This document shows positions 1 to 64,000 of a stretch of 64,000 bases of DNA, in pieces. This DNA is from a virus: positions 22,013-86,012 of IMG/VR virus record IMGVR_UViG_3300025769_015982; one strand, given 5' to 3'. Below the pieces are notes generated by a model. That model was given only the letters and a program-made list of their open reading frames with translations. It did no database searches and had not been told where the DNA came from. The stretch's first letter is position 1. The number at the start of each line of letters is the position of its first letter. The position numbers and the translations under genes are program-made.

Positions 1-236
1 ATGGTTATGAGAATGATGAAAAGCGGCTTAAGGAGATTGTAAAACAATTTTCTATTACATTTGGTGGTTCAAAAGATGATGTAGTTGCATTTATGGAGAA
101 TTTTGATGGTACTCTTGAGGAAATGTACTATGCTTATGCTAGAATTAAAGGTATTAAAAACGTTAGTTTATTAGAAACTATGCCTGTAAAAAGACGTGGG
201 CGCGGTAGGCCCCGTAAAAATCCTTTAATACAATAA
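1..236 (+). CDS. C-terminal part of an unknown protein with an AT-hook tail
   Basis: The gene is cut by the window edge; the open frame reads from base 3 to a TAA at 234-236, giving the last 77 residues. The sequence is acidic and helical (a GTLEEMYYAYARIKG stretch), then ends in a strongly basic tail containing RRGRGRPRKN. GRP flanked by basic residues is the AT-hook core that binds the minor groove of AT-rich DNA. Almost the same tail motif opens the RecA-fold ATPase at 58698. No enzymatic family is recognised. It lies 3 nt before the queD-like gene and is probably in the same transcript. Confidence 0.75.
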   Translation, partial: GYENDEKRLKEIVKQFSITFGGSKDDVVAFMENFDGTLEEMYYAYARIKGIKNVSLLETMPVKRRGRGRPRKNPLIQ

Positions 237-239
237 AGT

Positions 240-704
240 ATGGGAAAATTTCAATCAACAAAATTATTTGACGGATTCAGCTGTGTGTTCCGTCAGTGGA
301 AAGCAGAAAACACACATTGTAGATTTATGCATGGTTATGGAATTAGCTTTAGAGTATGGTTCGAAGGTGGACTAGACGACCGGAATTGGGTTTGGGACTT
401 TGGGGGTATGAAACGTGCTCAAACTAAAATTGACGGTATGAATCCTAAAACCTGGATGGATTATATGTTTGATCATACTATATTGGTTGCTAAAGACGAT
501 CCAATGCTTAGTTTAATTAATGAATTAGAACACAATAAAATAGCCCAAGTTAGAGTAGTAGAGGCTACAGGTGCTGAAAAATTTGCTGAATTTATATTTA
601 ATAAACTAAATACATTTGTACAAACTGAAACTGATAGTAGGGTTAGAGTAGCAAAAGTAGAATTTATGGAACACGGTAAAAACACTGCTATTTATGAAGG
701 TTAA
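240..704 (+). CDS. queD: QueD-like 6-carboxy-tetrahydropterin synthase
   Basis: Member of the 6-pyruvoyl-tetrahydropterin synthase / QueD fold (154 residues; family usually 120-150). QueD turns dihydroneopterin triphosphate into 6-carboxy-tetrahydropterin, the second step to 7-deazaguanine. Visible landmarks: the catalytic-type Cys in THCRFMHGYG, a W-V-WDFGGMK segment, the FDHT motif, an acidic FMEHGKNTAIYEG ending that matches the family's C-terminal Glu and substrate loop. The zinc ligands are unusual: the family HGH reads HGY, and the earlier AAH position reads VFR. Neighbours (DpdA-like, QueC-like, QueE, FolE2) support the pathway role. The next gene overlaps by 11 nt. Function is by family; metal use is uncertain. 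Confidence 0.82.
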   Translation: MGKFQSTKLFDGFSCVFRQWKAENTHCRFMHGYGISFRVWFEGGLDDRNWVWDFGGMKRAQTKIDGMNPKTWMDYMFDHTILVAKDDPMLSLINELEHNKIAQVRVVEATGAEKFAEFIFNKLNTFVQTETDSRVRVAKVEFMEHGKNTAIYEG

Positions 705-1485
705 AGTTTCACACGAAGTCCCCCTCCCACTACTTGAGGTTAGTAAAGATTTTAACGACTATGATTACTGCCTCCCCCACTTACTAGACCAACATGATTT
801 ATACGAACAGTATTTTAGGCAAGCTAAAGTCGAAGGTAGGTATATAATTATGGATAATTCTCTCCATGAATTAGGAGAAGCATATGATACTAAACGTCTA
901 TTGCATTGGGTAAATGAACTTAAACCTAATGAATTTATTGTACCCGATGTCTGGGAAAATTGTAATGCTAGCGTTAGGAATGCTAAAACATGGGCTTCTG
1001 TTGAATTACCTGAAGGAGTAGAAAAAGTAGCAGTTGTACAAGGAAAATCATATATAGAGTTTGCTACCGGATACCAACGTTATAAGTGGTTAGGTTACCA
1101 AAAAATAGCATTTAGTTATGGGGCGTCTTGGTTCCAAGAAACGTTTCAGCACCCAAACCCATACGTAGCTAAAATGATGGGTCGTTTAAAAACTATTAAT
1201 AATCTTTATAAAAATAATGTTATAGGAGATTATGATAGAGTACATCTTTTAGGGTGTAATTTACCCCAAGAATTCCTTTACTATAAAGACTTCCCATTTA
1301 TTGAATCTATAGATACTTCAAACCCTGTTATACATGCTTTAAAGGGAATGAGGTATTCCGAGGGGGGTTTATTACATAAAGACAAAGAAAAAATCGACGA
1401 AAATTTCGTTCAACCAATATCCCCAAAACAAAAAGAAGACGTTTTACACAATGTAAAAATGTTTAGAAAAATTAATCAACTATGA
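694..1485 (+). CDS. dpdA: DpdA-like DNA guanine transglycosylase
   Basis: 263-residue protein resembling the tRNA-guanine transglycosylase (TGT) TIM-barrel paralogues that exchange guanine for a 7-deazaguanine base in phage DNA. Seen: an early MDNSLHELG segment (place of the TGT acid/base Asp), FIVPDVWEN, a VAVVQGKS strand, a HLLGCNL strand and ESIDTSNP near the end, where TGT keeps its nucleophilic Asp. There is no C-terminal CxCxxC zinc site, as expected of the short phage forms. The assignment leans on fold-like motifs plus its place between queD and queC/queE/folE2. Which DpdA subfamily it belongs to cannot be told without alignment. Confidence 0.72.
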   Translation: MKVKVSHEVPLPLLEVSKDFNDYDYCLPHLLDQHDLYEQYFRQAKVEGRYIIMDNSLHELGEAYDTKRLLHWVNELKPNEFIVPDVWENCNASVRNAKTWASVELPEGVEKVAVVQGKSYIEFATGYQRYKWLGYQKIAFSYGASWFQETFQHPNPYVAKMMGRLKTINNLYKNNVIGDYDRVHLLGCNLPQEFLYYKDFPFIESIDTSNPVIHALKGMRYSEGGLLHKDKEKIDENFVQPISPKQKEDVLHNVKMFRKINQL

Positions 1486-1952
1486 ATCTAGTTTTAATCA
1501 CAATTACAATTTGCGCCCTAGCTTTTACTTATTATGTTTGGCGTTTCCATGACCAGTTAGCTGAACGAAAAGCAGAAGCCCAATTAGTAAAATGGAAACT
1601 TAAAGAAGAAAAAGCAATTAGAGAAGATGCTTACCAACGTTCTAGAGCAGTTAGCTTTGGTAAAACAATTGAACATTATGTCCCATTTATGGAAAATTTT
1701 CCTATCAACCCTAATGATGTAAGATTTTTTGGTAACCCAATTGATTATATCGCTTTTACAGAAATGGGATCAAAGAAAAAATGTGCAGTACATTTCTTGG
1801 AAGTTAAAAGTGGGGAAAGTAACTTAAACGCAAGACAAAGAAATATTAAGGATGCTATTCAAAAAGGTAGAGTTTACTGGCATGAGTATAATGCAGATGG
1901 TATCTGGACACATGAAACAAAAGATCAACATTTAAATAAAAAAGAAAAATGA
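1482..1952 (+). CDS. Membrane-anchored Holliday-junction-resolvase-like nuclease (Endonuc_Holl type)
   Basis: 156 residues. An N-terminal hydrophobic helix (about residues 3-20) is followed by a charged helix and a PD-(D/E)XK-type core. The core reads NPIDYIAF, then HFLEVKSGESNLNARQR, the E-V-K giving the metal-binding Glu and catalytic Lys. This layout (TM helix, coiled linker, E-V-K-x-G followed by a Q-R-x-I helix) matches the predicted endonucleases related to archaeal Holliday junction resolvases. Starts inside the dpdA stop (ATGA) and is followed by the QueC-like gene with the same coupling. Its role inside a modification operon is unknown; cleavage of unmodified DNA is a guess. Confidence 0.7.
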   Translation: MNLVLITITICALAFTYYVWRFHDQLAERKAEAQLVKWKLKEEKAIREDAYQRSRAVSFGKTIEHYVPFMENFPINPNDVRFFGNPIDYIAFTEMGSKKKCAVHFLEVKSGESNLNARQRNIKDAIQKGRVYWHEYNADGIWTHETKDQHLNKKEK

Positions 1953-2785
1953 CTAAACAAGCAGTATTGTCACTAAGTGGAGGTATGGACAGCTCCACAG
2001 TGTTGCTTCATCTACTCGCCAATGGCTATGAAGTGACAGCACTGTCTTTCGATTATGGGCAAAAACACAGAGTAGAACTTGATAGGGCCCAATCATTAGT
2101 AAATTATATTAATGATAAAGCAATTCAATCTAATTTAGACGGAGATTTTATTAAAAGATATTCTAAAGTTAAATATGGGGTTATTAAACTTAATGGTTTA
2201 GCTCCTATGCTTAATAGTGCCCTTGTAGAAGGTGGAGATGAAGTACCCGAAGGGCACTATGAACAGGAAAACATGAAAGAAACTGTTGTTCCTAACCGTA
2301 ATAAAATTTTCTCATCCTTAATTCAGGCTGTTGCCTTATCAATTGCAAATAAAAAAGATACAAAAGTCGATATCGCTATGGGTATTCACGCAGGTGATCA
2401 TGCTATTTACCCTGACTGTAGACAAGAATTCCGAGATGCTGACTATACGGCCTTCCTGGAAGGTAATTGGGACGCTGATCGGGTTAGCTATATTACCCCT
2501 TACCTTAATGGTGATAAGTTTGATATCCTTAAAGATGGACTCGAGTGTTGCGAGAAACTGGGTCTTAGATTTGACGAAGTATATCGAAATACAAATACTT
2601 CTTACAAGCCCATTAATATTGCTCATGAGTGGTACAGCGATTATAAATCAGCTTCATCGGTCGAAAGGGTTGAAGCCTTTATTAAATTGGGAAGACCTGA
2701 TCCAGTACAGTATGCTGATGAATCAGGAGTTGTCAATTGGGAAACTGTACGAAACCATGTGGAAAAAGTCTTAGAAAATGCTTAA
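1949..2785 (+). CDS. queC: QueC-family protein lacking the zinc cysteines (candidate DpdL-type CDG-processing enzyme)
   Basis: 278 residues, longer than typical QueC (about 220-230). The N-terminal PP-loop SGGMDSS (residues 10-16), FDYGQKH, VPNRN and GIHAGDHAIYPDCR are hallmark QueC motifs of the ATP-dependent conversion of 7-carboxy-7-deazaguanine (CDG) to preQ0. The C-terminal zinc knuckle that normally carries four Cys (C, then CGxCxxC before ER-x-EAF) is replaced: residues 215-240 read TNTSY...YKSASSVER with no Cys. From memory, phage QueC paralogues without this site have been proposed as CDG decarboxylases (DpdL) giving 7-deazaguanine in DNA. The family is certain; the reaction is inferred. 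Confidence 0.85.
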   Translation: MTKQAVLSLSGGMDSSTVLLHLLANGYEVTALSFDYGQKHRVELDRAQSLVNYINDKAIQSNLDGDFIKRYSKVKYGVIKLNGLAPMLNSALVEGGDEVPEGHYEQENMKETVVPNRNKIFSSLIQAVALSIANKKDTKVDIAMGIHAGDHAIYPDCRQEFRDADYTAFLEGNWDADRVSYITPYLNGDKFDILKDGLECCEKLGLRFDEVYRNTNTSYKPINIAHEWYSDYKSASSVERVEAFIKLGRPDPVQYADESGVVNWETVRNHVEKVLENA

Positions 2786-3551
2786 AAGAATAGAAGATTA
2801 TAATAAAGTTCTACCTATAGTAGAAGTATACCGCTGTGTGCAAAGTGAGGGCTCCCGTTTTGGGCGCCCCACTATTGCAATTAGAACCACAGGGTGTACC
2901 CACCGTTGTTGGTTCGGAGAAGGTGGCTGGTGTGATAGTTGGTATACAAGTATTCACCCTGAAAAAGGTACCTTTACTTTTAACGATATAATCGCTATTT
3001 ATGACGAGAACCCACAAGTTAAAGAAATGATGCTTACAGGTGGGTCACCTACAATGCATGCTGCCCTAGTAAATGAAATTACACATTTTGCCAAAGAAAG
3101 AGGAATCCTCGTTACAATTGAAACCGAAGGATCCCATTTCCTTGAGACTGATAACCCCATTGATCTCATTTCTCTTAGCCCTAAATTTTCTAATTCTGTA
3201 CCTAGGGTGGGCATTACTACTCCCGGTGGTAAAATTGTTGATGAAAGGTTTGTCAAAACTCATAACCGTTTTAGATTACATTATGAAAATATTAGGAAAA
3301 CTTTAGATTACCATAAAGACTACCATTACAAGCCTGTTTGGGATGGTACAGACGAATGTTTAGCTGAGATAGAGGAGTTTAGAGTAAAAATGGATATCCC
3401 TAAAGATAAAACCTATGTTATGCCAGCCGGGGATACTCGTGAAACATTAGTTGAAATGTATCCTAAAGTATTTGAAATGGTAGCAGAACATGGTTATAAT
3501 ATGACAGGTAGAGACCATATAATAGCATACGACACAGAAAGAGGAGTATAA
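2778..3551 (+). CDS. queE: QueE, 7-carboxy-7-deazaguanine synthase (radical SAM)
   Basis: 257 residues. QueE rearranges 6-carboxy-tetrahydropterin to 7-carboxy-7-deazaguanine using SAM and a 4Fe-4S cluster. Seen: an early VQSEG-x-x-G-RPT substrate segment, the cluster cysteines in TTGCTHRCWFGEGGWCD, MLTGGSPT (the GGE-like SAM motif), and an IETEGS strand. The three cysteines at about 40, 44 and 52 are spaced CX3CX7C rather than the usual CX3CX2C, so the cluster loop carries a five-residue insertion. Overlaps the QueC-like stop by 8 nt and abuts the HPRT gene. Confidence 0.88.
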   Translation: MLKRIEDYNKVLPIVEVYRCVQSEGSRFGRPTIAIRTTGCTHRCWFGEGGWCDSWYTSIHPEKGTFTFNDIIAIYDENPQVKEMMLTGGSPTMHAALVNEITHFAKERGILVTIETEGSHFLETDNPIDLISLSPKFSNSVPRVGITTPGGKIVDERFVKTHNRFRLHYENIRKTLDYHKDYHYKPVWDGTDECLAEIEEFRVKMDIPKDKTYVMPAGDTRETLVEMYPKVFEMVAEHGYNMTGRDHIIAYDTERGV

Positions 3552-4063
3552 TGGAAAAGATAATTAGTGAAAAAGAGCTAGATATTAAAATTAAAATTCT
3601 AGCTAAAAAAATAAATGATGAACATAGAGGTGATCCTACACCTGTAGTATTAGTTTGTATCTTAAATGGCGGATTTATGTTTTTTAGTGACCTCGTAAAA
3701 CAAATTACCATTCCAATTGAAATAGATTTTATTCGTTGTAAATCTTATTTAGGTAGAAAACAAGGTGATTTAGTAGTAACTAAAGATTTAGAAACAAAAA
3801 TTAAAAATAAACATGTTTATCTTGTAGATGATATATTAGATTCAGGTAATACTATGAAAGCAGTTACTAAGTTTCTTTCGGTTAAAGAACCTAAATCAGT
3901 TACTCCTGTAGCAGCAATTTATAAAGAAAGTGTGGACTTTAAGAAAGTACTTCATATATTTAAACAAGATACCGATTCATTATTTGATCCATGGTACATA
4001 GGGTATGGTATGGATGATGAGAATGGACACAATAGAAATTTAAGCACTATTTATACAATATGA
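3551..4063 (+). CDS. hpt: Hypoxanthine-guanine phosphoribosyltransferase
   Basis: 170 residues, normal for the type I phosphoribosyltransferase family. The PRPP-binding signature is VYLVDDILDSGNTM, preceded by an LNGGFMFFSDL loop and followed by a DPWYIGYGMDD base-recognition segment. It joins guanine or hypoxanthine to PRPP, giving GMP or IMP. Set between queE and folE2 it could recycle the guanine that a DpdA transglycosylase releases from DNA and return it to the GTP pool that feeds FolE2; that link is inference. The 3' end overlaps the folE2 start by 4 nt. Confidence 0.85.
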   Translation: MEKIISEKELDIKIKILAKKINDEHRGDPTPVVLVCILNGGFMFFSDLVKQITIPIEIDFIRCKSYLGRKQGDLVVTKDLETKIKNKHVYLVDDILDSGNTMKAVTKFLSVKEPKSVTPVAAIYKESVDFKKVLHIFKQDTDSLFDPWYIGYGMDDENGHNRNLSTIYTI

Positions 4064-5064
4064 TCGCAAAAGCAAGCTACTATAAATTAATACATCAAAT
4101 GCAAAATAAAGTAATAGACACCCAAAAATTTAACCATAGTTATGATCACGAATTTTCTCCTACAAAAGAATATTTAAAATCAATGCCTGATCTCCAAAAT
4201 GGAGATACTATTAAAGGGTCTAAAGTTGGGATTGAGCGAGTAGGTATATCTAATTTTAGATTACCACTTAAAATTCAAATGAAAGATGGTAATGTTATGG
4301 AAGTTGAAGCTTCTGTAATTGGTACTGTATCCCTTGAAGGTGTAAACAAGGGCATTAACATGTCTCGTATTATTAGAACGTTCTATGAGTATAAAGACGA
4401 AACATTTTCACTTGATACACTTGAAAAAGTACTCCTAGGATATAGAGAACGCCTGGGTTCATATGGAGCCCACATCCAAATCAGCTTCAACTACAGATTG
4501 TGGCAAGAGTCAATGCGTTCTGTAGATGCTGAAGGTAATAAAAATGGTGGTTGGCAATATTATAAGGTTACACTTGAATCCTTATTAAAAGAAAGTGGTA
4601 AATTTAATAAATATATCCATTTTGATTATGTATATTCTTCAACATGCCCTTGCTCTACAGAGCTTGCTTTGCACGCACTTGAAGAAAGAAATCAATATGC
4701 AACCCCACACTCACAACGTTCAGTTGCCCGCATTTCGCTTAAACTAAAAGACTTTATTTGGATTGAAGATATCCAAGATATGTGTCTTAAAGCTCTTAAA
4801 ACCGAAACTCAAGTATTTGTTAAGAGAGAAGATGAGCAAGCATTTGCTGAATTAAACGCTGCAAATACTAAGTTTGTAGAAGATGCTGTTAGATTGTTAT
4901 TTGAACAGTTTGATGCTGAAGAACGAGTATTAGATTTTAAAATCATTGCTTCACACAATGAAAGTCTTCACTCACACGATGCAATTGCAGTAATTACTAA
5001 AGGAATTGAAGGTGGATTTAACAAACATGTTTCCATCGCAGATATGAAATCATTAATATACTAA
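4060..5064 (+). CDS. folE2: FolE2-type GTP cyclohydrolase (GTP cyclohydrolase IB)
   Basis: 334 residues (family about 260-310). Opens the ring of GTP to make dihydroneopterin triphosphate, the first committed step of 7-deazaguanine synthesis and the substrate of QueD. Diagnostic features: the STCPCSTEL metal-binding Cys segment and the following ATPHSQRS (the family's NQRS/SQRS motif), then VEDAVRLLFEQF and an ASHNESLHSHDA segment carrying acidic and His residues. The FolE2 type does not need zinc, unlike FolE. Last gene of the deazaguanine set; 12 nt separate it from the next gene. Confidence 0.88.
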   Translation: MIAKASYYKLIHQMQNKVIDTQKFNHSYDHEFSPTKEYLKSMPDLQNGDTIKGSKVGIERVGISNFRLPLKIQMKDGNVMEVEASVIGTVSLEGVNKGINMSRIIRTFYEYKDETFSLDTLEKVLLGYRERLGSYGAHIQISFNYRLWQESMRSVDAEGNKNGGWQYYKVTLESLLKESGKFNKYIHFDYVYSSTCPCSTELALHALEERNQYATPHSQRSVARISLKLKDFIWIEDIQDMCLKALKTETQVFVKREDEQAFAELNAANTKFVEDAVRLLFEQFDAEERVLDFKIIASHNESLHSHDAIAVITKGIEGGFNKHVSIADMKSLIY

Positions 5065-5076
5065 AAAATAAAAGTT

Positions 5077-5277
5077 ATGGCATATTGGCTAGCAAAAGTA
5101 AAAATTGAAGAAGAAACAAATCGTGGTGCCGTTAGATGGACCAACGAACAGTTTATTGTCAACGCTGAAAACGCAACTGACGCAGAAGTAAAATTAACTC
5201 AAGAATATTCCAGTTATCCTATGGATTGGCATGTTGATCAGTTAAAGCAAATTAAAATCGTAAAAGTTATTGAGTAA
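5077..5277 (+). CDS. Small conserved protein, DUF4494-like
   Basis: 66 residues, predicted alpha/beta: WLAKVKIEEE strand, EQFIVNAENATDAE turn and helix, KIVKVIE strand. This W-x-x-KV ... E-x-x-V-x-A-x-x-x-x-x-AE layout resembles the small DUF4494-type proteins of Bacteroidetes and their phages, but the match is from memory and weak. Its stop codon shares one base with the next start. Confidence 0.65.
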   Translation: MAYWLAKVKIEEETNRGAVRWTNEQFIVNAENATDAEVKLTQEYSSYPMDWHVDQLKQIKIVKVIE

Positions 5278-5813
5278 TGAGTCAAACATATAGAGATTTA
5301 GAAAGAAAAGTCAAAAGTAATGATGTTCCTTTTGTGGATGAGGTAGAGGAATTTAATAAATTAATGAATAAACCCAATAACTATGAACCCACTATTCCAG
5401 AAAAGAAAGAATGGCAATTCGTATATGACTTCGTATTGGAAGAACTTGAGGAATATCGAAACGCATGTGAACGAGGTGACATCGTCGAAATTTTGGACGC
5501 GCTGTGCGACATTGCTTATGTTTCCTTTGGGAACGGAACTATGCTACATGGTCTTAAGGATAAAATTTGGCCAGCCTATCAAGAAGTTCAAGCCTCAAAC
5601 TTATCAAAGGCTTGCTCGACTGAGAAAGAAGCTCAAGCAACGATCGCAGTCAGGTCTGCCGAACAAGGGGAGCCGTGCCACTATGAAAAGTGTGGTGATA
5701 AATATATTGTTTACAGAACGCGTGACAGAAAAGTTATGAAAAATGTTAACTATTTCCGTCCGGATCTTAAACAATTTTTTAACGAAAAAGAATTAAAAAA
5801 TGTCAACTCGTGA
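5277..5813 (+). CDS. MazG-like / phosphoribosyl-ATP pyrophosphohydrolase-family protein
   Basis: 178 residues. The core DFVLEELEEYRNACERGD followed by EILDALCDIAYVSFG is the all-alpha NTP-pyrophosphohydrolase signature: ExxE on one helix and D-x-x-CD on the next bind the metal. Such phage enzymes hydrolyse dNTPs or NTPs, or lower ppGpp in the MazG case. The C-terminal 60 residues contain a CHYEKCGDKYIVYRTRDRKV strand pair, an extra domain not typical of MazG. The gene sits between the deazaguanine and replication genes, fitting nucleotide-pool control. The substrate is unknown. Confidence 0.75.
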   Translation: MSQTYRDLERKVKSNDVPFVDEVEEFNKLMNKPNNYEPTIPEKKEWQFVYDFVLEELEEYRNACERGDIVEILDALCDIAYVSFGNGTMLHGLKDKIWPAYQEVQASNLSKACSTEKEAQATIAVRSAEQGEPCHYEKCGDKYIVYRTRDRKVMKNVNYFRPDLKQFFNEKELKNVNS

Positions 5814-6093
5814 TTATGAAGGGTGGAGACGTTATGGGCAGTGGAAGAAAGAACAATATGAAAATTATCAAAAACAAATGAGTGATAGAGAAATCATGAA
5901 CGCTAAAAGAGTTCAACCAGTAAAATTAAAAAACATAGATCAGATGCCTGATCAAAAGTGGCACCGTATTATTTCCTTTATTAAATCAGGAATTAGAATC
6001 TTAGGTTATGCCCTTATTCCCTTTAACCTAATTACTGCTACAGTAGTTTTAATTGCTAGTGAGGTAGTAGGAATTATAGAAGAATTAGTATGA
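5800..6093 (+). CDS. Small membrane protein
   Basis: 97 residues. The first 60 are charged and Trp/Tyr-rich (GWRRYGQWKKEQ); the last 30 are hydrophobic (IRILGYALIPFNLITATVVLIA), enough for one long or two short membrane segments. Overlaps the MazG-like gene by 14 nt and the thioredoxin gene by 4 nt. No family recognised. Confidence 0.7.
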   Translation: MSTRDYEGWRRYGQWKKEQYENYQKQMSDREIMNAKRVQPVKLKNIDQMPDQKWHRIISFIKSGIRILGYALIPFNLITATVVLIASEVVGIIEELV

Positions 6094-6341
6094 AAAAGTT
6101 TTTATATTTTAGTGCCCCATGGTGTGGGCCCTGTAAACAATTAGGTCCAATTATGGATGAACTTCAAGCAGAAGGATATACAGTCCAAAAAATCGATGTA
6201 GATTCTAACCCAGAAATCTGCCAATCGTTTAGTGTCAGAAATGTCCCAACAGTTGTCTTACAAGTAGATAACGTAGAAAAGGGAAGAAAGCTTGGCCTTA
6301 ACCCAAAGAATACATATATTGACCTATATAATCAGGTTTAA
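6090..6341 (+). CDS. Thioredoxin/glutaredoxin-like protein
   Basis: 83 residues, a minimal thioredoxin fold. The active site is WCGPCKQ and the cis-proline is in NVPTVVL. It probably supplies electrons to ribonucleotide reductase or reduces phage proteins; T4 carries a comparable small redoxin. No reductase gene is visible in this window. Its stop overlaps the polymerase start by one base. Confidence 0.88.
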   Translation: MKKFLYFSAPWCGPCKQLGPIMDELQAEGYTVQKIDVDSNPEICQSFSVRNVPTVVLQVDNVEKGRKLGLNPKNTYIDLYNQV

Positions 6342-8056
6342 TGTATAAAAATTGTTATGTTCAAAGAGGTGATGAGTGGAATCATTACCGAATACACCTA
6401 TGGACCGATGAAGGTTACACTGAAGAGGAATTCCAAAATTATGGTTATCAAGAATGCTCCGAAGCCCAAGCGACCCATAAGGGCCTAAAGGGAGAAAACT
6501 TAAAGAAAGTGTTTAATTGGGATAGAGAAAACCCCCAAATGCACTATTCTGACCATACTAGAGGAAATATCCACACTAAATTTCTTATTGACAAATATGG
6601 TGATGATGATACTCCTTCTGTTACCCATAGGGAAGTATTTTTCGATATCGAGATTGAGATGGGTGGTGCTCTTACCCCAGAATATATTAAACAAGCACCT
6701 AAGCCTGTTACCTCAATTGCATGGTGGGATCGACAATTAGATGATTGGAAAATTATTATTGTAGATAAAGAAGGAAAACTTGAACAAACAATTGATAAAC
6801 AAGGAAGAGAAGTAATCCCCGTAAAACGGGAAACAGACTTATTAGACTTATTTATTAGGATGATGGAAGAAATTCAACCAGATATCCTTGTAGGTTATAA
6901 TAGTGATTATTTTGATATTCCTTACTTATATTATCGAATTAAAAACACAATGGGTGATCGTACAGCAAAACGCCTTTCACCCATTAATATTGTAGAAGAA
7001 CAAACTTGGAATGAGGATGTACCCATCAAAATAGCAGGAGTTAGTTCTCTTGACTATATGCGTTTACATAAAAAATATAGTTTTAAAGATGAACCATCAT
7101 TTAAACTAGATGCATTAGGTGAAAAGTATGTAGGTCAGAAAAAAATTGAGTACGAGGGTTCACTTGATAGGTTATTTGCAGAGGATAAGGAAAAGTTTAT
7201 TGAATATAACTTTGTTGATGTTTTAATACTTAAAAAATTAGACGAAAAATTCCAATATATTAATCTAACTAAAAATCTTGCTCATAAAGGGAAAGTATTA
7301 TATGAAGAAGTATATCTATCCTCTAAAATCCAAGATGGGGCTATTTCAGGTTGGTTATTATCTCAAAATATTATTCCCCCTAATAAGGATTTAAACCCAC
7401 TTACAAAGAAAAACTATGCTGGGGGTTATCTATTCTGCCCCAAAACAGGTATTTACAACTATATGTTTGATGAGGACCTTACATCACTGTATCCCTCAAT
7501 TATTATGTCTCTTAACATTGGTAAAGAAACATACGTTGGTAGAGTATTAGATTTGTATAATGATAGGAATAATAGGTTGGGTTTAAACGATTTAGAAGCT
7601 ATGGTCGCCCAAGACCCCGAAGCAACTATTCCACTTGAAAATACCGCACGTAACCAACAAAATATGCCCGTTAAAGACATAGTCAATAAAATCAAAACCC
7701 ATAATCTTGCGGTTACAGCAAATGGTGTTATGTTTAGAACTGATAAAAAATCAGCACTATCTGTTATACTTGATACTTGGTTTGACGAGCGAGTTAGATA
7801 TAAAAAAGCAATGAAAACTGCTTATAAGAGTGGCAATAAAAAAGAAGGTGAATTGAATCATTTGAAGCAATACACAATGAAAATCTTGCTCAACTCACTT
7901 TATGGTGCAACCGCCCTACCAAGTTTTAGGTATGGTAGTGTTATTTTATCTGAAGGTATCACACTTACAGGACAACGTATTATCCAAGAATCGGCTTTAT
8001 TTGCAAATACACATATGAATAAAGTGCTTCGGGGAGAATTAAAATTAGAATTATAA
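6341..8056 (+). CDS. Family B DNA polymerase, N-terminal part (exonuclease, motifs A and B)
   Basis: 571 residues, the first two thirds of a T4 gp43-like polymerase. Exonuclease motif I is FFDIEIE (D102, E104); motif II is VGYNSDYFDIPYL; motif III is the YNFVDVLILKKL region. Polymerase motif A is DLTSLYPSI near residue 379 and motif B is KILLNSLYGA near 515. The frame stops soon after motif B, before the catalytic YxDTDS. The missing part is encoded 270 bp downstream at 8327. The two chains together have 879 residues, close to T4 gp43 (898), so they probably assemble into one enzyme. Confidence 0.93.
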   Translation: MYKNCYVQRGDEWNHYRIHLWTDEGYTEEEFQNYGYQECSEAQATHKGLKGENLKKVFNWDRENPQMHYSDHTRGNIHTKFLIDKYGDDDTPSVTHREVFFDIEIEMGGALTPEYIKQAPKPVTSIAWWDRQLDDWKIIIVDKEGKLEQTIDKQGREVIPVKRETDLLDLFIRMMEEIQPDILVGYNSDYFDIPYLYYRIKNTMGDRTAKRLSPINIVEEQTWNEDVPIKIAGVSSLDYMRLHKKYSFKDEPSFKLDALGEKYVGQKKIEYEGSLDRLFAEDKEKFIEYNFVDVLILKKLDEKFQYINLTKNLAHKGKVLYEEVYLSSKIQDGAISGWLLSQNIIPPNKDLNPLTKKNYAGGYLFCPKTGIYNYMFDEDLTSLYPSIIMSLNIGKETYVGRVLDLYNDRNNRLGLNDLEAMVAQDPEATIPLENTARNQQNMPVKDIVNKIKTHNLAVTANGVMFRTDKKSALSVILDTWFDERVRYKKAMKTAYKSGNKKEGELNHLKQYTMKILLNSLYGATALPSFRYGSVILSEGITLTGQRIIQESALFANTHMNKVLRGELKLEL

Positions 8057-8322
8057 TGGAATTAACACCACAATCTATAAGGAATAATGTTTTTATCGAA
8101 TTAAATGACGAATACATTAAAAAAGAACATGTAATAGAATTAAGCAAAAGTTGGAATGATAAACAGATTTCTTATTTTCGTAAAATGCTAAAACAAGGGG
8201 GTAGTTTAAAAATTAATGGTAATTCTTTTAAAATCACCATTAATGATAGTATAATCTTAAACTCCCGTGGGGAGAAAGATGGTGGTATTATTACCATTCC
8301 AGGAATAGATGAAAGATTTTAA
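8056..8322 (+). CDS. Small protein inserted between the two polymerase genes
   Basis: 88 residues of unknown family: a helical N-terminal half and a strand-rich C-terminal half (SLKINGNSFKITINDS). Its ATG shares a base with the stop of the first polymerase part, and four bases separate its stop from the second part. No HNH, GIY-YIG or LAGLIDADG motif is visible, so it is not a recognisable homing endonuclease. It may be a replacement of one, or may help the polymerase halves join; both ideas are speculation. Confidence 0.75.
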   Translation: MELTPQSIRNNVFIELNDEYIKKEHVIELSKSWNDKQISYFRKMLKQGGSLKINGNSFKITINDSIILNSRGEKDGGIITIPGIDERF

Positions 8323-8326
8323 GTAA

Positions 8327-9253
8327 ATGAGTAATCAAGAAGAAGTACCATGGTGGATCTGTAAGGAAGAAGATAAAAATTTCTGTACTTATGTAGACAC
8401 TGATTCAAACTATTTCCATGCTGAACCCCTATTAAGACACCTCTACCCGGATTTTAATGAAATGGATGAGAGTAAACAAGACGATTTACTCGAGAAAATG
8501 GCTCTCAAATACCAAGATCTCATTACTGAATACTATGATACACTAGCTAGAGACGCTTTTAATATCCAAAAACATCGTCTTGAAATGAAAACTGAATGTA
8601 CTATTCGTTCAGGATTTTTCTCAGGTAAGAGACGATACGCCCAATACATTACTAAAAAAGAAGGTATAAAGGTAGAAGATATTGATGTTAAAGGTCTTGA
8701 TTTTATGAAATCAAATTTCCCACCTCTATTTAAGAAGTTTTTTAATGAAATACTTAATAAAATCCTATTTGGAGCTACTAGAAATTCAATTGACCAAGAA
8801 ATCCTTGAATTCAAAAACAGTTTAGATGAATTGCCACTTGAAATGTTAGGCAAACCCACAGGAGTTAAAGATATTAAAAAATATATTGAACGTCCTCCGG
8901 GTGCAGGGAATATCTTTACAGTACTAAAAACAGGAACCCCAGTTAATGTTAAAGCTGCTGTCCGTTATAATGATTTTCTTAAATTTAAAGGATTAGACAA
9001 GCAACATTCCCAAATTGTACAGGGTGATAAAATTAAATGGGTATATTTAAAAGATAACCCTTATAAAATTGATACAATGGGTTTCTTAGACTTTGATTTC
9101 CCAGAAGGTATTCGTACATTCGTAGAGACTTATATAGATAGGGATAAAGCATTCGATTCTATTCTAAAAAATAAGTTAGAAACTTTTTATAAAGACTTAA
9201 GTTGGGGTAGTTTAACCCTTAACACACATGTAAATACATTTTTTTCATTCTAA
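8327..9253 (+). CDS. Family B DNA polymerase, C-terminal part (motif C, thumb)
   Basis: 308 residues. Motif C YVDTDS lies at residues 22-27, with the two catalytic aspartates at 24 and 26. It is followed by the KKRYA-like segment (GKRRYAQYITKKEG) that contacts the primer-template and by a thumb-like region. The C-terminus LNTHVNTFFSF carries a hydrophobic tail resembling a clamp-binding peptide, and the clamp gene follows immediately. Alone it lacks motifs A and B; it should work with the product of 6341-8056. Confidence 0.92.
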   Translation: MSNQEEVPWWICKEEDKNFCTYVDTDSNYFHAEPLLRHLYPDFNEMDESKQDDLLEKMALKYQDLITEYYDTLARDAFNIQKHRLEMKTECTIRSGFFSGKRRYAQYITKKEGIKVEDIDVKGLDFMKSNFPPLFKKFFNEILNKILFGATRNSIDQEILEFKNSLDELPLEMLGKPTGVKDIKKYIERPPGAGNIFTVLKTGTPVNVKAAVRYNDFLKFKGLDKQHSQIVQGDKIKWVYLKDNPYKIDTMGFLDFDFPEGIRTFVETYIDRDKAFDSILKNKLETFYKDLSWGSLTLNTHVNTFFSF

Positions 9254-9981
9254 TGACAGATAAAAGAGTTATAGATCAATTTATTTCAAAGTATCACTTA
9301 GGGGGTACTATTGAAAGAGTTAAGTGGGTTTCTGATAAGGAATCCCTTAAAGCAGACTTCATAAATGATTCACAAAACTTAGTAGGTAGTGTAATATCTA
9401 AAAACTTTAAATTCCCCGTTGGTGAATTTGGAATTTATAGTACTTCTACTTTAAGTAAAATGTTAGGAATCCTTGAAAATGAAGTTATATTTGAAGTCCA
9501 AAAAGAAGGAGGTACACCTGCTAGGTTTAATATAGGTGATACTGCTATGGATATTAAATTTAATCTAGCAGATCCTCAAGTAATCCCCAATGTACCTAAC
9601 ATTAGTAAAACAGAAGGCGACATTCATGTGGAATTAACTGAAGAATTTGCTACACGTTTTATTAAATCTAAAGATGCCGTAGGTGAAGAAGTATTTTATA
9701 TTTCTACCCAAGATGGGTTTACTTCAAAGGAAATTAAATTCACTATAGGAAATAATACATCTAATTCAGTATCGTTTGCTGCTCTTATAGAAGATAGAAG
9801 CCCTGATATAGAATTAGACAGCATTCCCTTTAATGCGGACTTAGTAAAAGAAATATTTAAACACAATAAACGTTTTGAAATTGGTTGGCTAAAAATAAAC
9901 CCAAAAGGATTAATGACTTTTGTATTTAAATTTGGAGACCTAGAAACTAATTATTATCTTGTAAGAAATCAAAATCAATAA
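9253..9981 (+). CDS. Sliding clamp (T4 gp45-like)
   Basis: 242 residues (T4 gp45 has 228). Two-domain clamp pattern: an N-terminal half with an FPVGEFGIYSTSTLSKMLGIL strand-helix unit, and a C-terminal half with IPFNADLVKEIFKHNKRFEIG, the equivalent helix of the second domain, ending in an antiparallel strand pair. It lies directly after the polymerase and before the clamp loader genes, which supports the call more than any single motif. Confidence 0.82.
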   Translation: MTDKRVIDQFISKYHLGGTIERVKWVSDKESLKADFINDSQNLVGSVISKNFKFPVGEFGIYSTSTLSKMLGILENEVIFEVQKEGGTPARFNIGDTAMDIKFNLADPQVIPNVPNISKTEGDIHVELTEEFATRFIKSKDAVGEEVFYISTQDGFTSKEIKFTIGNNTSNSVSFAALIEDRSPDIELDSIPFNADLVKEIFKHNKRFEIGWLKINPKGLMTFVFKFGDLETNYYLVRNQNQ

Positions 9982-9983
9982 AA

Positions 9984-10283
9984 ATGGAGAATATCCCAAT
10001 TACACCGTTGGCTGATCGCGTGTTGATCCAACCGATTGAAGCCGAAGAATCAACCTACGGGAACATTGTTGTTCCCGACATGGGTAAGGATCGTCCTGAC
10101 TTCGGTAATATACTTGCTGTAGGCCCGGGCCGTTATGACAATAATGGTAATCTGGTTCCTGTACGAGTAGAAGTAGGACAAAAAGTTATTATGCCTAAGT
10201 ACGGGGCAAATACCGTAGAAATAGAAGGCGAAGAGTACGTACTCGCCTCAGAATCAGAAATTTTAGGAATTGTAAATCAATAA
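9984..10283 (+). CDS. groES: GroES-like co-chaperonin
   Basis: 99 residues, full family length. It starts with the typical ITPLADRVLIQPIEAEE strand, has a mobile loop with STYGNIVVPD, a central VGQKVIMPKYGANTVEIEGEEY and ends with SEILGIV. GroES caps the GroEL cavity. Two bases separate it from the clamp gene and three from groEL; the pair interrupts the replisome genes. Confidence 0.95.
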   Translation: MENIPITPLADRVLIQPIEAEESTYGNIVVPDMGKDRPDFGNILAVGPGRYDNNGNLVPVRVEVGQKVIMPKYGANTVEIEGEEYVLASESEILGIVNQ

Positions 10284-11902
<1,619 letters not shown>

Positions 11903-11903
<1 letters not shown>

Positions 11904-12793
11904 TGGATTTATTTGTAGAAAAATATAGACCACAAGATCTAAATGGGTTTGTAGGAGATGATACTATTCGCCTTAAAATTCAAGAATATCTTAAAACTGG
12001 TAAACTACAAAATCTACTATTGTTTGGACCAGCGGGGACAGGAAAAACCTCGCTGGCTAAACTAATAGTGGGGCAGTTGGGTGCTGATCATCTTTATATT
12101 AATGCTTCAGACGAAAGAGGTATTGATACAATTAGAGATAAAATCATCCCATTTGCTTCTAGTATTGGTTTTAATGGATTAAAAGTAGTTATATTAGATG
12201 AATCAGATTATCTTACAGCGCAAGCTCAAGCAACTCTACGAAACGTTATGGAAAGTTTCAGCGCATCCTGTAGGTTCATACTTACTTGTAATTATCTTGA
12301 TCGCATTATTAGCCCCCTTCAGTCTCGTTGTATGGCTTTTGGGATTACCCCACCTTCTAAAAAAGAAGTTGGCCAACATCTTTTAGGCATTTGTGACAAA
12401 GAAGAAATTACATATGCTAAAGAAGATTTAGGCCAGGTAATTCTTACCCACTACCCTGACATTAGAAAAATCCTTAATACCCTACAGGGTAGTCTAAAGG
12501 ATAACCAATTAGTACTAGATACTAAATCCCTTAAAAATACTGACTTCGAAAATAAGGTAGTAGAGGGATTAAAAAATAAAACTAAAATCAACAATATTAG
12601 ACAAATTATAGCTGATAGTGGAGCTACACAGTTTGAATCACTATTTAGGTGTTTATATGATAATGTTGAAGAATATACTACAAACGTAGGTGATGCAATA
12701 ATTATAATAGCTCAATATCAATATGAGTATGGGTTTGTAGTAGATAAAGAAATTTGTGTCGCCGCAATGTTAAATAAATTATTAAAGTTATGA
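11903..12793 (+). CDS. Clamp loader large subunit (T4 gp44 / RFC-like AAA+ ATPase)
   Basis: 296 residues. Walker A GPAGTGKTSLAK (about residues 44-55), Walker B VVILDESDYL, sensor/arginine-finger segment SRC in LQSRCMAF. The FVEKYRPQDLNGFVGDD opening is the classic RFC/gp44 start. It loads the gp45-like clamp on DNA together with the small subunit at 13132. The start of the next small gene lies inside its stop codon. Confidence 0.93.
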
Positions 12794-12921
12794 GTGTAAA
12801 TTCAACACAACAAAATTACGATCAATTTCAAGATTGGTACAAGTGGTTTAATAAAAAATATAATAGATTCCACAAGCTTAGATTTAAAAAGCCCACTAAG
12901 AAAAATTATCACCAAAAATGA
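12790..12921 (+). CDS. Small basic protein of unknown function
   Basis: A 43-residue gene linked by ATGA to the clamp loader gene upstream and by the same overlap to the zinc-ribbon gene downstream. The product is rich in Lys, Tyr, Trp and Phe (for example DWYKWFNKKYNRFHK), probably a nucleic-acid-binding peptide. The exact tiling of both junctions is the main support. Confidence 0.6.
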   Translation: MSVNSTQQNYDQFQDWYKWFNKKYNRFHKLRFKKPTKKNYHQK

Positions 12922-13145
12922 TGAATCCACAACAACAACAACAATTTAATATTGATTTTAGTCAAACTACCCCAGTAGTTTGTGACGAATGTGGTCATGA
13001 ACATTTTGTTCAAGTTAACATGATGAGAAAATTATCTCCTATGTTATCCCCCACAGGTCAACCAGCATTAATTCCTATTCCTGTATTTGCATGTGCAAAA
13101 TGCAGCCATGTAAACGAAGAATTTATGCCTAATGACACCCTTTGA
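12918..13145 (+). CDS. Zinc-ribbon protein
   Basis: 75 residues with CDECGHEHF and CAKCSHVNEEF, two CxxC knuckles about 45 residues apart that would bind one zinc. The N-terminus is a glutamine run. Placed between the clamp loader subunits, where it may be a replication accessory or transcription factor such as T4 gp33-type proteins; function not known. Confidence 0.78.
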   Translation: MMNPQQQQQFNIDFSQTTPVVCDECGHEHFVQVNMMRKLSPMLSPTGQPALIPIPVFACAKCSHVNEEFMPNDTL

Positions 13146-13545
13146 TTTTTTAAAACTAGTACATAATAAAAGTACTAAGTGGGAAAATTTTAATGAGGAT
13201 GAACAAAAAGCCTATAATACATTTATTATAAATAAAGCTTTGAGTTTTAATTCTAATTATCTAGATGTTGTGAACAAAATCCAACATTTCACCCCAACTC
13301 CTAAAGAATCATTTAAATATTTACAATCTATGACTAGTAATAAATTTAGATATAATAAATGGATTAAGGGAGGTAAAAGCACTAAGTTTAACCTTAATTT
13401 GATTGAAACCATAAGTACTCATTTAGAATGCTCCCAAAAACAGGCTGAAGAATATTTATATATCCTTGAAAAAAAGGAAATTAAAAATATGCTAAAACAC
13501 ATAGGGATTCAAGAGTCTGAAATTAAAAAACTAATGAAAAAATGA
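13132..13545 (+). CDS. Probable clamp loader small subunit (T4 gp62-like)
   Basis: 137 residues (T4 gp62 has 187). It begins with a short helix and NEDEQKAYNTFIINKALSF, then FKYLQSMTSNKFRYNKWIKG, which resembles the gp62 segment with F-NYL ... P-x-x-x-RY-KW, and ends with a Lys-rich helix KKEIKNMLKHIG. The resemblance to gp62, together with the neighbouring gp44- and gp45-like genes, supports the call; sequence conservation of gp62 is always low. Confidence 0.65.
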   Translation: MTPFDFLKLVHNKSTKWENFNEDEQKAYNTFIINKALSFNSNYLDVVNKIQHFTPTPKESFKYLQSMTSNKFRYNKWIKGGKSTKFNLNLIETISTHLECSQKQAEEYLYILEKKEIKNMLKHIGIQESEIKKLMKK

Positions 13546-13898
13546 TCAATTTTAGCGAAGAAGATGATGCCGCCGTAAAATGGTGTGAAGAAAAATATCC
13601 TGAACTAACTCAGGAATATAAAAAAATCATGATGGAACAGTATGTTCTATTTTGTAAAAAACATCGCAATTATGGTACTTCAAATGTAAATGTAGGAACT
13701 AACCTTGAAACAGATGTTGACATTAAATTAGCTCTTACAGGGTTATGGTTTAGGATTAATGATAAAATTAATCGCCTTAAAAATTTGGTTGTGTTAGGAG
13801 AACCTGATACAGTAGGGGAGCCTATAGAAGATACCCTTAAGGACCTAAGTGTGTACGGAATCATAGGTCAAATCGTACAACAAGGTAAATTTAAATGA
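13542..13898 (+). CDS. DUF1599 / nucleotide-modification-associated domain 1 protein
   Basis: 118 residues. The pattern KKHRNYG ... LALTGLWFRINDKINRLKNLV ... EDTLKDLSVYGII matches the Nmad1/DUF1599 family, a MazG-fold all-alpha domain often found in phages with altered DNA bases: two helices carry the G-L-W-x-R-x-N-D-K-x-x-R-L signature. A nucleotide or modified-base handling role is suggested by family name and by the deazaguanine genes nearby, but no reaction is established. Confidence 0.75.
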   Translation: MINFSEEDDAAVKWCEEKYPELTQEYKKIMMEQYVLFCKKHRNYGTSNVNVGTNLETDVDIKLALTGLWFRINDKINRLKNLVVLGEPDTVGEPIEDTLKDLSVYGIIGQIVQQGKFK

Positions 13899-14824
13899 TT
13901 ATTGAAAATATTCAAAGCACAGTAGTCCCTAAAATGGATTACGAAAAATATAGGATGGTTTCCTATACACAACTTTCTTTATGGTTGGAATGTCCCCATA
14001 AATGGAAGTTAATGTATATTGATAAACTTAAACAGCCCCCTAATATTCACTTAGCATTTGGTTCGGCAATGCATGAATCACTCCAAGAATATTTTGAGTT
14101 AATGTATAATAAGTCTATTAAACAAGCAGATGATTTTAATATCCATGAGGATTTCCAACAGCGTTTTATGAAAATGTATCGTGACTATAAGGAACAGATT
14201 GGTGAAAATTTTTCTACCAAAAAGGAAATTATGGAATTTGTAAATGATGGACTAAACATTATTGATTTCTTTTTGCAAAGGCGCCAAATGTATTTTTCTA
14301 AAAGAGGAACTCGATTGCTAGGAATTGAAATGCCTATTTTAACTCCTCCCCATAAAGAACACCCTAATATTATGCTTTATGGTAAACTAGATTTAGTTTT
14401 TTATGATGAAGATTTACAAAAAGTAACTATTTGGGATATTAAAACATCTACTAGAGGATGGGGGAAGTGGGATAAAGAAAATAAAATCAAAATGGCCCAA
14501 ATGGTTCTTTATAAAAAATATTTCGCTGAACAATATAATGTTCCAGTTGATTCTATCGATTGTAAATATTTTATTGTAAAACGTAAGGTACCAAAAGACC
14601 CAAAATACCCAGCAATGGCTTCGCGTATTCAAACATACGAGCCATCATCGGGTAAGACAACAATGAATCGTGTATCTAAACATCTTTATGAATTTATTGA
14701 CGATTGTTTTAAGGACGATATGTATCAGATGAAGGACTACACTAAAAACCCATCAGATAAAAATTGCAGGTGGTGTCCTTTTAAAGATAAACCCGAACTC
14801 TGTGATAAAGAACATTCAAGCTAG
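13895..14824 (+). CDS. PD-(D/E)XK nuclease, Cas4/RecB-like, with probable iron-sulphur cluster
   Basis: 309 residues. The Q-motif-like SYTQLSLWLECPHKWKLMY start, HLAFGSAMHESLQEY (His of the RecB motif), YGKLDLVFYD (catalytic Asp) and VTIWDIKTST (D-x-K) define a RecB-family exonuclease. A Cys at the N-terminal CPHKW plus C-terminal CRWCPFKDKPELC give four cysteines, the AddB/Cas4 iron-sulphur pattern. Probably processes DNA ends in recombination-dependent replication, in the place T4 uses gp46/47-type functions. Overlaps the next gene by 23 nt. Confidence 0.85.
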   Translation: MIIENIQSTVVPKMDYEKYRMVSYTQLSLWLECPHKWKLMYIDKLKQPPNIHLAFGSAMHESLQEYFELMYNKSIKQADDFNIHEDFQQRFMKMYRDYKEQIGENFSTKKEIMEFVNDGLNIIDFFLQRRQMYFSKRGTRLLGIEMPILTPPHKEHPNIMLYGKLDLVFYDEDLQKVTIWDIKTSTRGWGKWDKENKIKMAQMVLYKKYFAEQYNVPVDSIDCKYFIVKRKVPKDPKYPAMASRIQTYEPSSGKTTMNRVSKHLYEFIDDCFKDDMYQMKDYTKNPSDKNCRWCPFKDKPELCDKEHSS

Positions 14825-15755
14825 GATATTTCCTTTTATAATTGCCTTATCAGCACTTTCTGTTTCAGCATCAGCTGCTTTCTACTCTGTTAGTGGATTA
14901 AGTAAACTATTTGCTGGAGCAGCATTTGCTGTTATTATAATGGCTGCTTCACTTGAAGTAGCTAAGCTAGTAATTGCTTCTTTACTTTATCAATATAGGG
15001 AGAAATTACCTCGTCTACTTAAATATTATTTATCGATAGCCTGCTTTATACTAATTTTAATTACAAGTATGGGTATTTATGGCTTTTTATCCGCTGCTTA
15101 CCAGGAAACAGCAGCATTAGCAGGAAATGTAGACGCTCAAATATCATTAGTAGAAACTAAACGTGATAATGTAAAAGAACAACTCACGATATATAATGCA
15201 GAAAAAGAAAGCATTAACGAGGCGGTGAGAGACTTAAGGTCTGGCTTATCTAACAATGTAATACAGTATACTGACACATTAGGTAATGTTATTACAACAA
15301 CCTCTTCATCTACTAGGAGAGCCCTAGAAAAACAACTTGACCAAGCAATTGAGCGTCAAACTGAAATCAATACCAGAGTAGACGACTTAAACCAACAATT
15401 ATTTGAATATGAAACAGAAATAGTTGAGGTAACTAGCAACGCTAATGTTACGGGTGAATTAGGTCCTCTTAAGTATTTATCTGGCTTAACAGGTAAACCT
15501 ATGGATCAGATTATAAACTGGTTATTATTAACTATTATATTTGTATTTGATCCTTTAGCTATTGCTCTTGTAATTGCTGCAAATTTTGCTTTTGCCCAAC
15601 TAAAAACTAAAGATAATAAAAAATCTGAAGTTAAAATAATAGAAAAAATAGTAGAAGTACCTATTGAAAAAGTTATTTATAAAGATAACCCTATACTAAA
15701 TCACCCTAGGATACAAGAAGCAATAAGACATGCTAAAAGGGCAGGGGAATTATAA
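14802..15755 (+). CDS. Membrane protein with periplasmic or cytoplasmic coiled coil
   Basis: 317 residues starting at a GTG within the end of the nuclease gene; no nearer ATG lies before the first membrane helix. Hydrophobic helices at about 9-28, 32-58 and 73-98, a long polar helical stretch (about 105-215) with heptad character, a further hydrophobic region at about 240-270, and a basic tail. The middle contains SSSTRRALEKQLDQAIERQ. Similar membrane-plus-coil proteins occur in marine phages without known role. Confidence 0.72.
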   Translation: MIKNIQARIFPFIIALSALSVSASAAFYSVSGLSKLFAGAAFAVIIMAASLEVAKLVIASLLYQYREKLPRLLKYYLSIACFILILITSMGIYGFLSAAYQETAALAGNVDAQISLVETKRDNVKEQLTIYNAEKESINEAVRDLRSGLSNNVIQYTDTLGNVITTTSSSTRRALEKQLDQAIERQTEINTRVDDLNQQLFEYETEIVEVTSNANVTGELGPLKYLSGLTGKPMDQIINWLLLTIIFVFDPLAIALVIAANFAFAQLKTKDNKKSEVKIIEKIVEVPIEKVIYKDNPILNHPRIQEAIRHAKRAGEL

Positions 15756-15760
15756 TTTAC

Positions 15761-15784
15761 GTATATGTATAGATAAACATATAC
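15761..15784. promoter_or_regulatory. Inverted repeat, probable operator of the ribbon-helix-helix gene
   Basis: Two 8-base arms GTATATGT and ACATATAC are perfect complements separated by eight bases, three bases before the ATG of the ribbon-helix-helix protein. The left arm overlaps a CGTATATG that resembles the -7 box used elsewhere. Ribbon-helix-helix dimers bind such paired half-sites and often regulate their own gene; here it also precedes the sugar cluster. Confidence 0.5.
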
Positions 15785-15787
15785 AAC

Positions 15788-15979
15788 ATGGCTTTAAAAT
15801 TAACATCTGTAAAATTAGAAGAACGTTTATTTGAAGATTTCAAAGTAGCTTCAATTAGACAAAAATTTAATCTTCAAAAATTAGTTAATAGAACTATACA
15901 TCTCTATTTAACTGATGAGGAGTTTGCAAAACAACTTCATACACATACCGATCTGACTGTTAGTGGCAGCGGATTATAA
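15788..15979 (+). CDS. Ribbon-helix-helix-like DNA-binding protein
   Basis: 63 residues. LTSVKLEERLFEDFKVASIRQ forms a beta strand then helix, and KFNLQKLVNRTIHLYL the second helix, the MetJ/Arc layout. The tail HTHTDLTVSGSG is polar. It sits alone between the replication genes and the sugar cluster, right after a palindrome, so a transcription regulator is likely. It could also be an antitoxin-like protein, but no toxin gene is adjacent. Confidence 0.68.
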   Translation: MALKLTSVKLEERLFEDFKVASIRQKFNLQKLVNRTIHLYLTDEEFAKQLHTHTDLTVSGSGL

Positions 15980-15999
15980 ACAATAAAAGGTTTTATTTA

Positions 16000-17469
16000 A
16001 TGAAAAAAGGTTATATTCCTAAAGAGGAAAGGAAAAAAATCCTCTTATTATGCGATGATATTCGCCTCCATAGTGGTATTGCTACTATGGCTAAAGAAAT
16101 AGTATTAAATACGGCTCACCATTTTAATTGGATAAATTTAGGAGCAGCTATTAAACATCCGGAAATTGGTAAAGCATTTGATTTAAGTCAACAAATAAAT
16201 GAAATTGCAAAAATCCCAGATGCAGACGTAAAAGTTATTCCTTTTGATGGTTATGGGAATGATCAAATTATCCGTCAGTTAATTAATCAAGAGAAACCAG
16301 ATGCAATACTTCATTTTACTGATCCACGTTATTGGACTTGGCTATACAGAATGGAAAAAGAAATTAGAACTAAAATCCCTATGGTTTTTTATACTATTTG
16401 GGATGATTTACCATACCCAATGTGGAATAGAGATTTTTACCGTTCAGATGATCTTCTTCTTTGTATTTCAAAACAAACTGAAAATTTAGTTAAAAATGTA
16501 CTTAAAGATTACCCAAAAGAAGATTGGCAAGTACAATATATCCCACATGGTATAGATAAAAATAAATTTTTCCCTATAGCTAATGATCTTGAATTTGACG
16601 TATTTAAAGATAAGTTTTATGAAGGTAAGGAATATGATTTTGTAGTATTTTGGAACAATAGAAATATTCGTCGCAAAAACCCAGGTGATGTAATTACTGC
16701 TTGGAGAGTATTTACAGACCAACTTACCCCAGAACAAGCTGAACGTTGTTTACTTATTATGCACACTGATAAAGTAGATCCTAATGGTACTGATATACCT
16801 GCAGTTATTGAACACATGTGTGATCCTATAAAAGCTAAAGTTAAGTTCACACATGGTAAGTGTGATGAAAAAATCCTTAATTACTATTATAATTTAGCAG
16901 ACGCTCAATTTATGATGACTGATAATGAGGGTTGGGGTTTATCACTCACAGAAGGTATTATGGCGGGTAATATGGCAATTGCCCCTGTTCAGGGAGGTAT
17001 GCAGGATCAAATGCGTTTTGAAGATGAAAACGGTGATTGGATTAATTTCACTACTAAGTTTCCTACTAATAGTAATGGTAAATATGAAAAATGTGGTGAG
17101 TGGGCTATTCCAATGTGGCCTAAAACACGTTCATTAAAAGGATCCCCACAAACCCCATATATTTACGCATCCCAAGTAGATATTGAAGACGCGGGTTTAG
17201 CACTCTTGAAGTGTTATAATCTTGGCAGAGATGAGATTAGTAAAAGGGGCCTTAAAGGTAGAGAATGGTTAATATCTAATGAGGCTAAAATGACTTCTAA
17301 AGACATGGGAGAAAATTTTATAACTCACCTTGATATTTTATTTAAAAACTGGGAACCTGTAGATAGATTTACTATAGAAAAAGTAGATGAAGGGTATACT
17401 ACATTTAATCCTAATCCAGTACAATATACCCCTAAATTTAAACAAAAATTAAAAGAAATTTTAACATGA
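16000..17469 (+). CDS. Glycosyltransferase, GT-B fold (GT4-like)
   Basis: 489 residues. N-terminal KILLLCDDIRLHSGIATMA, a mid-protein YIPHGIDKNKFFP linker and C-terminal TDNEGWGLSLTEGIMAGNMAIAP, which is the GT4 nucleotide-sugar-binding E-x7-E-like motif. Adds a sugar from a nucleotide donor; acceptor not predictable. Opens the sugar cluster, coupled by 4 nt to a second GT-B gene. A long insert with Trp-Pro-rich residues around 360-395 is unusual. Confidence 0.82.
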   Translation: MKKGYIPKEERKKILLLCDDIRLHSGIATMAKEIVLNTAHHFNWINLGAAIKHPEIGKAFDLSQQINEIAKIPDADVKVIPFDGYGNDQIIRQLINQEKPDAILHFTDPRYWTWLYRMEKEIRTKIPMVFYTIWDDLPYPMWNRDFYRSDDLLLCISKQTENLVKNVLKDYPKEDWQVQYIPHGIDKNKFFPIANDLEFDVFKDKFYEGKEYDFVVFWNNRNIRRKNPGDVITAWRVFTDQLTPEQAERCLLIMHTDKVDPNGTDIPAVIEHMCDPIKAKVKFTHGKCDEKILNYYYNLADAQFMMTDNEGWGLSLTEGIMAGNMAIAPVQGGMQDQMRFEDENGDWINFTTKFPTNSNGKYEKCGEWAIPMWPKTRSLKGSPQTPYIYASQVDIEDAGLALLKCYNLGRDEISKRGLKGREWLISNEAKMTSKDMGENFITHLDILFKNWEPVDRFTIEKVDEGYTTFNPNPVQYTPKFKQKLKEILT

Positions 17470-18782
17470 AGCCAACTTGTATAGTTAGTTGTCCAATAGA
17501 TACCTTTAGTGGATATGGACATCGTTCACGTGATTTTGTTCGATCACTTATAGAAGCCAAAAGTAATGATTGGGATATTAAAATTATGCCTCAAAAATGG
17601 GGAAATACCCCATGGGGGTTTTTAGAAGAAACTGATCCTTTAAAACAGTATTATCTTACTCCTGGAGAACACCCCCAACCCGAGGTATGGATGCAAATTA
17701 CAATCCCTAATGAATTTCAAAAACAGGGAAAATACAATATAGGCATAACCGCTGGCATTGAATCTACATGCCCCCCTCCAGACTTTATAGAAGGAATGAA
17801 TAGAATGGATTTAAATTTAGTATCATCTAATTTTACTAAAAATACATTTCAATCCATTAATATTACCCAAAATGATAAGCAGGGGAACCCGGTTAAAGAG
17901 GTAAAACTAGAAAAACCTATTGAAGTTTTACTTGAAGGTTTAGATACAGGAGTTTATTTTAAAGAACCTAATAAATCAGGACTATTAAATAATATTGATG
18001 AAAGTTTTTGTTTTTTATTTACAGGCCACTGGTTACCTGGTAATTTTGGGGAAGATAGAAAAGATGTAGCTACCTTAATTAAAACATTCCTAAAAACATT
18101 TAACCAAAGAGGATCTAAACCAGCATTACTTTTAAAAACTAATAAAGTAGATTATAGTCTTTTGGATAAAGAAGAAATTCTTAAAAGTATAAGGGAAATT
18201 AGAAATCAATTTGAATATAAAAATAATCTTCCTAATATTTACATTCTCCATGGCGAATTTACTAATGAAGAGTTAAATAAAATTAACAATGACCCTAAAG
18301 TTAAAGCATTTGTTTCTTTTACTAAAGGTGAAGGTTTTGGTCGTCCATTACTTGAACAAGCAATTACGGGTAAACCTGTAATTACAACTAACTGGAGTGG
18401 TCATACTGATTTTATTCGCCCTGAATATAATGTATTGCTTGGGGGCGAATTAAAAAATATTCATAAATCGGCTGCTAATAATTGGCTATTAGAACAAGCC
18501 CAATGGTTTGATGTTAATGAAGAAATAGCTTCTAAAGCTATGAAAAATGTTTATAAAAATTATAAAAAGTATATTGAGCAAAGTAGAAAACAAACTAAAT
18601 GGTTAAAAGAAAACTTTAGTCAAAATAAAATGACTGAAACATTAAAACAGTATATGGATAAAGTAGGTATAGTATCTAATGTTCCTTTACAATTACCACA
18701 GTTAAAGAAATTAAATAGTTCTCCTACAAATACTGAACCCCCAAAACTTAAACTCCCTCAACTTAAAAAAATACCAGTATGA
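17466..18782 (+). CDS. Glycosyltransferase, GT-B fold (GT4-like)
   Basis: 438 residues. SCPIDTFSGYGHRSRDFV forms the N-terminal Rossmann start with a glycine-rich loop, and VSFTKGEGFGRPLLEQAITGKPVITT is the C-terminal donor-binding E-x7-E motif. The last 40 residues are a Pro-Lys-Leu repeat-like tail (LQLPQLKKL ... LKLPQLKKIP), probably flexible. Likely works in sequence with the preceding glycosyltransferase. Confidence 0.82.
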   Translation: MKPTCIVSCPIDTFSGYGHRSRDFVRSLIEAKSNDWDIKIMPQKWGNTPWGFLEETDPLKQYYLTPGEHPQPEVWMQITIPNEFQKQGKYNIGITAGIESTCPPPDFIEGMNRMDLNLVSSNFTKNTFQSINITQNDKQGNPVKEVKLEKPIEVLLEGLDTGVYFKEPNKSGLLNNIDESFCFLFTGHWLPGNFGEDRKDVATLIKTFLKTFNQRGSKPALLLKTNKVDYSLLDKEEILKSIREIRNQFEYKNNLPNIYILHGEFTNEELNKINNDPKVKAFVSFTKGEGFGRPLLEQAITGKPVITTNWSGHTDFIRPEYNVLLGGELKNIHKSAANNWLLEQAQWFDVNEEIASKAMKNVYKNYKKYIEQSRKQTKWLKENFSQNKMTETLKQYMDKVGIVSNVPLQLPQLKKLNSSPTNTEPPKLKLPQLKKIPV

Positions 18783-19234
18783 CAACAGAATTAATAAAAT
18801 GTCCTTGTTGTAATTCAGATGCTTGTTCCGTAACCACGAATAATGATGTTAAAATTTACTTATGTTGGACGTGTGGGATGACTACAACTAGTGAGTTAAT
18901 TGATGGTAGTAATTTTGAAAAAGAAAATTATGAACACACTGCAGAATTAATTAAAGATTTAAAACAAGTACATGATAATTTAGCTTGGTACCCTAAAGTC
19001 ATTAACTTACAAGAAAACGGAATGGTATTCCCTGAATGGAATAAACGAGTTAAAGATTGGTATTGGGCAGCTGTTAAAGCAATTCCTGTAACAGAGAAAG
19101 AAAAAGAAAAATACCCTGACCCTAATAATCCTGGTGAATTTTATAAATTTAAAACTGACATTAAAAATATAAAACGTTATGACAAGTTATGTTTTATGGA
19201 TGCCGCTGAAGAAATAGGAATGTTTGAACCATGA
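18779..19234 (+). CDS. Zinc-ribbon protein of unknown function
   Basis: 151 residues. Cys pairs CPCC and CWTC near the N-terminus suggest a zinc ribbon; the rest is charged with a WYWAAVKAIPV segment and no catalytic motif. Lies between two glycosyltransferase genes with 4 nt overlaps on both sides. Confidence 0.65.
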   Translation: MTTELIKCPCCNSDACSVTTNNDVKIYLCWTCGMTTTSELIDGSNFEKENYEHTAELIKDLKQVHDNLAWYPKVINLQENGMVFPEWNKRVKDWYWAAVKAIPVTEKEKEKYPDPNNPGEFYKFKTDIKNIKRYDKLCFMDAAEEIGMFEP

Positions 19235-19848
19235 AAATAAGTTACGCAATACCGGTCCACAATGAGTATAAAGAAATAGATAGATTACTTGAACATCTTC
19301 TTAAATATAAAAGAAAAGAAGACGAAATCGTAGTACAATGTGATCAAGGCAATACTACAGGAAATGTATATAAAGTATTAAATAAATACGAAAAGCAAAT
19401 TCATATAATTGAATTTCCCCTAAATAGAGATTTTGCAAATTTTAAAAATAATCTAAAAAATAATTGTGAAGGAGATTGGATTTTTCAAATTGATGCTGAT
19501 GAAATACCTGATGAATATTTAATTTCTACTTTACATGCTATTTTAAAAGAAAACCCAACTACTGAAGTATTTTGGGTTCCTAGGATTAATACAGTACATG
19601 GTATAACAAAAGAACATATCCAAAAATGGAGGTGGATTGTAGACCACGATGGAAGAGTTAATTTTCCTGATTACCAATGTAGAATCCTCCAAAATACTCC
19701 TAAGATACAATGGGTTAGTAAAGTCCATGAAGTATTACATGGACATAGTAGCCAAACTAAGTTACCCCAAAACGATGAATTTTGTCTTATTCATCCTAAA
19801 TCTATTGAAAGGCAAGAACACCAGAATAAACTATATAGTGCAATATGA
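19231..19848 (+). CDS. Glycosyltransferase family 2-like (GT-A)
   Basis: 205 residues, short for GT2. ISYAIPVHNEYKEIDRLLEHLL is the N-terminal nucleotide-binding start and FQIDADEIPDEYL carries the DxD metal site with its D-E-x-P follow-up. A VHEVLHGHSS His segment near the end is typical of WaaE-like GT2 enzymes. It transfers a sugar, possibly to a lipid or oligosaccharide core. Confidence 0.82.
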   Translation: MKISYAIPVHNEYKEIDRLLEHLLKYKRKEDEIVVQCDQGNTTGNVYKVLNKYEKQIHIIEFPLNRDFANFKNNLKNNCEGDWIFQIDADEIPDEYLISTLHAILKENPTTEVFWVPRINTVHGITKEHIQKWRWIVDHDGRVNFPDYQCRILQNTPKIQWVSKVHEVLHGHSSQTKLPQNDEFCLIHPKSIERQEHQNKLYSAI

Positions 19849-20714
19849 TTTTTTGGAGAATATTTAACAATACTTTATACCCCGTAAAAGAAGTAGAAAA
19901 GTTAGGATTTGAAAAATCTGAAGGATTAAGAATCCCTGATGAATATTTAGAATCTCGTAATTTTACTGTTTTAAGGACTATAAAAGGTATAGGTGATTGG
20001 GGTATTATTTCTGCTATGCCTCGACTGTTAAAAACTAAATATCCTGATTGTAAAGTATTTATACCTTCTAATAAACTTTTTAAAAAATTATTTGATATAG
20101 ATACTAATATAATGTATGATATTTTTTCAAATAATCCCTACGTAGATGGATTTTCGGATGAAATACAAGGAGAAATATTTCATGATCATTACCGAATATA
20201 TGATAATGATAACCCTAATATTCCCTTATTAGAACAAATGTTAAAATTTTGGCAATTTGAGGAACATGAATATCAAGATTCACAACCTGAACTTTATTGG
20301 TCGGACGAAGAAAAACAGTTAGGAGATGCTATTATTGAAAAGTACACAAAGAATCAAGAATTTGGTGCATTACTTATATCGGAAAGATTTGGCACACAAT
20401 TTGGAAAATACGATGAAGTTAGTTATATTAATGATTATAAAAAAATAAATAATTTATTAGACAAATTTCAATTACCCTATTTTTATTGGACTTACAAACC
20501 TTTAGCATCATTTAATTTTAACACTGTAGATCCTATTTTAGATATGCACAATATGGATTTAAGACTACAATTATACATTAAATCTAAAGCCAAAGTAAAT
20601 ATTAGTAACCAATGTGGTACAAACCATTGTGTAGTTAGATATTCAGACGTTTATGAGGTTAAAAGACAATCTATACTAGGATTAAATTTTGTAAAAGGAG
20701 AAAATTACATATGA
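19845..20714 (+). CDS. Glycosyltransferase family 9-like (heptosyltransferase-like)
   Basis: 289 residues. FTVLRTIKGIGDWGIISAMPRLLKTKYPDCKVFIP is similar to the start of ADP-heptose:LPS heptosyltransferases (glycine-rich loop, then P-x-LK-x-x-YP), and NPYVDGF matches their N-P-x-I-D-x-V signature. A C-terminal SNQCGTNHCVVRY resembles the GT9 G-P-T-x-H-x-A-P region. Clear GT-B flavour, weaker than the GT4 calls. Confidence 0.6.
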   Translation: MIFWRIFNNTLYPVKEVEKLGFEKSEGLRIPDEYLESRNFTVLRTIKGIGDWGIISAMPRLLKTKYPDCKVFIPSNKLFKKLFDIDTNIMYDIFSNNPYVDGFSDEIQGEIFHDHYRIYDNDNPNIPLLEQMLKFWQFEEHEYQDSQPELYWSDEEKQLGDAIIEKYTKNQEFGALLISERFGTQFGKYDEVSYINDYKKINNLLDKFQLPYFYWTYKPLASFNFNTVDPILDMHNMDLRLQLYIKSKAKVNISNQCGTNHCVVRYSDVYEVKRQSILGLNFVKGENYI

Positions 20715-21427
20715 ACAAAAAAGTAATATACACATCTATATTCGGTAATTATGATACGTTACCTGATATAACCTATTACCCCCCAGGTTTTGATTTTATA
20801 TGCTTTACGGATTCTGATATACAAGCATTAGGGTGGAAGGTAATTAAAGTTCTTCCTCTATATAATGATAATACAAGGAATGCTAAGAAATATAAGATAT
20901 TACCTCATAGATATTTAAAAGATTATGAAATAAGTATTTATATTGACGGTAATTTTTCTGTTACTAAGGATATTAATAAATTAATTGATTTATATTTAAT
21001 AGATGCAAATGCCGCTTTTCATAATCACTCTAAAACTGCATTAGATCCTCGAAATTGTATATATCAGGAAGCTAATATTATACTATCATTTGGTAAAAGA
21101 AATATGCAACTTTGGCCTGAAAGAGGTATGTTAAACTATAAAGATAACCCTGAAACTATAATAAAACAGGTCCAAAAATATCAAAGTGAAGGATATCCTC
21201 AAAATAATGGTTTAATAAAAGGTGGTATTATTTTACGTAGACATAATGAAAAGGAATGTATAACTGCAATGGAAAATTGGTGGTCCGAAATAAAATATCA
21301 TAGTAAACGAGATCAATTAAGTTTTAATTATGTTGCATGGAAAACTAATTTTAAATTTAATTATATGCCCCACGACATCCGCAATAGCGAATATTTTTCA
21401 TATAATAAACATAACCACCAAAAATGA
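20711..21427 (+). CDS. TOD1/MUCI70 (DUF616)-like glycosyltransferase
   Basis: 238 residues. [28 protein letters not shown], the [14 protein letters not shown] helix and SIYIDGNF (place of the DxD) are the DUF616 pattern; [10 protein letters not shown] follows near the end. The family is believed to be GT-A glycosyltransferases acting on surface glycans. Overlaps its neighbours by 4 nt. Confidence 0.72.
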
Positions 21428-22167
21428 TCGAATTAGATAAAATAGTAAAATGGGCTAAAAATAATAATTTAGTTTATAAATTAAATCCTAATTATTCTTC
21501 TTCTCACTTAATAAAATCACCTTGGAATATTAAAGAATCAACTTCTTATAATATTTCATTTATAACCCAAGGATGGGTAAGTAATAATGCTGGAGTTGTA
21601 TTTGCCTCAGAAACCCCTGAACATATTGACTCATTATTAGTTATAATCACAACCAGCCCAAAATACCATTTTATAAAGTGCATCAATGAATTTTTTAAAC
21701 CTAATAAATGTGTAGTAACTAAAGGTAAGAATGTTCAAATAGGTCAAAATTGTTCTATAGGGAACGATGGTTTTCAGTATGTGCATGGACCTAAAGGTGA
21801 TATAGTAAAATTCCCTCACTTTGGAAACATTATTATAGAAGATAATGTAGAAATTGCTAATAATGTATGCATTGATAGGGGTGCTTTAAGTAATACTATA
21901 ATCCGTAAAGGAGTAAAAATAGATAATTTAGTACACATTGCACACAATGTAGAAATAGGAGAAAACACTATGGTAGTAGCATTAGCCATGATTGCGGGAA
22001 GTGTTAAAATTGGAAAAAATTGTTGGATTTCTCCTTCTAGTAGCATTAGAGAACAGCTTACTATTGGGGATAATGTTTTAATAGGATTAGGGGCAGTTGT
22101 AATAAAAGATGTTGAATCAAATTCTGTTATGGTAGGTAATCCTGCCAAGCTATTAAGAAAACAATAA
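21424..22167 (+). CDS. LpxD-like hexapeptide-repeat acyltransferase
   Basis: 247 residues. The C-terminal half is a left-handed beta helix built of imperfect hexapeptides, with [30 protein letters not shown] and [21 protein letters not shown] carries the His expected for catalysis in LpxD. The N-terminal half lacks an obvious LpxD uridine domain. Probably N-acylates an amino sugar of the cluster rather than making lipid A, but both are possible. Confidence 0.75.
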
Positions 22168-22175
22168 TATAAAAG

Positions 22176-22979
22176 ATGGAAAATATAGTTTTTATACCTT
22201 ATATAAAAAGAAATAAATCATTAGGAAATTCTGGTGTAGCTAAACCCCGGTGGGATACTGGATATGATTATGGGATAGATTCATGGAAAAAATGGTCTAA
22301 CAAAAATAATTGTAAACTTATAATTATGGACGAATTAATGCTCCCCGAAGAGGAAATGTTAATTACGTGGCAAAGGTGGAATGTTTTAAACATATTAGAG
22401 CATAACAATGTTGATTATAATCAGGTTTTAGTAGTAGATGCTGACAGTATTGTACATCCAGATTGTCCCAATTTTTTTGAATTAACTGATAATAAGTTTA
22501 CTTCTCAAATTACTGACGGGTGTTATGAATGGGTTAACAGAGCTATCCGAGGTTACTCACAAACATTTTTTAATAAAAAAAATTGTCTTAAACCTTATGA
22601 ATTTTTCCAAACAGGTTTTGTTATTTGTAATAAAACCCATAAGGAATTTTTTGATAAAGTATTTAAATTTTATTGGGAAAATAAGAATAACATAATTAAA
22701 TCATATGATACTTTAAAAACAGGTAGTGATATAGCTCTTTTAAATTGCCTTAGAAAGGAGTATAATATTGAACTAAATATTTTGCCTAGAGAGTATAGCA
22801 TTATGGATGTAACTAGGAAAAATTTATTATATTATGATAATAGACAATGGTGGGAAGATAGTTTAGAAAATTTAATAAATTCTGGTTGGATATACCAGTT
22901 TACTTCTATACCCGAAAATTCTTTAAATAGAGACCGAAAATATTGGATGGAAAGAATACATAAAGAACTAAGTATATGA
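22176..22979 (+). CDS. GT-A type glycosyltransferase-like protein
   Basis: 267 residues. VLVVDADSIVHPDCPNF carries a DAD metal motif, FFQTGFVICNKTHKEFF is the later acceptor-side strand, and SDIALLNCL the helix that follows in GT-A folds. Family number not assigned. Confidence 0.65.
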   Translation: MENIVFIPYIKRNKSLGNSGVAKPRWDTGYDYGIDSWKKWSNKNNCKLIIMDELMLPEEEMLITWQRWNVLNILEHNNVDYNQVLVVDADSIVHPDCPNFFELTDNKFTSQITDGCYEWVNRAIRGYSQTFFNKKNCLKPYEFFQTGFVICNKTHKEFFDKVFKFYWENKNNIIKSYDTLKTGSDIALLNCLRKEYNIELNILPREYSIMDVTRKNLLYYDNRQWWEDSLENLINSGWIYQFTSIPENSLNRDRKYWMERIHKELSI

Positions 22980-23401
22980 AAAAGATTATAGGTTTTACTA
23001 GTGGATATTTTGATATCATGCACCCAGGACATGTTATGATGCTACAAGAATGTAAAAGATATTGTGACTACTTAATAGTAGCTGTAAATGAATATAAAAA
23101 TAAAACCCCCCAACCTGATGGGAGATTTAAAAACGAACCCATATGGAATCCTAATGAGAGATTATTGATGGTTTCATCTTGTAAATATGTGGATGAAGCT
23201 TTTTTGTATGATGGAGAACAGGAGTTATATAATTATTTAAAACATAATTTAGAAAGATTAGATGTTAGAATGGTAGGAGAAGACCATAAAGGTAAACCTT
23301 TTACTGGTAATGATCTAGATTTACCTATTATATTCAATAGTAGAAACCATAATTACAGTACTACTAACACTATTAAATTAATAATAGAAAAAAGAAAGTA
23401 A
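22976..23401 (+). CDS. Cytidylyltransferase/adenylyltransferase (GCT/HldE-C-like)
   Basis: 141 residues. GYFDIMHPGHVMML is the HxGH nucleotidyltransferase signature, with ERLLMVSSCKYVDEAF and a terminal NYSTTNTIKLI (the ST-x-I/K signature). The family activates glycerol-3-phosphate, heptose-1-phosphate or similar with CTP or ATP. The neighbouring GT9-like gene would fit a heptose; not proven. Confidence 0.85.
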   Translation: MKKIIGFTSGYFDIMHPGHVMMLQECKRYCDYLIVAVNEYKNKTPQPDGRFKNEPIWNPNERLLMVSSCKYVDEAFLYDGEQELYNYLKHNLERLDVRMVGEDHKGKPFTGNDLDLPIIFNSRNHNYSTTNTIKLIIEKRK

Positions 23402-24147
23402 TGAAAATTGAATTTATATTTTCGGAATTTGGGCCAAGAACCCAAGCCAATCAACAATGGGTTAATTCCATCCCCAGGTTAGATCCTACATATAGTTCTG
23501 TAAAAACTTACTTCCCCGAAGCTAACTTAGTTCTATATACAGATAGACCAGAAATTAAAAACGATTATAAAGATATTGAAGTAAGATTAATTGACGTAGA
23601 TAAAAGTCCTTTTAATAAAAAAAATCACAGATGGGGATGGCATTGTTGTGACTATTACCAAGTACTAGGATTATTAAATTCAAAAGCAGATATAGCAATT
23701 TCTTGTGATTCTGATCTAATGTTTATCTCTGATCAAGTAAAAACGTTAATCCCTATAATTGAAAAATTTGGAATATGTGTACCTACAAATGAAAGACAAC
23801 TAGTTAAAGTTGATGGCATACATACTAGGGGAAATGATGGAGATTATTACCTTGATGAAGATCAAAGTATGGGTAATCTATTAACATATGACTTATGGTG
23901 GGCTGGATTTAATACTAAAGATAACCGAGCTAGAAAGTATTTAGAAGAATTTTGTAATCTTATGAAAACCAACCCTAAAAGAGCCCCATTACAAATGACT
24001 CGAGCTGCATGGAATACAGGTATTTATCCATATTCAACCCCCCAACAGTGGGGTGTGGGTTCGGGTTATATTGGTTGTGGTAATGAAATTATATTACATG
24101 TAGGTCATAAAAATGTACAAGATTTTTATTTAGAAAAAAGTATATGA
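23401..24147 (+). CDS. Glycosyltransferase-like protein with DSD motif
   Basis: 248 residues. ISCDSDLMFI carries the DxD-like metal site; HRWGWHCCDYYQVL and WGVGSGYIGCGNEIILHVGH are other conserved-looking segments. GT-A fold is inferred from the Asp motif between a hydrophobic strand and the following helix. Family unassigned. Confidence 0.55.
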   Translation: MKIEFIFSEFGPRTQANQQWVNSIPRLDPTYSSVKTYFPEANLVLYTDRPEIKNDYKDIEVRLIDVDKSPFNKKNHRWGWHCCDYYQVLGLLNSKADIAISCDSDLMFISDQVKTLIPIIEKFGICVPTNERQLVKVDGIHTRGNDGDYYLDEDQSMGNLLTYDLWWAGFNTKDNRARKYLEEFCNLMKTNPKRAPLQMTRAAWNTGIYPYSTPQQWGVGSGYIGCGNEIILHVGHKNVQDFYLEKSI

Positions 24148-25496
24148 TTAAATTAATTATTTTTGACCTAGATGGTGTTTTAGTTGAAGCTAAACAAATC
24201 CATTATGATGCTTTAAATCAAGCTTTAGGGGAAAAATATGCTATAAGTTGGGATGAACATTTATCCACCTATGATGGTTTAAAAACTAACCAAAAATTGG
24301 ATATGCTTACACAACATAAAGGACTTCCTATAAGAGAACATTCTAGTATTTGGGCTAAAAAACAACAATTAACTTTAAAAGCCCTTAGTAATCTACAACC
24401 TAATTCTACTATTAAAAATACCCTTAGTAAATTAAGTAAAGAAGGGTATAAAATAGCGTGTTGTAGTAATTCTATTAGAAAAAGTGTATTAACTATGTTA
24501 TCTAAATTAGATTTAATTGAGTATATGGATTTAATTTTATCTAATGAAGATGTTAAAAATAGTAAACCCCATCCTGAAATATATTGGAAAGCTATTTCTA
24601 TGATGAAATGTTTACCAGAAGAAGTTTTAATTATAGAAGATTCTCCCTATGGCCTTTTAGCGGCTAATAGGAGCAAAAGCAATATTATGAGAGTTGGTTC
24701 CCCTTCAGATGTTACATACAATAACATTAGCAAATATTTAAAATCTAATAAAATGAACTTAACCCCTAAATGGAAAAATGACAAATTAAATGTTCTTATC
24801 CCTATGGCGGGTGCTGGGAGTAGATTTGAAGCCGCGGGTTATACTTTCCCTAAACCCTTAATTGAGGTTAAGAAAAAACCCATGATTCAGGTTGTAATAG
24901 AAAACCTTAATATAGATGCTAACTATATTTATGTTGTCCAAAAATCACATAGAGAAAAATATAATTTAGATACTCTTCTAGGATTACTAACCCCTGGATG
25001 TAAAATAGTAGAAGTAGATAGAATTACTGAAGGAGCAGCCTGCACAGCTTTATTAGCTAAGGAATATATTGATAATAATAATCCTTTATTTTTTGCTAAC
25101 TCAGATCAATTTGTAGAATGGGATTCAAATGAGTTTATGTATAAAATGCAAGAAACAAATGCTGATGGGGGTATTGTAACATTTAATGCTACCCACCCAA
25201 AATGGAGCTTTGCCAAAGTAAACGAACAGGGATTAGTTACTGAAGTAGCAGAAAAAAACCCCATCTCAGATATTGCTACTGTAGGATATTACTATTGGAA
25301 AAAAGGCTCTGATTTTGTAAAGTACGCAGAAGATATGATTAAGAAAGACATTAGAGTAAATAATGAATTCTATGTTTGCCCCGTATTTAATCAAGCTATA
25401 GATAATGGATCACATATTAGAACATTTAATGTTAGTGGAATGTGGGGTTTAGGTACTCCTGAAGATTTAAATTATTTTCTAGAAAATTATAAATGA
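24144..25496 (+). CDS. HAD phosphatase fused to sugar nucleotidyltransferase
   Basis: 450 residues in two domains. Residues 1-200: HAD hydrolase with IIFDLDGVLVEA (nucleophile Asp), CCSNS and IIEDSPYGLLAA (motifs II and IV). Residues 215-450: sugar-phosphate nucleotidyltransferase with VLIPMAGAGSRFEAAGYTFPKPLIEV, the GxGxR...KP signature, FFANSDQF, and GMWGLGTPEDLNYF at the end. The fusion suggests coupled dephosphorylation and NDP-activation of one sugar intermediate. Which sugar is not visible. Confidence 0.85.
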   Translation: MIKLIIFDLDGVLVEAKQIHYDALNQALGEKYAISWDEHLSTYDGLKTNQKLDMLTQHKGLPIREHSSIWAKKQQLTLKALSNLQPNSTIKNTLSKLSKEGYKIACCSNSIRKSVLTMLSKLDLIEYMDLILSNEDVKNSKPHPEIYWKAISMMKCLPEEVLIIEDSPYGLLAANRSKSNIMRVGSPSDVTYNNISKYLKSNKMNLTPKWKNDKLNVLIPMAGAGSRFEAAGYTFPKPLIEVKKKPMIQVVIENLNIDANYIYVVQKSHREKYNLDTLLGLLTPGCKIVEVDRITEGAACTALLAKEYIDNNNPLFFANSDQFVEWDSNEFMYKMQETNADGGIVTFNATHPKWSFAKVNEQGLVTEVAEKNPISDIATVGYYYWKKGSDFVKYAEDMIKKDIRVNNEFYVCPVFNQAIDNGSHIRTFNVSGMWGLGTPEDLNYFLENYK

Positions 25497-25942
25497 AACT
25501 AATTTCACATAGAGGTAATACGACAGGCCCCAATCCCCAACAAGAAAATCACCCTAATTATATTATAAACACTTTACATCAGGGGTATGATGTTGAAATA
25601 GATGTATGGTATAGTAAAAATAAGTTTATGCTAGGACATGATAACCCCCAATATAAATTTCCTTTTAACCTATTATTAAACTTTTATACAAAATTATGGA
25701 TACATTGTAAAAATATTGAAGCCTTAATTAAATTTAAAAATACAGATACTTTATCGAATCGATTAAATTATTTTTGGCACGAAAAAGATACAGTTACTTT
25801 AACGAGTAAAAATTACATATGGGCATATCCCGGAAACCAACCTATAACTAATAGTATAGCAGTTATGCCTGAAATAAATAATGATAACACATCTCAATGC
25901 ATAGGAATATGTAGTGATTATATAAAAAATTATAAAAAATGA
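25493..25942 (+). CDS. Glycerophosphodiester-phosphodiesterase-like (PLC-like) protein
   Basis: 149 residues. LISHRGNTTGP, ENHPNYIINTL, GYDVEIDVWYS and FMLGHDNPQY match the N-terminal half of the GDPD barrel: the HRG, E-x-D and H catalytic residues are all present. The second half of the normal domain (about 250 residues) is missing, so it is a short member. Such short versions sit in surface glycan clusters; the role is unclear. Confidence 0.72.
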   Translation: MKLISHRGNTTGPNPQQENHPNYIINTLHQGYDVEIDVWYSKNKFMLGHDNPQYKFPFNLLLNFYTKLWIHCKNIEALIKFKNTDTLSNRLNYFWHEKDTVTLTSKNYIWAYPGNQPITNSIAVMPEINNDNTSQCIGICSDYIKNYKK

Positions 25943-26676
25943 AAATAGCATTATGCATCTCTGGACAACCCCGGAATACAAATAGAGGTATCCCTAATAT
26001 ATTAAAACATTTAAACTTTGATTTTGATGTATTTCAACATGCTTGGTGGGATAGTAATTCTTCTGAAGAACTTTTTACAAAATCTAATGCTGCTAAGTTA
26101 AACGATATTGTAAGCGAACCTGTACATAACGATTGGATTACTTCAATGTACCAAAATTTTAATATTAAAAAGTTATTTCTAGAAACTCAGGTCCCTTTTA
26201 AAGTATCTAATTTATTAGAAGAAAGAAAAGCTTATTTCGCTAACGCTTTTAATATATATAGTAGTTTATATAGTATCTATATGTGTAATAAGTTAAAAAA
26301 AGAATATGAAAAACAAAATAATTTTAAGTATGACCTGGTAATAAGAACCCGATTAGATTTTGGGTTTAGTGAAATCTTAGATGTACAAAAATACAATGAT
26401 GGTCTAATACACGTGCCCAATGATTTTGGTTCCCATCGTTATGGTTTTAATGACCAATTTGCTATTGGCCCTAGTTCTAAAATGGATATATATGCAGATG
26501 CTTTTAATAATGTAGAAACCATCCTAAATTCAGGATATAATGATCCAATGGGTCATGAACAAATAATTCAAAAACATTTAGAAAATAATAATATAGAATT
26601 TATTTCAGAGGATTTTAAAAACTTTTTATGGAGACATGAAGGTAGTAGATCCCGTATTCATTCTATAGAAGGATAA
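25939..26676 (+). CDS. Glycosyltransferase-like protein (CISGQPR type)
   Basis: 245 residues. KIALCISGQPRNTNRG at the start and YDLVIRTRLDFGF mid-protein are typical of a conserved sugar-cluster protein; NDQFAIGPSSKMD and PMGHEQIIQKHL follow. The RTRLD motif substitutes for DxD. Predicted GT-A. Confidence 0.6.
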   Translation: MKIALCISGQPRNTNRGIPNILKHLNFDFDVFQHAWWDSNSSEELFTKSNAAKLNDIVSEPVHNDWITSMYQNFNIKKLFLETQVPFKVSNLLEERKAYFANAFNIYSSLYSIYMCNKLKKEYEKQNNFKYDLVIRTRLDFGFSEILDVQKYNDGLIHVPNDFGSHRYGFNDQFAIGPSSKMDIYADAFNNVETILNSGYNDPMGHEQIIQKHLENNNIEFISEDFKNFLWRHEGSRSRIHSIEG

Positions 26677-26684
26677 TAAAAATA

Positions 26685-28307
26685 ATGAAAATAATAGGAT
26701 TACACGGAGGACATGACGCGGCCTATGCTATTTTAGAAAATGGTATACCCGTAAAACACAATGAATTAGAAAGATTTAATAGAGAAAAAGGATGTAGGGG
26801 AGATACACTTAAACTTTTTCTAGACAATGAACTTACAGAAAACATATCTTATATTACTACTAATAGCACAGGTAAGTGGAAACAGTATTTTAATTATACC
26901 CAACAAGGTTTTTTAGATAAATTTCCTTCTTCTAAATTATATATTGCTAATCACCATCAATCACATGCTGCTAACGCTTTTTTTACTAGCCCTTTTGAAG
27001 AAGCCTTAGTAGTAACTATAGATGGGGGAGGAGCAGATTATGAAAATGGAAAAGAAAACACATGGGGGGATTTAGATACTTATTTAGGTCCTGGGGGTAT
27101 TATAACAGCTACTACCTTTTGGAGTGGAAAAGGAAATAAAATAACTCCAATAAATATGATTAGTAAAGGAGAGCTTAATATAGGGTTATATTGGGATATA
27201 TGTACCTATAATATATTTGGCCTTAATAGAAATCCAGTTAAAAGAGGAGAAGAAGGGACAGTTATGGGGATGGCGGCCTTTGGAAATCCTGATAAATATT
27301 TAAAATATTTTAAAAATTTAGGAAATGCCCGACTTGCTAAGGATTGGGGTCCCTATGAAATAGATTTCCTAAAAGCAGAAGCATTAAAGAGTGAACAAAA
27401 TAAATTTGACATAGCAGCCTCATTACAAAAAGAAACAGAAACTGTTATAAAGAATTTACTAGATCCATATGTAAAAAAATATAACCCTAAAAATATATGT
27501 CTTTCAGGTGGAGTTAGTTTAAATTGTGTTATGACAGGAAAAATGTTAGAGTGGTATCCTGACATTGAAATATTTTGTGACCCGGTTCCCCATGATGCTG
27601 GTTTAACTCTAGGTTCTTGTAGATATGTCTGGCATCAATTACTTAATAATCCTAGAGTATATAATAACCCTAGAAACCATAGTCCCTATTTAGGGAAAAT
27701 CTATGATAAAAAAGATGTTTTATCTTCTATAAATAAAGTCTTAGATAAAATAGAGTACAAAGAAGTTAATGATGATTATGTAGTAAATTTACTCACAGAA
27801 AATGATAATGTTATTTCTTTATTTGGGGGAGGGTCTGAATCAGGTAGAAGAGCTTTAGGAAATAGGAGTATAGTTGCGGATCCTAGAAGCCCTAATATGA
27901 AAGATATTATTAATAAAAAAGTAAAACACAGACAATGGTTTAGACCGTTTGCCCCCTCAATTTTAGAAGAAGAAACTAAAAATTGGTTTACCCACGATGT
28001 CAAAAGCCCCTATATGAGTTTTGCTATACCATTTAAACAAGAAAAACTATCTCAAGTCCCCGCAGTAGTTCATAATGATGGCACCGCCAGACTACAAACA
28101 GTATCTGAACGTGATAATAAGTGGTATCATAGCTTTATTAAAAAATTCCAAACTAAAACAGGAATCCCTATTATATTAAATACTAGTTTTAACGATAGAG
28201 AACCTATTGTAGAAACCCCGGAACACGCTATTAATTGTTTTTTAAGAACAGACATAGACTACCTATATTTTAGGGATTGTAATATATTATTAAATAAAAA
28301 ACAATGA
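26685..28307 (+). CDS. Carbamoyltransferase, NodU/CmcH family (first copy)
   Basis: 540 residues. N-terminal kinase-like fold: GLHGGHDAAYAIL, ANHHQSHAANAFFTSPF and VVTIDGGG. C-terminal YrdC-like domain: GRRALGNRSIVADPR and WFRPFAPSILEE. The family transfers a carbamoyl group from carbamoyl phosphate to a hydroxyl through carbamoyl-AMP; NodU does so on Nod-factor sugars. The second copy at 38500 is clearly diverged (484 residues). Probably carbamoylates a sugar of the cluster. Confidence 0.92.
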   Translation: MKIIGLHGGHDAAYAILENGIPVKHNELERFNREKGCRGDTLKLFLDNELTENISYITTNSTGKWKQYFNYTQQGFLDKFPSSKLYIANHHQSHAANAFFTSPFEEALVVTIDGGGADYENGKENTWGDLDTYLGPGGIITATTFWSGKGNKITPINMISKGELNIGLYWDICTYNIFGLNRNPVKRGEEGTVMGMAAFGNPDKYLKYFKNLGNARLAKDWGPYEIDFLKAEALKSEQNKFDIAASLQKETETVIKNLLDPYVKKYNPKNICLSGGVSLNCVMTGKMLEWYPDIEIFCDPVPHDAGLTLGSCRYVWHQLLNNPRVYNNPRNHSPYLGKIYDKKDVLSSINKVLDKIEYKEVNDDYVVNLLTENDNVISLFGGGSESGRRALGNRSIVADPRSPNMKDIINKKVKHRQWFRPFAPSILEEETKNWFTHDVKSPYMSFAIPFKQEKLSQVPAVVHNDGTARLQTVSERDNKWYHSFIKKFQTKTGIPIILNTSFNDREPIVETPEHAINCFLRTDIDYLYFRDCNILLNKKQ

Positions 28308-29086
28308 GAAAATTAGCATTTATATCTGAACCTCGAAAACATAAAGCTTTAAAATTTGTATTAGAAAATTTTCTTACTATTTTGCCTAAAGATTGGAATA
28401 TTCAAATTAATCATGGGCTAAATAATTTAGAATACATAAAGGAAGTAATTAATAATAGTAAAATTATTTCTAGTGCTAATTTAGAAAATCGAATTATTTT
28501 ACATAATTTAAATATTAGTAATTTATCTCATAAAGAAGAAAGTGACTTATTAAGGACAGTTGAGTTTTATAATGATTTAAAAGGGGATATTTTATTAAAA
28601 TTTGAATGTGATACTATTTTATGTCCTAATTCTAAATATAAAATAGATGATTTTTTACAATTTAAATATATAGGGGGCTATTGGGGAAATAAACTTTATC
28701 CTTTAGATAAACCTTATCCCACTTTAAAACCTGGTGGGGCATACGCAGCCGCTTATGGAGGTCCCCAAACACTACCCCTAAATGGAGGATTATCTCTTAG
28801 GCATAAAGATACAATGATTAATATTATTCAAACATATTTAAAAGAGTATAAGGAGTCTGAAAAAACATACTCTGAAGATTATTTTTTTACCGAATATATG
28901 GGCAATAGACCCCTAAGTAAGGAAGTAATATCTTTTTCAATAGATAATGGATACATTGCTCCTTTAAATGGTGAATCTCCCTTTGGGTTACATAAACCCT
29001 GGGCAGATAAAGGTAACGCTTATGCTTCTATTAAATGGGCATGCCCGGAAGTAGTTACTTTAGAATCACTTCAACAAGTTATTTAA
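28304..29086 (+). CDS. DUF5672-like putative glycosyltransferase
   Basis: 260 residues. ILLKFECDTILCPNS (acid-rich metal-type motif), FKYIGGYWGN, LPLNGGLSLRHKDTMI and SEDYFFTEYM match the DUF5672 pattern, a predicted GT-A family in polysaccharide loci. Overlaps the carbamoyltransferase stop by 4 nt. Confidence 0.68.
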   Translation: MRKLAFISEPRKHKALKFVLENFLTILPKDWNIQINHGLNNLEYIKEVINNSKIISSANLENRIILHNLNISNLSHKEESDLLRTVEFYNDLKGDILLKFECDTILCPNSKYKIDDFLQFKYIGGYWGNKLYPLDKPYPTLKPGGAYAAAYGGPQTLPLNGGLSLRHKDTMINIIQTYLKEYKESEKTYSEDYFFTEYMGNRPLSKEVISFSIDNGYIAPLNGESPFGLHKPWADKGNAYASIKWACPEVVTLESLQQVI

Positions 29087-29098
29087 AAAATTAAACAC

Positions 29099-30268
29099 AT
29101 GAAAAAACAGTTTTTAAATTTAGGAAAACAACCTATAGCAAATAGATTTATATATAAGGATCAAATAGAAAACGAATTTCTTTTTGACTTAAAAGTAGCT
29201 TTTGATGAGGAAACTAAACTTGTAACTCAAGTAGAATATGTAGATCCTCCTTTAATGTTTAATAAAAATTACACTTATAGGGGTTCTATGTCTAATACCA
29301 TGCAAAAACATTTTAAAAAACTAAGTAACTCCCTAAATACAAATCCTAATTTTAAAATATTAGAAATAGGGAGTAATGATGGTGTTTTTATAAAAAATTG
29401 GCCAACTAGTCAGGCAATTGCTGTTGAGCCATGCGGTAATTTTGCAAAAGAAACCCAAAATTTAGGCTATACCACGTACCCCGAATTTTGGACTACAAAG
29501 TTATCTGATAAAATTAAAGCTAACCATGGTCATCAAGATATAATATTTGCAGCTAATTGTATTTGCCATATTCCTGATTTAGATGAAACATTTAAGGCTG
29601 TAGAATCTCTCCTTAACAAAAATGGTGTTTTTATATTTGAAGACCCCTCTTTAGCAGAAGTAATAAATAATACATCTTATGATCAAATATATGATGAACA
29701 CCCACATGTATTTTCAGTAATTGCTTTAGATAATATTTTAAAAAGAAATGGATTGCAAGTAGTTAAAGTAGACAATCTTTCAGTCCATGGGGGGTCTAAT
29801 AGAATATACGCCCAAAAATTAGGAACTAAAGTTGATTCCTCAGTAGAGGAAAATAAGTCATATGAAAGAATTTTAGGACTTGATAAGTTTGAAACTTTTG
29901 AAAGATTTGCTGAAAAAGTAGAACAATCTAAAAAAGATTTAATCAGAATACTTACCCAATGTAAAAAAGAAAATAAAAAAGTAATAAGTTATGGCGCTAC
30001 TTCTAAATCAACTACTATATTCAATTACTGTGGTATAACCCCAGAATTAATTGATTATATCACAGATACTACGCCAGAAAAACAAGGCAAATTATCACCG
30101 GGCACTCATATTCCAATAATAACCCCCGAAGAGGGATTTAATGAAAGTGTAGATTATGCCTACTTAGGAGCATGGAACTTTATTAAAGAAATAAGCAAAA
30201 AAGAATCTAAATATTTGGATAGAGGGGGAAAATTCATTACACATGTACCCACGGTAAAAATAGTATGA
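29099..30268 (+). CDS. Sugar C-methyltransferase (NovU/TylCIII type)
   Basis: 389 residues. The SAM site is ILEIGSNDGVF; FEDPSLAEV, YDQIYDEHPHVFSVIAL and VHGGSNRIYA are signature segments; the C-terminal domain has KVISYGATSKSTTIFNYCGI. Related enzymes add a methyl to C3 or C5 of a 4-keto sugar. The usual N-terminal four-Cys zinc finger is gone: the protein starts at LNLGKQPIANRF, the segment normally following it. Possibly makes a branched sugar here. Confidence 0.87.
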   Translation: MKKQFLNLGKQPIANRFIYKDQIENEFLFDLKVAFDEETKLVTQVEYVDPPLMFNKNYTYRGSMSNTMQKHFKKLSNSLNTNPNFKILEIGSNDGVFIKNWPTSQAIAVEPCGNFAKETQNLGYTTYPEFWTTKLSDKIKANHGHQDIIFAANCICHIPDLDETFKAVESLLNKNGVFIFEDPSLAEVINNTSYDQIYDEHPHVFSVIALDNILKRNGLQVVKVDNLSVHGGSNRIYAQKLGTKVDSSVEENKSYERILGLDKFETFERFAEKVEQSKKDLIRILTQCKKENKKVISYGATSKSTTIFNYCGITPELIDYITDTTPEKQGKLSPGTHIPIITPEEGFNESVDYAYLGAWNFIKEISKKESKYLDRGGKFITHVPTVKIV

Positions 30269-30675
30269 TGAACTATACTTTTACGAAAATTCCATATCAC
30301 GAAGATGATAGAGCCCAAAGATATTTAGATATATTTAAAAATTTAGGACCTGGCCAAATAAATATTTCTTATGTAAATTCATCTGAACATATAGTAGCTT
30401 GGCATAAACATAATATACAGACTGATTACTGGGTTTGTATAAAAGGTTCTTTTAAAGTAGGTTTAGCAACTAAAAAAAATGGAGCTTGTTTTGAATACCT
30501 TTCAGATAGAAATCCTCGAGTATTAAAAATACCCCCCGGAATATATCATGGTTATAAAGCAATTGAACCTGGTTCTATATTAATGTATTATTTAACTGAA
30601 AAATATAACCCCCAAGATGAGTTTAGAGCTAAAGTAGGGGAATTTAATGAAAAATGGCATACAGAAAACAAATAA
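30265..30675 (+). CDS. RmlC-like cupin (sugar epimerase-like)
   Basis: 136 residues. GQINISYVNSSEHIVAWHKHNIQTDYWVCIKG, then VLKIPPGIYHGYKAI and LMYYLTEKYNPQDEFR, are dTDP-4-dehydrorhamnose 3,5-epimerase-like. The His and Tyr of the family active site cannot be placed with certainty; it could be a binding or isomerase cupin. Overlaps the next cupin by 22 nt. Confidence 0.75.
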   Translation: MMNYTFTKIPYHEDDRAQRYLDIFKNLGPGQINISYVNSSEHIVAWHKHNIQTDYWVCIKGSFKVGLATKKNGACFEYLSDRNPRVLKIPPGIYHGYKAIEPGSILMYYLTEKYNPQDEFRAKVGEFNEKWHTENK

Positions 30676-31076
30676 CTATTAACGACGTTAAATTTTTTAA
30701 TACACGCACCATGGTTGAACCTGATGGGAATTTAGTTCCTATTGAATCTAACTATGATGTTCCCTTTCCTATTAAAAGAATATTTTATGTGTATGGTGTT
30801 AAAGACCAAAATGATAGAGGTAAGCATGCCCACCACAAAACACAACAAGTTTTAATATGTTTAAATGGAAAAACAGAAGTTTTAGTTAATGATGGTTTTA
30901 AAAGCCAAAAATACCTTTTAGAATCCCCACAACAGGCCCTTTATATCCCTGAATTAATATGGGATGAACAAGTATATCTTACAGAAGATACAGTATTATT
31001 AGTAATATCAAGTACTAAGTATGACCCTTTAGATTATATACATGACTTTAATGAATTTAAAAAACTAAAAAAATGA
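30654..31076 (+). CDS. Sugar 3,4-ketoisomerase (FdtA/WxcM-like cupin)
   Basis: 140 residues. RGKHAHHKTQQVLICLNGKTEV, a YIPELIWDEQVYL segment and VISSTKYDPLDYIHDFNEF are the FdtA signature. The family moves the keto group of a dTDP-4-keto-6-deoxyhexose from C4 to C3, ready for 3-amination by a DegT-type aminotransferase, two of which follow in the cluster. Product might be a Qui3N or Fuc3N-type sugar. Confidence 0.88.
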   Translation: MAYRKQITINDVKFFNTRTMVEPDGNLVPIESNYDVPFPIKRIFYVYGVKDQNDRGKHAHHKTQQVLICLNGKTEVLVNDGFKSQKYLLESPQQALYIPELIWDEQVYLTEDTVLLVISSTKYDPLDYIHDFNEFKKLKK

Positions 31077-31729
31077 AAATAACAAAGCATAATTTTACCA
31101 TACCTTGCGTTTCTATAGATGATTTTATTCCTTCTATTCCATTGTTAAGAGCAGCTTCTGAGGGATTTAATGATATATTTTTCGATGATTGGGTTGCATA
31201 TAATAAAAAAGACCACAACCAAATACAGTATTGTACTAAGTTAACAACTAAAATCCCCCATGCTACTCAATTAGTACTAGATCATATAGCAACTAATCTT
31301 GACCCAGATGATATATTCGATCTAAACACAAAATCATTCCCAGATATTTCTCACTATGGTGGGGGTTTAATGATAACGCCTAATTCTAAAAATGAAGGTG
31401 GGTACTTAGGCATGCATGTTGATGCAGCTATCCATGGCAAACACGATGATTGGAAAAGAGAATATAGTGCTGTATTATGCGTTTCAGAAGAATATGATCC
31501 ATCATTTGATTTATTACTACATGACGGTCAAGATCATATAAGACTTCCATACAAATTTAATAGACTTAATATTTTTAAATGTGGGGAAAATTCGTGGCAC
31601 GGTTTCCCAGAAATAACTAAAGGATTAAATCGGAAAGCTTTAGGAGTTATGTATTGGTCTAAACTTAGTGAACAAGATAAAACTCAGGATTTTGTAAAAG
31701 CTCAGTTTAATAATAATCTACCGTTTTGA
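31073..31729 (+). CDS. 2-oxoglutarate/Fe(II)-dependent oxygenase-like protein
   Basis: 218 residues. LGMHVDAAIHG gives the HxD pair and SWHGFPE the distal His, followed by LNRKALGVMYWS with an Arg for 2-oxoglutarate. The fold fits the prolyl-4-hydroxylase branch. In a glycan cluster it may hydroxylate a sugar or the protein that carries it. Confidence 0.78.
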   Translation: MKITKHNFTIPCVSIDDFIPSIPLLRAASEGFNDIFFDDWVAYNKKDHNQIQYCTKLTTKIPHATQLVLDHIATNLDPDDIFDLNTKSFPDISHYGGGLMITPNSKNEGGYLGMHVDAAIHGKHDDWKREYSAVLCVSEEYDPSFDLLLHDGQDHIRLPYKFNRLNIFKCGENSWHGFPEITKGLNRKALGVMYWSKLSEQDKTQDFVKAQFNNNLPF

Positions 31730-32436
31730 AAAAAATCCTAATCACAGGAGGGGGAGGTAATCTAGCTACAGAATTAGTAAAAGCTAATACTAAATATAAA
31801 ATAACAGCTTTATCTAAAGCTCAGTTAAATGTGTGTAACCAAGATGATATAGAACTTGCTTTAAGTAGTTACCGTCCAGATATTCTTATCCACACTGCAG
31901 CATTAACAAGACCTATGGTTAAACATATAGAATCACCTAGTACTAGTATTAACTCTAATATTATAGGAACTTCTAATATAACTTTATCTTGTATTAAATA
32001 TAAAACTAAATTAATTTACATATCTACAGACTATGTTTACCCAGGTATTACTGGTAATTATTCTGAAGAAGATCCTTTATTGCCTATTAATGAATATGCT
32101 TGGTCAAAATTAGGAGGAGAATGTGCTGTTAAGTTATATGATAATTCTTTAATACTAAGAATGGCTTTATGTGAAAAGCCATTTCCCCACCCTAAAGCTT
32201 TAACTGACATTAAAAAATCATACCTTTATATAGATGAAGCCGCAAGTATTATTTTAAAGTTAATTAATAAAAAAGGTATTATAAATATAGGAGGAGATGA
32301 ACTATCCCCCTATGAATTTGTTAAAAAAACAAACCCTCATATTAAAAAAATCACTTTAAACGAAGTTAGTGACGTTAAGATGGGTAAAAATTCATCTATG
32401 AATACTAATAAGTTAAATAATATACTAAATGATTAA
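31726..32436 (+). CDS. RmlD-like NAD(P)-dependent sugar reductase/epimerase
   Basis: 236 residues; starts with TTG inside the stop of the oxygenase gene (TTGA). Rossmann motif ILITGGGGNLATEL, DILIHTAALT, and the catalytic STDYVYPG and NEYAWSKLGGE (Y-x-x-x-K) identify an extended SDR of the RmlD type. RmlD reduces the 4-keto group of a dTDP-sugar. Shorter than usual (about 280-300). Confidence 0.8.
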   Translation: MKKILITGGGGNLATELVKANTKYKITALSKAQLNVCNQDDIELALSSYRPDILIHTAALTRPMVKHIESPSTSINSNIIGTSNITLSCIKYKTKLIYISTDYVYPGITGNYSEEDPLLPINEYAWSKLGGECAVKLYDNSLILRMALCEKPFPHPKALTDIKKSYLYIDEAASIILKLINKKGIINIGGDELSPYEFVKKTNPHIKKITLNEVSDVKMGKNSSMNTNKLNNILND

Positions 32437-33361
32437 TTTATTTAATATTCCTAACTATACAATTGATACTTCTGAATTTAACCACTATTTACATGGGGAT
32501 ATAGTAAAACAATTTGAAACTAACTTTTGTAACTATGTAGGAGCTAAATATGGGTGTAGTGTTAGTAGTGCTACCAATGCTATATTTTTAGCTATGTTGG
32601 ATAAAAAACAAACAGTAAACCTTCCCAGTATGATACCACCTGTAGTATGTAATGCCATTATTACTTCGGGAAATAAAATTAATTTTATAGATGATATAGA
32701 TTGGGTTGGTGATTCTTATATTTTACACGAATTCCAGGATTATAAAATTATAGACTCTGCCCAAAAAGTAAATGAAAATCAATTTAAAAAAGAAGCTAAT
32801 GATAATGATTTAATGATATTTAGTTTTTACCCTACTAAACCTGTAGGTAGTTCTGATGGTGGTATAGTTGTATCAAACGATTTTGAAAAAATAAAATGGT
32901 TTAAAGAAGCTACTATGAATGGAATGACTTACGCCCACAATAATTGGGATAGAACCATTAAATTCCCGGGATATAAGATGTACATGAACTCTATCCAGTG
33001 TTATATTGCTAATAAAAATTTAAATATTTTAGATAATAAAAAATCTAAATTAAAATTAATTAGACAAATATATAATAAAGAATTAGGATATAATAATACA
33101 AGTGATCATTTATATAGAATAAAAGTTAATGATAATAAAAAATTTATTAGAAACTTAAAAAATAAAAATATAGTTTGTGGAATACATTATGATACTCTAC
33201 ATAAAAATACTTCGTATAATTCTTACTCTTCCCAATGTCCTAAATCAACTTTAAATTCTAAACAAACAGTTAGTATTCCGTTTAATGAGTCTTTAACCAC
33301 TAATCAAATAAATTATATTATAGAAACTATTAAAAATGAAGGGTATATTTATAACAGTTAG
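32429..33361 (+). CDS. DegT/DnrJ/EryC1-like aminotransferase (short)
   Basis: 310 residues, shorter than the usual 370-400. FETNFCNYVGAKYGCSVSSATNAIFLAML is the DegT N-terminal pattern; KIIDSAQKV the PLP-ring segment and MIFSFYPTKPVGSSDGGIVVS includes the PLP Lys. Overlaps the following cytidylyltransferase by 26 nt, the largest overlap in this cluster. Amino-group transfer is likely; substrate unknown. Confidence 0.72.
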   Translation: MINLFNIPNYTIDTSEFNHYLHGDIVKQFETNFCNYVGAKYGCSVSSATNAIFLAMLDKKQTVNLPSMIPPVVCNAIITSGNKINFIDDIDWVGDSYILHEFQDYKIIDSAQKVNENQFKKEANDNDLMIFSFYPTKPVGSSDGGIVVSNDFEKIKWFKEATMNGMTYAHNNWDRTIKFPGYKMYMNSIQCYIANKNLNILDNKKSKLKLIRQIYNKELGYNNTSDHLYRIKVNDNKKFIRNLKNKNIVCGIHYDTLHKNTSYNSYSSQCPKSTLNSKQTVSIPFNESLTTNQINYIIETIKNEGYIYNS

Positions 33362-34064
33362 AACGGGATCAACAAGACTACCTAATAAATCAATTTTAAA
33401 AATCAATGGCAAACACACTATTGAATATTTAATTGAACGAGTTAAAAAATCATGTTTAGCAGACGAAATTATTTTATGCACTACATCTAAACCAGAAGAT
33501 GATATTTTATGTCGTATAGCGGTTAAAAATAACATAAAATATTTTAAAGGGCATGAAACTAATAAGTGGGAAAGATGGTTGGGTACTTGTAAGGCATATG
33601 GTATAGATTTTTTTGTTACAGCAGATGGTGATGATTTATTCTATGAAGGAAATCTTGCAGATATTTGTTTTACCCAATATATATCTAACCCAAACCCTAA
33701 TTTATTTTTAAATGGACAGGGATTATATAATGATGTTTACGGAATTAGTTATAATACATTACAAAAAATATGTAATATGGAAAATGTTTCTAAAATAGAA
33801 CCCCATAATATTGTAAATTTTTTAAAAAATAGTGATGTAGTAGTTAATAAAATATTAAATGTTCCTGATCTTTATAAAAAGAAAGATATAAGAATGACCT
33901 TAGATTATGAGGAAGATTTTAACTTTTTTAAAAAAGTTATTAAACATTTTAATGGGGAAAAATTTGGATTACCCGAAATAATTTCTTATATTGAACAAAA
34001 CCCATCAGTTAAAGATATAAATAAACATTTAGAAATAGCATGGAAAGAAAACCAGTTAAATTAA
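33336..34064 (+). CDS. Acylneuraminate/spore-coat cytidylyltransferase (SpsF/PseF-like)
   Basis: 242 residues. FITVRTGSTRLPNKSILKING is the typical CTP-binding start of SpsF/NeuA-like enzymes and ADGDDLFY carries the acidic metal site. It probably activates a nonulosonic acid with CTP, in agreement with the synthase at 35254 and the sialyltransferase-like gene at 37071. Confidence 0.82.
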   Translation: MKGIFITVRTGSTRLPNKSILKINGKHTIEYLIERVKKSCLADEIILCTTSKPEDDILCRIAVKNNIKYFKGHETNKWERWLGTCKAYGIDFFVTADGDDLFYEGNLADICFTQYISNPNPNLFLNGQGLYNDVYGISYNTLQKICNMENVSKIEPHNIVNFLKNSDVVVNKILNVPDLYKKKDIRMTLDYEEDFNFFKKVIKHFNGEKFGLPEIISYIEQNPSVKDINKHLEIAWKENQLN

Positions 34065-35254
34065 AGAATAAGCTTTTAAATCATCTTAAAATAGGAAAAA
34101 TTTATAAACCAGAAAATAAGTATAATGGTAATGAATTAGAATATGTGTTAAAAGTTTTAGATTCAGAAGATCAAGATAGAAAAGAAACCCCTTTTGTTCA
34201 GCGTTTAGAAAATTTAGCAACGGAAGTTTTCCAAAGTAAATATGCTATAGCTCACAATTCGGGAACATCTACTTTACATACAAGCTTAATTGCGGCAGGG
34301 GTAAAACCTGGGGATGAAGTAATATCACCCGCTCATACTGTAATTATGAATTCATTTGTAACATTACACCAAAAGGCATTGCCCGTATACGTTGATATTG
34401 ACCCAGATACTTTTAATATGTGTCCCGATGATCTTGAACGTAAAATAACTAATAAAACAAAAGCAATACAAGTAGTTCATATGCATGGAAACCCATCTGA
34501 TATGGAAAGAATAATGGATATAGCAAACCATTATAATATACCTGTTATTGAGGATAGTGCTCAATGTGTTTTAAGTAAAATTAATGGAAAATTAGTTGGA
34601 ACTTTTGGGGATATAGCAAGTTGGAGTTTTGAAAATAAAAAACACCTTTCAGCCGGAGAGGGGGGAATGGTTACTACTGATAATGAAAAATATGCTACTA
34701 TAATCAGAAAAACAGGTGGATTAGGATATAAAACATTATCAGCAGGACAAAGTTTAAGACAATTGTTACCCCAGGACTTTCAAAACCCACATTATAAAAG
34801 ACATGATGTTTTAGGCTACAACTATAGAATGAATGAGATAACTGCTGCTTTAGCATTAGGTCAATTAGAAAGAGCAGAATTTTTAGTAAATAGAAGGTGT
34901 GAAGTAGCTAAAATGTATGATGAAGCCTTTAAAGATTGTGATTATATAATACCCCAAAAAGTATTACCGGGCCATACAAATACCTATTGGACATACACAG
35001 TACGATATGAAAGGGATGATTGGTTTGATTTATATAATGAAGTTAAAGCAGCTGGAGGAGATGGGTTTTATGGAGGCTTATCAGTCCCCTATCAGGAACC
35101 CATTATGAAAAAATACAATTATAAAAAAGGAGACTGCCCAAATGCAGAATCTGTACAACCAAAAATGATGCAATTTAAAGCAAATTATAGAGATCTTAAA
35201 ACAGCTCAAGAAAAAATTAATATATTAAGTAACGTAATTAAAAATAGAAAATAA
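34040..35254 (+). CDS. DegT/DnrJ/EryC1 sugar aminotransferase
   Basis: 404 residues, full length. IAHNSGTSTLHTSLIAAGVKPGDEVISPAHT, VIEDSAQCV and SWSFENKKHLSAGEGGMVTT, where the Lys after ENK forms the PLP Schiff base. Family members aminate keto-sugars (3- or 4-position). The 3,4-ketoisomerase and the 4,6-dehydratase in the cluster supply possible substrates. Confidence 0.9.
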   Translation: MERKPVKLKNKLLNHLKIGKIYKPENKYNGNELEYVLKVLDSEDQDRKETPFVQRLENLATEVFQSKYAIAHNSGTSTLHTSLIAAGVKPGDEVISPAHTVIMNSFVTLHQKALPVYVDIDPDTFNMCPDDLERKITNKTKAIQVVHMHGNPSDMERIMDIANHYNIPVIEDSAQCVLSKINGKLVGTFGDIASWSFENKKHLSAGEGGMVTTDNEKYATIIRKTGGLGYKTLSAGQSLRQLLPQDFQNPHYKRHDVLGYNYRMNEITAALALGQLERAEFLVNRRCEVAKMYDEAFKDCDYIIPQKVLPGHTNTYWTYTVRYERDDWFDLYNEVKAAGGDGFYGGLSVPYQEPIMKKYNYKKGDCPNAESVQPKMMQFKANYRDLKTAQEKINILSNVIKNRK

Positions 35255-36078
35255 TGAAAAATTATATTATTGCCGAAATAGGAATCAACCATAATGGAGA
35301 TATAAACCTAGCACAAAAACTCATTAAAACAGCTGCAAAAGCAGGTTGTCATGCTGTAAAGTTTCAAAAAAGAACAATTGATGAAGTCTATTCTAAAGAA
35401 GAACTAGATAAGTATAGAGAGTCTCCCTGGGGGACTACAAATAGAGAACAAAAAGAAGGATTAGAATTTGATATTCAACAATATAAAACTCTTGAGGAAT
35501 ATACAAACAAATTAGGTTTGGATTTTATAGTATCTTGTTGGGATTTAAATAGTGTAGATGTAGTAGAAGCAAATTTAAATGTAAAATATCATAAAGTTGC
35601 TTCAGCTCTTGCAACTAATAAAGAATTTTTAAAAAAACTTAACACAACAGGTAAACCTGTTATATTATCTGTAGGTATGATGACAGAGAAAGAAATCGAA
35701 TCTGCAGTAAATATACTTAATAACGTAGAATATATTTTAGCTTGTACTAGTACTTATCCTACAAAGGCCGAAGAAGTTAACCTAAATCATATTTTAACAT
35801 TAAAATCCAAGTATGATAAAAAAATAGGATTTTCAAACCATTATAATGGCCTAGATGCATGTGTAGGTGCAACAGCGTTAGGATCGGAATGCATCGAATT
35901 CCATATAACAGAAGATAGAACAATGTATGGCTCTGATCAACCTGCATCAATTGAAAACGTATCACTAATGGTAGATGCTATTACAACAATGGAAACTATG
36001 TTAGGAGATGGTAAGAAAGTTGTTTATGATACCGAAAAACCTATTGCAGCTAAGTTAAGGAAAGTTAATAATGTTTAA
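35254..36078 (+). CDS. NeuB-like nonulosonic acid synthase, barrel domain only
   Basis: 274 residues. IAEIGINHNGDINLAQKLI, AVKFQKRT, VSCWDLNSV, KVASALATN and GFSNHYNGLDACVGATALGSECIEFHITEDR cover the NeuB barrel. The normal C-terminal antifreeze-like (SAF) domain of 60-70 residues is missing: the protein ends right after the KPIAAKLRK helix that usually joins the two. The enzyme condenses a hexosamine with phosphoenolpyruvate to give sialic, legionaminic or pseudaminic acid. Confidence 0.85.
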   Translation: MKNYIIAEIGINHNGDINLAQKLIKTAAKAGCHAVKFQKRTIDEVYSKEELDKYRESPWGTTNREQKEGLEFDIQQYKTLEEYTNKLGLDFIVSCWDLNSVDVVEANLNVKYHKVASALATNKEFLKKLNTTGKPVILSVGMMTEKEIESAVNILNNVEYILACTSTYPTKAEEVNLNHILTLKSKYDKKIGFSNHYNGLDACVGATALGSECIEFHITEDRTMYGSDQPASIENVSLMVDAITTMETMLGDGKKVVYDTEKPIAAKLRKVNNV

Positions 36079-36787
36079 TTTAAACGGTAAAGTAGCTGTA
36101 ATTACAGGAGGAGGGGGATTGCTAGGAAAAATGCACGCTGAGGCAATAGAAGAAGCAGGAGGTACAGCTTATTTAACTGACATAGATGGTTCTTGTACCT
36201 ATATGGATGTAACTAATAAATCTAGTATAGAAAAAGTTGCAAATAGTTTAGACCGGGTTGATATTTTAATAAATAATGCTGCCTTAAATCCTAAAATGGT
36301 TACTCAGGGTAATAATAAATTTGAAAATTTAAGCCTAGACCAATGGAATAAAAGTATTCAAGTAAATTTAACAGGTGCTTTTTTATGTAGTCAAGTTTTT
36401 ATTAAAAAAATGGTAGAACATAATATTAAAGGAGTTGTAGTAAATATAGCATCTGATTTAGGGGTTATAGCCCCTGATCAAAGAATATATAAAAATGATG
36501 TTAAGCCTGTTGATTATTGTGTTACTAAACATGGTATAATTGGATTAACTAAATATTTAGCTACCTATTATGCTGATAAAGGAATTAGAATTAATAGTAT
36601 AAGTCCAGCAGGAGTATTTACAAATCAACCTAAAGATTTTGTAGAAAAGTTATCTAATTTAATACCTATGGGAAGAATGGCAAAAAAGAATGAATATAAA
36701 GGCGCTATAAAATATTGTTGTTCAGATGAAAGTTCATACATGACTGGACACAATTTAGTAATAGACGGTGGGAGAACAATATGGTAA
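36071..36787 (+). CDS. Short-chain dehydrogenase/reductase
   Basis: 238 residues. VAVITGGGGLLGKMHA cofactor loop, ILINNAALNP, a VNIASDLG strand and the catalytic Y-C-V-T-K (YxxxK), ending in VIDGGRT. Classical SDR. In many nonulosonic clusters an SDR follows the synthase; here it overlaps it by 8 nt. Confidence 0.88.
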   Translation: MFNLNGKVAVITGGGGLLGKMHAEAIEEAGGTAYLTDIDGSCTYMDVTNKSSIEKVANSLDRVDILINNAALNPKMVTQGNNKFENLSLDQWNKSIQVNLTGAFLCSQVFIKKMVEHNIKGVVVNIASDLGVIAPDQRIYKNDVKPVDYCVTKHGIIGLTKYLATYYADKGIRINSISPAGVFTNQPKDFVEKLSNLIPMGRMAKKNEYKGAIKYCCSDESSYMTGHNLVIDGGRTIW

Positions 36788-37074
36788 TATTTGTAGATAT
36801 AGACGAAACAATATGTTTTTATGATGGGGAAAGGTATTACCCAAATGCGATTCCTAATATGGATAATATAGCTAAAATCAATAAATTATATAATGAAGGT
36901 CATACAATTATATATTGGACAGCTAGAGGAGGCACTACGGGTATAGATTGGACTGAAATAACAAAAGCACAACTTGTAAAATGGAAATGTAAATATCATG
37001 AATTACGGATGAATAGTAAACCTTACTATGATTTATTAATATGCGATAAAACTAAAAGAATAGAAGAATTATGA
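36781..37074 (+). CDS. Small HAD-family phosphatase-like protein
   Basis: 97 residues. FVDIDETICFYDGE contains the DxDxT nucleophile motif, HTIIYWTARGG motif II, and KPYYDLLICDKTK motif IV. Small HAD proteins of this type occur in capsule and LPS gene sets and may dephosphorylate a sugar phosphate. Confidence 0.8.
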   Translation: MVIFVDIDETICFYDGERYYPNAIPNMDNIAKINKLYNEGHTIIYWTARGGTTGIDWTEITKAQLVKWKCKYHELRMNSKPYYDLLICDKTKRIEEL

Positions 37075-37727
37075 AGTCAATTTCAGTATTATGTAGAGGA
37101 GAAAGTTTAAAAGCTATAAAACACCTACCTAAATCAGATATAGTAATGTTAGCTAATAGGTTTGGTGAAGAAATAGAAAATGTCCCTGGGGTAAAAGAAT
37201 ATCTTGATGACGCAGAAATATACTTGTGTACTAGTGGTACTGGTGGAGAATTAGATTCTTTAAAACGAATAGATTTTTTTGAAAAATATAACCCTACAAA
37301 AATGATACGACCTTATTTAGGTGAAATATCTTCTAATATAAGACTACATAACAGCTGTAATTTACCAAATACGTTTTTATCTGAAGCCCATAAAGAATAT
37401 ATGGTTCCAATGAAATACCCTTATGACTACCCTACAACCGGTATAGCAGCAATAGGTTATGCTGTTTTAGAGTCTGAATGTGATACTATTAATATAATTG
37501 GGTTAGATTTTTATGAAAACAGTGCCTACACTACTTCACAACAACTTAATCTTGAAGAAATATATAAAACAGATCCTTGGATTAAAGACGGTAATATGGA
37601 AAAATTCTTTACTAAATTTGTAAAAAATAACCCAAATAAACAATTTAATATAATAACAACTGCTAAGACCTATTTGAATGAACTAATAACATTAGCTAAT
37701 GTAAATTACTATAATATAGCTTTTTAA
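37071..37727 (+). CDS. Sialyltransferase-like glycosyltransferase (GT29/GT42-like)
   Basis: 218 residues. SVLCRGESLKAIKHLPKSDIVMLANRF resembles the CMP-sugar-binding start of prokaryotic sialyltransferases, and YPTTGIAAIGYAVLES followed by IIGLDFYE resembles the sialyl motif with P-S/T-TG and G-x-DF. Presence of NeuB-like and cytidylyltransferase genes just before it supports transfer of a nonulosonic acid. Family placement is tentative. Confidence 0.62.
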   Translation: MKSISVLCRGESLKAIKHLPKSDIVMLANRFGEEIENVPGVKEYLDDAEIYLCTSGTGGELDSLKRIDFFEKYNPTKMIRPYLGEISSNIRLHNSCNLPNTFLSEAHKEYMVPMKYPYDYPTTGIAAIGYAVLESECDTINIIGLDFYENSAYTTSQQLNLEEIYKTDPWIKDGNMEKFFTKFVKNNPNKQFNIITTAKTYLNELITLANVNYYNIAF

Positions 37728-37728
37728 T

Positions 37729-38391
37729 ATGAAAAAAACTTTAATAACCGGATGTAGTTGGATTCAAGAAATGTATAAGTATAATTCAAAATTTGATTAT
37801 GCTTCTTTTGGGGGCCAAGGTCTTTGGAAAATATATAATCATTTACGTGAGGGTAATATAGAGGGGTATGAAACTATTATAGTGCAACTTCCTGCTCCTG
37901 TTAGAAACCACCCTAATTGTACTTCTACTACTGATAGATTTAATAATTTTTTAGATAGTATAAAAAAATCAGGAGAACAAAAAGCTTCAAAAACCCAATT
38001 AGATAATTATAAACAAAAAATATTAGATATAAATCTTTTACATAAAAACATATATTTTTTTCTATATAATGTTGGAGGTTATCCTTTAAGACATCCTTAT
38101 GATTTTGGTGAAAATGCTAATAAAGATTTTATTAATTGGCTTAAAGAAAATAATTTAAATCATTTACACTTGTCCTTTGAAAACCAAGCAGGTTATGGTG
38201 TAAAAGAAAAATTTGAACCTGATTTAGAATTTTGGGAATATTATCATAAAGAAAATCCTCACAACCGATCAGATAAGCAATTTAAAAAATATTGGAGCAT
38301 AATAGCACCTAAAAATACAATAATTTTTGATCCCCACCCTAATAAAAAAGCTGATATACTAGCATTAGAACTAATAAGTAAAATAACATGA
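37729..38391 (+). CDS. SGNH/GDSL-hydrolase-like protein
   Basis: 220 residues. It opens with LITGCSWIQEM, a GxSx block with Ser, and ends with IIFDPHPNKKADILA, the D-x-H pair. This is a phage/marine sugar-cluster variant of the SGNH fold, which deacetylates or acetylates sugars. The middle Asn/Gly blocks are not clear, so activity is unsure. Confidence 0.62.
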   Translation: MKKTLITGCSWIQEMYKYNSKFDYASFGGQGLWKIYNHLREGNIEGYETIIVQLPAPVRNHPNCTSTTDRFNNFLDSIKKSGEQKASKTQLDNYKQKILDINLLHKNIYFFLYNVGGYPLRHPYDFGENANKDFINWLKENNLNHLHLSFENQAGYGVKEKFEPDLEFWEYYHKENPHNRSDKQFKKYWSIIAPKNTIIFDPHPNKKADILALELISKIT

Positions 38392-38498
38392 AATTTTTAA
38401 AAAAACTTTGGAATTTAATAAAGTCTTGGAGAAAAAAAAGACAATTTAAAAAAAAGATAAAACAAATGAATATAAAGGATCCTTTTATATATAAATAA
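38388..38498 (+). CDS. Tiny basic peptide gene
   Basis: 36 residues linked by ATGA to the previous gene. The product is highly basic (KKLWNLIKSWRKKRQFKKK), perhaps amphipathic and membrane or nucleic-acid binding. Two bases separate it from the next start. Support is only tiling and coupling. Confidence 0.45.
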   Translation: MKFLKKLWNLIKSWRKKRQFKKKIKQMNIKDPFIYK

Positions 38499-38499
38499 T

Positions 38500-39954
38500 A
38501 TGAGAATTTTAGGTATAAATTGTCTTAATCATGATGCTGCTATTTCTGTTATTGAAGATGGAAACATATTATTTGCAGCTCATTCTGAAAGATATAGTCG
38601 TCAAAAAAATGATATGTATCTTAATGATAGTATTATAAATGAAGCTTTTAGTTATGGGAAACCTGATAAAATTGCGTATTATGAAAGGCCCTGGATTAAA
38701 AAATCTAGGCAGTTATATGCAGGTCAATATAATGAGGTTTTTAATTTAAATAATTTACCTAGTAAATATTTATCCCCCTGGTTGAAGGAATATAAAATTC
38801 ATTATGTAGACCACCATCTAAGCCATGCAGCGGCAGGTTATTATACTTCCCCGTATGATGAAGCCGCTATATTAGTTATTGATGGTATTGGTGAATGGGA
38901 TGTTTTAACTATATGGCACGGAAAGGGGAATGATATAAAAAAAATATATAGTGTTAAGTATCCTCACTCTTTAGGTTTATTTTATTCGGCAGCCACCCAA
39001 GCTATTAATTTAAAACCCTGTGAAGAAGAATATATTTTAATGGGTATGTCTGCTTGGGGTAAAGATAAACACTGGAAGCAGTTTAAAAATGATTTATTTG
39101 ATAGTGATAAATTATTACGACTTAATCATAACATACATAGAGGAATAGGATCATATAGTAAAGAGTGGGACCGATTTGATGTAGCCGCTAGTACCCAAAC
39201 CTTAACAGAATATATCTTAGATAAGATTATTAATCACACAAAACAGCTATTACCTAATGTAGATAATTTAGTTTACATGGGTGGGTGTGCTTTAAATTGT
39301 GTAGCTAATGGAAAAATTTTACCTAAATATTATTCAAACCATTGGATAATGCCTAATCCCGGAGACGCAGGTTCATCATTAGGGGCAGCAGCAGCATTAT
39401 ATAAAAAACCTATTAAATGGGAAGGACCCTTCTTAGGATCTGAAATCAAAGGTAAATATCCTGTAAAAGAAGCCTGCAAGTTGCTGTTAAAAGGTGAAAT
39501 AATAGGAATAGCTAATGGTAAAGCAGAATTTGGACCTAGGGCATTAGGAAACAGAAGTTTACTTGCAGATCCTCGTGGATTTAAAATTAAAGATAAAGTT
39601 AATGAAATTAAACGTAGACAAAAATTTAGACCATTTGCCCCGGCAATAATGGAAGAACATGCTCATAAAATCTTTGAAATGCCCGTAAAAAGAATACCAT
39701 ATATGCAATACACAGCAAAATGTAAATATCCTGATAAATATCCTGCTATTTGTCATATTGATAATACTAGTAGAGTACAAACAGTATCTAAAAAAGATAA
39801 TCCAGGTTTTTATGCTCTACTAAAAGAATTTTATACAAAAACAGGATGTCCTATGTTATTAAACACTAGTCTTAATATTAAAGGTCAACCTATAGTTAAT
39901 TCTAAACAGGATGCTGTAGATTTTGAAAATCATTATAATATAAAAGTACTATAA
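38500..39954 (+). CDS. Carbamoyltransferase, NodU/CmcH family (second copy)
   Basis: 484 residues. GINCLNHDAAISVIEDG, VDHHLSHAAAGYYTSPYDE and VIDGIGEWD in the N-terminal part; GPRALGNRSLLADPRG and KFRPFAPAIMEEHA in the C-terminal part. Same family as the product of 26685 but shorter and clearly different, so the two probably modify different hydroxyls or sugars. Confidence 0.92.
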   Translation: MRILGINCLNHDAAISVIEDGNILFAAHSERYSRQKNDMYLNDSIINEAFSYGKPDKIAYYERPWIKKSRQLYAGQYNEVFNLNNLPSKYLSPWLKEYKIHYVDHHLSHAAAGYYTSPYDEAAILVIDGIGEWDVLTIWHGKGNDIKKIYSVKYPHSLGLFYSAATQAINLKPCEEEYILMGMSAWGKDKHWKQFKNDLFDSDKLLRLNHNIHRGIGSYSKEWDRFDVAASTQTLTEYILDKIINHTKQLLPNVDNLVYMGGCALNCVANGKILPKYYSNHWIMPNPGDAGSSLGAAAALYKKPIKWEGPFLGSEIKGKYPVKEACKLLLKGEIIGIANGKAEFGPRALGNRSLLADPRGFKIKDKVNEIKRRQKFRPFAPAIMEEHAHKIFEMPVKRIPYMQYTAKCKYPDKYPAICHIDNTSRVQTVSKKDNPGFYALLKEFYTKTGCPMLLNTSLNIKGQPIVNSKQDAVDFENHYNIKVL

Positions 39955-39955
39955 A

Positions 39956-40528
39956 GTGGAAAATATTAATTTTGTAAATATGCATAGGTATCAGAACATA
40001 GAAAGAACTGTGTACCAAAAAGTGATAGAATGGAAACCTAAAACAATAGTAGAATTAGGCCATGGGTCGGGTGCTTTAACTTCTGCTATGGGTCTTGCTT
40101 TAAAAAAACTAAATAATAATGGAAAAATATATAGTTATGATGTTAACGGAACTTCTAACTATACTTTAGGTCTAATGTCTAAATCGGCCCTAGAAAATGT
40201 AAAAGAAAGAAAATTAACCGATATAGTTGAATTTACAAAAGGAAATGTTTTTGAAACATGGGTAAAAGATCCATTTCCATTTGATTTATTATTAATAGAT
40301 ATTAATAATACATGGAATATATTATATGATATTTTAATAGCTAATACTTTTATTAATAATGAAATAAAAAAAGGAGCTAAAATCTTAGTAGAGGGAGGTG
40401 ATCCTAACCACCCTAGAATAAATTCTAATACATTAGATTTTTTTAACAATAGTTGTAATAAAAACATCTTTACTATAGAACATTTAAGTGGTTCTGGGAG
40501 AACCAGCATATCAATATTAACAATATGA
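39956..40528 (+). CDS. SAM-dependent methyltransferase-like protein (cephalosporin-hydroxylase-like)
   Basis: 190 residues; GTG start just after the carbamoyltransferase stop. TIVELGHGSGALTSAMGLAL is the SAM-binding loop and IYSYDVNG its acidic end; LLLIDINN and KILVEGGD follow. Resembles methyltransferases of the cephalosporin hydroxylase type. Substrate unknown; O-methylation of a sugar is likely by context. Confidence 0.72.
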   Translation: MENINFVNMHRYQNIERTVYQKVIEWKPKTIVELGHGSGALTSAMGLALKKLNNNGKIYSYDVNGTSNYTLGLMSKSALENVKERKLTDIVEFTKGNVFETWVKDPFPFDLLLIDINNTWNILYDILIANTFINNEIKKGAKILVEGGDPNHPRINSNTLDFFNNSCNKNIFTIEHLSGSGRTSISILTI

Positions 40529-41400
40529 AAAAACTAGCAGTAATAGCGAGTGGTTGGCATTATTCATCACATTTTTATGAAAAAATAGCCAAACAACAGA
40601 AAGTAGAAGGATGGGACATAGAATTATTTGTGATATCTCATAGACACCCTGAACATAAAGACACAATAAAGGAAAAAGAACACGTTAGAAATTATGAAGG
40701 GAAAGAATTAATGACTTACCTTGATAAGGTAATGTATGAAACCCCTATAACTGAAAAAGAAATAACAGATTTAGGATGGACTTATATTGAAAAACCCAAC
40801 ACGATAGGAGATATGGAGGTTTTTAACCAATGGTCTGATGACTATAATTATTTAGATTACGATTTATTCCTTATAACCCATGATGATAATTTTATTTTAT
40901 CAGATAAAATATTTAAAGATATTTTACTTAATAACATAGAGTTACATAAACCTATTATAGAATCAAAATATGGAAACCATCAATTTAAAACCCAACTAGT
41001 AGATAATAACTTAGATTGGATGTTTTTAGATAATGGATATTCAGAATACATAGCTAAGGCTTTTACTCCAAGAGGATCTTTTAGTTTTTATAAAAAAGAA
41101 CTCATAGATTTATTACCTAATAATAAATTTAATATGTACGAAGATGGAGGAACAGGAATAGTTAATCGAGAGGGAAAAACTAATAGTGTTGGGCATGAAG
41201 GAATTTCAGCCTGGAATACTCACGCAGGCACTTTTAGAAATGCTTTGTATGATTTAGACCTAGTTAAACACACTCGTTGGTTATCAAGTACTAAACGTGT
41301 TAGTAATTATTGCATTGAAGGTGAAAGGGGTTTTATTAGTAATAATAATTGTGGGGAAAAGCACTATAAAACCTCAGTAAAACAAATATTTGAAAAATGA
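40525..41400 (+). CDS. Unassigned sugar-cluster protein, possible glycosyltransferase
   Basis: 291 residues. LAVIASGWHYSSHFYEKIAKQ, YLDYDLFLITHDDNFIL (possible DDN metal site) and SFSFYKKELIDLLP are suggestive of a GT-A fold; ISAWNTHAGTFRNALYDL near the end is unusual. No family recognised. Confidence 0.55.
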   Translation: MKKLAVIASGWHYSSHFYEKIAKQQKVEGWDIELFVISHRHPEHKDTIKEKEHVRNYEGKELMTYLDKVMYETPITEKEITDLGWTYIEKPNTIGDMEVFNQWSDDYNYLDYDLFLITHDDNFILSDKIFKDILLNNIELHKPIIESKYGNHQFKTQLVDNNLDWMFLDNGYSEYIAKAFTPRGSFSFYKKELIDLLPNNKFNMYEDGGTGIVNREGKTNSVGHEGISAWNTHAGTFRNALYDLDLVKHTRWLSSTKRVSNYCIEGERGFISNNNCGEKHYKTSVKQIFEK

Positions 41401-42137
41401 TAAATACTCCTGTTATACATGATAGGCATATAGTAAAAGATGTTTTTAATCAAATTATAAAAAGTAAAATATATAAAGATGCTTTTAATAAACCCGATAA
41501 TTTAACAATAGTAACTGTTAGAAACGAAGGTACTATGGAAGATAGAATTATACCTTCATTAAAAGGTTATGAAGATAAATCAATATTAGAAGCTAATCTG
41601 GAATATTTAGGAATAAAGCCCTTAACTATACTAACAGACTCTAGATTACCTTGGAGAAATACTTTCAAGTTTGAAATAATATTAGACTATTTAAATTCGG
41701 GAAAATGCGATACAGAATATTTTATGTTTTGTGATGCTATAGATGTTATATTTACAGATGATCCCCAAAAAGTTATTAATATATTTGAATCATTTGAATG
41801 TGATGCCTTATTTATGTCTACACATTCTACAGATGGTTATAAATGCATGCCCGGAGTTAAAAAATTTATAGATGAAACTATAAAAAGTAATAGAAGATAC
41901 TTAAATAGTGGAGTATATATAGGTAAAACTTCTTTTATAAAAGAAATATTTGAAGAAGCTATTAAATATGCTATTCCTCATGGGGTTACTATGGGGGAAT
42001 ATCATACATATTTAAATAGTAATCCTAATAATTACCCCCAAGGTTCACAAGATCAGGATATATTTAGGTTTTTAGAACCTAAATTCTACCCTAGATTGAA
42101 AGTTGATTATGAGAACAAAATGGCATATAGAAGTTAA
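41397..42137 (+). CDS. PLOD/procollagen-galactosyltransferase-like GT-A protein
   Basis: 246 residues. FMFCDAIDVIFTDDPQKVINIF has a D-A-x-D metal motif in the layout of PLOD-type glycosyltransferases, followed by YLNSGVYIGKTSFIKEIFEEAI and GSQDQDIFRFLE. These features mirror eukaryotic-type collagen glycosyltransferases, which also occur in giant viruses and phages. Confidence 0.72.
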   Translation: MINTPVIHDRHIVKDVFNQIIKSKIYKDAFNKPDNLTIVTVRNEGTMEDRIIPSLKGYEDKSILEANLEYLGIKPLTILTDSRLPWRNTFKFEIILDYLNSGKCDTEYFMFCDAIDVIFTDDPQKVINIFESFECDALFMSTHSTDGYKCMPGVKKFIDETIKSNRRYLNSGVYIGKTSFIKEIFEEAIKYAIPHGVTMGEYHTYLNSNPNNYPQGSQDQDIFRFLEPKFYPRLKVDYENKMAYRS

Positions 42138-42149
42138 TTTTAAACCAAT

Positions 42150-42794
42150 ATGAAGTTTTTAAATTTTAATAAAGTTTTATGTTTATCACCCCACCCAGAT
42201 GACGTAGAATATAGTATGTTAGGAACTATTACTAAATATACAAGTACAGTTTTTGATGTTTTATGCTTAACAAAGGGGGGAGCAAAAGGGTTTGATCAAA
42301 CTAATGGTCCTAATAGATTAAAAGAAGTACAAGCTGTGTGGGATAGTATTGATACCCCTAATGTTAATTTATTATTTTCTGATTGTGATTTTTTTGAAGA
42401 CAAAGCAGGTGATGCTGGTTGGGTAAACTACATAGAAAATAATTTTGTAAAAAACACAGATTATGATTGTATATTTTTACCTACAAAAGATGATTCTATG
42501 TTTGAACATAAATTTGTAAATGGTTTAGGACCCGCCATAGTAAGAATACTCCCTATTAGTTTAGTAGAATACAGAACACCTAGTACTACTAATGAATGGA
42601 AACCTAATATATTTGTAAATGTAAAAGACCAATATAATAAAAAACTTAAAAGCTTAACTAATTTTACCTCTCAAACCAGTAAATCTTATTTTCAGAAAAA
42701 TACTTTAGAAGCATTTCATAGTAATTTCCAATGCAGAAAAAGAGGTATACAATTAGTAGAACAGTTTAAAACTATAGAAATATTTAATAAATGA
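42150..42794 (+). CDS. PIG-L/LmbE-like N-deacetylase
   Basis: 214 residues. CLSPHPDDVEYSML is the zinc-binding PHPDDxE motif and LPTKDDSMFEHKFV carries a further His. The family removes acetyl from GlcNAc or similar sugars. Tightly coupled with the following dehydratase. Confidence 0.87.
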   Translation: MKFLNFNKVLCLSPHPDDVEYSMLGTITKYTSTVFDVLCLTKGGAKGFDQTNGPNRLKEVQAVWDSIDTPNVNLLFSDCDFFEDKAGDAGWVNYIENNFVKNTDYDCIFLPTKDDSMFEHKFVNGLGPAIVRILPISLVEYRTPSTTNEWKPNIFVNVKDQYNKKLKSLTNFTSQTSKSYFQKNTLEAFHSNFQCRKRGIQLVEQFKTIEIFNK

Positions 42795-43711
42795 AAAAAG
42801 TACTAATAACCGGAGGAGCAGGTACAGTAGGTAAAGCCTTTATTAAAAAATATTATAACGATTTTGAATTTTTTAATATTAGCAGAAACGAATCTCAAAT
42901 AGCTAAGCTAGCTAGGAAATATCCTAAAGTAACTAATTTTATAGGAGATATAAAAAATTTAGAATTAATGATTAATATATTTGAAAGAGTAAAGCCAGAT
43001 GTAGTCATACATGCTGCTGCTCTCAAACATGTTAATTTGGCTGAGTTAAATCCTTCAGAAGCTGTAGAAGTAAATATTAATGGTAGTCTTAATGTGATAA
43101 AAGCTAGTATTAGAGCTAAGGTACCTATAACCATAGGAGTTAGTACTGATAAAGCATGTGATCCAGATAATATATATGGTTATACTAAAAGTTTAATGGA
43201 AAAAATGTTTTTAGAAAACTATAATTCTGAAACTAAATTTGTTTGTACACGTTTTGCCAATGTAGCTAAAAGTAATGGATCAGTAATTCCTTTTTGGAAA
43301 AATTTAATAAAAAAAGGACAACCATTAAAATTAACCGATCCTAAAATGAATCGATTAATGTTTTCTAAACAAGATTCTGCTGAATTAATATATAATGCTT
43401 ATAAAAATGCTTTAGATTTAGATAAACCGTTTATATTATCTAATATTATGAAAAATGTTAATTTAGGAAGGTTAGCTAATATTATGTCCCCAGGTAATGT
43501 AGAAATAGTAGGATTAAGACCTGGAGAAAAATTAAATGAAACTTTAGTAAGTTCTAAAGAAATCCCTTACTCTAGATTAAAAAATAACTTAATTTTTTTA
43601 TTTAAAGACAAACAACCACCTAAACACAATTTACCTATGCATGAACATTCATCCATGACAGCTAAAAATATGTCTGATAAAGAACTACGCGAATTATTAA
43701 CATTAAAATGA
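42791..43711 (+). CDS. Nucleotide-sugar 4,6-dehydratase (PseB/CapD/FlaA1-like)
   Basis: 306 residues. VLITGGAGTVGKAF NAD loop, DVVIHAAALKHVNLAELNPSEAV and STDKACDPDNIYGYTKSLMEKMF (catalytic T-D-K and Y-x-x-x-K) fit the extended SDR polysaccharide-biosynthesis family. It would take UDP-GlcNAc to a 4-keto-6-deoxy sugar, the entry to pseudaminic or bacillosamine-type sugars. Confidence 0.86.
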   Translation: MKKVLITGGAGTVGKAFIKKYYNDFEFFNISRNESQIAKLARKYPKVTNFIGDIKNLELMINIFERVKPDVVIHAAALKHVNLAELNPSEAVEVNINGSLNVIKASIRAKVPITIGVSTDKACDPDNIYGYTKSLMEKMFLENYNSETKFVCTRFANVAKSNGSVIPFWKNLIKKGQPLKLTDPKMNRLMFSKQDSAELIYNAYKNALDLDKPFILSNIMKNVNLGRLANIMSPGNVEIVGLRPGEKLNETLVSSKEIPYSRLKNNLIFLFKDKQPPKHNLPMHEHSSMTAKNMSDKELRELLTLK

Positions 43712-44640
43712 AAGTAGCTTTTTTTAGTGAAGCCGGCTATGTTGGTAAAATAGATAGAAATAATCCTAATATTAGGACAGATTCCGCTTGGGTTTGTTCG
43801 TTAGAAGCTACTCATCATCCTTTAGTTGCATTACATCAGATTCCGGATAATAGCTATGATTTTGGGGTAGTAATTATTCCTAAAAATAAAGACCATTTAT
43901 TTAAATACCCTTTAATAGAAAATTTAAAAAGAATTTGTACCAAAATAGGTACTATGCAGGAAAGTACTTATTGGTATTGGCAGGGAGGAACCGTTCAAGC
44001 CCAATTATGGTATCATAATATTATCCAAAATATGGATATTATATTTTGTCATAATGATATGGATTTAAAATACTACAGAGGTATTACTGATGTTAGATGT
44101 GAATTAATGCCCACCCTTATGATAACAGATAATATTCAAACGTTTGAGGGTGAAAAAACAGGTGTAATGGTGGGGGGTAATTGGGTTACAGCATATAGAG
44201 GTTTTGATTCATATATTATAGGAAAAATATTGAGTAATGAAATTTATTCACCTACTACGGGTAGAATGAAAGAAGATGAAACTTTATTAGATATAAATCA
44301 TTTATCTTGGATTCCTTGGTCACAGTGGATGTATGAATTATCTAAAAGAAAATATGGTGTGCAATTAGGTACTGCTGCTGCTGGAACTTTTAACTTAAAT
44401 TGTTCTTATTTAGGTATTCCCTGTATAGCATACGATAACGTTAATACACAAAAATATTTACACCCGGAATTGTCTGTCCCTGATGGTGATATAGAAAGTG
44501 CAAGAAAACTAGCCAATAAGTTGGCTAACGATTCTGATTTTTATACACATTGTTCTACTTCTGCAAAAGAAAATTATAATCAACTTTATTCTGAACAGAT
44601 ATTTACCACTAAGTTAAATAAAATATTAAATAGTTTATAA
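43708..44640 (+). CDS. GT-B-like glycosyltransferase
   Basis: 310 residues. VQLGTAAAGTFNLNCSYLGIPCIAYDNV is the C-terminal donor-side motif and YLHPELSVPDGDIESARKLANKL resembles the final helices of GT-B proteins; an N-terminal FFSEAGYVGKIDRNNPN start is less typical. Transfer of a sugar is likely, family not assigned. Confidence 0.62.
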   Translation: MKVAFFSEAGYVGKIDRNNPNIRTDSAWVCSLEATHHPLVALHQIPDNSYDFGVVIIPKNKDHLFKYPLIENLKRICTKIGTMQESTYWYWQGGTVQAQLWYHNIIQNMDIIFCHNDMDLKYYRGITDVRCELMPTLMITDNIQTFEGEKTGVMVGGNWVTAYRGFDSYIIGKILSNEIYSPTTGRMKEDETLLDINHLSWIPWSQWMYELSKRKYGVQLGTAAAGTFNLNCSYLGIPCIAYDNVNTQKYLHPELSVPDGDIESARKLANKLANDSDFYTHCSTSAKENYNQLYSEQIFTTKLNKILNSL

Positions 44641-44641
44641 A

Positions 44642-45862
44642 ATGAAAATAAGTTTAATACAACCAGGTAGAAATAATCTTAAGTACCTAAAATGGTCTTA
44701 TAATTCAATTAGAAAAAATCAAGGCGATCATAAAGTAGAAATATGTGTCGCTGACGATTTTAGTAGTGATGGTACGTGGGATTGGTGTTTAAAAATGATG
44801 GATAAAGATCCATTATTTAAAGCTATTAAGAATGAAGGACCAACTAGGTTAGGCCACACTATATTATATGATCGCCTTGTAAATGAAGTAGCAACAAATG
44901 ATATTTGTATGATTTATCATGCTGATATGTATTTATGCCCGGGTGCATTAGATGCTATTGAAGATGAACTTAAAGAAAAAACAATAGTATCACTTACTAG
45001 AATTGAACCACCATTACACCCTGATGGGCCCGAAAAAATACTTAAAGATTTTGGTATTGAACCTGAAGAGTTCAATGAACAGGGTTTACTTGACTTTTTA
45101 AATTCAAGAGTACCTAATAATGATACTACTGAAGGTATATTTGCCCCGTGGGCATTTTGGAAAAGTGATTTCCAAGAAATAGGAGGACACGATCCTATAT
45201 TTGCACCCCAATCAAAGGAAGATACAGATATATTTAACCGTTTTCAGTTAAATGGTATTAAGTTTATCCAAACGTGGCATGGATGTGTTTATCATATGAC
45301 TTGTAGAGGTAGCAGATTTGCTGATGGGGCAAAACGAAATCCTAATGGTGAGGTATTTATGAAAAATAGGGAAACAGATGAGTGGTTAAAACAAAATCAA
45401 AAATCAACCAAAGAATTTATCCGTAAGTGGGGCCATTACTGTAAACATGACCCATTAATGAAACCAATTATTCCACCTAAATATGATATAGGATTTTTTA
45501 TAAAAAACGCTAATTTAAAATTAATAGAAATTCTTGAACCTTGGTGTAATACGGTATACTATAATGAAAATGAAATTCGTAATTTCAAATATGTAGATTA
45601 TATTAAAAATGAAGATACTTCATTTAATTTATATGAAAAATTTAAACCATATAAAGGTGAAAAGCAAAATAGTATACTAATTAAAATAGATGGTAATAAC
45701 TTTAACCAACAAGATTTCCAGATAATACAACAATTATCTGAAATTATTCAAGATAGTGGTGAAATAGGAAAATTTAGCATAAGTAATTTGGATATTGAAA
45801 TATCAGACATTACAACAAACGAGCACGAATTAATAATTTGTAAAAATAATTTAATAAAATGA
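44642..45862 (+). CDS. Glycosyltransferase family 2 (GT-A), with C-terminal extension
   Basis: 406 residues. ISLIQPGRNNLKYLKWSYNSIRKN, VCVADDFSSDGTWDWC, MIYHADMYLCPGALDAI (DxD-like), and WAFWKSDFQEIGGHDPIF. The C-terminal 130 residues after the KPIIPPKYDIGFF segment form an extra acidic domain of unknown role. Confidence 0.85.
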   Translation: MKISLIQPGRNNLKYLKWSYNSIRKNQGDHKVEICVADDFSSDGTWDWCLKMMDKDPLFKAIKNEGPTRLGHTILYDRLVNEVATNDICMIYHADMYLCPGALDAIEDELKEKTIVSLTRIEPPLHPDGPEKILKDFGIEPEEFNEQGLLDFLNSRVPNNDTTEGIFAPWAFWKSDFQEIGGHDPIFAPQSKEDTDIFNRFQLNGIKFIQTWHGCVYHMTCRGSRFADGAKRNPNGEVFMKNRETDEWLKQNQKSTKEFIRKWGHYCKHDPLMKPIIPPKYDIGFFIKNANLKLIEILEPWCNTVYYNENEIRNFKYVDYIKNEDTSFNLYEKFKPYKGEKQNSILIKIDGNNFNQQDFQIIQQLSEIIQDSGEIGKFSISNLDIEISDITTNEHELIICKNNLIK

Positions 45863-46725
45863 AAAAAGTATTAGTAACTGGTGGATTAGGATTTGTAGGA
45901 TCTACTTTAGTAAAAAAATTAAAAAACACAGGTAATTATAAAATTACTGTTATAGATAATTTATCTTCGCCTTCTAGTAATGTAACATATAAAGAGGAAG
46001 GCGTTGAGTATATTATAGATGATATACTTAATATTGACAATATTTCTTATAAAGATCTTAATTTTGATATAATTTATCATTTAGCTGGTTTAGCAAGAAT
46101 TCAACCCAGTTTTCAAAACCCCGTAAAATATTTTAATAACAATACTTTTGGTACTGTTAAAATATGTGATTTAGCAAGAAGATGTAATGCCAAAATCATA
46201 TATGCAGGTAGTAGTTCGGCATATGCGGGTACTATGAATAGCCCATATGCTTATTTTAAATTTAATGGAGAAGAAATATGTAAATTATTTAGTCAGTTAT
46301 ATGACATGTCTGCAGTTACTGCTAGATTTTTTAATGTATATGGGAAACGACAACCCACTGAAGGTAAATTTGCTACAGTTTTAGGAATATTTGAGCGCCA
46401 GTGTAAAGCTAAAGAACCATTAACAGTAGTAGGTGACGGTGAACAAAGACGTGATTTTACCCATGTAAATGATATAGTAAATGGGTTAATAGAATTATCT
46501 AAAGGCGAATATAAAGGAGAAATTTATAATTTGGGTACTGGTAGAAATTATAGCATAAATGAATTAGTTAAGTTTTTTGAGTGTACTTCTGTTAGTATAC
46601 CTGAAAGACCAGGAGAAGCTAGGTTATCTATTGCTGATATAACAAAAACAAAACAAGAACTAAATTGGGAACCTACCCATTCGTTAAAGCAATATATTAA
46701 AGATTTTTTAAACAATATAAAATGA
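45859..46725 (+). CDS. NAD-dependent sugar epimerase (GalE/WbpP-like)
   Basis: 288 residues. VLVTGGLGFVGSTLVKKL, AGLARIQPSFQNPV, AGSSSAYAGTMNSPYAYFKFNGEE (Ser and Tyr-x-x-x-Lys; here Y-A-Y-F-K) and RRDFTHVNDIVNGLI are extended SDR signatures. Probable UDP-hexose 4-epimerase. Confidence 0.87.
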   Translation: MKKVLVTGGLGFVGSTLVKKLKNTGNYKITVIDNLSSPSSNVTYKEEGVEYIIDDILNIDNISYKDLNFDIIYHLAGLARIQPSFQNPVKYFNNNTFGTVKICDLARRCNAKIIYAGSSSAYAGTMNSPYAYFKFNGEEICKLFSQLYDMSAVTARFFNVYGKRQPTEGKFATVLGIFERQCKAKEPLTVVGDGEQRRDFTHVNDIVNGLIELSKGEYKGEIYNLGTGRNYSINELVKFFECTSVSIPERPGEARLSIADITKTKQELNWEPTHSLKQYIKDFLNNIK

Positions 46726-47591
46726 ATATAGGAATAATTGGTAGGGGCTTTGTAGGCTCTGCAGTAGAATATGGTTTTTCCCCACAAACCGGATGTGATG
46801 GGGCAGTAGTTAGAGTTTATGATGCTGATCCTAGTAAAAGTCAAAACACTTTAGAAGAAGTAGTAACAAAATCAGACTTTATATTTTTATCAGTCCCTAC
46901 TCCATCTAATCTAGATGGATCATGTAACTTAGATATAGTTTATACTGTAATGCAGGATATAAATAACTATATAGATCCAAATACCCCTAAATCAAAGCGG
47001 CCAATAATACTTCTTAGATCTACAGTTATTCCTGGTACTACTAGAAAAATCCAAAAACACTTTCCCGCCTTAAATATAGTGTTTAATCCAGAATTCTTAA
47101 CCGAAAGATCAGCTAAATTTGATTTTATTAATCAATCTCGATTTATATTAGGAGGTTCAAAAAAGAATACTAGTAAAGTAACTTTACTTTATCAGTGGAG
47201 ATTTGGTAATACTAGTGCATATATTGAAACCAATTTTGAAACAGCAGAAATGATTAAATATATGAATAATTGTTTCTTTGCAACCAAAGTTTCATTTATG
47301 AATGAAATGAAATTAATTGCAGAAAGAACTAATGTTGAATGGGATACTGCGGTCGACGGATTTGTGTCTGATGGGAGAGTAGGCCATAGCCATTTAGCAG
47401 TACCCGGCCCTGATGGTAAAAGAGGGTTTGGTGGTTCATGCTTCCCAAAAGATATACAAGCAATGATAAAATTAGGTGACGAGTTAGGCATTAGTACTTC
47501 TACACTTAAAGGAGCGTGGGATACTAACATTAATGTTAGACCCGAAAAGGATTGGGAAAAATTAAAAGGACGAGCTATTGTTAATCCTTAA
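46722..47591 (+). CDS. UDP-glucose/GDP-mannose dehydrogenase, C-terminal domain missing
   Basis: 289 residues (full enzymes about 390-440). Rossmann IGIIGRGFVGSAVEYGF, LSVPTPSNLDGS, STVIPGTTRK, FNPEFLTERSA, and GFGGSCFPKD with the catalytic Cys. The protein stops soon after that, so the C-terminal nucleotide-binding domain is missing. It oxidises C6 of a nucleotide sugar to a uronic acid in the intact family; activity of this short form is uncertain. Last gene of the sugar cluster. Confidence 0.82.
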   Translation: MNIGIIGRGFVGSAVEYGFSPQTGCDGAVVRVYDADPSKSQNTLEEVVTKSDFIFLSVPTPSNLDGSCNLDIVYTVMQDINNYIDPNTPKSKRPIILLRSTVIPGTTRKIQKHFPALNIVFNPEFLTERSAKFDFINQSRFILGGSKKNTSKVTLLYQWRFGNTSAYIETNFETAEMIKYMNNCFFATKVSFMNEMKLIAERTNVEWDTAVDGFVSDGRVGHSHLAVPGPDGKRGFGGSCFPKDIQAMIKLGDELGISTSTLKGAWDTNINVRPEKDWEKLKGRAIVNP

Positions 47592-47610
47592 TATATTTAT
47601 AACAAATAGC
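47586..47610 (+). promoter_or_regulatory. AT-rich promoter-like stretch
   Basis: Between the sugar dehydrogenase stop and the next gene lies CCTTAATATATTTATAACA, containing a TATATTTA box like the -7 element used on the right side, but no clear -33 TTG at 19-20 nt. It might start transcription of the 47615 gene; weak. Confidence 0.3.
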
Positions 47611-47614
47611 AATA

Positions 47615-47980
47615 ATGAAAAAAGCTGAATTACACGACTTAGTCCTTGAAACCGTTAATGAATATGTTAACGAAGCTGAACTTAAAACAGGGGATAATGA
47701 ATTTACTATTAAGGTAGATGTAAATAGAAATCCAACTAAAAAAGGTATTAAAATTCAATTAATCCCTAAAGGTGATACTATATTAAATGATCCAGACGAA
47801 AAAATCGACGTTAATGAAAAAGTCCAATCAGCAATGAATACTAGGCTTAAAAAATATGATTTACAGGTTAATATTGACCCAGATATAAAACAGGCAACGG
47901 ATAATCCTAACGTGTTAGGTTATTACATTCCCTTGAACCAGTTTAAAAACTTAATAACGAAGGCTCTTAAAGGAGAATAA
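47615..47980 (+). CDS. Hypothetical protein
   Basis: 121 residues, charged, with an N-terminal helix (KKAELHDLVLETVNEYVNE) then a strand-rich part (TIKVDVNRNPTKKGIKIQLIP). Small proteins with such helix starts are common on marine phage virion or scaffold genes. No family recognised. Confidence 0.62.
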   Translation: MKKAELHDLVLETVNEYVNEAELKTGDNEFTIKVDVNRNPTKKGIKIQLIPKGDTILNDPDEKIDVNEKVQSAMNTRLKKYDLQVNIDPDIKQATDNPNVLGYYIPLNQFKNLITKALKGE

Positions 47981-47988
47981 TAAAAATT

Positions 47989-48020
47989 TGGTTTTTAGGA
48001 GCTTTCTTCTTAAATTTAAT
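47989..48020 (+). promoter_or_regulatory. Putative promoter (Bacteroidetes type)
   Basis: TTTGG at 47990-47994, about 20 bases, then TTAAATTTAAT. The -33 matches TTTG and the -7 is a weak version of TAnnTTTG. Lies just before the 48024 gene and resembles the promoters at 54967 and 56882 in its TTTGGTTTT start. Confidence 0.45.
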
Positions 48021-48023
48021 TAG

Positions 48024-48323
48024 ATGAGAAAAAGAAGAATTATCCCCACGTTACCGGTTGATTTTTTTAGGGATGCAACCAATAAAGTAAAGTACCAAAA
48101 AATGTTATATTCTAGCATTTTAGATGGTGTTGAACAAACAATTTGTAATGGTAAAACTAGCTTTGTAATGGCTAGAGTAAATGATGGTAAGAATGTTAAG
48201 GATATTTCTATATTAAAAGACTCATTCAAATCTAACTTAAAAACATGCTTAGATTTTTATGAGCAAGTTGAAGAATATGAACAATGTTCCCGTACTGTTA
48301 ATTTAATTAATCAAATAAAATGA
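48024..48323 (+). CDS. Small hypothetical protein, UVR-like C-terminus
   Basis: 99 residues. Basic start (RKRRIIPTLPVDFF) and helical C-terminus DFYEQVEEYEQCSRTVNLI, similar to the UVR motif coil in UvrB/UvrC and to the end of the 53095 product. Function not known. Coupled to the next gene by 4 nt. Confidence 0.65.
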   Translation: MRKRRIIPTLPVDFFRDATNKVKYQKMLYSSILDGVEQTICNGKTSFVMARVNDGKNVKDISILKDSFKSNLKTCLDFYEQVEEYEQCSRTVNLINQIK

Positions 48324-48508
48324 GTAAATCAATATTTATACTTGAAACTAGGCCTATAACAAAAGGTACTCGTGGTGAAAGAATCAATAAAGTAGTAGCG
48401 GATTCACTTTCTGAAGCAATAGAAATGTTTTCTACTATAAAACAACTAAGGCCCGACCAATTAATAGAAATTTATAAGGTTTATGAGCAACCAACCGATG
48501 CCAAATGA
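48320..48508 (+). CDS. Small hypothetical protein
   Basis: 62 residues, mixed helix and strand (FILETRPITKGT, IEMFSTIKQLRPDQLIEIYKVY). Overlaps its neighbours on both sides, as do most genes in this block; no family recognised. Confidence 0.62.
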   Translation: MSKSIFILETRPITKGTRGERINKVVADSLSEAIEMFSTIKQLRPDQLIEIYKVYEQPTDAK

Positions 48509-48890
48509 TCAGCTAAAAAACGATCTAAAAGCAATCTTAAAAATTAAAGGTACTGTTACTAGACAGCGCCCTGTAAAAGGTCTAATTAAGAAAGAAGCAT
48601 TTATTAGATTTATAGAAAATTATAGATATTCTAATGAAAGGACACTTCTATTAAGATCAGAACATGCTATTGATTTTGTTAATTTTGAAGAACCCTTCGT
48701 ACAATCAATAGAAGCACTACTCGAACTCCATTTTAATAAAAATCAAGTCCAAATTATTCATTGGTGGCTTTATGAAAAATGGAATACAGGAGACGAATCA
48801 GTTTTACAATTAAATAATACAGAAACAGGTGAGGAATTACCCTCAGACACACCAGAAGAACTCTGGGACCTGATTCAATCACTCAAATGA
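48483..48890 (+). CDS. Hypothetical protein
   Basis: 135 residues, helical. IHWWLYEKWNTGDESVLQL is a conspicuous Trp-rich segment. A downstream ATG at 48498 would shrink the overlap with the preceding gene from 26 to 11 nt and may be the real start. No family recognised. Confidence 0.68.
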   Translation: MSNQPMPNDQLKNDLKAILKIKGTVTRQRPVKGLIKKEAFIRFIENYRYSNERTLLLRSEHAIDFVNFEEPFVQSIEALLELHFNKNQVQIIHWWLYEKWNTGDESVLQLNNTETGEELPSDTPEELWDLIQSLK

Positions 48891-49543
48891 ATAAAATAAT
48901 CCTTACAAAGGACGACGTTTTAAGAGCCCAAAAGCACACATTAAGTAATAGGGCAGCCGCTCGTTATTTAGGTGTATCGTATAATGTTTATAAACGTTAT
49001 GCACTTACATTTAACGATAATGAAACGGGCAAAACACTATTTGATAAACATTTAAACCGTCAAGGTAAGGGTATTAAAAAACATTTAGGTGGTTATGGTA
49101 AAAGTAAAAATTTCCATAAACACGCTCTAGAAGACGTATTAGAAGGTAGAGTAGATGTTTCACATTATACAATCGATATTCTTAAGGCACGTTTAATTCA
49201 AGAAGGTTACTTAGAAGAATGTTGTAATAGTTGTGGGTTTAACGAAAGAAGGGTTGTAGATTATAAAGTGCCATTAGTACTTAATTTCCAAGACAAAAAT
49301 AAGAAAAACTGGAAACGCGACAACCTAGAATTCCTTTGTTACAATTGTTACTTCCTAAACGTAGGTAACATTTGGAGTGACAATCAACTCAAGCAAATGG
49401 AAGACTATGAAGTAAATGAAAACACATTTAATAAAGACGATGAACCAAATTGGGATTTAGATGATACCCATATCCAACATTTGAAAGAATTGGGACTATG
49501 GGAGGGCGACGATGGTGATGAATTTATCGATTTTCAAAACTAA
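48887..49543 (+). CDS. HTH plus degenerate HNH-like zinc protein
   Basis: 218 residues. Residues 13-33 (LSNRAAARYLGVSYNVYKRYA) form a helix-turn-helix. The C-terminal part has CCNSCGF ... CYNCYF, two Cys pairs as in HNH zinc cores. The expected catalytic His are missing: L-V-L-N-F-Q-D stands where LHHID is usual, and the closing CxNCH is CYNCY. Probably a DNA-binding regulator derived from an HNH endonuclease. The acidic tail follows. Confidence 0.68.
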   Translation: MNKIILTKDDVLRAQKHTLSNRAAARYLGVSYNVYKRYALTFNDNETGKTLFDKHLNRQGKGIKKHLGGYGKSKNFHKHALEDVLEGRVDVSHYTIDILKARLIQEGYLEECCNSCGFNERRVVDYKVPLVLNFQDKNKKNWKRDNLEFLCYNCYFLNVGNIWSDNQLKQMEDYEVNENTFNKDDEPNWDLDDTHIQHLKELGLWEGDDGDEFIDFQN

Positions 49544-49552
49544 AAAGAACTT

Positions 49553-49590
49553 ACTATCACCCACCACACACCTTAATCCGTATATACAAA
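49553..49590 (+). promoter_or_regulatory. Putative promoter with CGTATATA box
   Basis: A CGTATATACA at 49579-49588 sits about 16 bases before the ATG at 49604; its -7 TATATACA fits the family used downstream. The -33 position is not a clear TTG. Plausible because the preceding gene ends at 49543. Confidence 0.4.
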
Positions 49591-49603
49591 ACAATTAGAA
49601 ATC

Positions 49604-49753
49604 ATGGGTAAACTAAAAGAATATCACTTCGGCAATAAGTCCTTCAAAGACTATGAAGACGACTTTCTAGACGACGATTATGAATACTATAAATTGAATA
49701 AAAATAAAAAAAAGAAGCAACGCAAAGGTGGAGCTGAAGATTTAACAGAATAA
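49604..49753 (+). CDS. Small acidic-then-basic hypothetical protein
   Basis: 49 residues: an acidic Tyr/Asp-rich centre (DYEDDFLDDDYEYY) and a run of lysines (NKNKKKKQRKGG). A charge-split tail such as this may bind protein or RNA. Preceded by a CGTATATA box and followed after 2 nt by the next gene. Confidence 0.6.
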   Translation: MGKLKEYHFGNKSFKDYEDDFLDDDYEYYKLNKNKKKKQRKGGAEDLTE

Positions 49754-49755
49754 AA

Positions 49756-50076
49756 ATGGATAAAAAAGAAAGGTTTCAATTAGCAAAGAAAAACGTCAAA
49801 CGGCGTTTTCCTAAAGCACAAACTGTAATAGACAGCACGGGTAAATTCTACGTTGCCCAAGATGGAAAAGACATCTGCAATAAAGAATTATATAAAGCTG
49901 TAAAGCGAGGAGCAAGCCTTGAAGAGCTTAATTTAATTAAAGAGGTAAAGCACACTACAACTATATTTGACGCTTGGCTACAAGCCGAAAGCATGGTTAC
50001 CGTTAACCGAGTAATCGAAAGTAACACCGAACGATTTAGCGACGAAAAAGTAATCAATAAAAATTTAGAAGAATGA
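49756..50076 (+). CDS. Hypothetical protein
   Basis: 106 residues. KKNVKRRFPKAQTVIDSTGKFYVAQDGKDI suggests a small alpha/beta start, then a helical tail ending NKNLEE. No family recognised; linked by 4 nt to the membrane protein gene. Confidence 0.65.
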   Translation: MDKKERFQLAKKNVKRRFPKAQTVIDSTGKFYVAQDGKDICNKELYKAVKRGASLEELNLIKEVKHTTTIFDAWLQAESMVTVNRVIESNTERFSDEKVINKNLEE

Positions 50077-50423
50077 GTGACGTTAGATCATTTATAATCG
50101 GTGTAGGAATATTTTTATTCGTACACGTACTCACCTGGTTCCAACTAAACGGCCAGTTTTTTAGTGAGTGGTTTAAAAACAACAATTTTATCCTAGCGTT
50201 GTGTGGGATCCCAATTTCGTACCTTTATATATACGGAACAAAATATTGCTATGAAGGTTTCGGTGGTTTAGTATGGCCGGGACGGTTTATTGGGTTCGCC
50301 TGTGGGATGGTTATTTTCGCTGTTTTGGCCTCCCTTGTTTTGGGTGAGGGTATGACTACAAAAACATATGTGAGTTTGACTTTAGCAACAGCGTTAGTTG
50401 CTGTTCAAGTGCTTTGGAAATGA
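50073..50423 (+). CDS. Small integral membrane protein (four helices)
   Basis: 116 residues. Hydrophobic segments at about 5-22, 38-55, 67-88 and 95-114. A holin would look like this, but no endolysin is adjacent, so the role is left open. Its stop overlaps the following start (ATGA). Confidence 0.7.
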   Translation: MSDVRSFIIGVGIFLFVHVLTWFQLNGQFFSEWFKNNNFILALCGIPISYLYIYGTKYCYEGFGGLVWPGRFIGFACGMVIFAVLASLVLGEGMTTKTYVSLTLATALVAVQVLWK

Positions 50424-50605
50424 AAGTAGGCGATAAGATTAAGTTTTATGTGTTTAGTGTTTTGGAAGAAGGCACTGTAACTGAAATTAATAAGGATAAA
50501 ACATACAATATCGCTTATGGTGGAGTAGTTTATCCTGCCGTACAGACGTTTAAAACATTACCTAAGAAAAAAGACATTCCACCATGGTATATCCTAAGGA
50601 AATAA
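50420..50605 (+). CDS. Small SH3-like hypothetical protein
   Basis: 61 residues. The ATG at 50420, overlapping the membrane protein stop by 4 nt, is preferred over the TTG two codons upstream. KVGDKIKFYVFSVLEEGTVTEI resembles a small beta barrel found in binding proteins. Confidence 0.65.
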   Translation: MKVGDKIKFYVFSVLEEGTVTEINKDKTYNIAYGGVVYPAVQTFKTLPKKKDIPPWYILRK

Positions 50606-50902
50606 ATGAAAGAATATAAACGATATCCTAAACTTAATAAGTTTCTTAGTAACTTAGTTGCTGATAAAACTTTAACCCCATTAGAAAGAATATGTAACCG
50701 ATTAGGTTATATGGGTACTGCTTTTTTAATGATGTCACCTTATTTATTAGCTTATAATAATGTAGGGGTGTATACTTACCTTATTGGTGGTGCACTTTCA
50801 ATCCCACAAGTATGGTTAGCTAGGCAATGGAATTTAGTTGCATTGCATACTAATTTATTAGTGGGGTATGGATTTTATTTATATGTATATCTGACTGATT
50901 GA
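50606..50902 (+). CDS. Small membrane protein
   Basis: 98 residues. Two to three hydrophobic helices (RLGYMGTAFLMMSPYLLAY, VYTYLIGGALSIP, LLVGYGFYLYVYL). No family recognised; follows the previous stop directly. Confidence 0.65.
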   Translation: MKEYKRYPKLNKFLSNLVADKTLTPLERICNRLGYMGTAFLMMSPYLLAYNNVGVYTYLIGGALSIPQVWLARQWNLVALHTNLLVGYGFYLYVYLTD

Positions 50903-50959
50903 TCGACAGACAATCTAAAAATTAACCCGGCACCTTAGGGGCCACAAAACTTATAAAAC

Positions 50960-51394
50960 ATGGTACATAAATTAGACCTATTTGACCAGCGAGTATTCTC
51001 GCCACTTGACGTCCTAGTTAAGGACTTTTTTAACAAAGAATCTCAATTTACTAAAATTGACAATCGCACAGTAAACCAACCAGTAGATATCTATGAAGAT
51101 GAAGGTGGGCTTACATTTGAAATCGCTTGCACCGGTATTCCCAAAGAATTAGTTCAGATCGACCTCCAAGGAGATTACCTATGTGTTAAGTATGATAAAT
51201 CTGACTTACCTAAAGTAAACAGTGAACGACGTTATTTTCACTCTAGTGTTAAGAGATCTAGCTTTAACACTGGTTGGAAAGTAGCTCGTCGATTTGACTT
51301 AGCTAAAGCTCAAGCAGAAATGAATGATGGGCTACTAGTAGTCAAGATTCCTTATGCTAATGAATCAAAACCAAAAACACTTAAAATAAAATAA
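50960..51394 (+). CDS. Hsp20 / alpha-crystallin small heat-shock protein
   Basis: 144 residues. QPVDIYEDEGGLTFEIACTGIPKELVQIDL starts the alpha-crystallin domain, and the end DGLLVVKIPYAN matches the family's G-x-L-x-V closing motif. It keeps unfolded proteins soluble; with GroES, GroEL and thioredoxin this phage carries an unusually broad folding kit. T4-like cyanophages also carry Hsp20. No promoter found before it. Confidence 0.92.
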   Translation: MVHKLDLFDQRVFSPLDVLVKDFFNKESQFTKIDNRTVNQPVDIYEDEGGLTFEIACTGIPKELVQIDLQGDYLCVKYDKSDLPKVNSERRYFHSSVKRSSFNTGWKVARRFDLAKAQAEMNDGLLVVKIPYANESKPKTLKIK

Positions 51395-51439
51395 ACTGAC
51401 AAAACGATCAGTCAGTCATGAGGGGGCTTCGGCCCCCTC
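51395..51439. terminator. Stem-loops and UUCG terminator after hsp20
   Basis: ACTGAC (51395-51400) pairs with GTCAGT (51411-51416), then GAGGGGGC-TTCG-GCCCCCTC (51420-51439) forms an 8-pair stem with a stable UUCG loop. There is no clear T run, so read-through or processing is possible. It ends the hsp20 transcript. Confidence 0.75.
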
Positions 51440-51462
51440 AATATTTATATATAAACAATAAG
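51440..51462 (+). promoter_or_regulatory. Candidate promoter, AT-rich (TATATATAAAC)
   Basis: Between the terminator and the ATG at 51465 is AATATTTATATATAAAC. It has a TATATAAA core, similar but not equal to the T4 late promoter TATAAATA. No -33 element at the usual distance. May be a late promoter; not verifiable here. Confidence 0.35.
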
Positions 51463-51464
51463 AT

Positions 51465-51707
51465 ATGTCTACATTTAACGTATACGAATGGAACCACAAA
51501 CGCCGTTTAAGCGAGATAGAAGAACAAGCTGAAGGAAAAGTTTATGTTGTAATAGCAGGGAGACCAGGAGAAGCTCAAGGCCCCGTTAAAGCATTTATGG
51601 ATAAAGCTTCTGCCGAACAACACGCTGCCCAATTTAAACAGGAGTACGAAGACCGTTTTGTAGGGGATAAATTAAATACTGTAGTGAGAGAAATACCTAT
51701 GGGGTAA
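51465..51707 (+). CDS. Hypothetical protein
   Basis: 80 residues. NVYEWNHKRRLSEIEEQAEGKVYVVIAGRPGEAQGP suggests a small alpha/beta protein, then a basic helix. No known family; overlaps the next gene by 1 nt. Confidence 0.65.
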   Translation: MSTFNVYEWNHKRRLSEIEEQAEGKVYVVIAGRPGEAQGPVKAFMDKASAEQHAAQFKQEYEDRFVGDKLNTVVREIPMG

Positions 51708-51931
51708 TGAGTAAATTAAGAAAATACATTAGAGAGTACGTTATGTATCTCTATAATGCTAAAGTTGCAGATGCTGATGAAGATTATCAGTGGAAACACC
51801 CTAGCGATATAGAACACCCACTACAACCTGGTTATCCAGGTGATTTAAAAGGGTTCCCTTACGATAGTTCCCAAAACAAACTACCACCCGCTTATATAAG
51901 GAAAAGATCGGTTGCTAAACCACCTTTTTAA
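51707..51931 (+). CDS. Hypothetical protein
   Basis: 74 residues. The start SKLRKYIREYVMYLYN is an amphipathic helix seen at the end or start of many phage proteins; the rest is Pro-rich and disordered. The stop codon touches the stem of the following terminator. Confidence 0.65.
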   Translation: MSKLRKYIREYVMYLYNAKVADADEDYQWKHPSDIEHPLQPGYPGDLKGFPYDSSQNKLPPAYIRKRSVAKPPF

Positions 51932-51952
51932 GAGAGCCTTTGGCTCTCTTTT
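51931..51952 (+). terminator. Rho-independent terminator overlapping a promoter
   Basis: AGAGAGCC-TTT-GGCTCTCT followed by TTTATTTT: an 8-pair stem. The loop TTT with the next GG gives the TTTGG -33 box of the promoter at 51939. This dual use recurs at 59974. Confidence 0.85.
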
Positions 51953-51968
51953 ATTTTGTTCGTATATT
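51939..51968 (+). promoter_or_regulatory. Promoter of the MoxR-like gene
   Basis: TTTGG at 51939-51943, then 20 bases after the TTG, then TATATT at 51963-51968 (CGTATATTC), seven bases before the ATG at 51975. Same CGTATATT core as eleven other sites from 54967 to 63508 (one as CGTATGTT). Short A-rich leader, no Shine-Dalgarno. Confidence 0.75.
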
Positions 51969-51974
51969 CACAGT

Positions 51975-53105
51975 ATGAACTATAAGAACATTCTAAGAGG
52001 ATATTACGATACAGAAAATAAAGTTAAAGCAATAGATGTAATGTCAGATCAACCTTATTATATTGAGGATAGACCTGACATGAAACAACGTATTGAACGA
52101 GCTATTAATTTCAAACAGTATCTAGCCATATATCAACGTGGTACTCGCAATGGCTTTGAGTATATTAACCAAAACGATATAGTTTGGGGTGACCAAACAA
52201 CTACACAACCAAAAGAAGTTACAATGATAAATAAGCCAGACGATTTTATTATTAGCGACCTTAAGTGGAAGTACTTAACTCGCTGTATTAATAAGGGTAA
52301 AAACCTTATGTTTGTAGGACCTGCAGGTACAGGTAAAACACAGATTGTTTTTGAAGCCGCTAAGGCAATTAAAAAGCCAATCTTCTATTTTAATTTAGGA
52401 TCTACTCAAGATGTTCGTTCGGCTCTTATTGGTAGTACTTATTTTAAAAACGGTACATATTTTGAAGAATCCGCGTTTGTGAACGCGATAAAAACACCAG
52501 GATCTGTGGTTTTACTTGACGAAATTTCGCGAGCAAACCCTGAGGCATGGAATATATTGATGCCAGTTCTTGACGTTAATATACGCAAATTAAGATTAGA
52601 TGAAAAAGAAAACAGCCCTGTTATTGATGTCGCTGATAGTGTCAGCTTCATTTCTACAGCCAATATTGGGTTTGAGTATACTTCAGCTCGTATGCTCGAC
52701 CGCGCTTTGGCTGATCGCTTTAACGTTGTTGAAATGGATACTCTGGATAAGGAAGAGGAGATGAAATTGCTAGCTATGAAGCACCCAGACCTTAAATCAG
52801 AAATAAATGAGGCGTTATGTGATATTAGTTTTAAAATTAGAATGGAATGTCAAAGGGAGAATGCTAAGTTATCAAATGTATTATCAACTAGGACATTGCT
52901 TGAAGCAGCTGAAATGTCAGTTGATGGGTTTAGTATTGAAGAAATAGCTGAATTAATTTTATATCCTCAATACCCAGATGATGGAGGAGTTGATTCAGAA
53001 CGTATTTATATTCGACAATTGGTACAAAAATATGTTCAACAAGGTAATAAAGAAAATCTATTTACTGAAGATGATTTTGCCCACTTAGATAACTATGACA
53101 TTTAA
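51975..53105 (+). CDS. MoxR/CobS-like AAA+ ATPase
   Basis: 376 residues starting at ATG 51975; the open frame extends upstream to 51912 but that part crosses the terminator and promoter. Walker A VGPAGTGKTQIV, Walker B VLLDEISRANPEAWN, sensor FISTANIG and arginine finger DRFN. The domain is that of MoxR/CbbQ/CobS ATPases that remodel partner complexes, normally with a von Willebrand A protein. No such partner is recognised nearby. Overlaps the next gene by 11 nt. Confidence 0.85.
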   Translation: MNYKNILRGYYDTENKVKAIDVMSDQPYYIEDRPDMKQRIERAINFKQYLAIYQRGTRNGFEYINQNDIVWGDQTTTQPKEVTMINKPDDFIISDLKWKYLTRCINKGKNLMFVGPAGTGKTQIVFEAAKAIKKPIFYFNLGSTQDVRSALIGSTYFKNGTYFEESAFVNAIKTPGSVVLLDEISRANPEAWNILMPVLDVNIRKLRLDEKENSPVIDVADSVSFISTANIGFEYTSARMLDRALADRFNVVEMDTLDKEEEMKLLAMKHPDLKSEINEALCDISFKIRMECQRENAKLSNVLSTRTLLEAAEMSVDGFSIEEIAELILYPQYPDDGGVDSERIYIRQLVQKYVQQGNKENLFTEDDFAHLDNYDI

Positions 53106-53661
53106 AAAAGACTATATAGAAGTTTGTTTAACCACAGGGGATGGCATCCAACACCTTAGATTACATGGGTGGCTGAAACGTGAACATGTATTAGTTAAAT
53201 CAGAACAGATATTTGGTAAAAGTGGAGACGACTTTGGTATGTTTATTGTTGTAATTCCTAACGGTGAATTGTATCAATTAGTAGAATTAAAAGATGATAT
53301 GTTTACTACTTTTGAGATATTATCTCAAGAAGAAGAACGGTGGACATCATATAAACAGAAACGAGATAAAGATTTTATAGAAAACATTTCTAATTTTATG
53401 TTTAGTTTGGCCCCTGAAAATAAAGTTGATATTGAAAGTTTTGTTGAAAAAGCAAACGAGGCAACACTTAGTTTATTTAAATCATCTAGAGATTTTACAG
53501 GGGATTATGTTGTAAATGATTTTATGTCTGTTGAAGAAAAAGTAGCTGATCTTGATATGTTAATTGATTTTTTTGAAAATAAAGAACGTTATGAAGACTG
53601 TGCTTATCTTCTTAAAATAAAAGATAAAATAGTAGTAAATGAAGAATTCAAAACAAAATGA
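53095..53661 (+). CDS. Hypothetical protein with UVR-like motif
   Basis: 188 residues. N-terminal beta-rich part (VCLTTGDGIQHLRLHGWL), central helical part, and C-terminal SVEEKVADLDMLIDFFENKERYEDCAYLLKIKD resembling a UVR hairpin as in UvrB/ClpC. Might interact with the AAA+ ATPase encoded just upstream; this is inferred from adjacency only. Confidence 0.68.
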   Translation: MTFKKDYIEVCLTTGDGIQHLRLHGWLKREHVLVKSEQIFGKSGDDFGMFIVVIPNGELYQLVELKDDMFTTFEILSQEEERWTSYKQKRDKDFIENISNFMFSLAPENKVDIESFVEKANEATLSLFKSSRDFTGDYVVNDFMSVEEKVADLDMLIDFFENKERYEDCAYLLKIKDKIVVNEEFKTK

Positions 53662-53668
53662 TTATTGG

Positions 53669-53686
53669 ATAAGTACTTGTACTTAT
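53669..53686. repeat. Perfect inverted repeat centred on a -33 element
   Basis: ATAAGTAC and GTACTTAT, 8 bases each, with TT between. The TTG at 53677-53679 lies at its centre and 20-22 bases from the TATATATTTA box at 53700. It may be an operator or a stem-loop combined with promoter. Confidence 0.55.
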
Positions 53687-53709
53687 GACATTGGAATAGT
53701 ATATATTTA
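53677..53709 (+). promoter_or_regulatory. Putative promoter with TATATATTTA box
   Basis: TTG at 53677, then about 22 bases, then TATATT at 53702-53707, with an ATG at 53713. Weak match compared with the CGTATATT promoters, but correctly placed in a gap between genes. Confidence 0.45.
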
Positions 53710-53712
53710 CAA

Positions 53713-53886
53713 ATGAGAGAGTTTGGATTACGGTTAAAAAAAGCGTACATTATAAAAATAAAATGGAAACGAGCAGTTAAACAATGGTTCAACCATAACT
53801 CTGAACCACTTCATAAACTAAGAAAACAATTAAACAAAATAAACCATGAGCTTAGACAAATTAGACGCCGCCAGAAAGCATTATGA
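53713..53886 (+). CDS. Small basic hypothetical protein
   Basis: 57 residues, Lys/Arg-rich helix (LRLKKAYIIKIKWKRAVKQW and NHELRQIRRRQKAL). Overlaps the following gene by 41 nt out of frame, which is longer than usual here and lowers confidence; a truncated version is possible. Confidence 0.45.
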   Translation: MREFGLRLKKAYIIKIKWKRAVKQWFNHNSEPLHKLRKQLNKINHELRQIRRRQKAL

Positions 53887-54091
53887 AGGCATCGCAGCAG
53901 AAGCAGAGGTAACGATAGACACATACCTAAATTTTTCCGTTGGAATCGGTGAACACTCAAATGTAATGGAAGAATTGCGCGCTCAAATCGAGAAACTCGG
54001 CGAAGCCCGTGACGCCATTGATACGATTATTACTCTCCAGAACAGAGATAAAAAAAATGACTTAAAAGCTAAAAAACAACTTAATAGCTAA
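53846..54091 (+). CDS. Hypothetical protein
   Basis: 81 residues, almost entirely helical with coiled-coil-like heptads (VMEELRAQIEKLGEARDAIDTII) and a basic tail. No family recognised. Confidence 0.65.
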   Translation: MSLDKLDAARKHYEGIAAEAEVTIDTYLNFSVGIGEHSNVMEELRAQIEKLGEARDAIDTIITLQNRDKKNDLKAKKQLNS

Positions 54092-54097
54092 GGAAGA

Positions 54098-54289
54098 ATG
54101 AGTAATGTGAATTGGATAATGGGGTTTTTGGTCCTATTAGCTTTATATGGTAGTGTGTTACCCCCAGATAGTACTGGCCATTATTTAGATTATAATGGTG
54201 ATGGTGTTATTGATCTTTATGATCTTATGGAACATTTAACAAAACGACCACAAGTAATAGAAAATACAACAGATTTTACAGATAAATGA
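54098..54289 (+). CDS. Membrane-anchored EF-hand/dockerin-like peptide
   Basis: 63 residues. N-terminal hydrophobic helix (WIMGFLVLLALYGSVL), then DYNGDGVIDLYD, a complete calcium-loop pattern (D1, N3, D5, G6, I8, D9, D12). A single EF-hand or half-dockerin on a membrane anchor is uncommon. May bind calcium at the cell surface or pair with another copy. Confidence 0.72.
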   Translation: MSNVNWIMGFLVLLALYGSVLPPDSTGHYLDYNGDGVIDLYDLMEHLTKRPQVIENTTDFTDK

Positions 54290-54507
54290 AAAAGTTTTGG
54301 GCAGACCTTAGTGATGTGTTTATTGAACGAGAACGAGCATACCTCGTTTGTAACGATCAAGCACAATTTTTTAGTGGCTTAAGCGGGGGTAAACCTGTAT
54401 TTAGCGAATCTTATGATGACGCTAGGCCTTTACAAAGAGAAAGCCAATTTAGAAATTTGGTTAGGGCATCGGATGTTCCTATATTTAAGGAGTATATTGA
54501 AAAATGA
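54286..54507 (+). CDS. Hypothetical protein
   Basis: 73 residues. Mostly alpha/beta with ERAYLVCNDQAQFF and a C-terminal FKEYIEK. No family recognised. Overlaps the EF-hand gene by 4 nt. Confidence 0.62.
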   Translation: MKKFWADLSDVFIERERAYLVCNDQAQFFSGLSGGKPVFSESYDDARPLQRESQFRNLVRASDVPIFKEYIEK

Positions 54508-54513
54508 GAATTC

Positions 54514-54681
54514 ATGAGACAGCTAATTGAAATATATAATGAGGCAGCCCAACAATTTGAAGACTTTGCATTTAAACACATTGTACCACGGGTTCTTAAA
54601 GTAGTGGAGATAGCATTACGGTTAACTTTAATCTATGCTTTCTATCTCCTTTTTAAAAATGGTATTAACGAAGTGCTTTGA
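54514..54681 (+). CDS. Small membrane protein
   Basis: 55 residues with a charged helical start (RQLIEIYNEAAQQFEDF) and a C-terminal hydrophobic stretch (IALRLTLIYAFYLLF). The stop TGA overlaps the TTG start of the next gene. Confidence 0.55.
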   Translation: MRQLIEIYNEAAQQFEDFAFKHIVPRVLKVVEIALRLTLIYAFYLLFKNGINEVL

Positions 54682-54965
54682 GCAAGAATTTAGTATATTA
54701 CTTTGACCTACATAAGCATCTTGAAGTTAAAATGGCTACTGGTGAATGGAATCAAGTCACTTGTGCTACATTTAGGTCATATGCTGGAGGTAGACGTATT
54801 AATGGTGAAGCATATGATGGTCCCATTTTATACCATAGTACGAATTATTTATATGAAGGTCCCCTTAATGGGAAAATAATTCAACTTGAAGAAGGGCAAG
54901 ATGTTAAAATACTTAGGAAAGTAAGAAAAAATAGTAGGTTTTCCTGGGCAAATGAATGGAGTTAG
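54678..54965 (+). CDS. Hypothetical protein
   Basis: 95 residues; starts with TTG in the TTGA overlap of the previous stop. Beta-rich (LVYYFDLHKHLEVKMATGE). No family recognised. Confidence 0.65.
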   Translation: MSKNLVYYFDLHKHLEVKMATGEWNQVTCATFRSYAGGRRINGEAYDGPILYHSTNYLYEGPLNGKIIQLEEGQDVKILRKVRKNSRFSWANEWS

Positions 54966-54966
54966 A

Positions 54967-54998
54967 TTTTTGGTTTACTGAAAATTTGTTCGTATATT
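54967..54998 (+). promoter_or_regulatory. Promoter (TTTTGG ... CGTATATTTA)
   Basis: TTTTTGG at 54967, 20 bases after the TTG, TATATT at 54993-54998 with CG before it; ATG at 55005. Same family as 51939, 55647, 56888, 58621 and the later series. Confidence 0.78.
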
Positions 54999-55004
54999 TA
55001 AGGT

Positions 55005-55274
55005 ATGAGAAAAGGAAGACAAAAAGGCCAAACTAAGGCTAAAAGTGTAATTAATGACCCATCAATAGCCCCCTTTAAGATATTGATAGAGGAAGACCAG
55101 TATGTTTTAATTGATGATAAAGATATCCCCCGTGGCTATTATACATCATTAGACACAGTAGTATATAGGATATCAAAGATATTTATGGCTAATAAAAGGA
55201 AGGAATTTAACCTTTCAGAATTTGTGGTTGATTATAACAAAACTAAAAATAGTATTTTAGATAGCTTTAACTAA
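55005..55274 (+). CDS. Hypothetical protein
   Basis: 89 residues. Basic N-terminus (RKGRQKGQTKAKS) then an alpha/beta part with a YVLIDDKDIPRGYYTSLDT hairpin. No family recognised. Linked by TAATG to the next small gene. Confidence 0.68.
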   Translation: MRKGRQKGQTKAKSVINDPSIAPFKILIEEDQYVLIDDKDIPRGYYTSLDTVVYRISKIFMANKRKEFNLSEFVVDYNKTKNSILDSFN

Positions 55275-55450
55275 TGCTAAAAGATGAAGACCATATCAGA
55301 GCGTTAATTAAGATTGAAATGAAGGATAACCTCAAAATCCTAATTGACCCAAAGAAAAAAAATAGCTTTTCTGATTCACGAGTTACCACATGGATTCACA
55401 CAGTAACTGAACGTATTGTTTACCATTTAATGGAAAGAAATAAATCATAA
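55274..55450 (+). CDS. Small hypothetical protein
   Basis: 58 residues, helical (EDHIRALIKIEMKDNLKILI; TWIHTVTERIVYHLMER). Both ends are coupled (TAATG) with neighbours, which supports it as a real gene. Confidence 0.6.
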   Translation: MLKDEDHIRALIKIEMKDNLKILIDPKKKNSFSDSRVTTWIHTVTERIVYHLMERNKS

Positions 55451-55644
55451 TGGCTAGGGACGGATCCTATATTACACCTGTTGTAGTAACATTTAAGACA
55501 TCAAATCGCTCCAATGCTAAAACTAAAGTGAAAGTGATTCGCAACAGAAACATTGACGAGGTATTAGATGTAAAGACAAAAATTCCTGGCATCCCCGAAA
55601 AGGCTGTTATTTTGGAAATCGGAGTAGGAAAGAGTTTTACTTAA
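55450..55644 (+). CDS. Small hypothetical protein
   Basis: 64 residues, strand-rich (ITPVVVTFKTSNRSNAKTKVKVIR). No family recognised; last gene before the next promoter. Confidence 0.62.
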   Translation: MARDGSYITPVVVTFKTSNRSNAKTKVKVIRNRNIDEVLDVKTKIPGIPEKAVILEIGVGKSFT

Positions 55645-55646
55645 AC

Positions 55647-55677
55647 TTTTGGTTTACCAGCCAATCTATCGTATATT
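55647..55677 (+). promoter_or_regulatory. Promoter (TTTTGG ... CGTATATTTA)
   Basis: TTTTGG at 55647-55652, 20 bases after the TTG, TATATT at 55672-55677. Precedes the DUF932 gene, with an unusually long leader of about 35 nt (AGAAGAAAG, A-rich). Confidence 0.78.
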
Positions 55678-55715
55678 TAGAGAAGAAAGTTAGTTAAAAA
55701 CCTAAAAAAAGTATC

Positions 55716-56606
55716 ATGTCTGAAGTACAAGACACACAATTTTCAACTGCACAGCAGTTAATTAATACGGTTAATCAGAAAATCGAAAACCGTGAATCGC
55801 TCACTATGGATGAATTGAAGATGATTTGTCCTGAAATTTCAACCCCCGAAATTAATCCTGAATTGCGTAAGCACTTGGGTATTTCGGACAAATATGTTCA
55901 CGTACCTACTGAGCAGGTGATTGAGGATGTTATGAAGTTGGGTTGGTCGCCTATCAATGCGTACCGTGTTAATTCACGTAAAAAGCGCAATGGCGTTGGT
56001 CGTCATATGATCAAGTTTGTCAACTATGACTTTATGCAAGAGGGTAAAACCGAATACCCTGAGTTGCTGTTGACAAACAGTCACGATGGTACTACTGCAT
56101 TTAAGTTGGATGTAGGTATTTTCCGTTTGGTGTGTTCGAATGGTATGGTTATTAAGTCGCAGGACTTTGGTTCAATGAAGGTTCGTCACTACGGTTACGA
56201 CTTTGAAACTATTAAGGGTGCTGTAAATAAGTTGGTTGAACAGATTCCTGATTACCTCAAGCAAGTTGAAGATATGAAGGAGCAGGAATTGGAGCGTAAA
56301 CAAATGCTTGAGTTTGCTCGTGAAGCAGCTTTGCTTCGTTTCAAGACAGCTAATATTGAAACGATTGATAAGTTAGTTGATGTAGATGATTTGCTTGAGT
56401 CGACTCGTAAGGAAGACGAGGGTAATGGTTTGTGGGAGGTATTCAACCGCCTACAGGAAAAAGTTGTGAATGGTAAATTTAATTATGCCCTGGGTAAAAA
56501 GGAACGTAAGGCCCGTCCCGTGAAGGGTTTCAAGTCGCAGGTAAAGCTCAATCAGGATTTGTGGGAGTTAGCGAGCAGTTACTTGCCTGAAGCCGCAGCG
56601 GTTTAA
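55716..56606 (+). CDS. DUF932-like phage/plasmid protein
   Basis: 296 residues. SRKKRNGVGRHMIKFVN and LLTNSHDGTTAFKLDVGIFRLVCSNGMVI are the DUF932 hallmark (N-S-H-D-G-x-x-A ... R-L-V-C-x-N). The family, common in phages and plasmids, has no known biochemical function. A long charged coil follows in the C-terminal half. G-rich codon choice (TTG, CGT) contrasts with the sugar cluster. Confidence 0.82.
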   Translation: MSEVQDTQFSTAQQLINTVNQKIENRESLTMDELKMICPEISTPEINPELRKHLGISDKYVHVPTEQVIEDVMKLGWSPINAYRVNSRKKRNGVGRHMIKFVNYDFMQEGKTEYPELLLTNSHDGTTAFKLDVGIFRLVCSNGMVIKSQDFGSMKVRHYGYDFETIKGAVNKLVEQIPDYLKQVEDMKEQELERKQMLEFAREAALLRFKTANIETIDKLVDVDDLLESTRKEDEGNGLWEVFNRLQEKVVNGKFNYALGKKERKARPVKGFKSQVKLNQDLWELASSYLPEAAAV

Positions 56607-56614
56607 ATATAGGA

Positions 56615-56640
56615 GAGGGGGGCCTCGGCCCCCCTCATTT
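56615..56640. terminator. Bidirectional terminator between DUF932 and the minus-strand lipoprotein
   Basis: GAGGGGGG-CCTCGG-CCCCCCTC forms an 8-pair GC stem followed by ATTT on the plus strand; on the other strand the lipoprotein stop at 56645 is 9 bases away. It probably ends both converging transcripts. Confidence 0.78.
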
Positions 56641-56644
56641 CCAT

Positions 56645-56794
56645 TTATTCATCACTATTCCATGTGTAAATTTCCCCGTCGGGCATCATGACATAGTTAG
56701 TAACAGTTTGGTTTTGGCTAGTAGATTGTGTAATACTAGTAGTTGCGCAACCCGTTAAACACAATACTACTGCGATTGCAAGTAAGTATTTCAT
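56645..56794 (-). CDS. Small phage lipoprotein
   Basis: 49 residues, minus strand, the only convincing gene in that direction. Signal peptide MKYLLAIAVVLCLTGC with a perfect LTGC lipobox at residues 13-16, then a Ser/Thr/Gln-rich stretch and an NYVMMPDGEIYTW end. Such tiny lipoproteins in phages act as superinfection-exclusion or outer-membrane spanin (Rz1-like) partners; neither partner is nearby. AT-rich upstream sequence (56795-56880) includes TATATT boxes on its strand. Confidence 0.75.
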   Translation of the reverse strand: MKYLLAIAVVLCLTGCATTSITQSTSQNQTVTNYVMMPDGEIYTWNSDE

Positions 56795-56887
56795 GTAGTT
56801 GGGTTTTTAATTCGATTATACATATATAAGTAATATACAAGTTATAATAGAGTCATAAAGCGTCATATGAAAGAGTTTATTTAGAAA

Positions 56888-56917
56888 TTTGGTTTTAAGG
56901 ATAGAAGATCGTATATT
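56888..56917 (+). promoter_or_regulatory. Promoter (TTTGG ... CGTATATTTA)
   Basis: TTTGG at 56888, 20 bases after the TTG, TATATT at 56912-56917. Drives the 56953 gene and perhaps the tRNA cluster after it. Confidence 0.78.
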
Positions 56918-56952
56918 TAATAAAGAAAGAAGGTTGAGAAAATAAAAACAAC

Positions 56953-57144
56953 ATGAAAAACCCAATCACCATTAACGCAACAAAGTATCCAGATGGATAT
57001 TTGCCTAAGATTGCTTACCACATTGCAAACCAAAATGCTGACAAGTTGGAATACTTTACAGACCAACATGAAGCATTGTATGGTAAGTTGACACAGGAGG
57101 ATATGCACAAAGTAATTGATATGGTGTATGAACATATAAAATAA
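56953..57144 (+). CDS. Small hypothetical protein
   Basis: 63 residues, mostly helical (AYHIANQNADKLEYFTDQ and KLTQEDMHKVIDMVYEH). No family recognised. Immediately precedes the first tRNA. Confidence 0.62.
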   Translation: MKNPITINATKYPDGYLPKIAYHIANQNADKLEYFTDQHEALYGKLTQEDMHKVIDMVYEHIK

Positions 57145-57150
57145 ATGAAT

Positions 57151-57236
57151 GCCCGGGTGGTGGAATTGGTAGACACGACAGACTTAAAATCTGTTTCGCC
57201 GAACGGTGAGTGCGGGTTCGAGCCCCGCCCCGGGTA
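57151..57236 (+). tRNA. tRNA-Leu (anticodon TAA)
   Basis: 86-nt cloverleaf with a long variable arm. Acceptor GCCCGGG/CCCGGGT, anticodon arm ACAGA-CTTAAAA-TCTGT (TAA), T arm with GGTTCGAGCCC. No encoded CCA. Confidence 0.9.
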
Positions 57237-57331
57237 CATAATAAATCCTCAGACGTGGGGTCGGTGGAATCAGGCATGGTTCATGTAAGGGATAAATGGG
57301 GATAGCTTCCTCACCCAGCAAGCCGCAATAT
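57237..57331 (+). other. Spacer between tRNA-Leu and tRNA-Arg
   Basis: 95 bases without a recognised gene. Contains GGGG and CCCTCA runs that could pair, but no full cloverleaf is visible. May be a degraded tRNA or a processing spacer. Confidence 0.4.
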
Positions 57332-57405
57332 GCGCTCATAGCTCAGCTGGATAGAGCAACAGCCTTCTAAGCTGTAGGTCCTAGGTTCGAATCCTAGTGG
57401 GCGTA
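57332..57405 (+). tRNA. tRNA-Arg (anticodon TCT)
   Basis: Acceptor GCGCTCA/TGGGCGT, anticodon arm ACAGC-CTTCTAA-GCTGT (TCT), T arm AGGTTCGAATCCT. Reads AGA, a frequent arginine codon in this AT-rich phage. Confidence 0.9.
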
Positions 57406-57479
57406 CTGGAGTTCTTTGACATCCTGGTTTTTAATTCGCTGATGACGTCACTACGTAATTAAACGTGACGCACCAATAT
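57406..57479 (+). other. Spacer with a hairpin between tRNA-Arg and tRNA-Ile
   Basis: CGTCAC (57446-57451) pairs with GTGACG (57465-57470) around a 13-base loop, next to a palindromic TGACGTCA. Otherwise no gene seen. Confidence 0.4.
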
Positions 57480-57553
57480 GGGGACGTAGCTCAATTGGTT
57501 AGAGCATCAAGCTTATATCTTGAAGGTCACAGGTTCAATTCCTGTCGTCCCTA
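57480..57553 (+). tRNA. tRNA-Ile (anticodon TAT)
   Basis: Acceptor GGGGACG/CGTCCCT, anticodon arm TCAAG-CTTATAT-CTTGA (TAT, reads ATA), T arm AGGTTCAATTCCT. ATA is very common in the sugar cluster. Confidence 0.88.
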
Positions 57554-57557
57554 CTAT

Positions 57558-57631
57558 GACTTCGTAGCTCAGTTGGTTAGAGCATCTCACTTTTAATGAG
57601 AGGGTCCTGGGTTCGAGTCCCAGCGGGGTTA
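57558..57631 (+). tRNA. tRNA-Lys (anticodon TTT)
   Basis: Acceptor GACTTCG/CGGGGTT with G-U pairs, anticodon arm TCTCA-CTTTTAA-TGAGA (TTT), T arm GGGTTCGAGTCCC. Reads AAA. Confidence 0.88.
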
Positions 57632-57658
57632 CGCGTGTGAGGCGAATTAATGCTAGGC

Positions 57659-57733
57659 GGCTCCTTAGCTCAGTTGGTTCAGAGCACCTCGTTTACACCG
57701 AGGGGGTCATTGGTTCGAGTCCAATAGGAGCTA
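57659..57733 (+). tRNA. tRNA-Val (anticodon TAC)
   Basis: Acceptor GGCTCCT/AGGAGCT, anticodon arm CCTCG-TTTACAC-CGAGG (TAC), T arm TGGTTCGAGTCCA. Reads GTA. Confidence 0.9.
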
Positions 57734-57739
57734 CAATAT

Positions 57740-57819
57740 ACCCGAGTGGTGAAATGGTAGACACGCTGGTCTTAGGAACCAGTGCCACAGGCGTGAAGGT
57801 TCGAATCCTTTCTCGGGTA
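57740..57819 (+). tRNA. tRNA-Leu (anticodon TAG)
   Basis: Acceptor ACCCGAG/CTCGGGT, anticodon arm CTGGT-CTTAGGA-ACCAG (TAG), variable arm longer than class I, T arm AGGTTCGAATCCT. Reads CTA. The sixth tRNA; all six read A-ending codons. Confidence 0.88.
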
Positions 57820-57842
57820 CAAATTAAACAAAAATAAATAAT

Positions 57843-58010
57843 ATGAAAAAATTTGTAAAATGGACCCCAGTAGCAATCGCACTAATAGCATTGCTCTACT
57901 CAGTAGGATTAGGAATGAATGGCCACACTGAAGAAGCACTATATTCATCACATTGGCCTGTAACACTATTAGTATTTTATTTGGTAATTGATAAGATTAA
58001 CAAGCAATGA
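57843..58010 (+). CDS. Small membrane protein
   Basis: 55 residues with two hydrophobic stretches (PVAIALIALLYSVGLGM and PVTLLVFYLVIDK). The start lies 23 bases after the last tRNA; its stop overlaps the next start (ATGA). Confidence 0.6.
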   Translation: MKKFVKWTPVAIALIALLYSVGLGMNGHTEEALYSSHWPVTLLVFYLVIDKINKQ

Positions 58011-58261
58011 GCACAACTATGTGGATTGTAGGTAGCATTATTTTTGTTGTCTACATGTATTTTACAATTTGGAACATTAATAATGGTTCCAAACAAACCC
58101 AACAACGTGAAGATTCATCATATGATGTAATGGATATGGACGGTATGGGTAATTTTAGTCGTTTTCCAATTAAACAACGTCGAATGGAGGAATTTGGTTA
58201 TAGAAAAGTTTTCTATAATGATAAAAAGACCAATGCAAGGAAGAAGAAAAAAACAGTATGA
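58007..58261 (+). CDS. Small membrane protein
   Basis: 84 residues: one N-terminal membrane helix (MWIVGSIIFVVYMYFTIW) then a polar, basic tail ending KTNARKKKK. No family recognised. Confidence 0.62.
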   Translation: MSTTMWIVGSIIFVVYMYFTIWNINNGSKQTQQREDSSYDVMDMDGMGNFSRFPIKQRRMEEFGYRKVFYNDKKTNARKKKKTV

Positions 58262-58346
58262 GGACAATTGGTGGATGTTAGAAAAAGCAGGTAAGTGCTT
58301 TTTGGTCTCCCTAATCTTCTATCTTATATTCATAGTTGTAAGTTAA
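58233..58346 (+). CDS. Tiny membrane protein
   Basis: 37 residues, starting inside the previous gene in another frame. Basic start then a hydrophobic helix (KCFLVSLIFYLIFIVV). Possible; supported mainly by tiling. Confidence 0.45.
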   Translation: MQGRRKKQYEDNWWMLEKAGKCFLVSLIFYLIFIVVS

Positions 58347-58348
58347 AG

Positions 58349-58474
58349 ATGGAGATAGTATCAAATTCTAGTGGTTATTGGATTGTAGATAAAGGATTTA
58401 TTGATGGTCCTTATGTTAACATCGAATTAGCTACAGAAGCACTTGAAGAAATAAAAAAATGGCAAAAGAAGTAA
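58349..58474 (+). CDS. Tiny hypothetical protein
   Basis: 41 residues (GYWIVDKGFIDGPYVNIE hairpin and an ALEEIKKWQKK helix). Followed with 16-nt overlap by the next small gene. Confidence 0.5.
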   Translation: MEIVSNSSGYWIVDKGFIDGPYVNIELATEALEEIKKWQKK

Positions 58475-58617
58475 ACATAGTAACACTATGCAATGAGATT
58501 TTTAACGGTCTTGAAGTTAAAGGGTGTGGTATGTCACCTATTAAAGCAGCTGAAGGTGGTTACAACGGAACGTTTGTTAACATTGTATTTGATGCTTTAG
58601 AAAAAGCGAAAAGATAA
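58459..58617 (+). CDS. Small hypothetical protein
   Basis: 52 residues, helical with two Cys (TLCNEIFNGLEVKGCGM). Ends directly before the next promoter. No family recognised. Confidence 0.55.
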   Translation: MAKEVNIVTLCNEIFNGLEVKGCGMSPIKAAEGGYNGTFVNIVFDALEKAKR

Positions 58618-58620
58618 GGA

Positions 58621-58651
58621 TTTTTGGAAACTGAAAACTCGATCGTATATT
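58621..58651 (+). promoter_or_regulatory. Promoter of the RecA-fold ATPase gene
   Basis: TTTTTGG, 19 bases, TATATT at 58646-58651 (CGATCGTATATTTA), then an A-rich leader of about 46 nt with no Shine-Dalgarno. Core GATCGTATATT is shared with the later series. Confidence 0.8.
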
Positions 58652-58697
58652 TAAGAAGTAAGATTGAGAGATAGTTAAACACACAAAACAAAACAAA

Positions 58698-59480
58698 ATG
58701 GCTGGACGTGGACGACCCCGTAAAAATGCTGTTACACCTAAGACGGTGTTGAAGCATGTAGAATTTACAAAGATGAAGGATATCAAGTTTGATCCTTCGT
58801 TGTTTACCCCTATTAAAACAGGTACTATTGTTGATAGTGTTTTAAGTAATGAAGGTGGTATTTTCCCTGGCACTAATACTGTTGTTATTGGTGACCCAGG
58901 TGTGGGTAAGAGTACTGTATTGCTTGATTTGCTTGCTAATTTTCAGGCAAATAATAAGCGTGTATTGTTTATCTCTGGTGAGATGAATGAGATTGACATG
59001 TTTGGTTATGTTAAGCGTTTTCCTAAATTCGCCCAAATTCCTATTTTGTTTATGCAAAATTACTCTTCATGTCCACAAGCTGCTATTGAAAAGTCGCTTG
59101 ATCAAGGATTTGATGTTGTATTGATTGATAGTTGGGCTGAGGTGAATGATATGGTTCAGGAAGAAAATGGTTGGACACGTAAGAAGGCTGAATCATGGTT
59201 GCTTGATTTGATGGATAAGCACAATAAAGCTGATAATGAGCGTTGTAAACATACTGCATTTGTCAATATCCAACAAATGACTAAGGGTGGTGATTTTGCA
59301 GGTTCAAACCGTATTAAGCACATGACTACAGCTATGGCCCAACTTAAGTTTGATGGCCGCGGGCGTGATGCTTTGCGTTACATGGTATTTAGTAAAAACC
59401 GTCGTGGTGATGTGGGTGATAAAATTTATTTCTCACTTGTTAGGGCGGGTAATGTTCGATACAGTTTTGAACAACTATAA
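58698..59480 (+). CDS. RecA/DnaB/RadA-fold ATPase with N-terminal AT-hook
   Basis: 260 residues. Walker A IGDPGVGKSTVLLDLL (about residue 70), LFISGEMNEIDM, Walker B VVLIDSWAEV, and FVNIQQMTKGGDFAGS (motif 3). The layout is that of DnaB/RadA/KaiC-type proteins (SGEM is also the RadA type). The start MAGRGRPRKN is an AT-hook, like the tail of the protein at 1-236. Possible replicative helicase or recombination ATPase; without a hexamerisation domain the role is open. Confidence 0.82.
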   Translation: MAGRGRPRKNAVTPKTVLKHVEFTKMKDIKFDPSLFTPIKTGTIVDSVLSNEGGIFPGTNTVVIGDPGVGKSTVLLDLLANFQANNKRVLFISGEMNEIDMFGYVKRFPKFAQIPILFMQNYSSCPQAAIEKSLDQGFDVVLIDSWAEVNDMVQEENGWTRKKAESWLLDLMDKHNKADNERCKHTAFVNIQQMTKGGDFAGSNRIKHMTTAMAQLKFDGRGRDALRYMVFSKNRRGDVGDKIYFSLVRAGNVRYSFEQL

Positions 59481-59499
59481 AGATTTGTTTTGTGTTGTT

Positions 59500-59540
59500 G
59501 TAGAGGAGGGTGCTGGAGCTTCGGCTCCGCCCCTCTGATA
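59500..59540. terminator. Terminator-like stem-loop with UUCG loop
   Basis: GGAGC-TTCG-GCTCC (59515-59528) with an outer AGAGG/CCTCT helix (59502-59536). Ends the ATPase transcript. Confidence 0.7.
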
Positions 59541-59561
59541 CTAATTTAATTTGAATTCCCT

Positions 59562-59592
59562 CTGACTGAAAGTCAGTCAGTTTATTTTGTTT
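59562..59592 (+). terminator. Stem-loop with T-rich tail
   Basis: CTGACTGA-AAG-TCAGTCAG (59562-59580), a perfect 8-pair stem, then TTTATTTTGTTT. A second terminator behind the first, just before the 59613 gene. Confidence 0.68.
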
Positions 59593-59612
59593 AACCCTTA
59601 ACCCCAAAAATC

Positions 59613-59831
59613 ATGGCTAAGGATAACCCCACTAAAGCCGGCGGCATGCGTCGGTTTGATGAACTTGTTGCTTTGCGCAGCGTATTTGGAAACGATTCAG
59701 TTCTACTTGAAGAATTGGTTCGTGTAATGTCAAATCGTGATGCGAGTTATTTGTTTAGGCGTGTTGCTAAGTCGTTTGATGTGACAGGTGCTCTGAATCG
59801 AGAACTCGATGTCATCAATCAACGTGACTGA
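59613..59831 (+). CDS. Hypothetical protein
   Basis: 72 residues, helical (LLEELVRVMSNRDASYLFRRVAKSF). No family recognised. No clear promoter; the preceding sequence is pyrimidine-rich. Confidence 0.62.
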   Translation: MAKDNPTKAGGMRRFDELVALRSVFGNDSVLLEELVRVMSNRDASYLFRRVAKSFDVTGALNRELDVINQRD

Positions 59832-59989
59832 TGCTTGACATAGTCGATCGGAATAAGCTCAAAATGGAGCTTTACAAGAATGGTGTAAGCGAAGCTAGGC
59901 AACGTGAAATCATTCAGATGTTGGAAGCCGATGAGGAACAAAGATTCCTCTTGGACATTAAAAGTGAACGAGCAGATGAGGACCTTTGA
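59831..59989 (+). CDS. Small hypothetical protein
   Basis: 52 residues, charged, helical (GVSEARQREIIQMLEADEEQRF). Coupled by TGATG to the preceding gene; its last codons lie in the stem of the following terminator. Confidence 0.58.
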   Translation: MLDIVDRNKLKMELYKNGVSEARQREIIQMLEADEEQRFLLDIKSERADEDL

Positions 59990-60000
59990 GTCCTCATCTT
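59974..60000 (+). terminator. Terminator with -33 element in the loop
   Basis: GATGAGGAC-CTTTGA-GTCCTCATC then TTTCGTT. The loop TTTG is the -33 box of the promoter at 59984-60013. Same dual architecture as at 51931. Confidence 0.78.
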
Positions 60001-60013
60001 TCGTTCGTATGTT
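59984..60013 (+). promoter_or_regulatory. Promoter with CGTATGTT variant box
   Basis: TTTG from the terminator loop (59985-59988), 19 bases after the TTG, TATGTT at 60008-60013. One base differs from the CGTATATT core. ATG of the next gene at 60035. Confidence 0.65.
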
Positions 60014-60034
60014 TACGGTATAAGATTAAAGCAG

Positions 60035-60268
60035 ATGAGTTTATTAGATGAATTGAGAAATGTTAAAGTGCTTGCACTTATTGATGACCATAAAAAGAAC
60101 TACCCATCGTCACATAAAAAGATAATGGATGATCTAAAGAACTCAGAGTTCATTGGTGATCTATCAGTGTTCACAGCACAAAATTTGATTAGTTTTGCTG
60201 TTGATAGTGGAATGAAATTTGATACTGATAGTTTTGTTTTGAAATTGTATAAAATTTTTGATAAATGA
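60035..60268 (+). CDS. Hypothetical protein
   Basis: 77 residues, helical and acidic to neutral (ALIDDHKKNYPSSHKKIMDDL). No family recognised. Confidence 0.62.
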   Translation: MSLLDELRNVKVLALIDDHKKNYPSSHKKIMDDLKNSEFIGDLSVFTAQNLISFAVDSGMKFDTDSFVLKLYKIFDK

Positions 60269-60405
60269 GTGAAGAAGATATGAAAGAAAAAGCCATCAAT
60301 GAAATGTTGATGGTAGGTACTGCTAAATTGTTTGGTGCCTCAAATAAATTAATTGCGTTCCAATTGGGATTGGATTTGTTGAATATGTTTACAAAGAAAA
60401 AATGA
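60265..60405 (+). CDS. Tiny hypothetical protein
   Basis: 46 residues, helical (AINEMLMVGTAKLFGASNKL). Coupled by ATGA on both sides. Confidence 0.52.
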   Translation: MSEEDMKEKAINEMLMVGTAKLFGASNKLIAFQLGLDLLNMFTKKK

Positions 60406-60572
60406 CCCGAAATGAATTATTTGATGTGCTCAATGAAATGATTGATCACGTTGGTACTGATGGTGTATTAGATGAATTAACACGAGCCATGTCTACAGAC
60501 GAATTAGAAGAACATGTGAGTCATCTTGATCAATATCTTTTTGATAATCATTTTTTGACCCTTGAAAGCTGA
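60402..60572 (+). CDS. Small acidic hypothetical protein
   Basis: 56 residues, acidic helical (VLNEMIDHVGTDGVLDELTRAMS). Its end overlaps the -33 element of the next promoter. Confidence 0.55.
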   Translation: MTRNELFDVLNEMIDHVGTDGVLDELTRAMSTDELEEHVSHLDQYLFDNHFLTLES

Positions 60573-60590
60573 AAATTCGATCGTATATTA
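60561..60590 (+). promoter_or_regulatory. Promoter, GATCGTATATT series
   Basis: CTTGAAAGC ... ATTCGATCGTATATTA. TTG, 19 bases, TATATT at 60584-60589. First of six near-identical copies with an ATTCGATCGTATATT or GTTCGATCGTATATT core. Confidence 0.8.
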
Positions 60591-60602
60591 AAATAAAAAA
60601 AG

Positions 60603-60782
60603 ATGAGTAAGTTAACAAAATTTGAAAAAGCGCTTATCAGCGCTGGGTTGGAAGCAGTTAAGTCTCAATACGCAGAAGAAAACGAGCGTATCAAAGCAGC
60701 AGGTAATAATCCCATCTTTGGTGACAATTACATCCCAACTATCGTAGAAAATATTACTCACACTTTGAAACTGAACGACTAA
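60603..60782 (+). CDS. Small hypothetical protein
   Basis: 59 residues, helical (FEKALISAGLEAVKSQYAEENER). Coupled by one base to the next gene (TAATG). Confidence 0.58.
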   Translation: MSKLTKFEKALISAGLEAVKSQYAEENERIKAAGNNPIFGDNYIPTIVENITHTLKLND

Positions 60783-60967
60783 TGAGCAACATGAGTTATT
60801 GTCGATTTGAAAACACAATGATCGACCTAAAAGATTGTTTGCGTCATATTGATTATGAAGCAGAAAACAGCCGTGATGAAGAGGCACGTCAAGAAATGCT
60901 TGGAATGTTCAAAGAAATTTTTGAGGATTGGGGCGGGGATGTTGAGCAATACGCCTTGTATCTCTAA
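60782..60967 (+). CDS. Conserved small early phage protein (MSYCRFENT type)
   Basis: 61 residues. SYCRFENTMIDLKDCLRHI is a motif I recall in many small phage early proteins, followed by an acidic helix. Function unknown. Confidence 0.68.
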   Translation: MSNMSYCRFENTMIDLKDCLRHIDYEAENSRDEEARQEMLGMFKEIFEDWGGDVEQYALYL

Positions 60968-60984
60968 AAAAATTAATTTAGCCC

Positions 60985-61014
60985 CTTGTAAACTGAAAAT
61001 TCGATCGTATATTA
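60985..61014 (+). promoter_or_regulatory. Promoter, GATCGTATATT series
   Basis: CTTGTAAACTG ... ATTCGATCGTATATTA; TTG then 19 bases then TATATT at 61008-61013. ATG at 61027. Confidence 0.8.
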
Positions 61015-61026
61015 AAATAAAAAAAG

Positions 61027-61422
61027 ATGGCAACACGAGCAAGCATTAAAATCAGCGACTGCGATGGTAACTTCATTGCAAACATTTATCACCACTACGA
61101 TGGTTACCCTGAGGGGTTGGGTCAGAAATTGATTGACATTTGTGACAGTGGTAAACTTGTAAATGGATTGAGCGCTGGATCAGGTAAACAGTTCAATGGT
61201 TTCAACGATTTAGCTTGTTCAATTGTGTTTGAATTGAAAGAACACTCGGGCAATGGTCGTGTTTATTTGAACACTGAAGACGATTATGGGAAATGTGGTG
61301 AAGATTACCTGTATGAAATTGTTGAAAATCCTGCAATGCGTCAATCACCACTAGTGTTGGTTGAAAATATGAATGGTGAAACTGAATTGGTTCAAGACAT
61401 TTTGGATCGAGTAAATGCCTAA
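61027..61422 (+). CDS. Conserved small phage protein (HHYDGYPEG type)
   Basis: 131 residues. MATRASIKISDCDGNF then IYHHYDGYPEGLGQKLIDI, a family I recall in several phages and plasmids, with an open function. The C-terminal part is acidic. Confidence 0.72.
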   Translation: MATRASIKISDCDGNFIANIYHHYDGYPEGLGQKLIDICDSGKLVNGLSAGSGKQFNGFNDLACSIVFELKEHSGNGRVYLNTEDDYGKCGEDYLYEIVENPAMRQSPLVLVENMNGETELVQDILDRVNA

Positions 61423-61425
61423 CAA

Positions 61426-61602
61426 ATGCTAGATAAAATTAAGTCAAAACTACTTACTAAACTGTTCGTTGATTGGGTTAACGATGAGTTTGATGTTGAA
61501 TTGTTGGAAGCAAGTAAATTGATGATCCAAAACAGGCAGGAGCAAGTTAATTTTTTGGTGGCAAAAGCTAATCCGCCTGAGAAAATTGGTTTTCGATATT
61601 AA
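61426..61602 (+). CDS. Small hypothetical protein
   Basis: 58 residues, helical (KLFVDWVNDEFDVELLEASKLM). No family recognised. Confidence 0.55.
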   Translation: MLDKIKSKLLTKLFVDWVNDEFDVELLEASKLMIQNRQEQVNFLVAKANPPEKIGFRY

Positions 61603-61620
61603 AGGAAATTGATTGAGACG

Positions 61621-61650
61621 CTTGTGGCTTGAAGATTCGATCGTATATTA
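61621..61650 (+). promoter_or_regulatory. Promoter, GATCGTATATT series
   Basis: CTTGTGGCTTGAAGATTCGATCG then TATATT at 61644-61649. ATG at 61663. Confidence 0.8.
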
Positions 61651-61662
61651 AAATAAAAAAGG

Positions 61663-62178
61663 ATGGATAAGTCAATGGAAAGTGTGATGTGGCAAGTGGT
61701 TGAAGATATGAACTTCAATGGGCGTGGTCATCACAAAGCAGGATTGTATTTAACTGATGAATCAGGTTTGTCGGTTGATGGGATGCGAAAGGTTGAGTCA
61801 TTTGCTCGCCGCAAATGTGGCGCACTGTATAGTCAATTGATTGATGTTACAGGTGTGAGTGACGATAGTTATGACGATTTGCGGTGGCAGATTGTTGCCA
61901 ATGGTGAGGAGTTTTACAATAACATCACATTGGAAAAGGCTCAGAGCATGATTGACAACAATGAGTTCACTGAGAGCTTTGGTTATGCGTTCCACAAGAT
62001 TGATGAAATGGAAAGGACGGATGAACGTGAACAGCAGCTTGCTTACGTTGAGCGTTGTCGTCAAGGAATACATGGTAGCTTTTATAAAGCGCTTGTTGAT
62101 GCCTTTGATAAAGCTGACAATACTAATAAGATGAGGTTGTCACTTGGTTTTAAAGAAGTTTTTGGAGATATTGTTTGA
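61663..62178 (+). CDS. Hypothetical protein
   Basis: 171 residues, helical and acidic, with ARRKCGALYSQLIDVTGVSDDSYDD and EKAQSMIDNNEF. No family recognised. Fairly long for the region, so likely functional in early infection. Confidence 0.65.
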   Translation: MDKSMESVMWQVVEDMNFNGRGHHKAGLYLTDESGLSVDGMRKVESFARRKCGALYSQLIDVTGVSDDSYDDLRWQIVANGEEFYNNITLEKAQSMIDNNEFTESFGYAFHKIDEMERTDEREQQLAYVERCRQGIHGSFYKALVDAFDKADNTNKMRLSLGFKEVFGDIV

Positions 62179-62180
62179 CC

Positions 62181-62210
62181 CTTGTAGCTTGAAGGTTCGA
62201 TCGTATATTC
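62181..62210 (+). promoter_or_regulatory. Promoter, GATCGTATATT series
   Basis: CTTGTAGCTTGAAGGTTCGATCG then TATATT at 62204-62209. ATG at 62224. Confidence 0.8.
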
Positions 62211-62223
62211 AAATAAAAAACAA

Positions 62224-62535
62224 ATGAAAATTTTCCATTTCCACCTCGATGACGGTATGTCAAATAAGTCAACTTTGATTTGTGAATTGAAGGACGGTGC
62301 AATCAAATATCGTTACTTCACAGGCACTGCTTCGAGTGGCATTCCGCTTGCGTTGAGTAATTTGCAAGTTGGTTACCTCCATGGTTCTACATTGCCACTG
62401 GATAATTCGCATCGCAACGGCCTTTTTAAGTTTACGAAGCAAGAATTTACTGATCGTGTGCGCTGGATCATCAATATGGATAGTACCAAGCGTGTTGTAA
62501 ATGAAGTTGAAACTGAAGTGGTATTTGAAGCATGA
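62224..62535 (+). CDS. Hypothetical protein
   Basis: 103 residues, strand-rich start (IFHFHLDDGMSNKSTLICEL) and a helical tail. No family recognised. Coupled by ATGA to the next gene. Confidence 0.65.
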   Translation: MKIFHFHLDDGMSNKSTLICELKDGAIKYRYFTGTASSGIPLALSNLQVGYLHGSTLPLDNSHRNGLFKFTKQEFTDRVRWIINMDSTKRVVNEVETEVVFEA

Positions 62536-62756
62536 CTAATTTAGAAACAAGCACTGCACCGATTGTTGCAGATCAAGAAGGTGATCACTACTTTATGGTA
62601 GGTGAAACGGTTTACTACTTGAATGAATTTATGAAAACACTTGGTAACCGGGATTTTGATGGTGTCGCTCACATCACTAACCAAGGAGGAATTGGTATTA
62701 AAGTAGATGAAGCGAACGAGGAGGTTGAGTATACTATCTTTACGGCATCTTACTAG
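62532..62756 (+). CDS. Hypothetical protein
   Basis: 74 residues, acidic, strand-rich (HYFMVGETVYYLNEF; GGIGIKVDEANEEVEYTIF). No family recognised. Confidence 0.62.
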   Translation: MTNLETSTAPIVADQEGDHYFMVGETVYYLNEFMKTLGNRDFDGVAHITNQGGIGIKVDEANEEVEYTIFTASY

Positions 62757-62759
62757 ACG

Positions 62760-62789
62760 CTTGTAGCTTGAGAATTCGATCGTATATTC
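62760..62789 (+). promoter_or_regulatory. Promoter, GATCGTATATT series
   Basis: CTTGTAGCTTGAGAATTCGATCG then TATATT at 62783-62788. ATG at 62805. Confidence 0.8.
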
Positions 62790-62804
62790 AACCAAAAAAA
62801 GGAT

Positions 62805-63065
62805 ATGGGATTTAAGTTAAACATCGTAACAAAGACAAAAATGAGTGCAAAGGAAATGTCACGCACTTTGATCACACTGAATCAAAGTGAAGTGTTTAAG
62901 ATGGGACGTAAAACATACGTTCCATTCAGTGCAATGAGTGTTGTGTTTAACAGCAAAGGTGCAACGAAGCAATTCGATAGAGATTTGGATAGCATTACTC
63001 ATCCCACCAAAGGCAAGTTGTTTTGCCTTCCGAAAAATGTTGAACAGTTCATCAAGGTAGTGTGA
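62805..63065 (+). CDS. Hypothetical protein
   Basis: 86 residues, basic helical/strand (KLNIVTKTKMSAKEMSRTLI). No family recognised. The next start overlaps its stop. Confidence 0.62.
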   Translation: MGFKLNIVTKTKMSAKEMSRTLITLNQSEVFKMGRKTYVPFSAMSVVFNSKGATKQFDRDLDSITHPTKGKLFCLPKNVEQFIKVV

Positions 63066-63328
63066 TGAAGCCATTTTATGAATTACGTGACCCAAGTAGG
63101 TTCGCTGAGGTGTTAGATCGGATGATGCACGATGAACCAATGAAGTGGCAAGGTTGGATGATGGATATGGAAACGAATCAACTGTCACTTGAAGCGTTTC
63201 GTAAGTGGTTGAGTTCAGAATGGTACGAAAAGGAATTGCTTAAGGAAGAGTTTCCTGAATTTCACTTCCTTGATGATGATATGTTGGTTTTGGATATGCA
63301 ACATGAACTTTTAGCAACGTTGAATTGA
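63065..63328 (+). CDS. Hypothetical protein
   Basis: 87 residues from ATG 63065 in TGATG; a GTG one codon earlier is also possible. Trp-rich (MKWQGWMMDME; FRKWLSSEWYEK) then acidic. No family recognised. Confidence 0.62.
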   Translation: MKPFYELRDPSRFAEVLDRMMHDEPMKWQGWMMDMETNQLSLEAFRKWLSSEWYEKELLKEEFPEFHFLDDDMLVLDMQHELLATLN

Positions 63329-63483
63329 TGGAGTTTTTTATTACAGGGTTGGTTGAAGTGCTATTTGCAGTTGCTTGTTTAGTAGTAGGAGTAGGACTAG
63401 TTATAGCATTGTCTCAAGCAGGATTTGATAGTGTTCAGAATCGTGCTTATGAGAATAAAAAGAAATGGGATAGGGAAGCTTGA
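63328..63483 (+). CDS. Small membrane protein
   Basis: 51 residues, one hydrophobic helix (GLVEVLFAVACLVVGVGLVI) then a basic tail. Coupled by TGATG; overlaps the next promoter. Confidence 0.58.
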   Translation: MEFFITGLVEVLFAVACLVVGVGLVIALSQAGFDSVQNRAYENKKKWDREA

Positions 63484-63508
63484 CACTTGAGGATTCGATC
63501 GTATATTC
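63480..63508 (+). promoter_or_regulatory. Promoter, GATCGTATATT series
   Basis: TTGACACTTGAGGATTCGATCG then TATATT at 63502-63507. ATG at 63525. Confidence 0.78.
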
Positions 63509-63524
63509 AAGTAAAGAAAAAGGG

Positions 63525-63983
63525 ATGGATTTGAAATTTCAAACAGCAGAGCAAGTCATGAAAATGAGCAACACGCCTAACGAGGTAGACTTTGAATGTA
63601 ACCGCAACTCCGGTTTCTCAATGAACATCAATGGTTACAGAATCAGTATTCAATTTGGTCCTGGTAATTACATCTCTGATATGGACATTAGAAGAAAAAT
63701 GGATGACTATGAGCCATTGAATTTCAGAATGTTTGGTACTGACGATGCTGAGGTGATGATTTGGGGTCGTGATAATGGAACAATGTTCAACATTGCACCT
63801 CACACAATTGACACTGATGAGGGATTAGATGAGTTTTACGATGCACAAGGCGGACACATGGATCAGGTATTTGGTCATTGTAGCTCCGATTGTGTTGCTC
63901 GGATGATTGGTTGTTTAGCTAGCTGTGGTGATGAGGATCCACGCCGGTCAATTGTTCAAATTTACAATGCAAGTAAAAAATAA
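63525..63983 (+). CDS. Hypothetical protein
   Basis: 152 residues from ATG 63525; the open frame extends upstream but crosses the promoter. Strand-rich (FSMNINGYRISIQF), acidic, with Cys residues (GHCSSDCVARMIGCLASCGDE) near the end that might bind metal. No family recognised. Confidence 0.65.
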   Translation: MDLKFQTAEQVMKMSNTPNEVDFECNRNSGFSMNINGYRISIQFGPGNYISDMDIRRKMDDYEPLNFRMFGTDDAEVMIWGRDNGTMFNIAPHTIDTDEGLDEFYDAQGGHMDQVFGHCSSDCVARMIGCLASCGDEDPRRSIVQIYNASKK

Positions 63984-63985
63984 AG

Positions 63986-64000
63986 ATGATGATAAGTGTG
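63986..64000 (+). CDS. Possible start of a further gene (cut by window end)
   Basis: ATGATGATAAGTGTG follows the previous stop by 2 bases and may begin the next gene; five codons only. Confidence 0.35.

Follow-up and report, generated by a model that had tools for sequence, protein, structure and literature searches.

Can the terminator of one phage gene and the promoter of the next be written over the same bases? Two gene boundaries, called sites A and B herein, raise this question within a 64,000-base stretch of DNA (the window) that corresponds to bases 22013-86012 of an 86,012-base IMG/VR virus record. Genes of the window include T4-like replication genes (family B DNA polymerase and clamp loader), a GroEL gene, a queC-like gene, two carbamoyltransferase genes, and many sugar genes. 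The isolated phage nearest to its DUF932 protein, at 37% identity, is Flavobacterium phage immuto, whose genes are a comparable set and include head genes of T4 type. Because of this relationship and of the promoter type described below, we infer that the host probably belongs to the phylum Bacteroidota. Megablast of the region against isolated phages matched only tRNAs, and Rfam gave no family in the region except six tRNAs; six tRNA genes (Leu, Arg, Ile, Lys, Val, and Leu) are clustered at 57151-57820. Elsewhere in the window, the family B DNA polymerase is split, with ORFs 6341-8056 and 8327-9253 representing successive parts of phrog_262 and an 88-aa ORF of no known family lying between them (6341-9253).

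The features of the two sites are the following.

51707..51931, + strand: 74-aa gene without a family match, upstream of site A; its TAA stop enters the first bases of the hairpin
51930..51950, + strand: terminator-like hairpin of site A, stem AAGAGAGCC/GGCTCTCTT, loop TTT, then TTTATTTTG
51939..51942, + strand: -33 element TTTG of site A; TTT forms the loop, and the 3' arm begins with G
51963..51968, + strand: -7 element TATATT of site A, with TTCG just before it; identical in relatives
51975..53105, + strand: MoxR-like AAA ATPase gene (376 aa), downstream of site A; its ATG lies 6 bases past TATATT
59831..59989, + strand: small gene X (52 aa), upstream of site B; present in the relative L023 and missing from the relative L011
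59976..59999, + strand: terminator-like hairpin of site B, stem GATGAGGAC/GTCCTCATC, loop CTTTGA
59985..59988, + strand: -33 element TTTG of site B, inside the hairpin loop
60008..60013, + strand: -7 element TATGTT of site B, with TTCG just before it
60035..60268, + strand: small gene (77 aa), downstream of site B; 39-44% identity in relatives

An earlier note on this DNA had described terminator stem-loops with TTTG in the loop, 19-20 bases before a -7 element, at both sites, and RNA folding confirms this. Site A spans 51930-51968 with a gap of 20 bases between TTTG and TATATT, and its fold has a stability of -13.3 kcal/mol (z -4.3). Site B spans 59976-60013 with a gap of 19 bases between TTTG and TATGTT; its fold reaches -25.8 kcal/mol (z -7.2), and an additional outer helix (GAACGA/TCGTTC) extends over 59966-60006. 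Both have the anatomy of intrinsic terminators, a stable hairpin followed by a T tract, with tracts that are interrupted and hence imperfect (TTTATTTTG at A and TTTCGTT at B). The -7 region of site A reads TATATTC, so that the third T of the -7 extension (TAnnTTT) is missing. The two sites have no sequence relation to each other. We consider it highly probable that A and B are superposed terminator-promoters; that transcripts end and start there is inferred, as would be any functional coupling of the two events. An ATG exactly 6 bases after TATATT is found both at 51975 and at 55005, and with so short a distance the mRNA of the site A ATPase, like that starting at 55005, is possibly leaderless. 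The TGA stop of gene X (59987-59989) lies in the terminator loop of site B and overlaps the -33 TTTG, and a ribosome terminating there could hinder the hairpin.

The same note had placed a third unit at 53669, where an inverted repeat was said to be centred on a TTG in the same way. This candidate was rejected: the fold of ATAAGTACTTGTACTTAT reaches only -4.1 kcal/mol (z -0.9) and is equalled by 36 of 200 shuffles, there is no T tract, and the best -7 element (TATATTTA) is 22 bases off. The proposed compact unit of terminator and promoter, set between small genes, is therefore supported at two of the three sites and in other phages, as described below, and fails at 53669. A search of the whole 86-kb record for TTG-in-loop hairpins before a -7 element gave 31 TTG-N19/20-TAT[AG]TT matches, and the two with a hairpin loop on the TTG are A and B. 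For comparison, 60 first-order Markov genomes of the same composition contained a single TTG-in-loop unit in total. Since about 10 of 12 promoters in the window carry no hairpin and only two of about 12 are fused, the fused unit is one option rather than the rule.

The -33 element of Bacteroidota sigma-A promoters is TTG or TTTG, and host RNA polymerase would be expected to start some 5-7 bases past the -7 element. We counted promoter spacing in loci fetched by protein homology rather than by promoter pattern, and found TTG 19/20 bases before TCGTATATT at 37 of 74 boxes in the window and its DUF932/RadA-like relatives, 20 of 21 in MoxR loci, and 9 of 12 in immuto, against a background for TTG at any other gap of about 0.2-1.4 per gap. 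This enrichment in unselected loci implies that the -33 element is real in these phages. The arrangement TTG-N19/20-TAtaTT of the phage sites fits the Bacteroidota sigma-A type, for which the -7 consensus is TAnnTTTG (PMC9723704). The phage sites differ from it in using TTCGTATATT, with a less strict last base, and in the RNA hairpin that is written over the -33 element and spacer. At 60562-63508, six other promoters have in common an extended spacer that reads roughly ACnCTTGtagCTTGAgaATTCGATCGTATATT; a small gene follows each of them after 10-25 bases, and they are kept in L023. A phage factor may bind them as a separate early class. Two relatives have the same CGTATGTTTATAGGGTAAGATTAAGAAA at promoters that are not orthologous (L011:13217 and L023:3116), which suggests that promoter pieces could move between sites.

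Read as superposed signals, A and B would work as follows. The RNA of the upstream gene would fold into an intrinsic-terminator hairpin with a U-rich tail, and the same bases, as double-stranded DNA, would form a Bacteroidota-type promoter whose -33 T(T)TG falls in the loop of the hairpin. The loosely constrained spacer of 19-20 bases would accommodate the 3' arm and T tract, with the -7 TAtaTT right after. A terminator can fit over this promoter because the Bacteroidota type needs little between -33 and -7. Transcription from upstream would end some 10-20 bases short of the next start site, and the next module would be started afresh by the host polymerase (sigma-A type), so that about 45 bases would serve both as terminator and as start signal of the next gene. 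Most likely, this ends one transcript and begins the next with the fewest bases.

The two sites differ in how they are shared with relatives. The site A hairpin is kept in L011/L605 (as a G-U variant) and in L012/L606; L011 and L012 have the same neighbour genes there, with 75-80% protein identity. It is absent from more distant MoxR loci, where the promoter is often retained, and a 50%-identical MoxR group (L607-L615) has neither hairpin nor promoter. Being confined to a close clade, this hairpin was ruled out as an ancient feature. A distant blastn search with the site A ATPase gave no matches. Site B is identical to its counterpart in L011 at 57 of 57 positions, with 150-base flanks that are only about 49% and 61% identical, and to that in L023 at 49 of 57, and the hairpin core is the same in both. 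An extra ORF sits between the cassette and the downstream gene in L023. From these comparisons, gene modules are seen to change around a fixed site B cassette, through loss of gene X in L011 and the extra ORF in L023.

The PeSL (promoter early stem-loop), reportedly described by Arbiol et al. in 2010 and Comeau et al. in 2014, two papers cited in PMC4503421, is said to be a composite terminator and promoter between small genes of T4-like phages, and A and B had been likened to it. A PeSL sequence is also said to recur at several places and to serve as a recombination joint. The likeness holds for composition, with a terminator stem-loop and a promoter in one gene gap, and for the genes that come and go beside the cassette at site B. 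It does not extend to geometry. We scanned T4 in three stretches (148.9 of 168.9 kb) and found 50 promoter-like sites, six of which have an upstream terminator; in all six, the hairpin finishes 40-55 bases ahead of the -10, and no contact with the -35 was seen in the 148.9 kb scanned. The T4 hairpin and promoter are juxtaposed and have no common bases, whereas here the -33 element is within the hairpin; the sigma consensus is another one, and there is no sequence relation. The kinship is thus one of composition and module exchange, and the best reading of A and B is the PeSL idea in a new variant suited to the short Bacteroidota promoter. Compared with ordinary intrinsic terminators, they have the same GC-rich stem, short loop, and T tract, and differ in that loop and spacing are constrained by the promoter contained within them. 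A literature search for an overlapping terminator and promoter in such phages, with most subscription journals outside its scope, found none.

Two orthologous boundaries in other phages provide evidence on how the stems evolve. Upstream of a FAD-dehydrogenase-like gene (phrog_12409), at least 19 distinct cassettes have a constant TTGG, T tract, and TCGTATATT with varying stems. When arms were re-dealt among homologues, none of 20,000 permutations reached the observed stability (-19.65 versus -13.94 kcal/mol). In isolated phages this dehydrogenase has remote relatives only, with none in a known Bacteroidota phage. At the boundary after a tail-tube-like gene (T4-like tail; gene assigned by reading its sequence), TTG-N19/20-TATATT was present in 74 of the 80 loci listed. 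At least 43 distinct hairpins carry the promoter there, 41 of them with the middle T of TTG in the loop, and re-dealing of arms again gave none of 20,000 (-17.62 observed versus -12.08 kcal/mol); since the sequences are related, neither permutation count is an exact probability. In an 11-sequence subset of the tail site, six of 10 pairs change on both sides, with a covariation score of 0.48 versus 0.30 when shuffled. On this comparative evidence, stems at the two boundaries change with compensation while TTG, spacing, and -7 box stay. In one tail locus (L764) the hairpin persists although TTG is missing, and in a few others the TATATTTATATA box stands alone, with neither TTG nor hairpin, so the -33 element in the loop may be dispensable at this site.

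An inverted repeat at -33 could instead be a DNA operator or cruciform bound by a regulator, with no role in termination. Dyads centred on -33 occupy the classical operator position, and TGTGGC is invariant in the left arm of the FAD-gene family, as such a reading would have it. Stem sequences nevertheless vary almost freely between sites, and the T tract is on one side only. The pairing itself is also informative, since G-U pairs hold in sense RNA and are mismatched in DNA and antisense RNA. Inside the stems of -33-spanning hairpins we counted 105 G-T versus 13 A-C, mismatches that were treated alike when the stems were drawn, a bias expected only if the sense RNA folds, although part of it is due to T-rich 3' arms and to kinship among the sequences. 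This points to selection on the sense RNA, hence to a terminator, and makes a hairpin in the RNA from upstream a better reading than an operator or cruciform; the latter we regard as the least probable of the alternatives. Only marginally more credible, and still very improbable, is that the hairpin serves only in protecting or processing the upstream mRNA at its 3' end and that termination occurs elsewhere. Hairpins can stabilise mRNA 3' ends, and the imperfect T tracts at A and B would agree with this; the long, clean T tract directly past the stem in most relatives is the mark of an intrinsic terminator.

The superposed terminator-promoter also recurs outside this clade. We scanned IMG/VR, whose contigs are from uncultured phages, with a pattern of TTTG, T tract, and TCGTATATT, and the figures cover the matches listed. 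Many TTTG-centred hairpins were found, with stems unlike one another. A hairpin spans TTTG in 27 of the 83 phage matches listed at spacing 19/20 (T tract present) versus one of the 28 listed at other spacings (p 0.002), and in three of the 38 matches listed from cellular genomes. In a control scan at spacing 21-22, three of 101 hairpins were centred. The isolated phage immuto, whose host is Flavobacterium sp. LMO8, carries three units of this kind, in which TTG belongs to the left arm. They lie at 22069, 64499, and 104391 of NC_055915 and have TATATT or TATCTT as the -7 box. As far as the sequences tell, the fused terminator-promoter recurs at many gene boundaries in other IMG/VR phages, and many related viruses keep or rebuild the fused signal. 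Two phages with the same downstream gene have different fused designs, TTTG in the loop in L206 and TTTGG in the left arm in L363, which suggests repeated invention of the unit.

We also examined 324 non-redundant promoters listed that were chosen without regard to a T tract; in 40 of them, a terminator-like hairpin lies no more than 90 bases away. Thirteen of these hairpins end just upstream, such that their T tract doubles as the T's of the -33 element, and 13 overlie the -33, in which case TTG falls in the loop or in either arm. Base sharing between terminator and promoter therefore takes more than one register. In block shuffles of a larger set that includes the 324, there were 4-13 terminators versus 90 observed. 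These numbers bear on a rival account, in which terminators and promoters are crowded into short gaps and their overlap is accidental and unselected. In its favour, only a minority of promoters are fused, the two registers are equally frequent in the unselected set, and hairpins centred on -33 are scarce when sites are chosen by promoter alone (4 of 254). Against it, the overlap has survived large divergence at both the tail and the FAD-gene boundary, where stems change in a compensating manner. We consider crowding doubtful as a full account, though the strongest of the alternatives; it may explain the origin of the overlap and not its upkeep.

At a superposed terminator-promoter, the polymerase would come to rest on the very promoter that follows, and the next round of initiation could be either helped or impeded by this. 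Single-molecule work on Escherichia coli polymerase indicates that the enzyme, once it has terminated, usually remains on the DNA and is able to restart close by (PMC6978380), and restart can also occur in reverse (PMC6978322). A polymerase releasing the upstream RNA on the next promoter might take up sigma and restart; conversely, a terminating polymerase might block the promoter, so that upstream transcription meters downstream expression. We think such coupling rather unlikely; if it occurs, a single polymerase would be passed from module to module. The units would be natural templates for asking whether evolution uses post-termination restart. In them, the same DNA would have to satisfy two codes at once, that of an RNA fold and that of a promoter, and compensating changes would have upheld both through long periods in an abundant group of phages. 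They could also serve as compact insulator-promoters for Bacteroidota genetics and help to locate operon borders in uncultured phages.

A GC-rich hairpin with a TTCG loop lies at 51419-51465, directly before AATATTTATATATA. Its counterpart in a relative (L024:2095) lies between TTTG and TATATTTATATA, and here terminator and promoter may share bases in yet another register, the -7 element being of late type.
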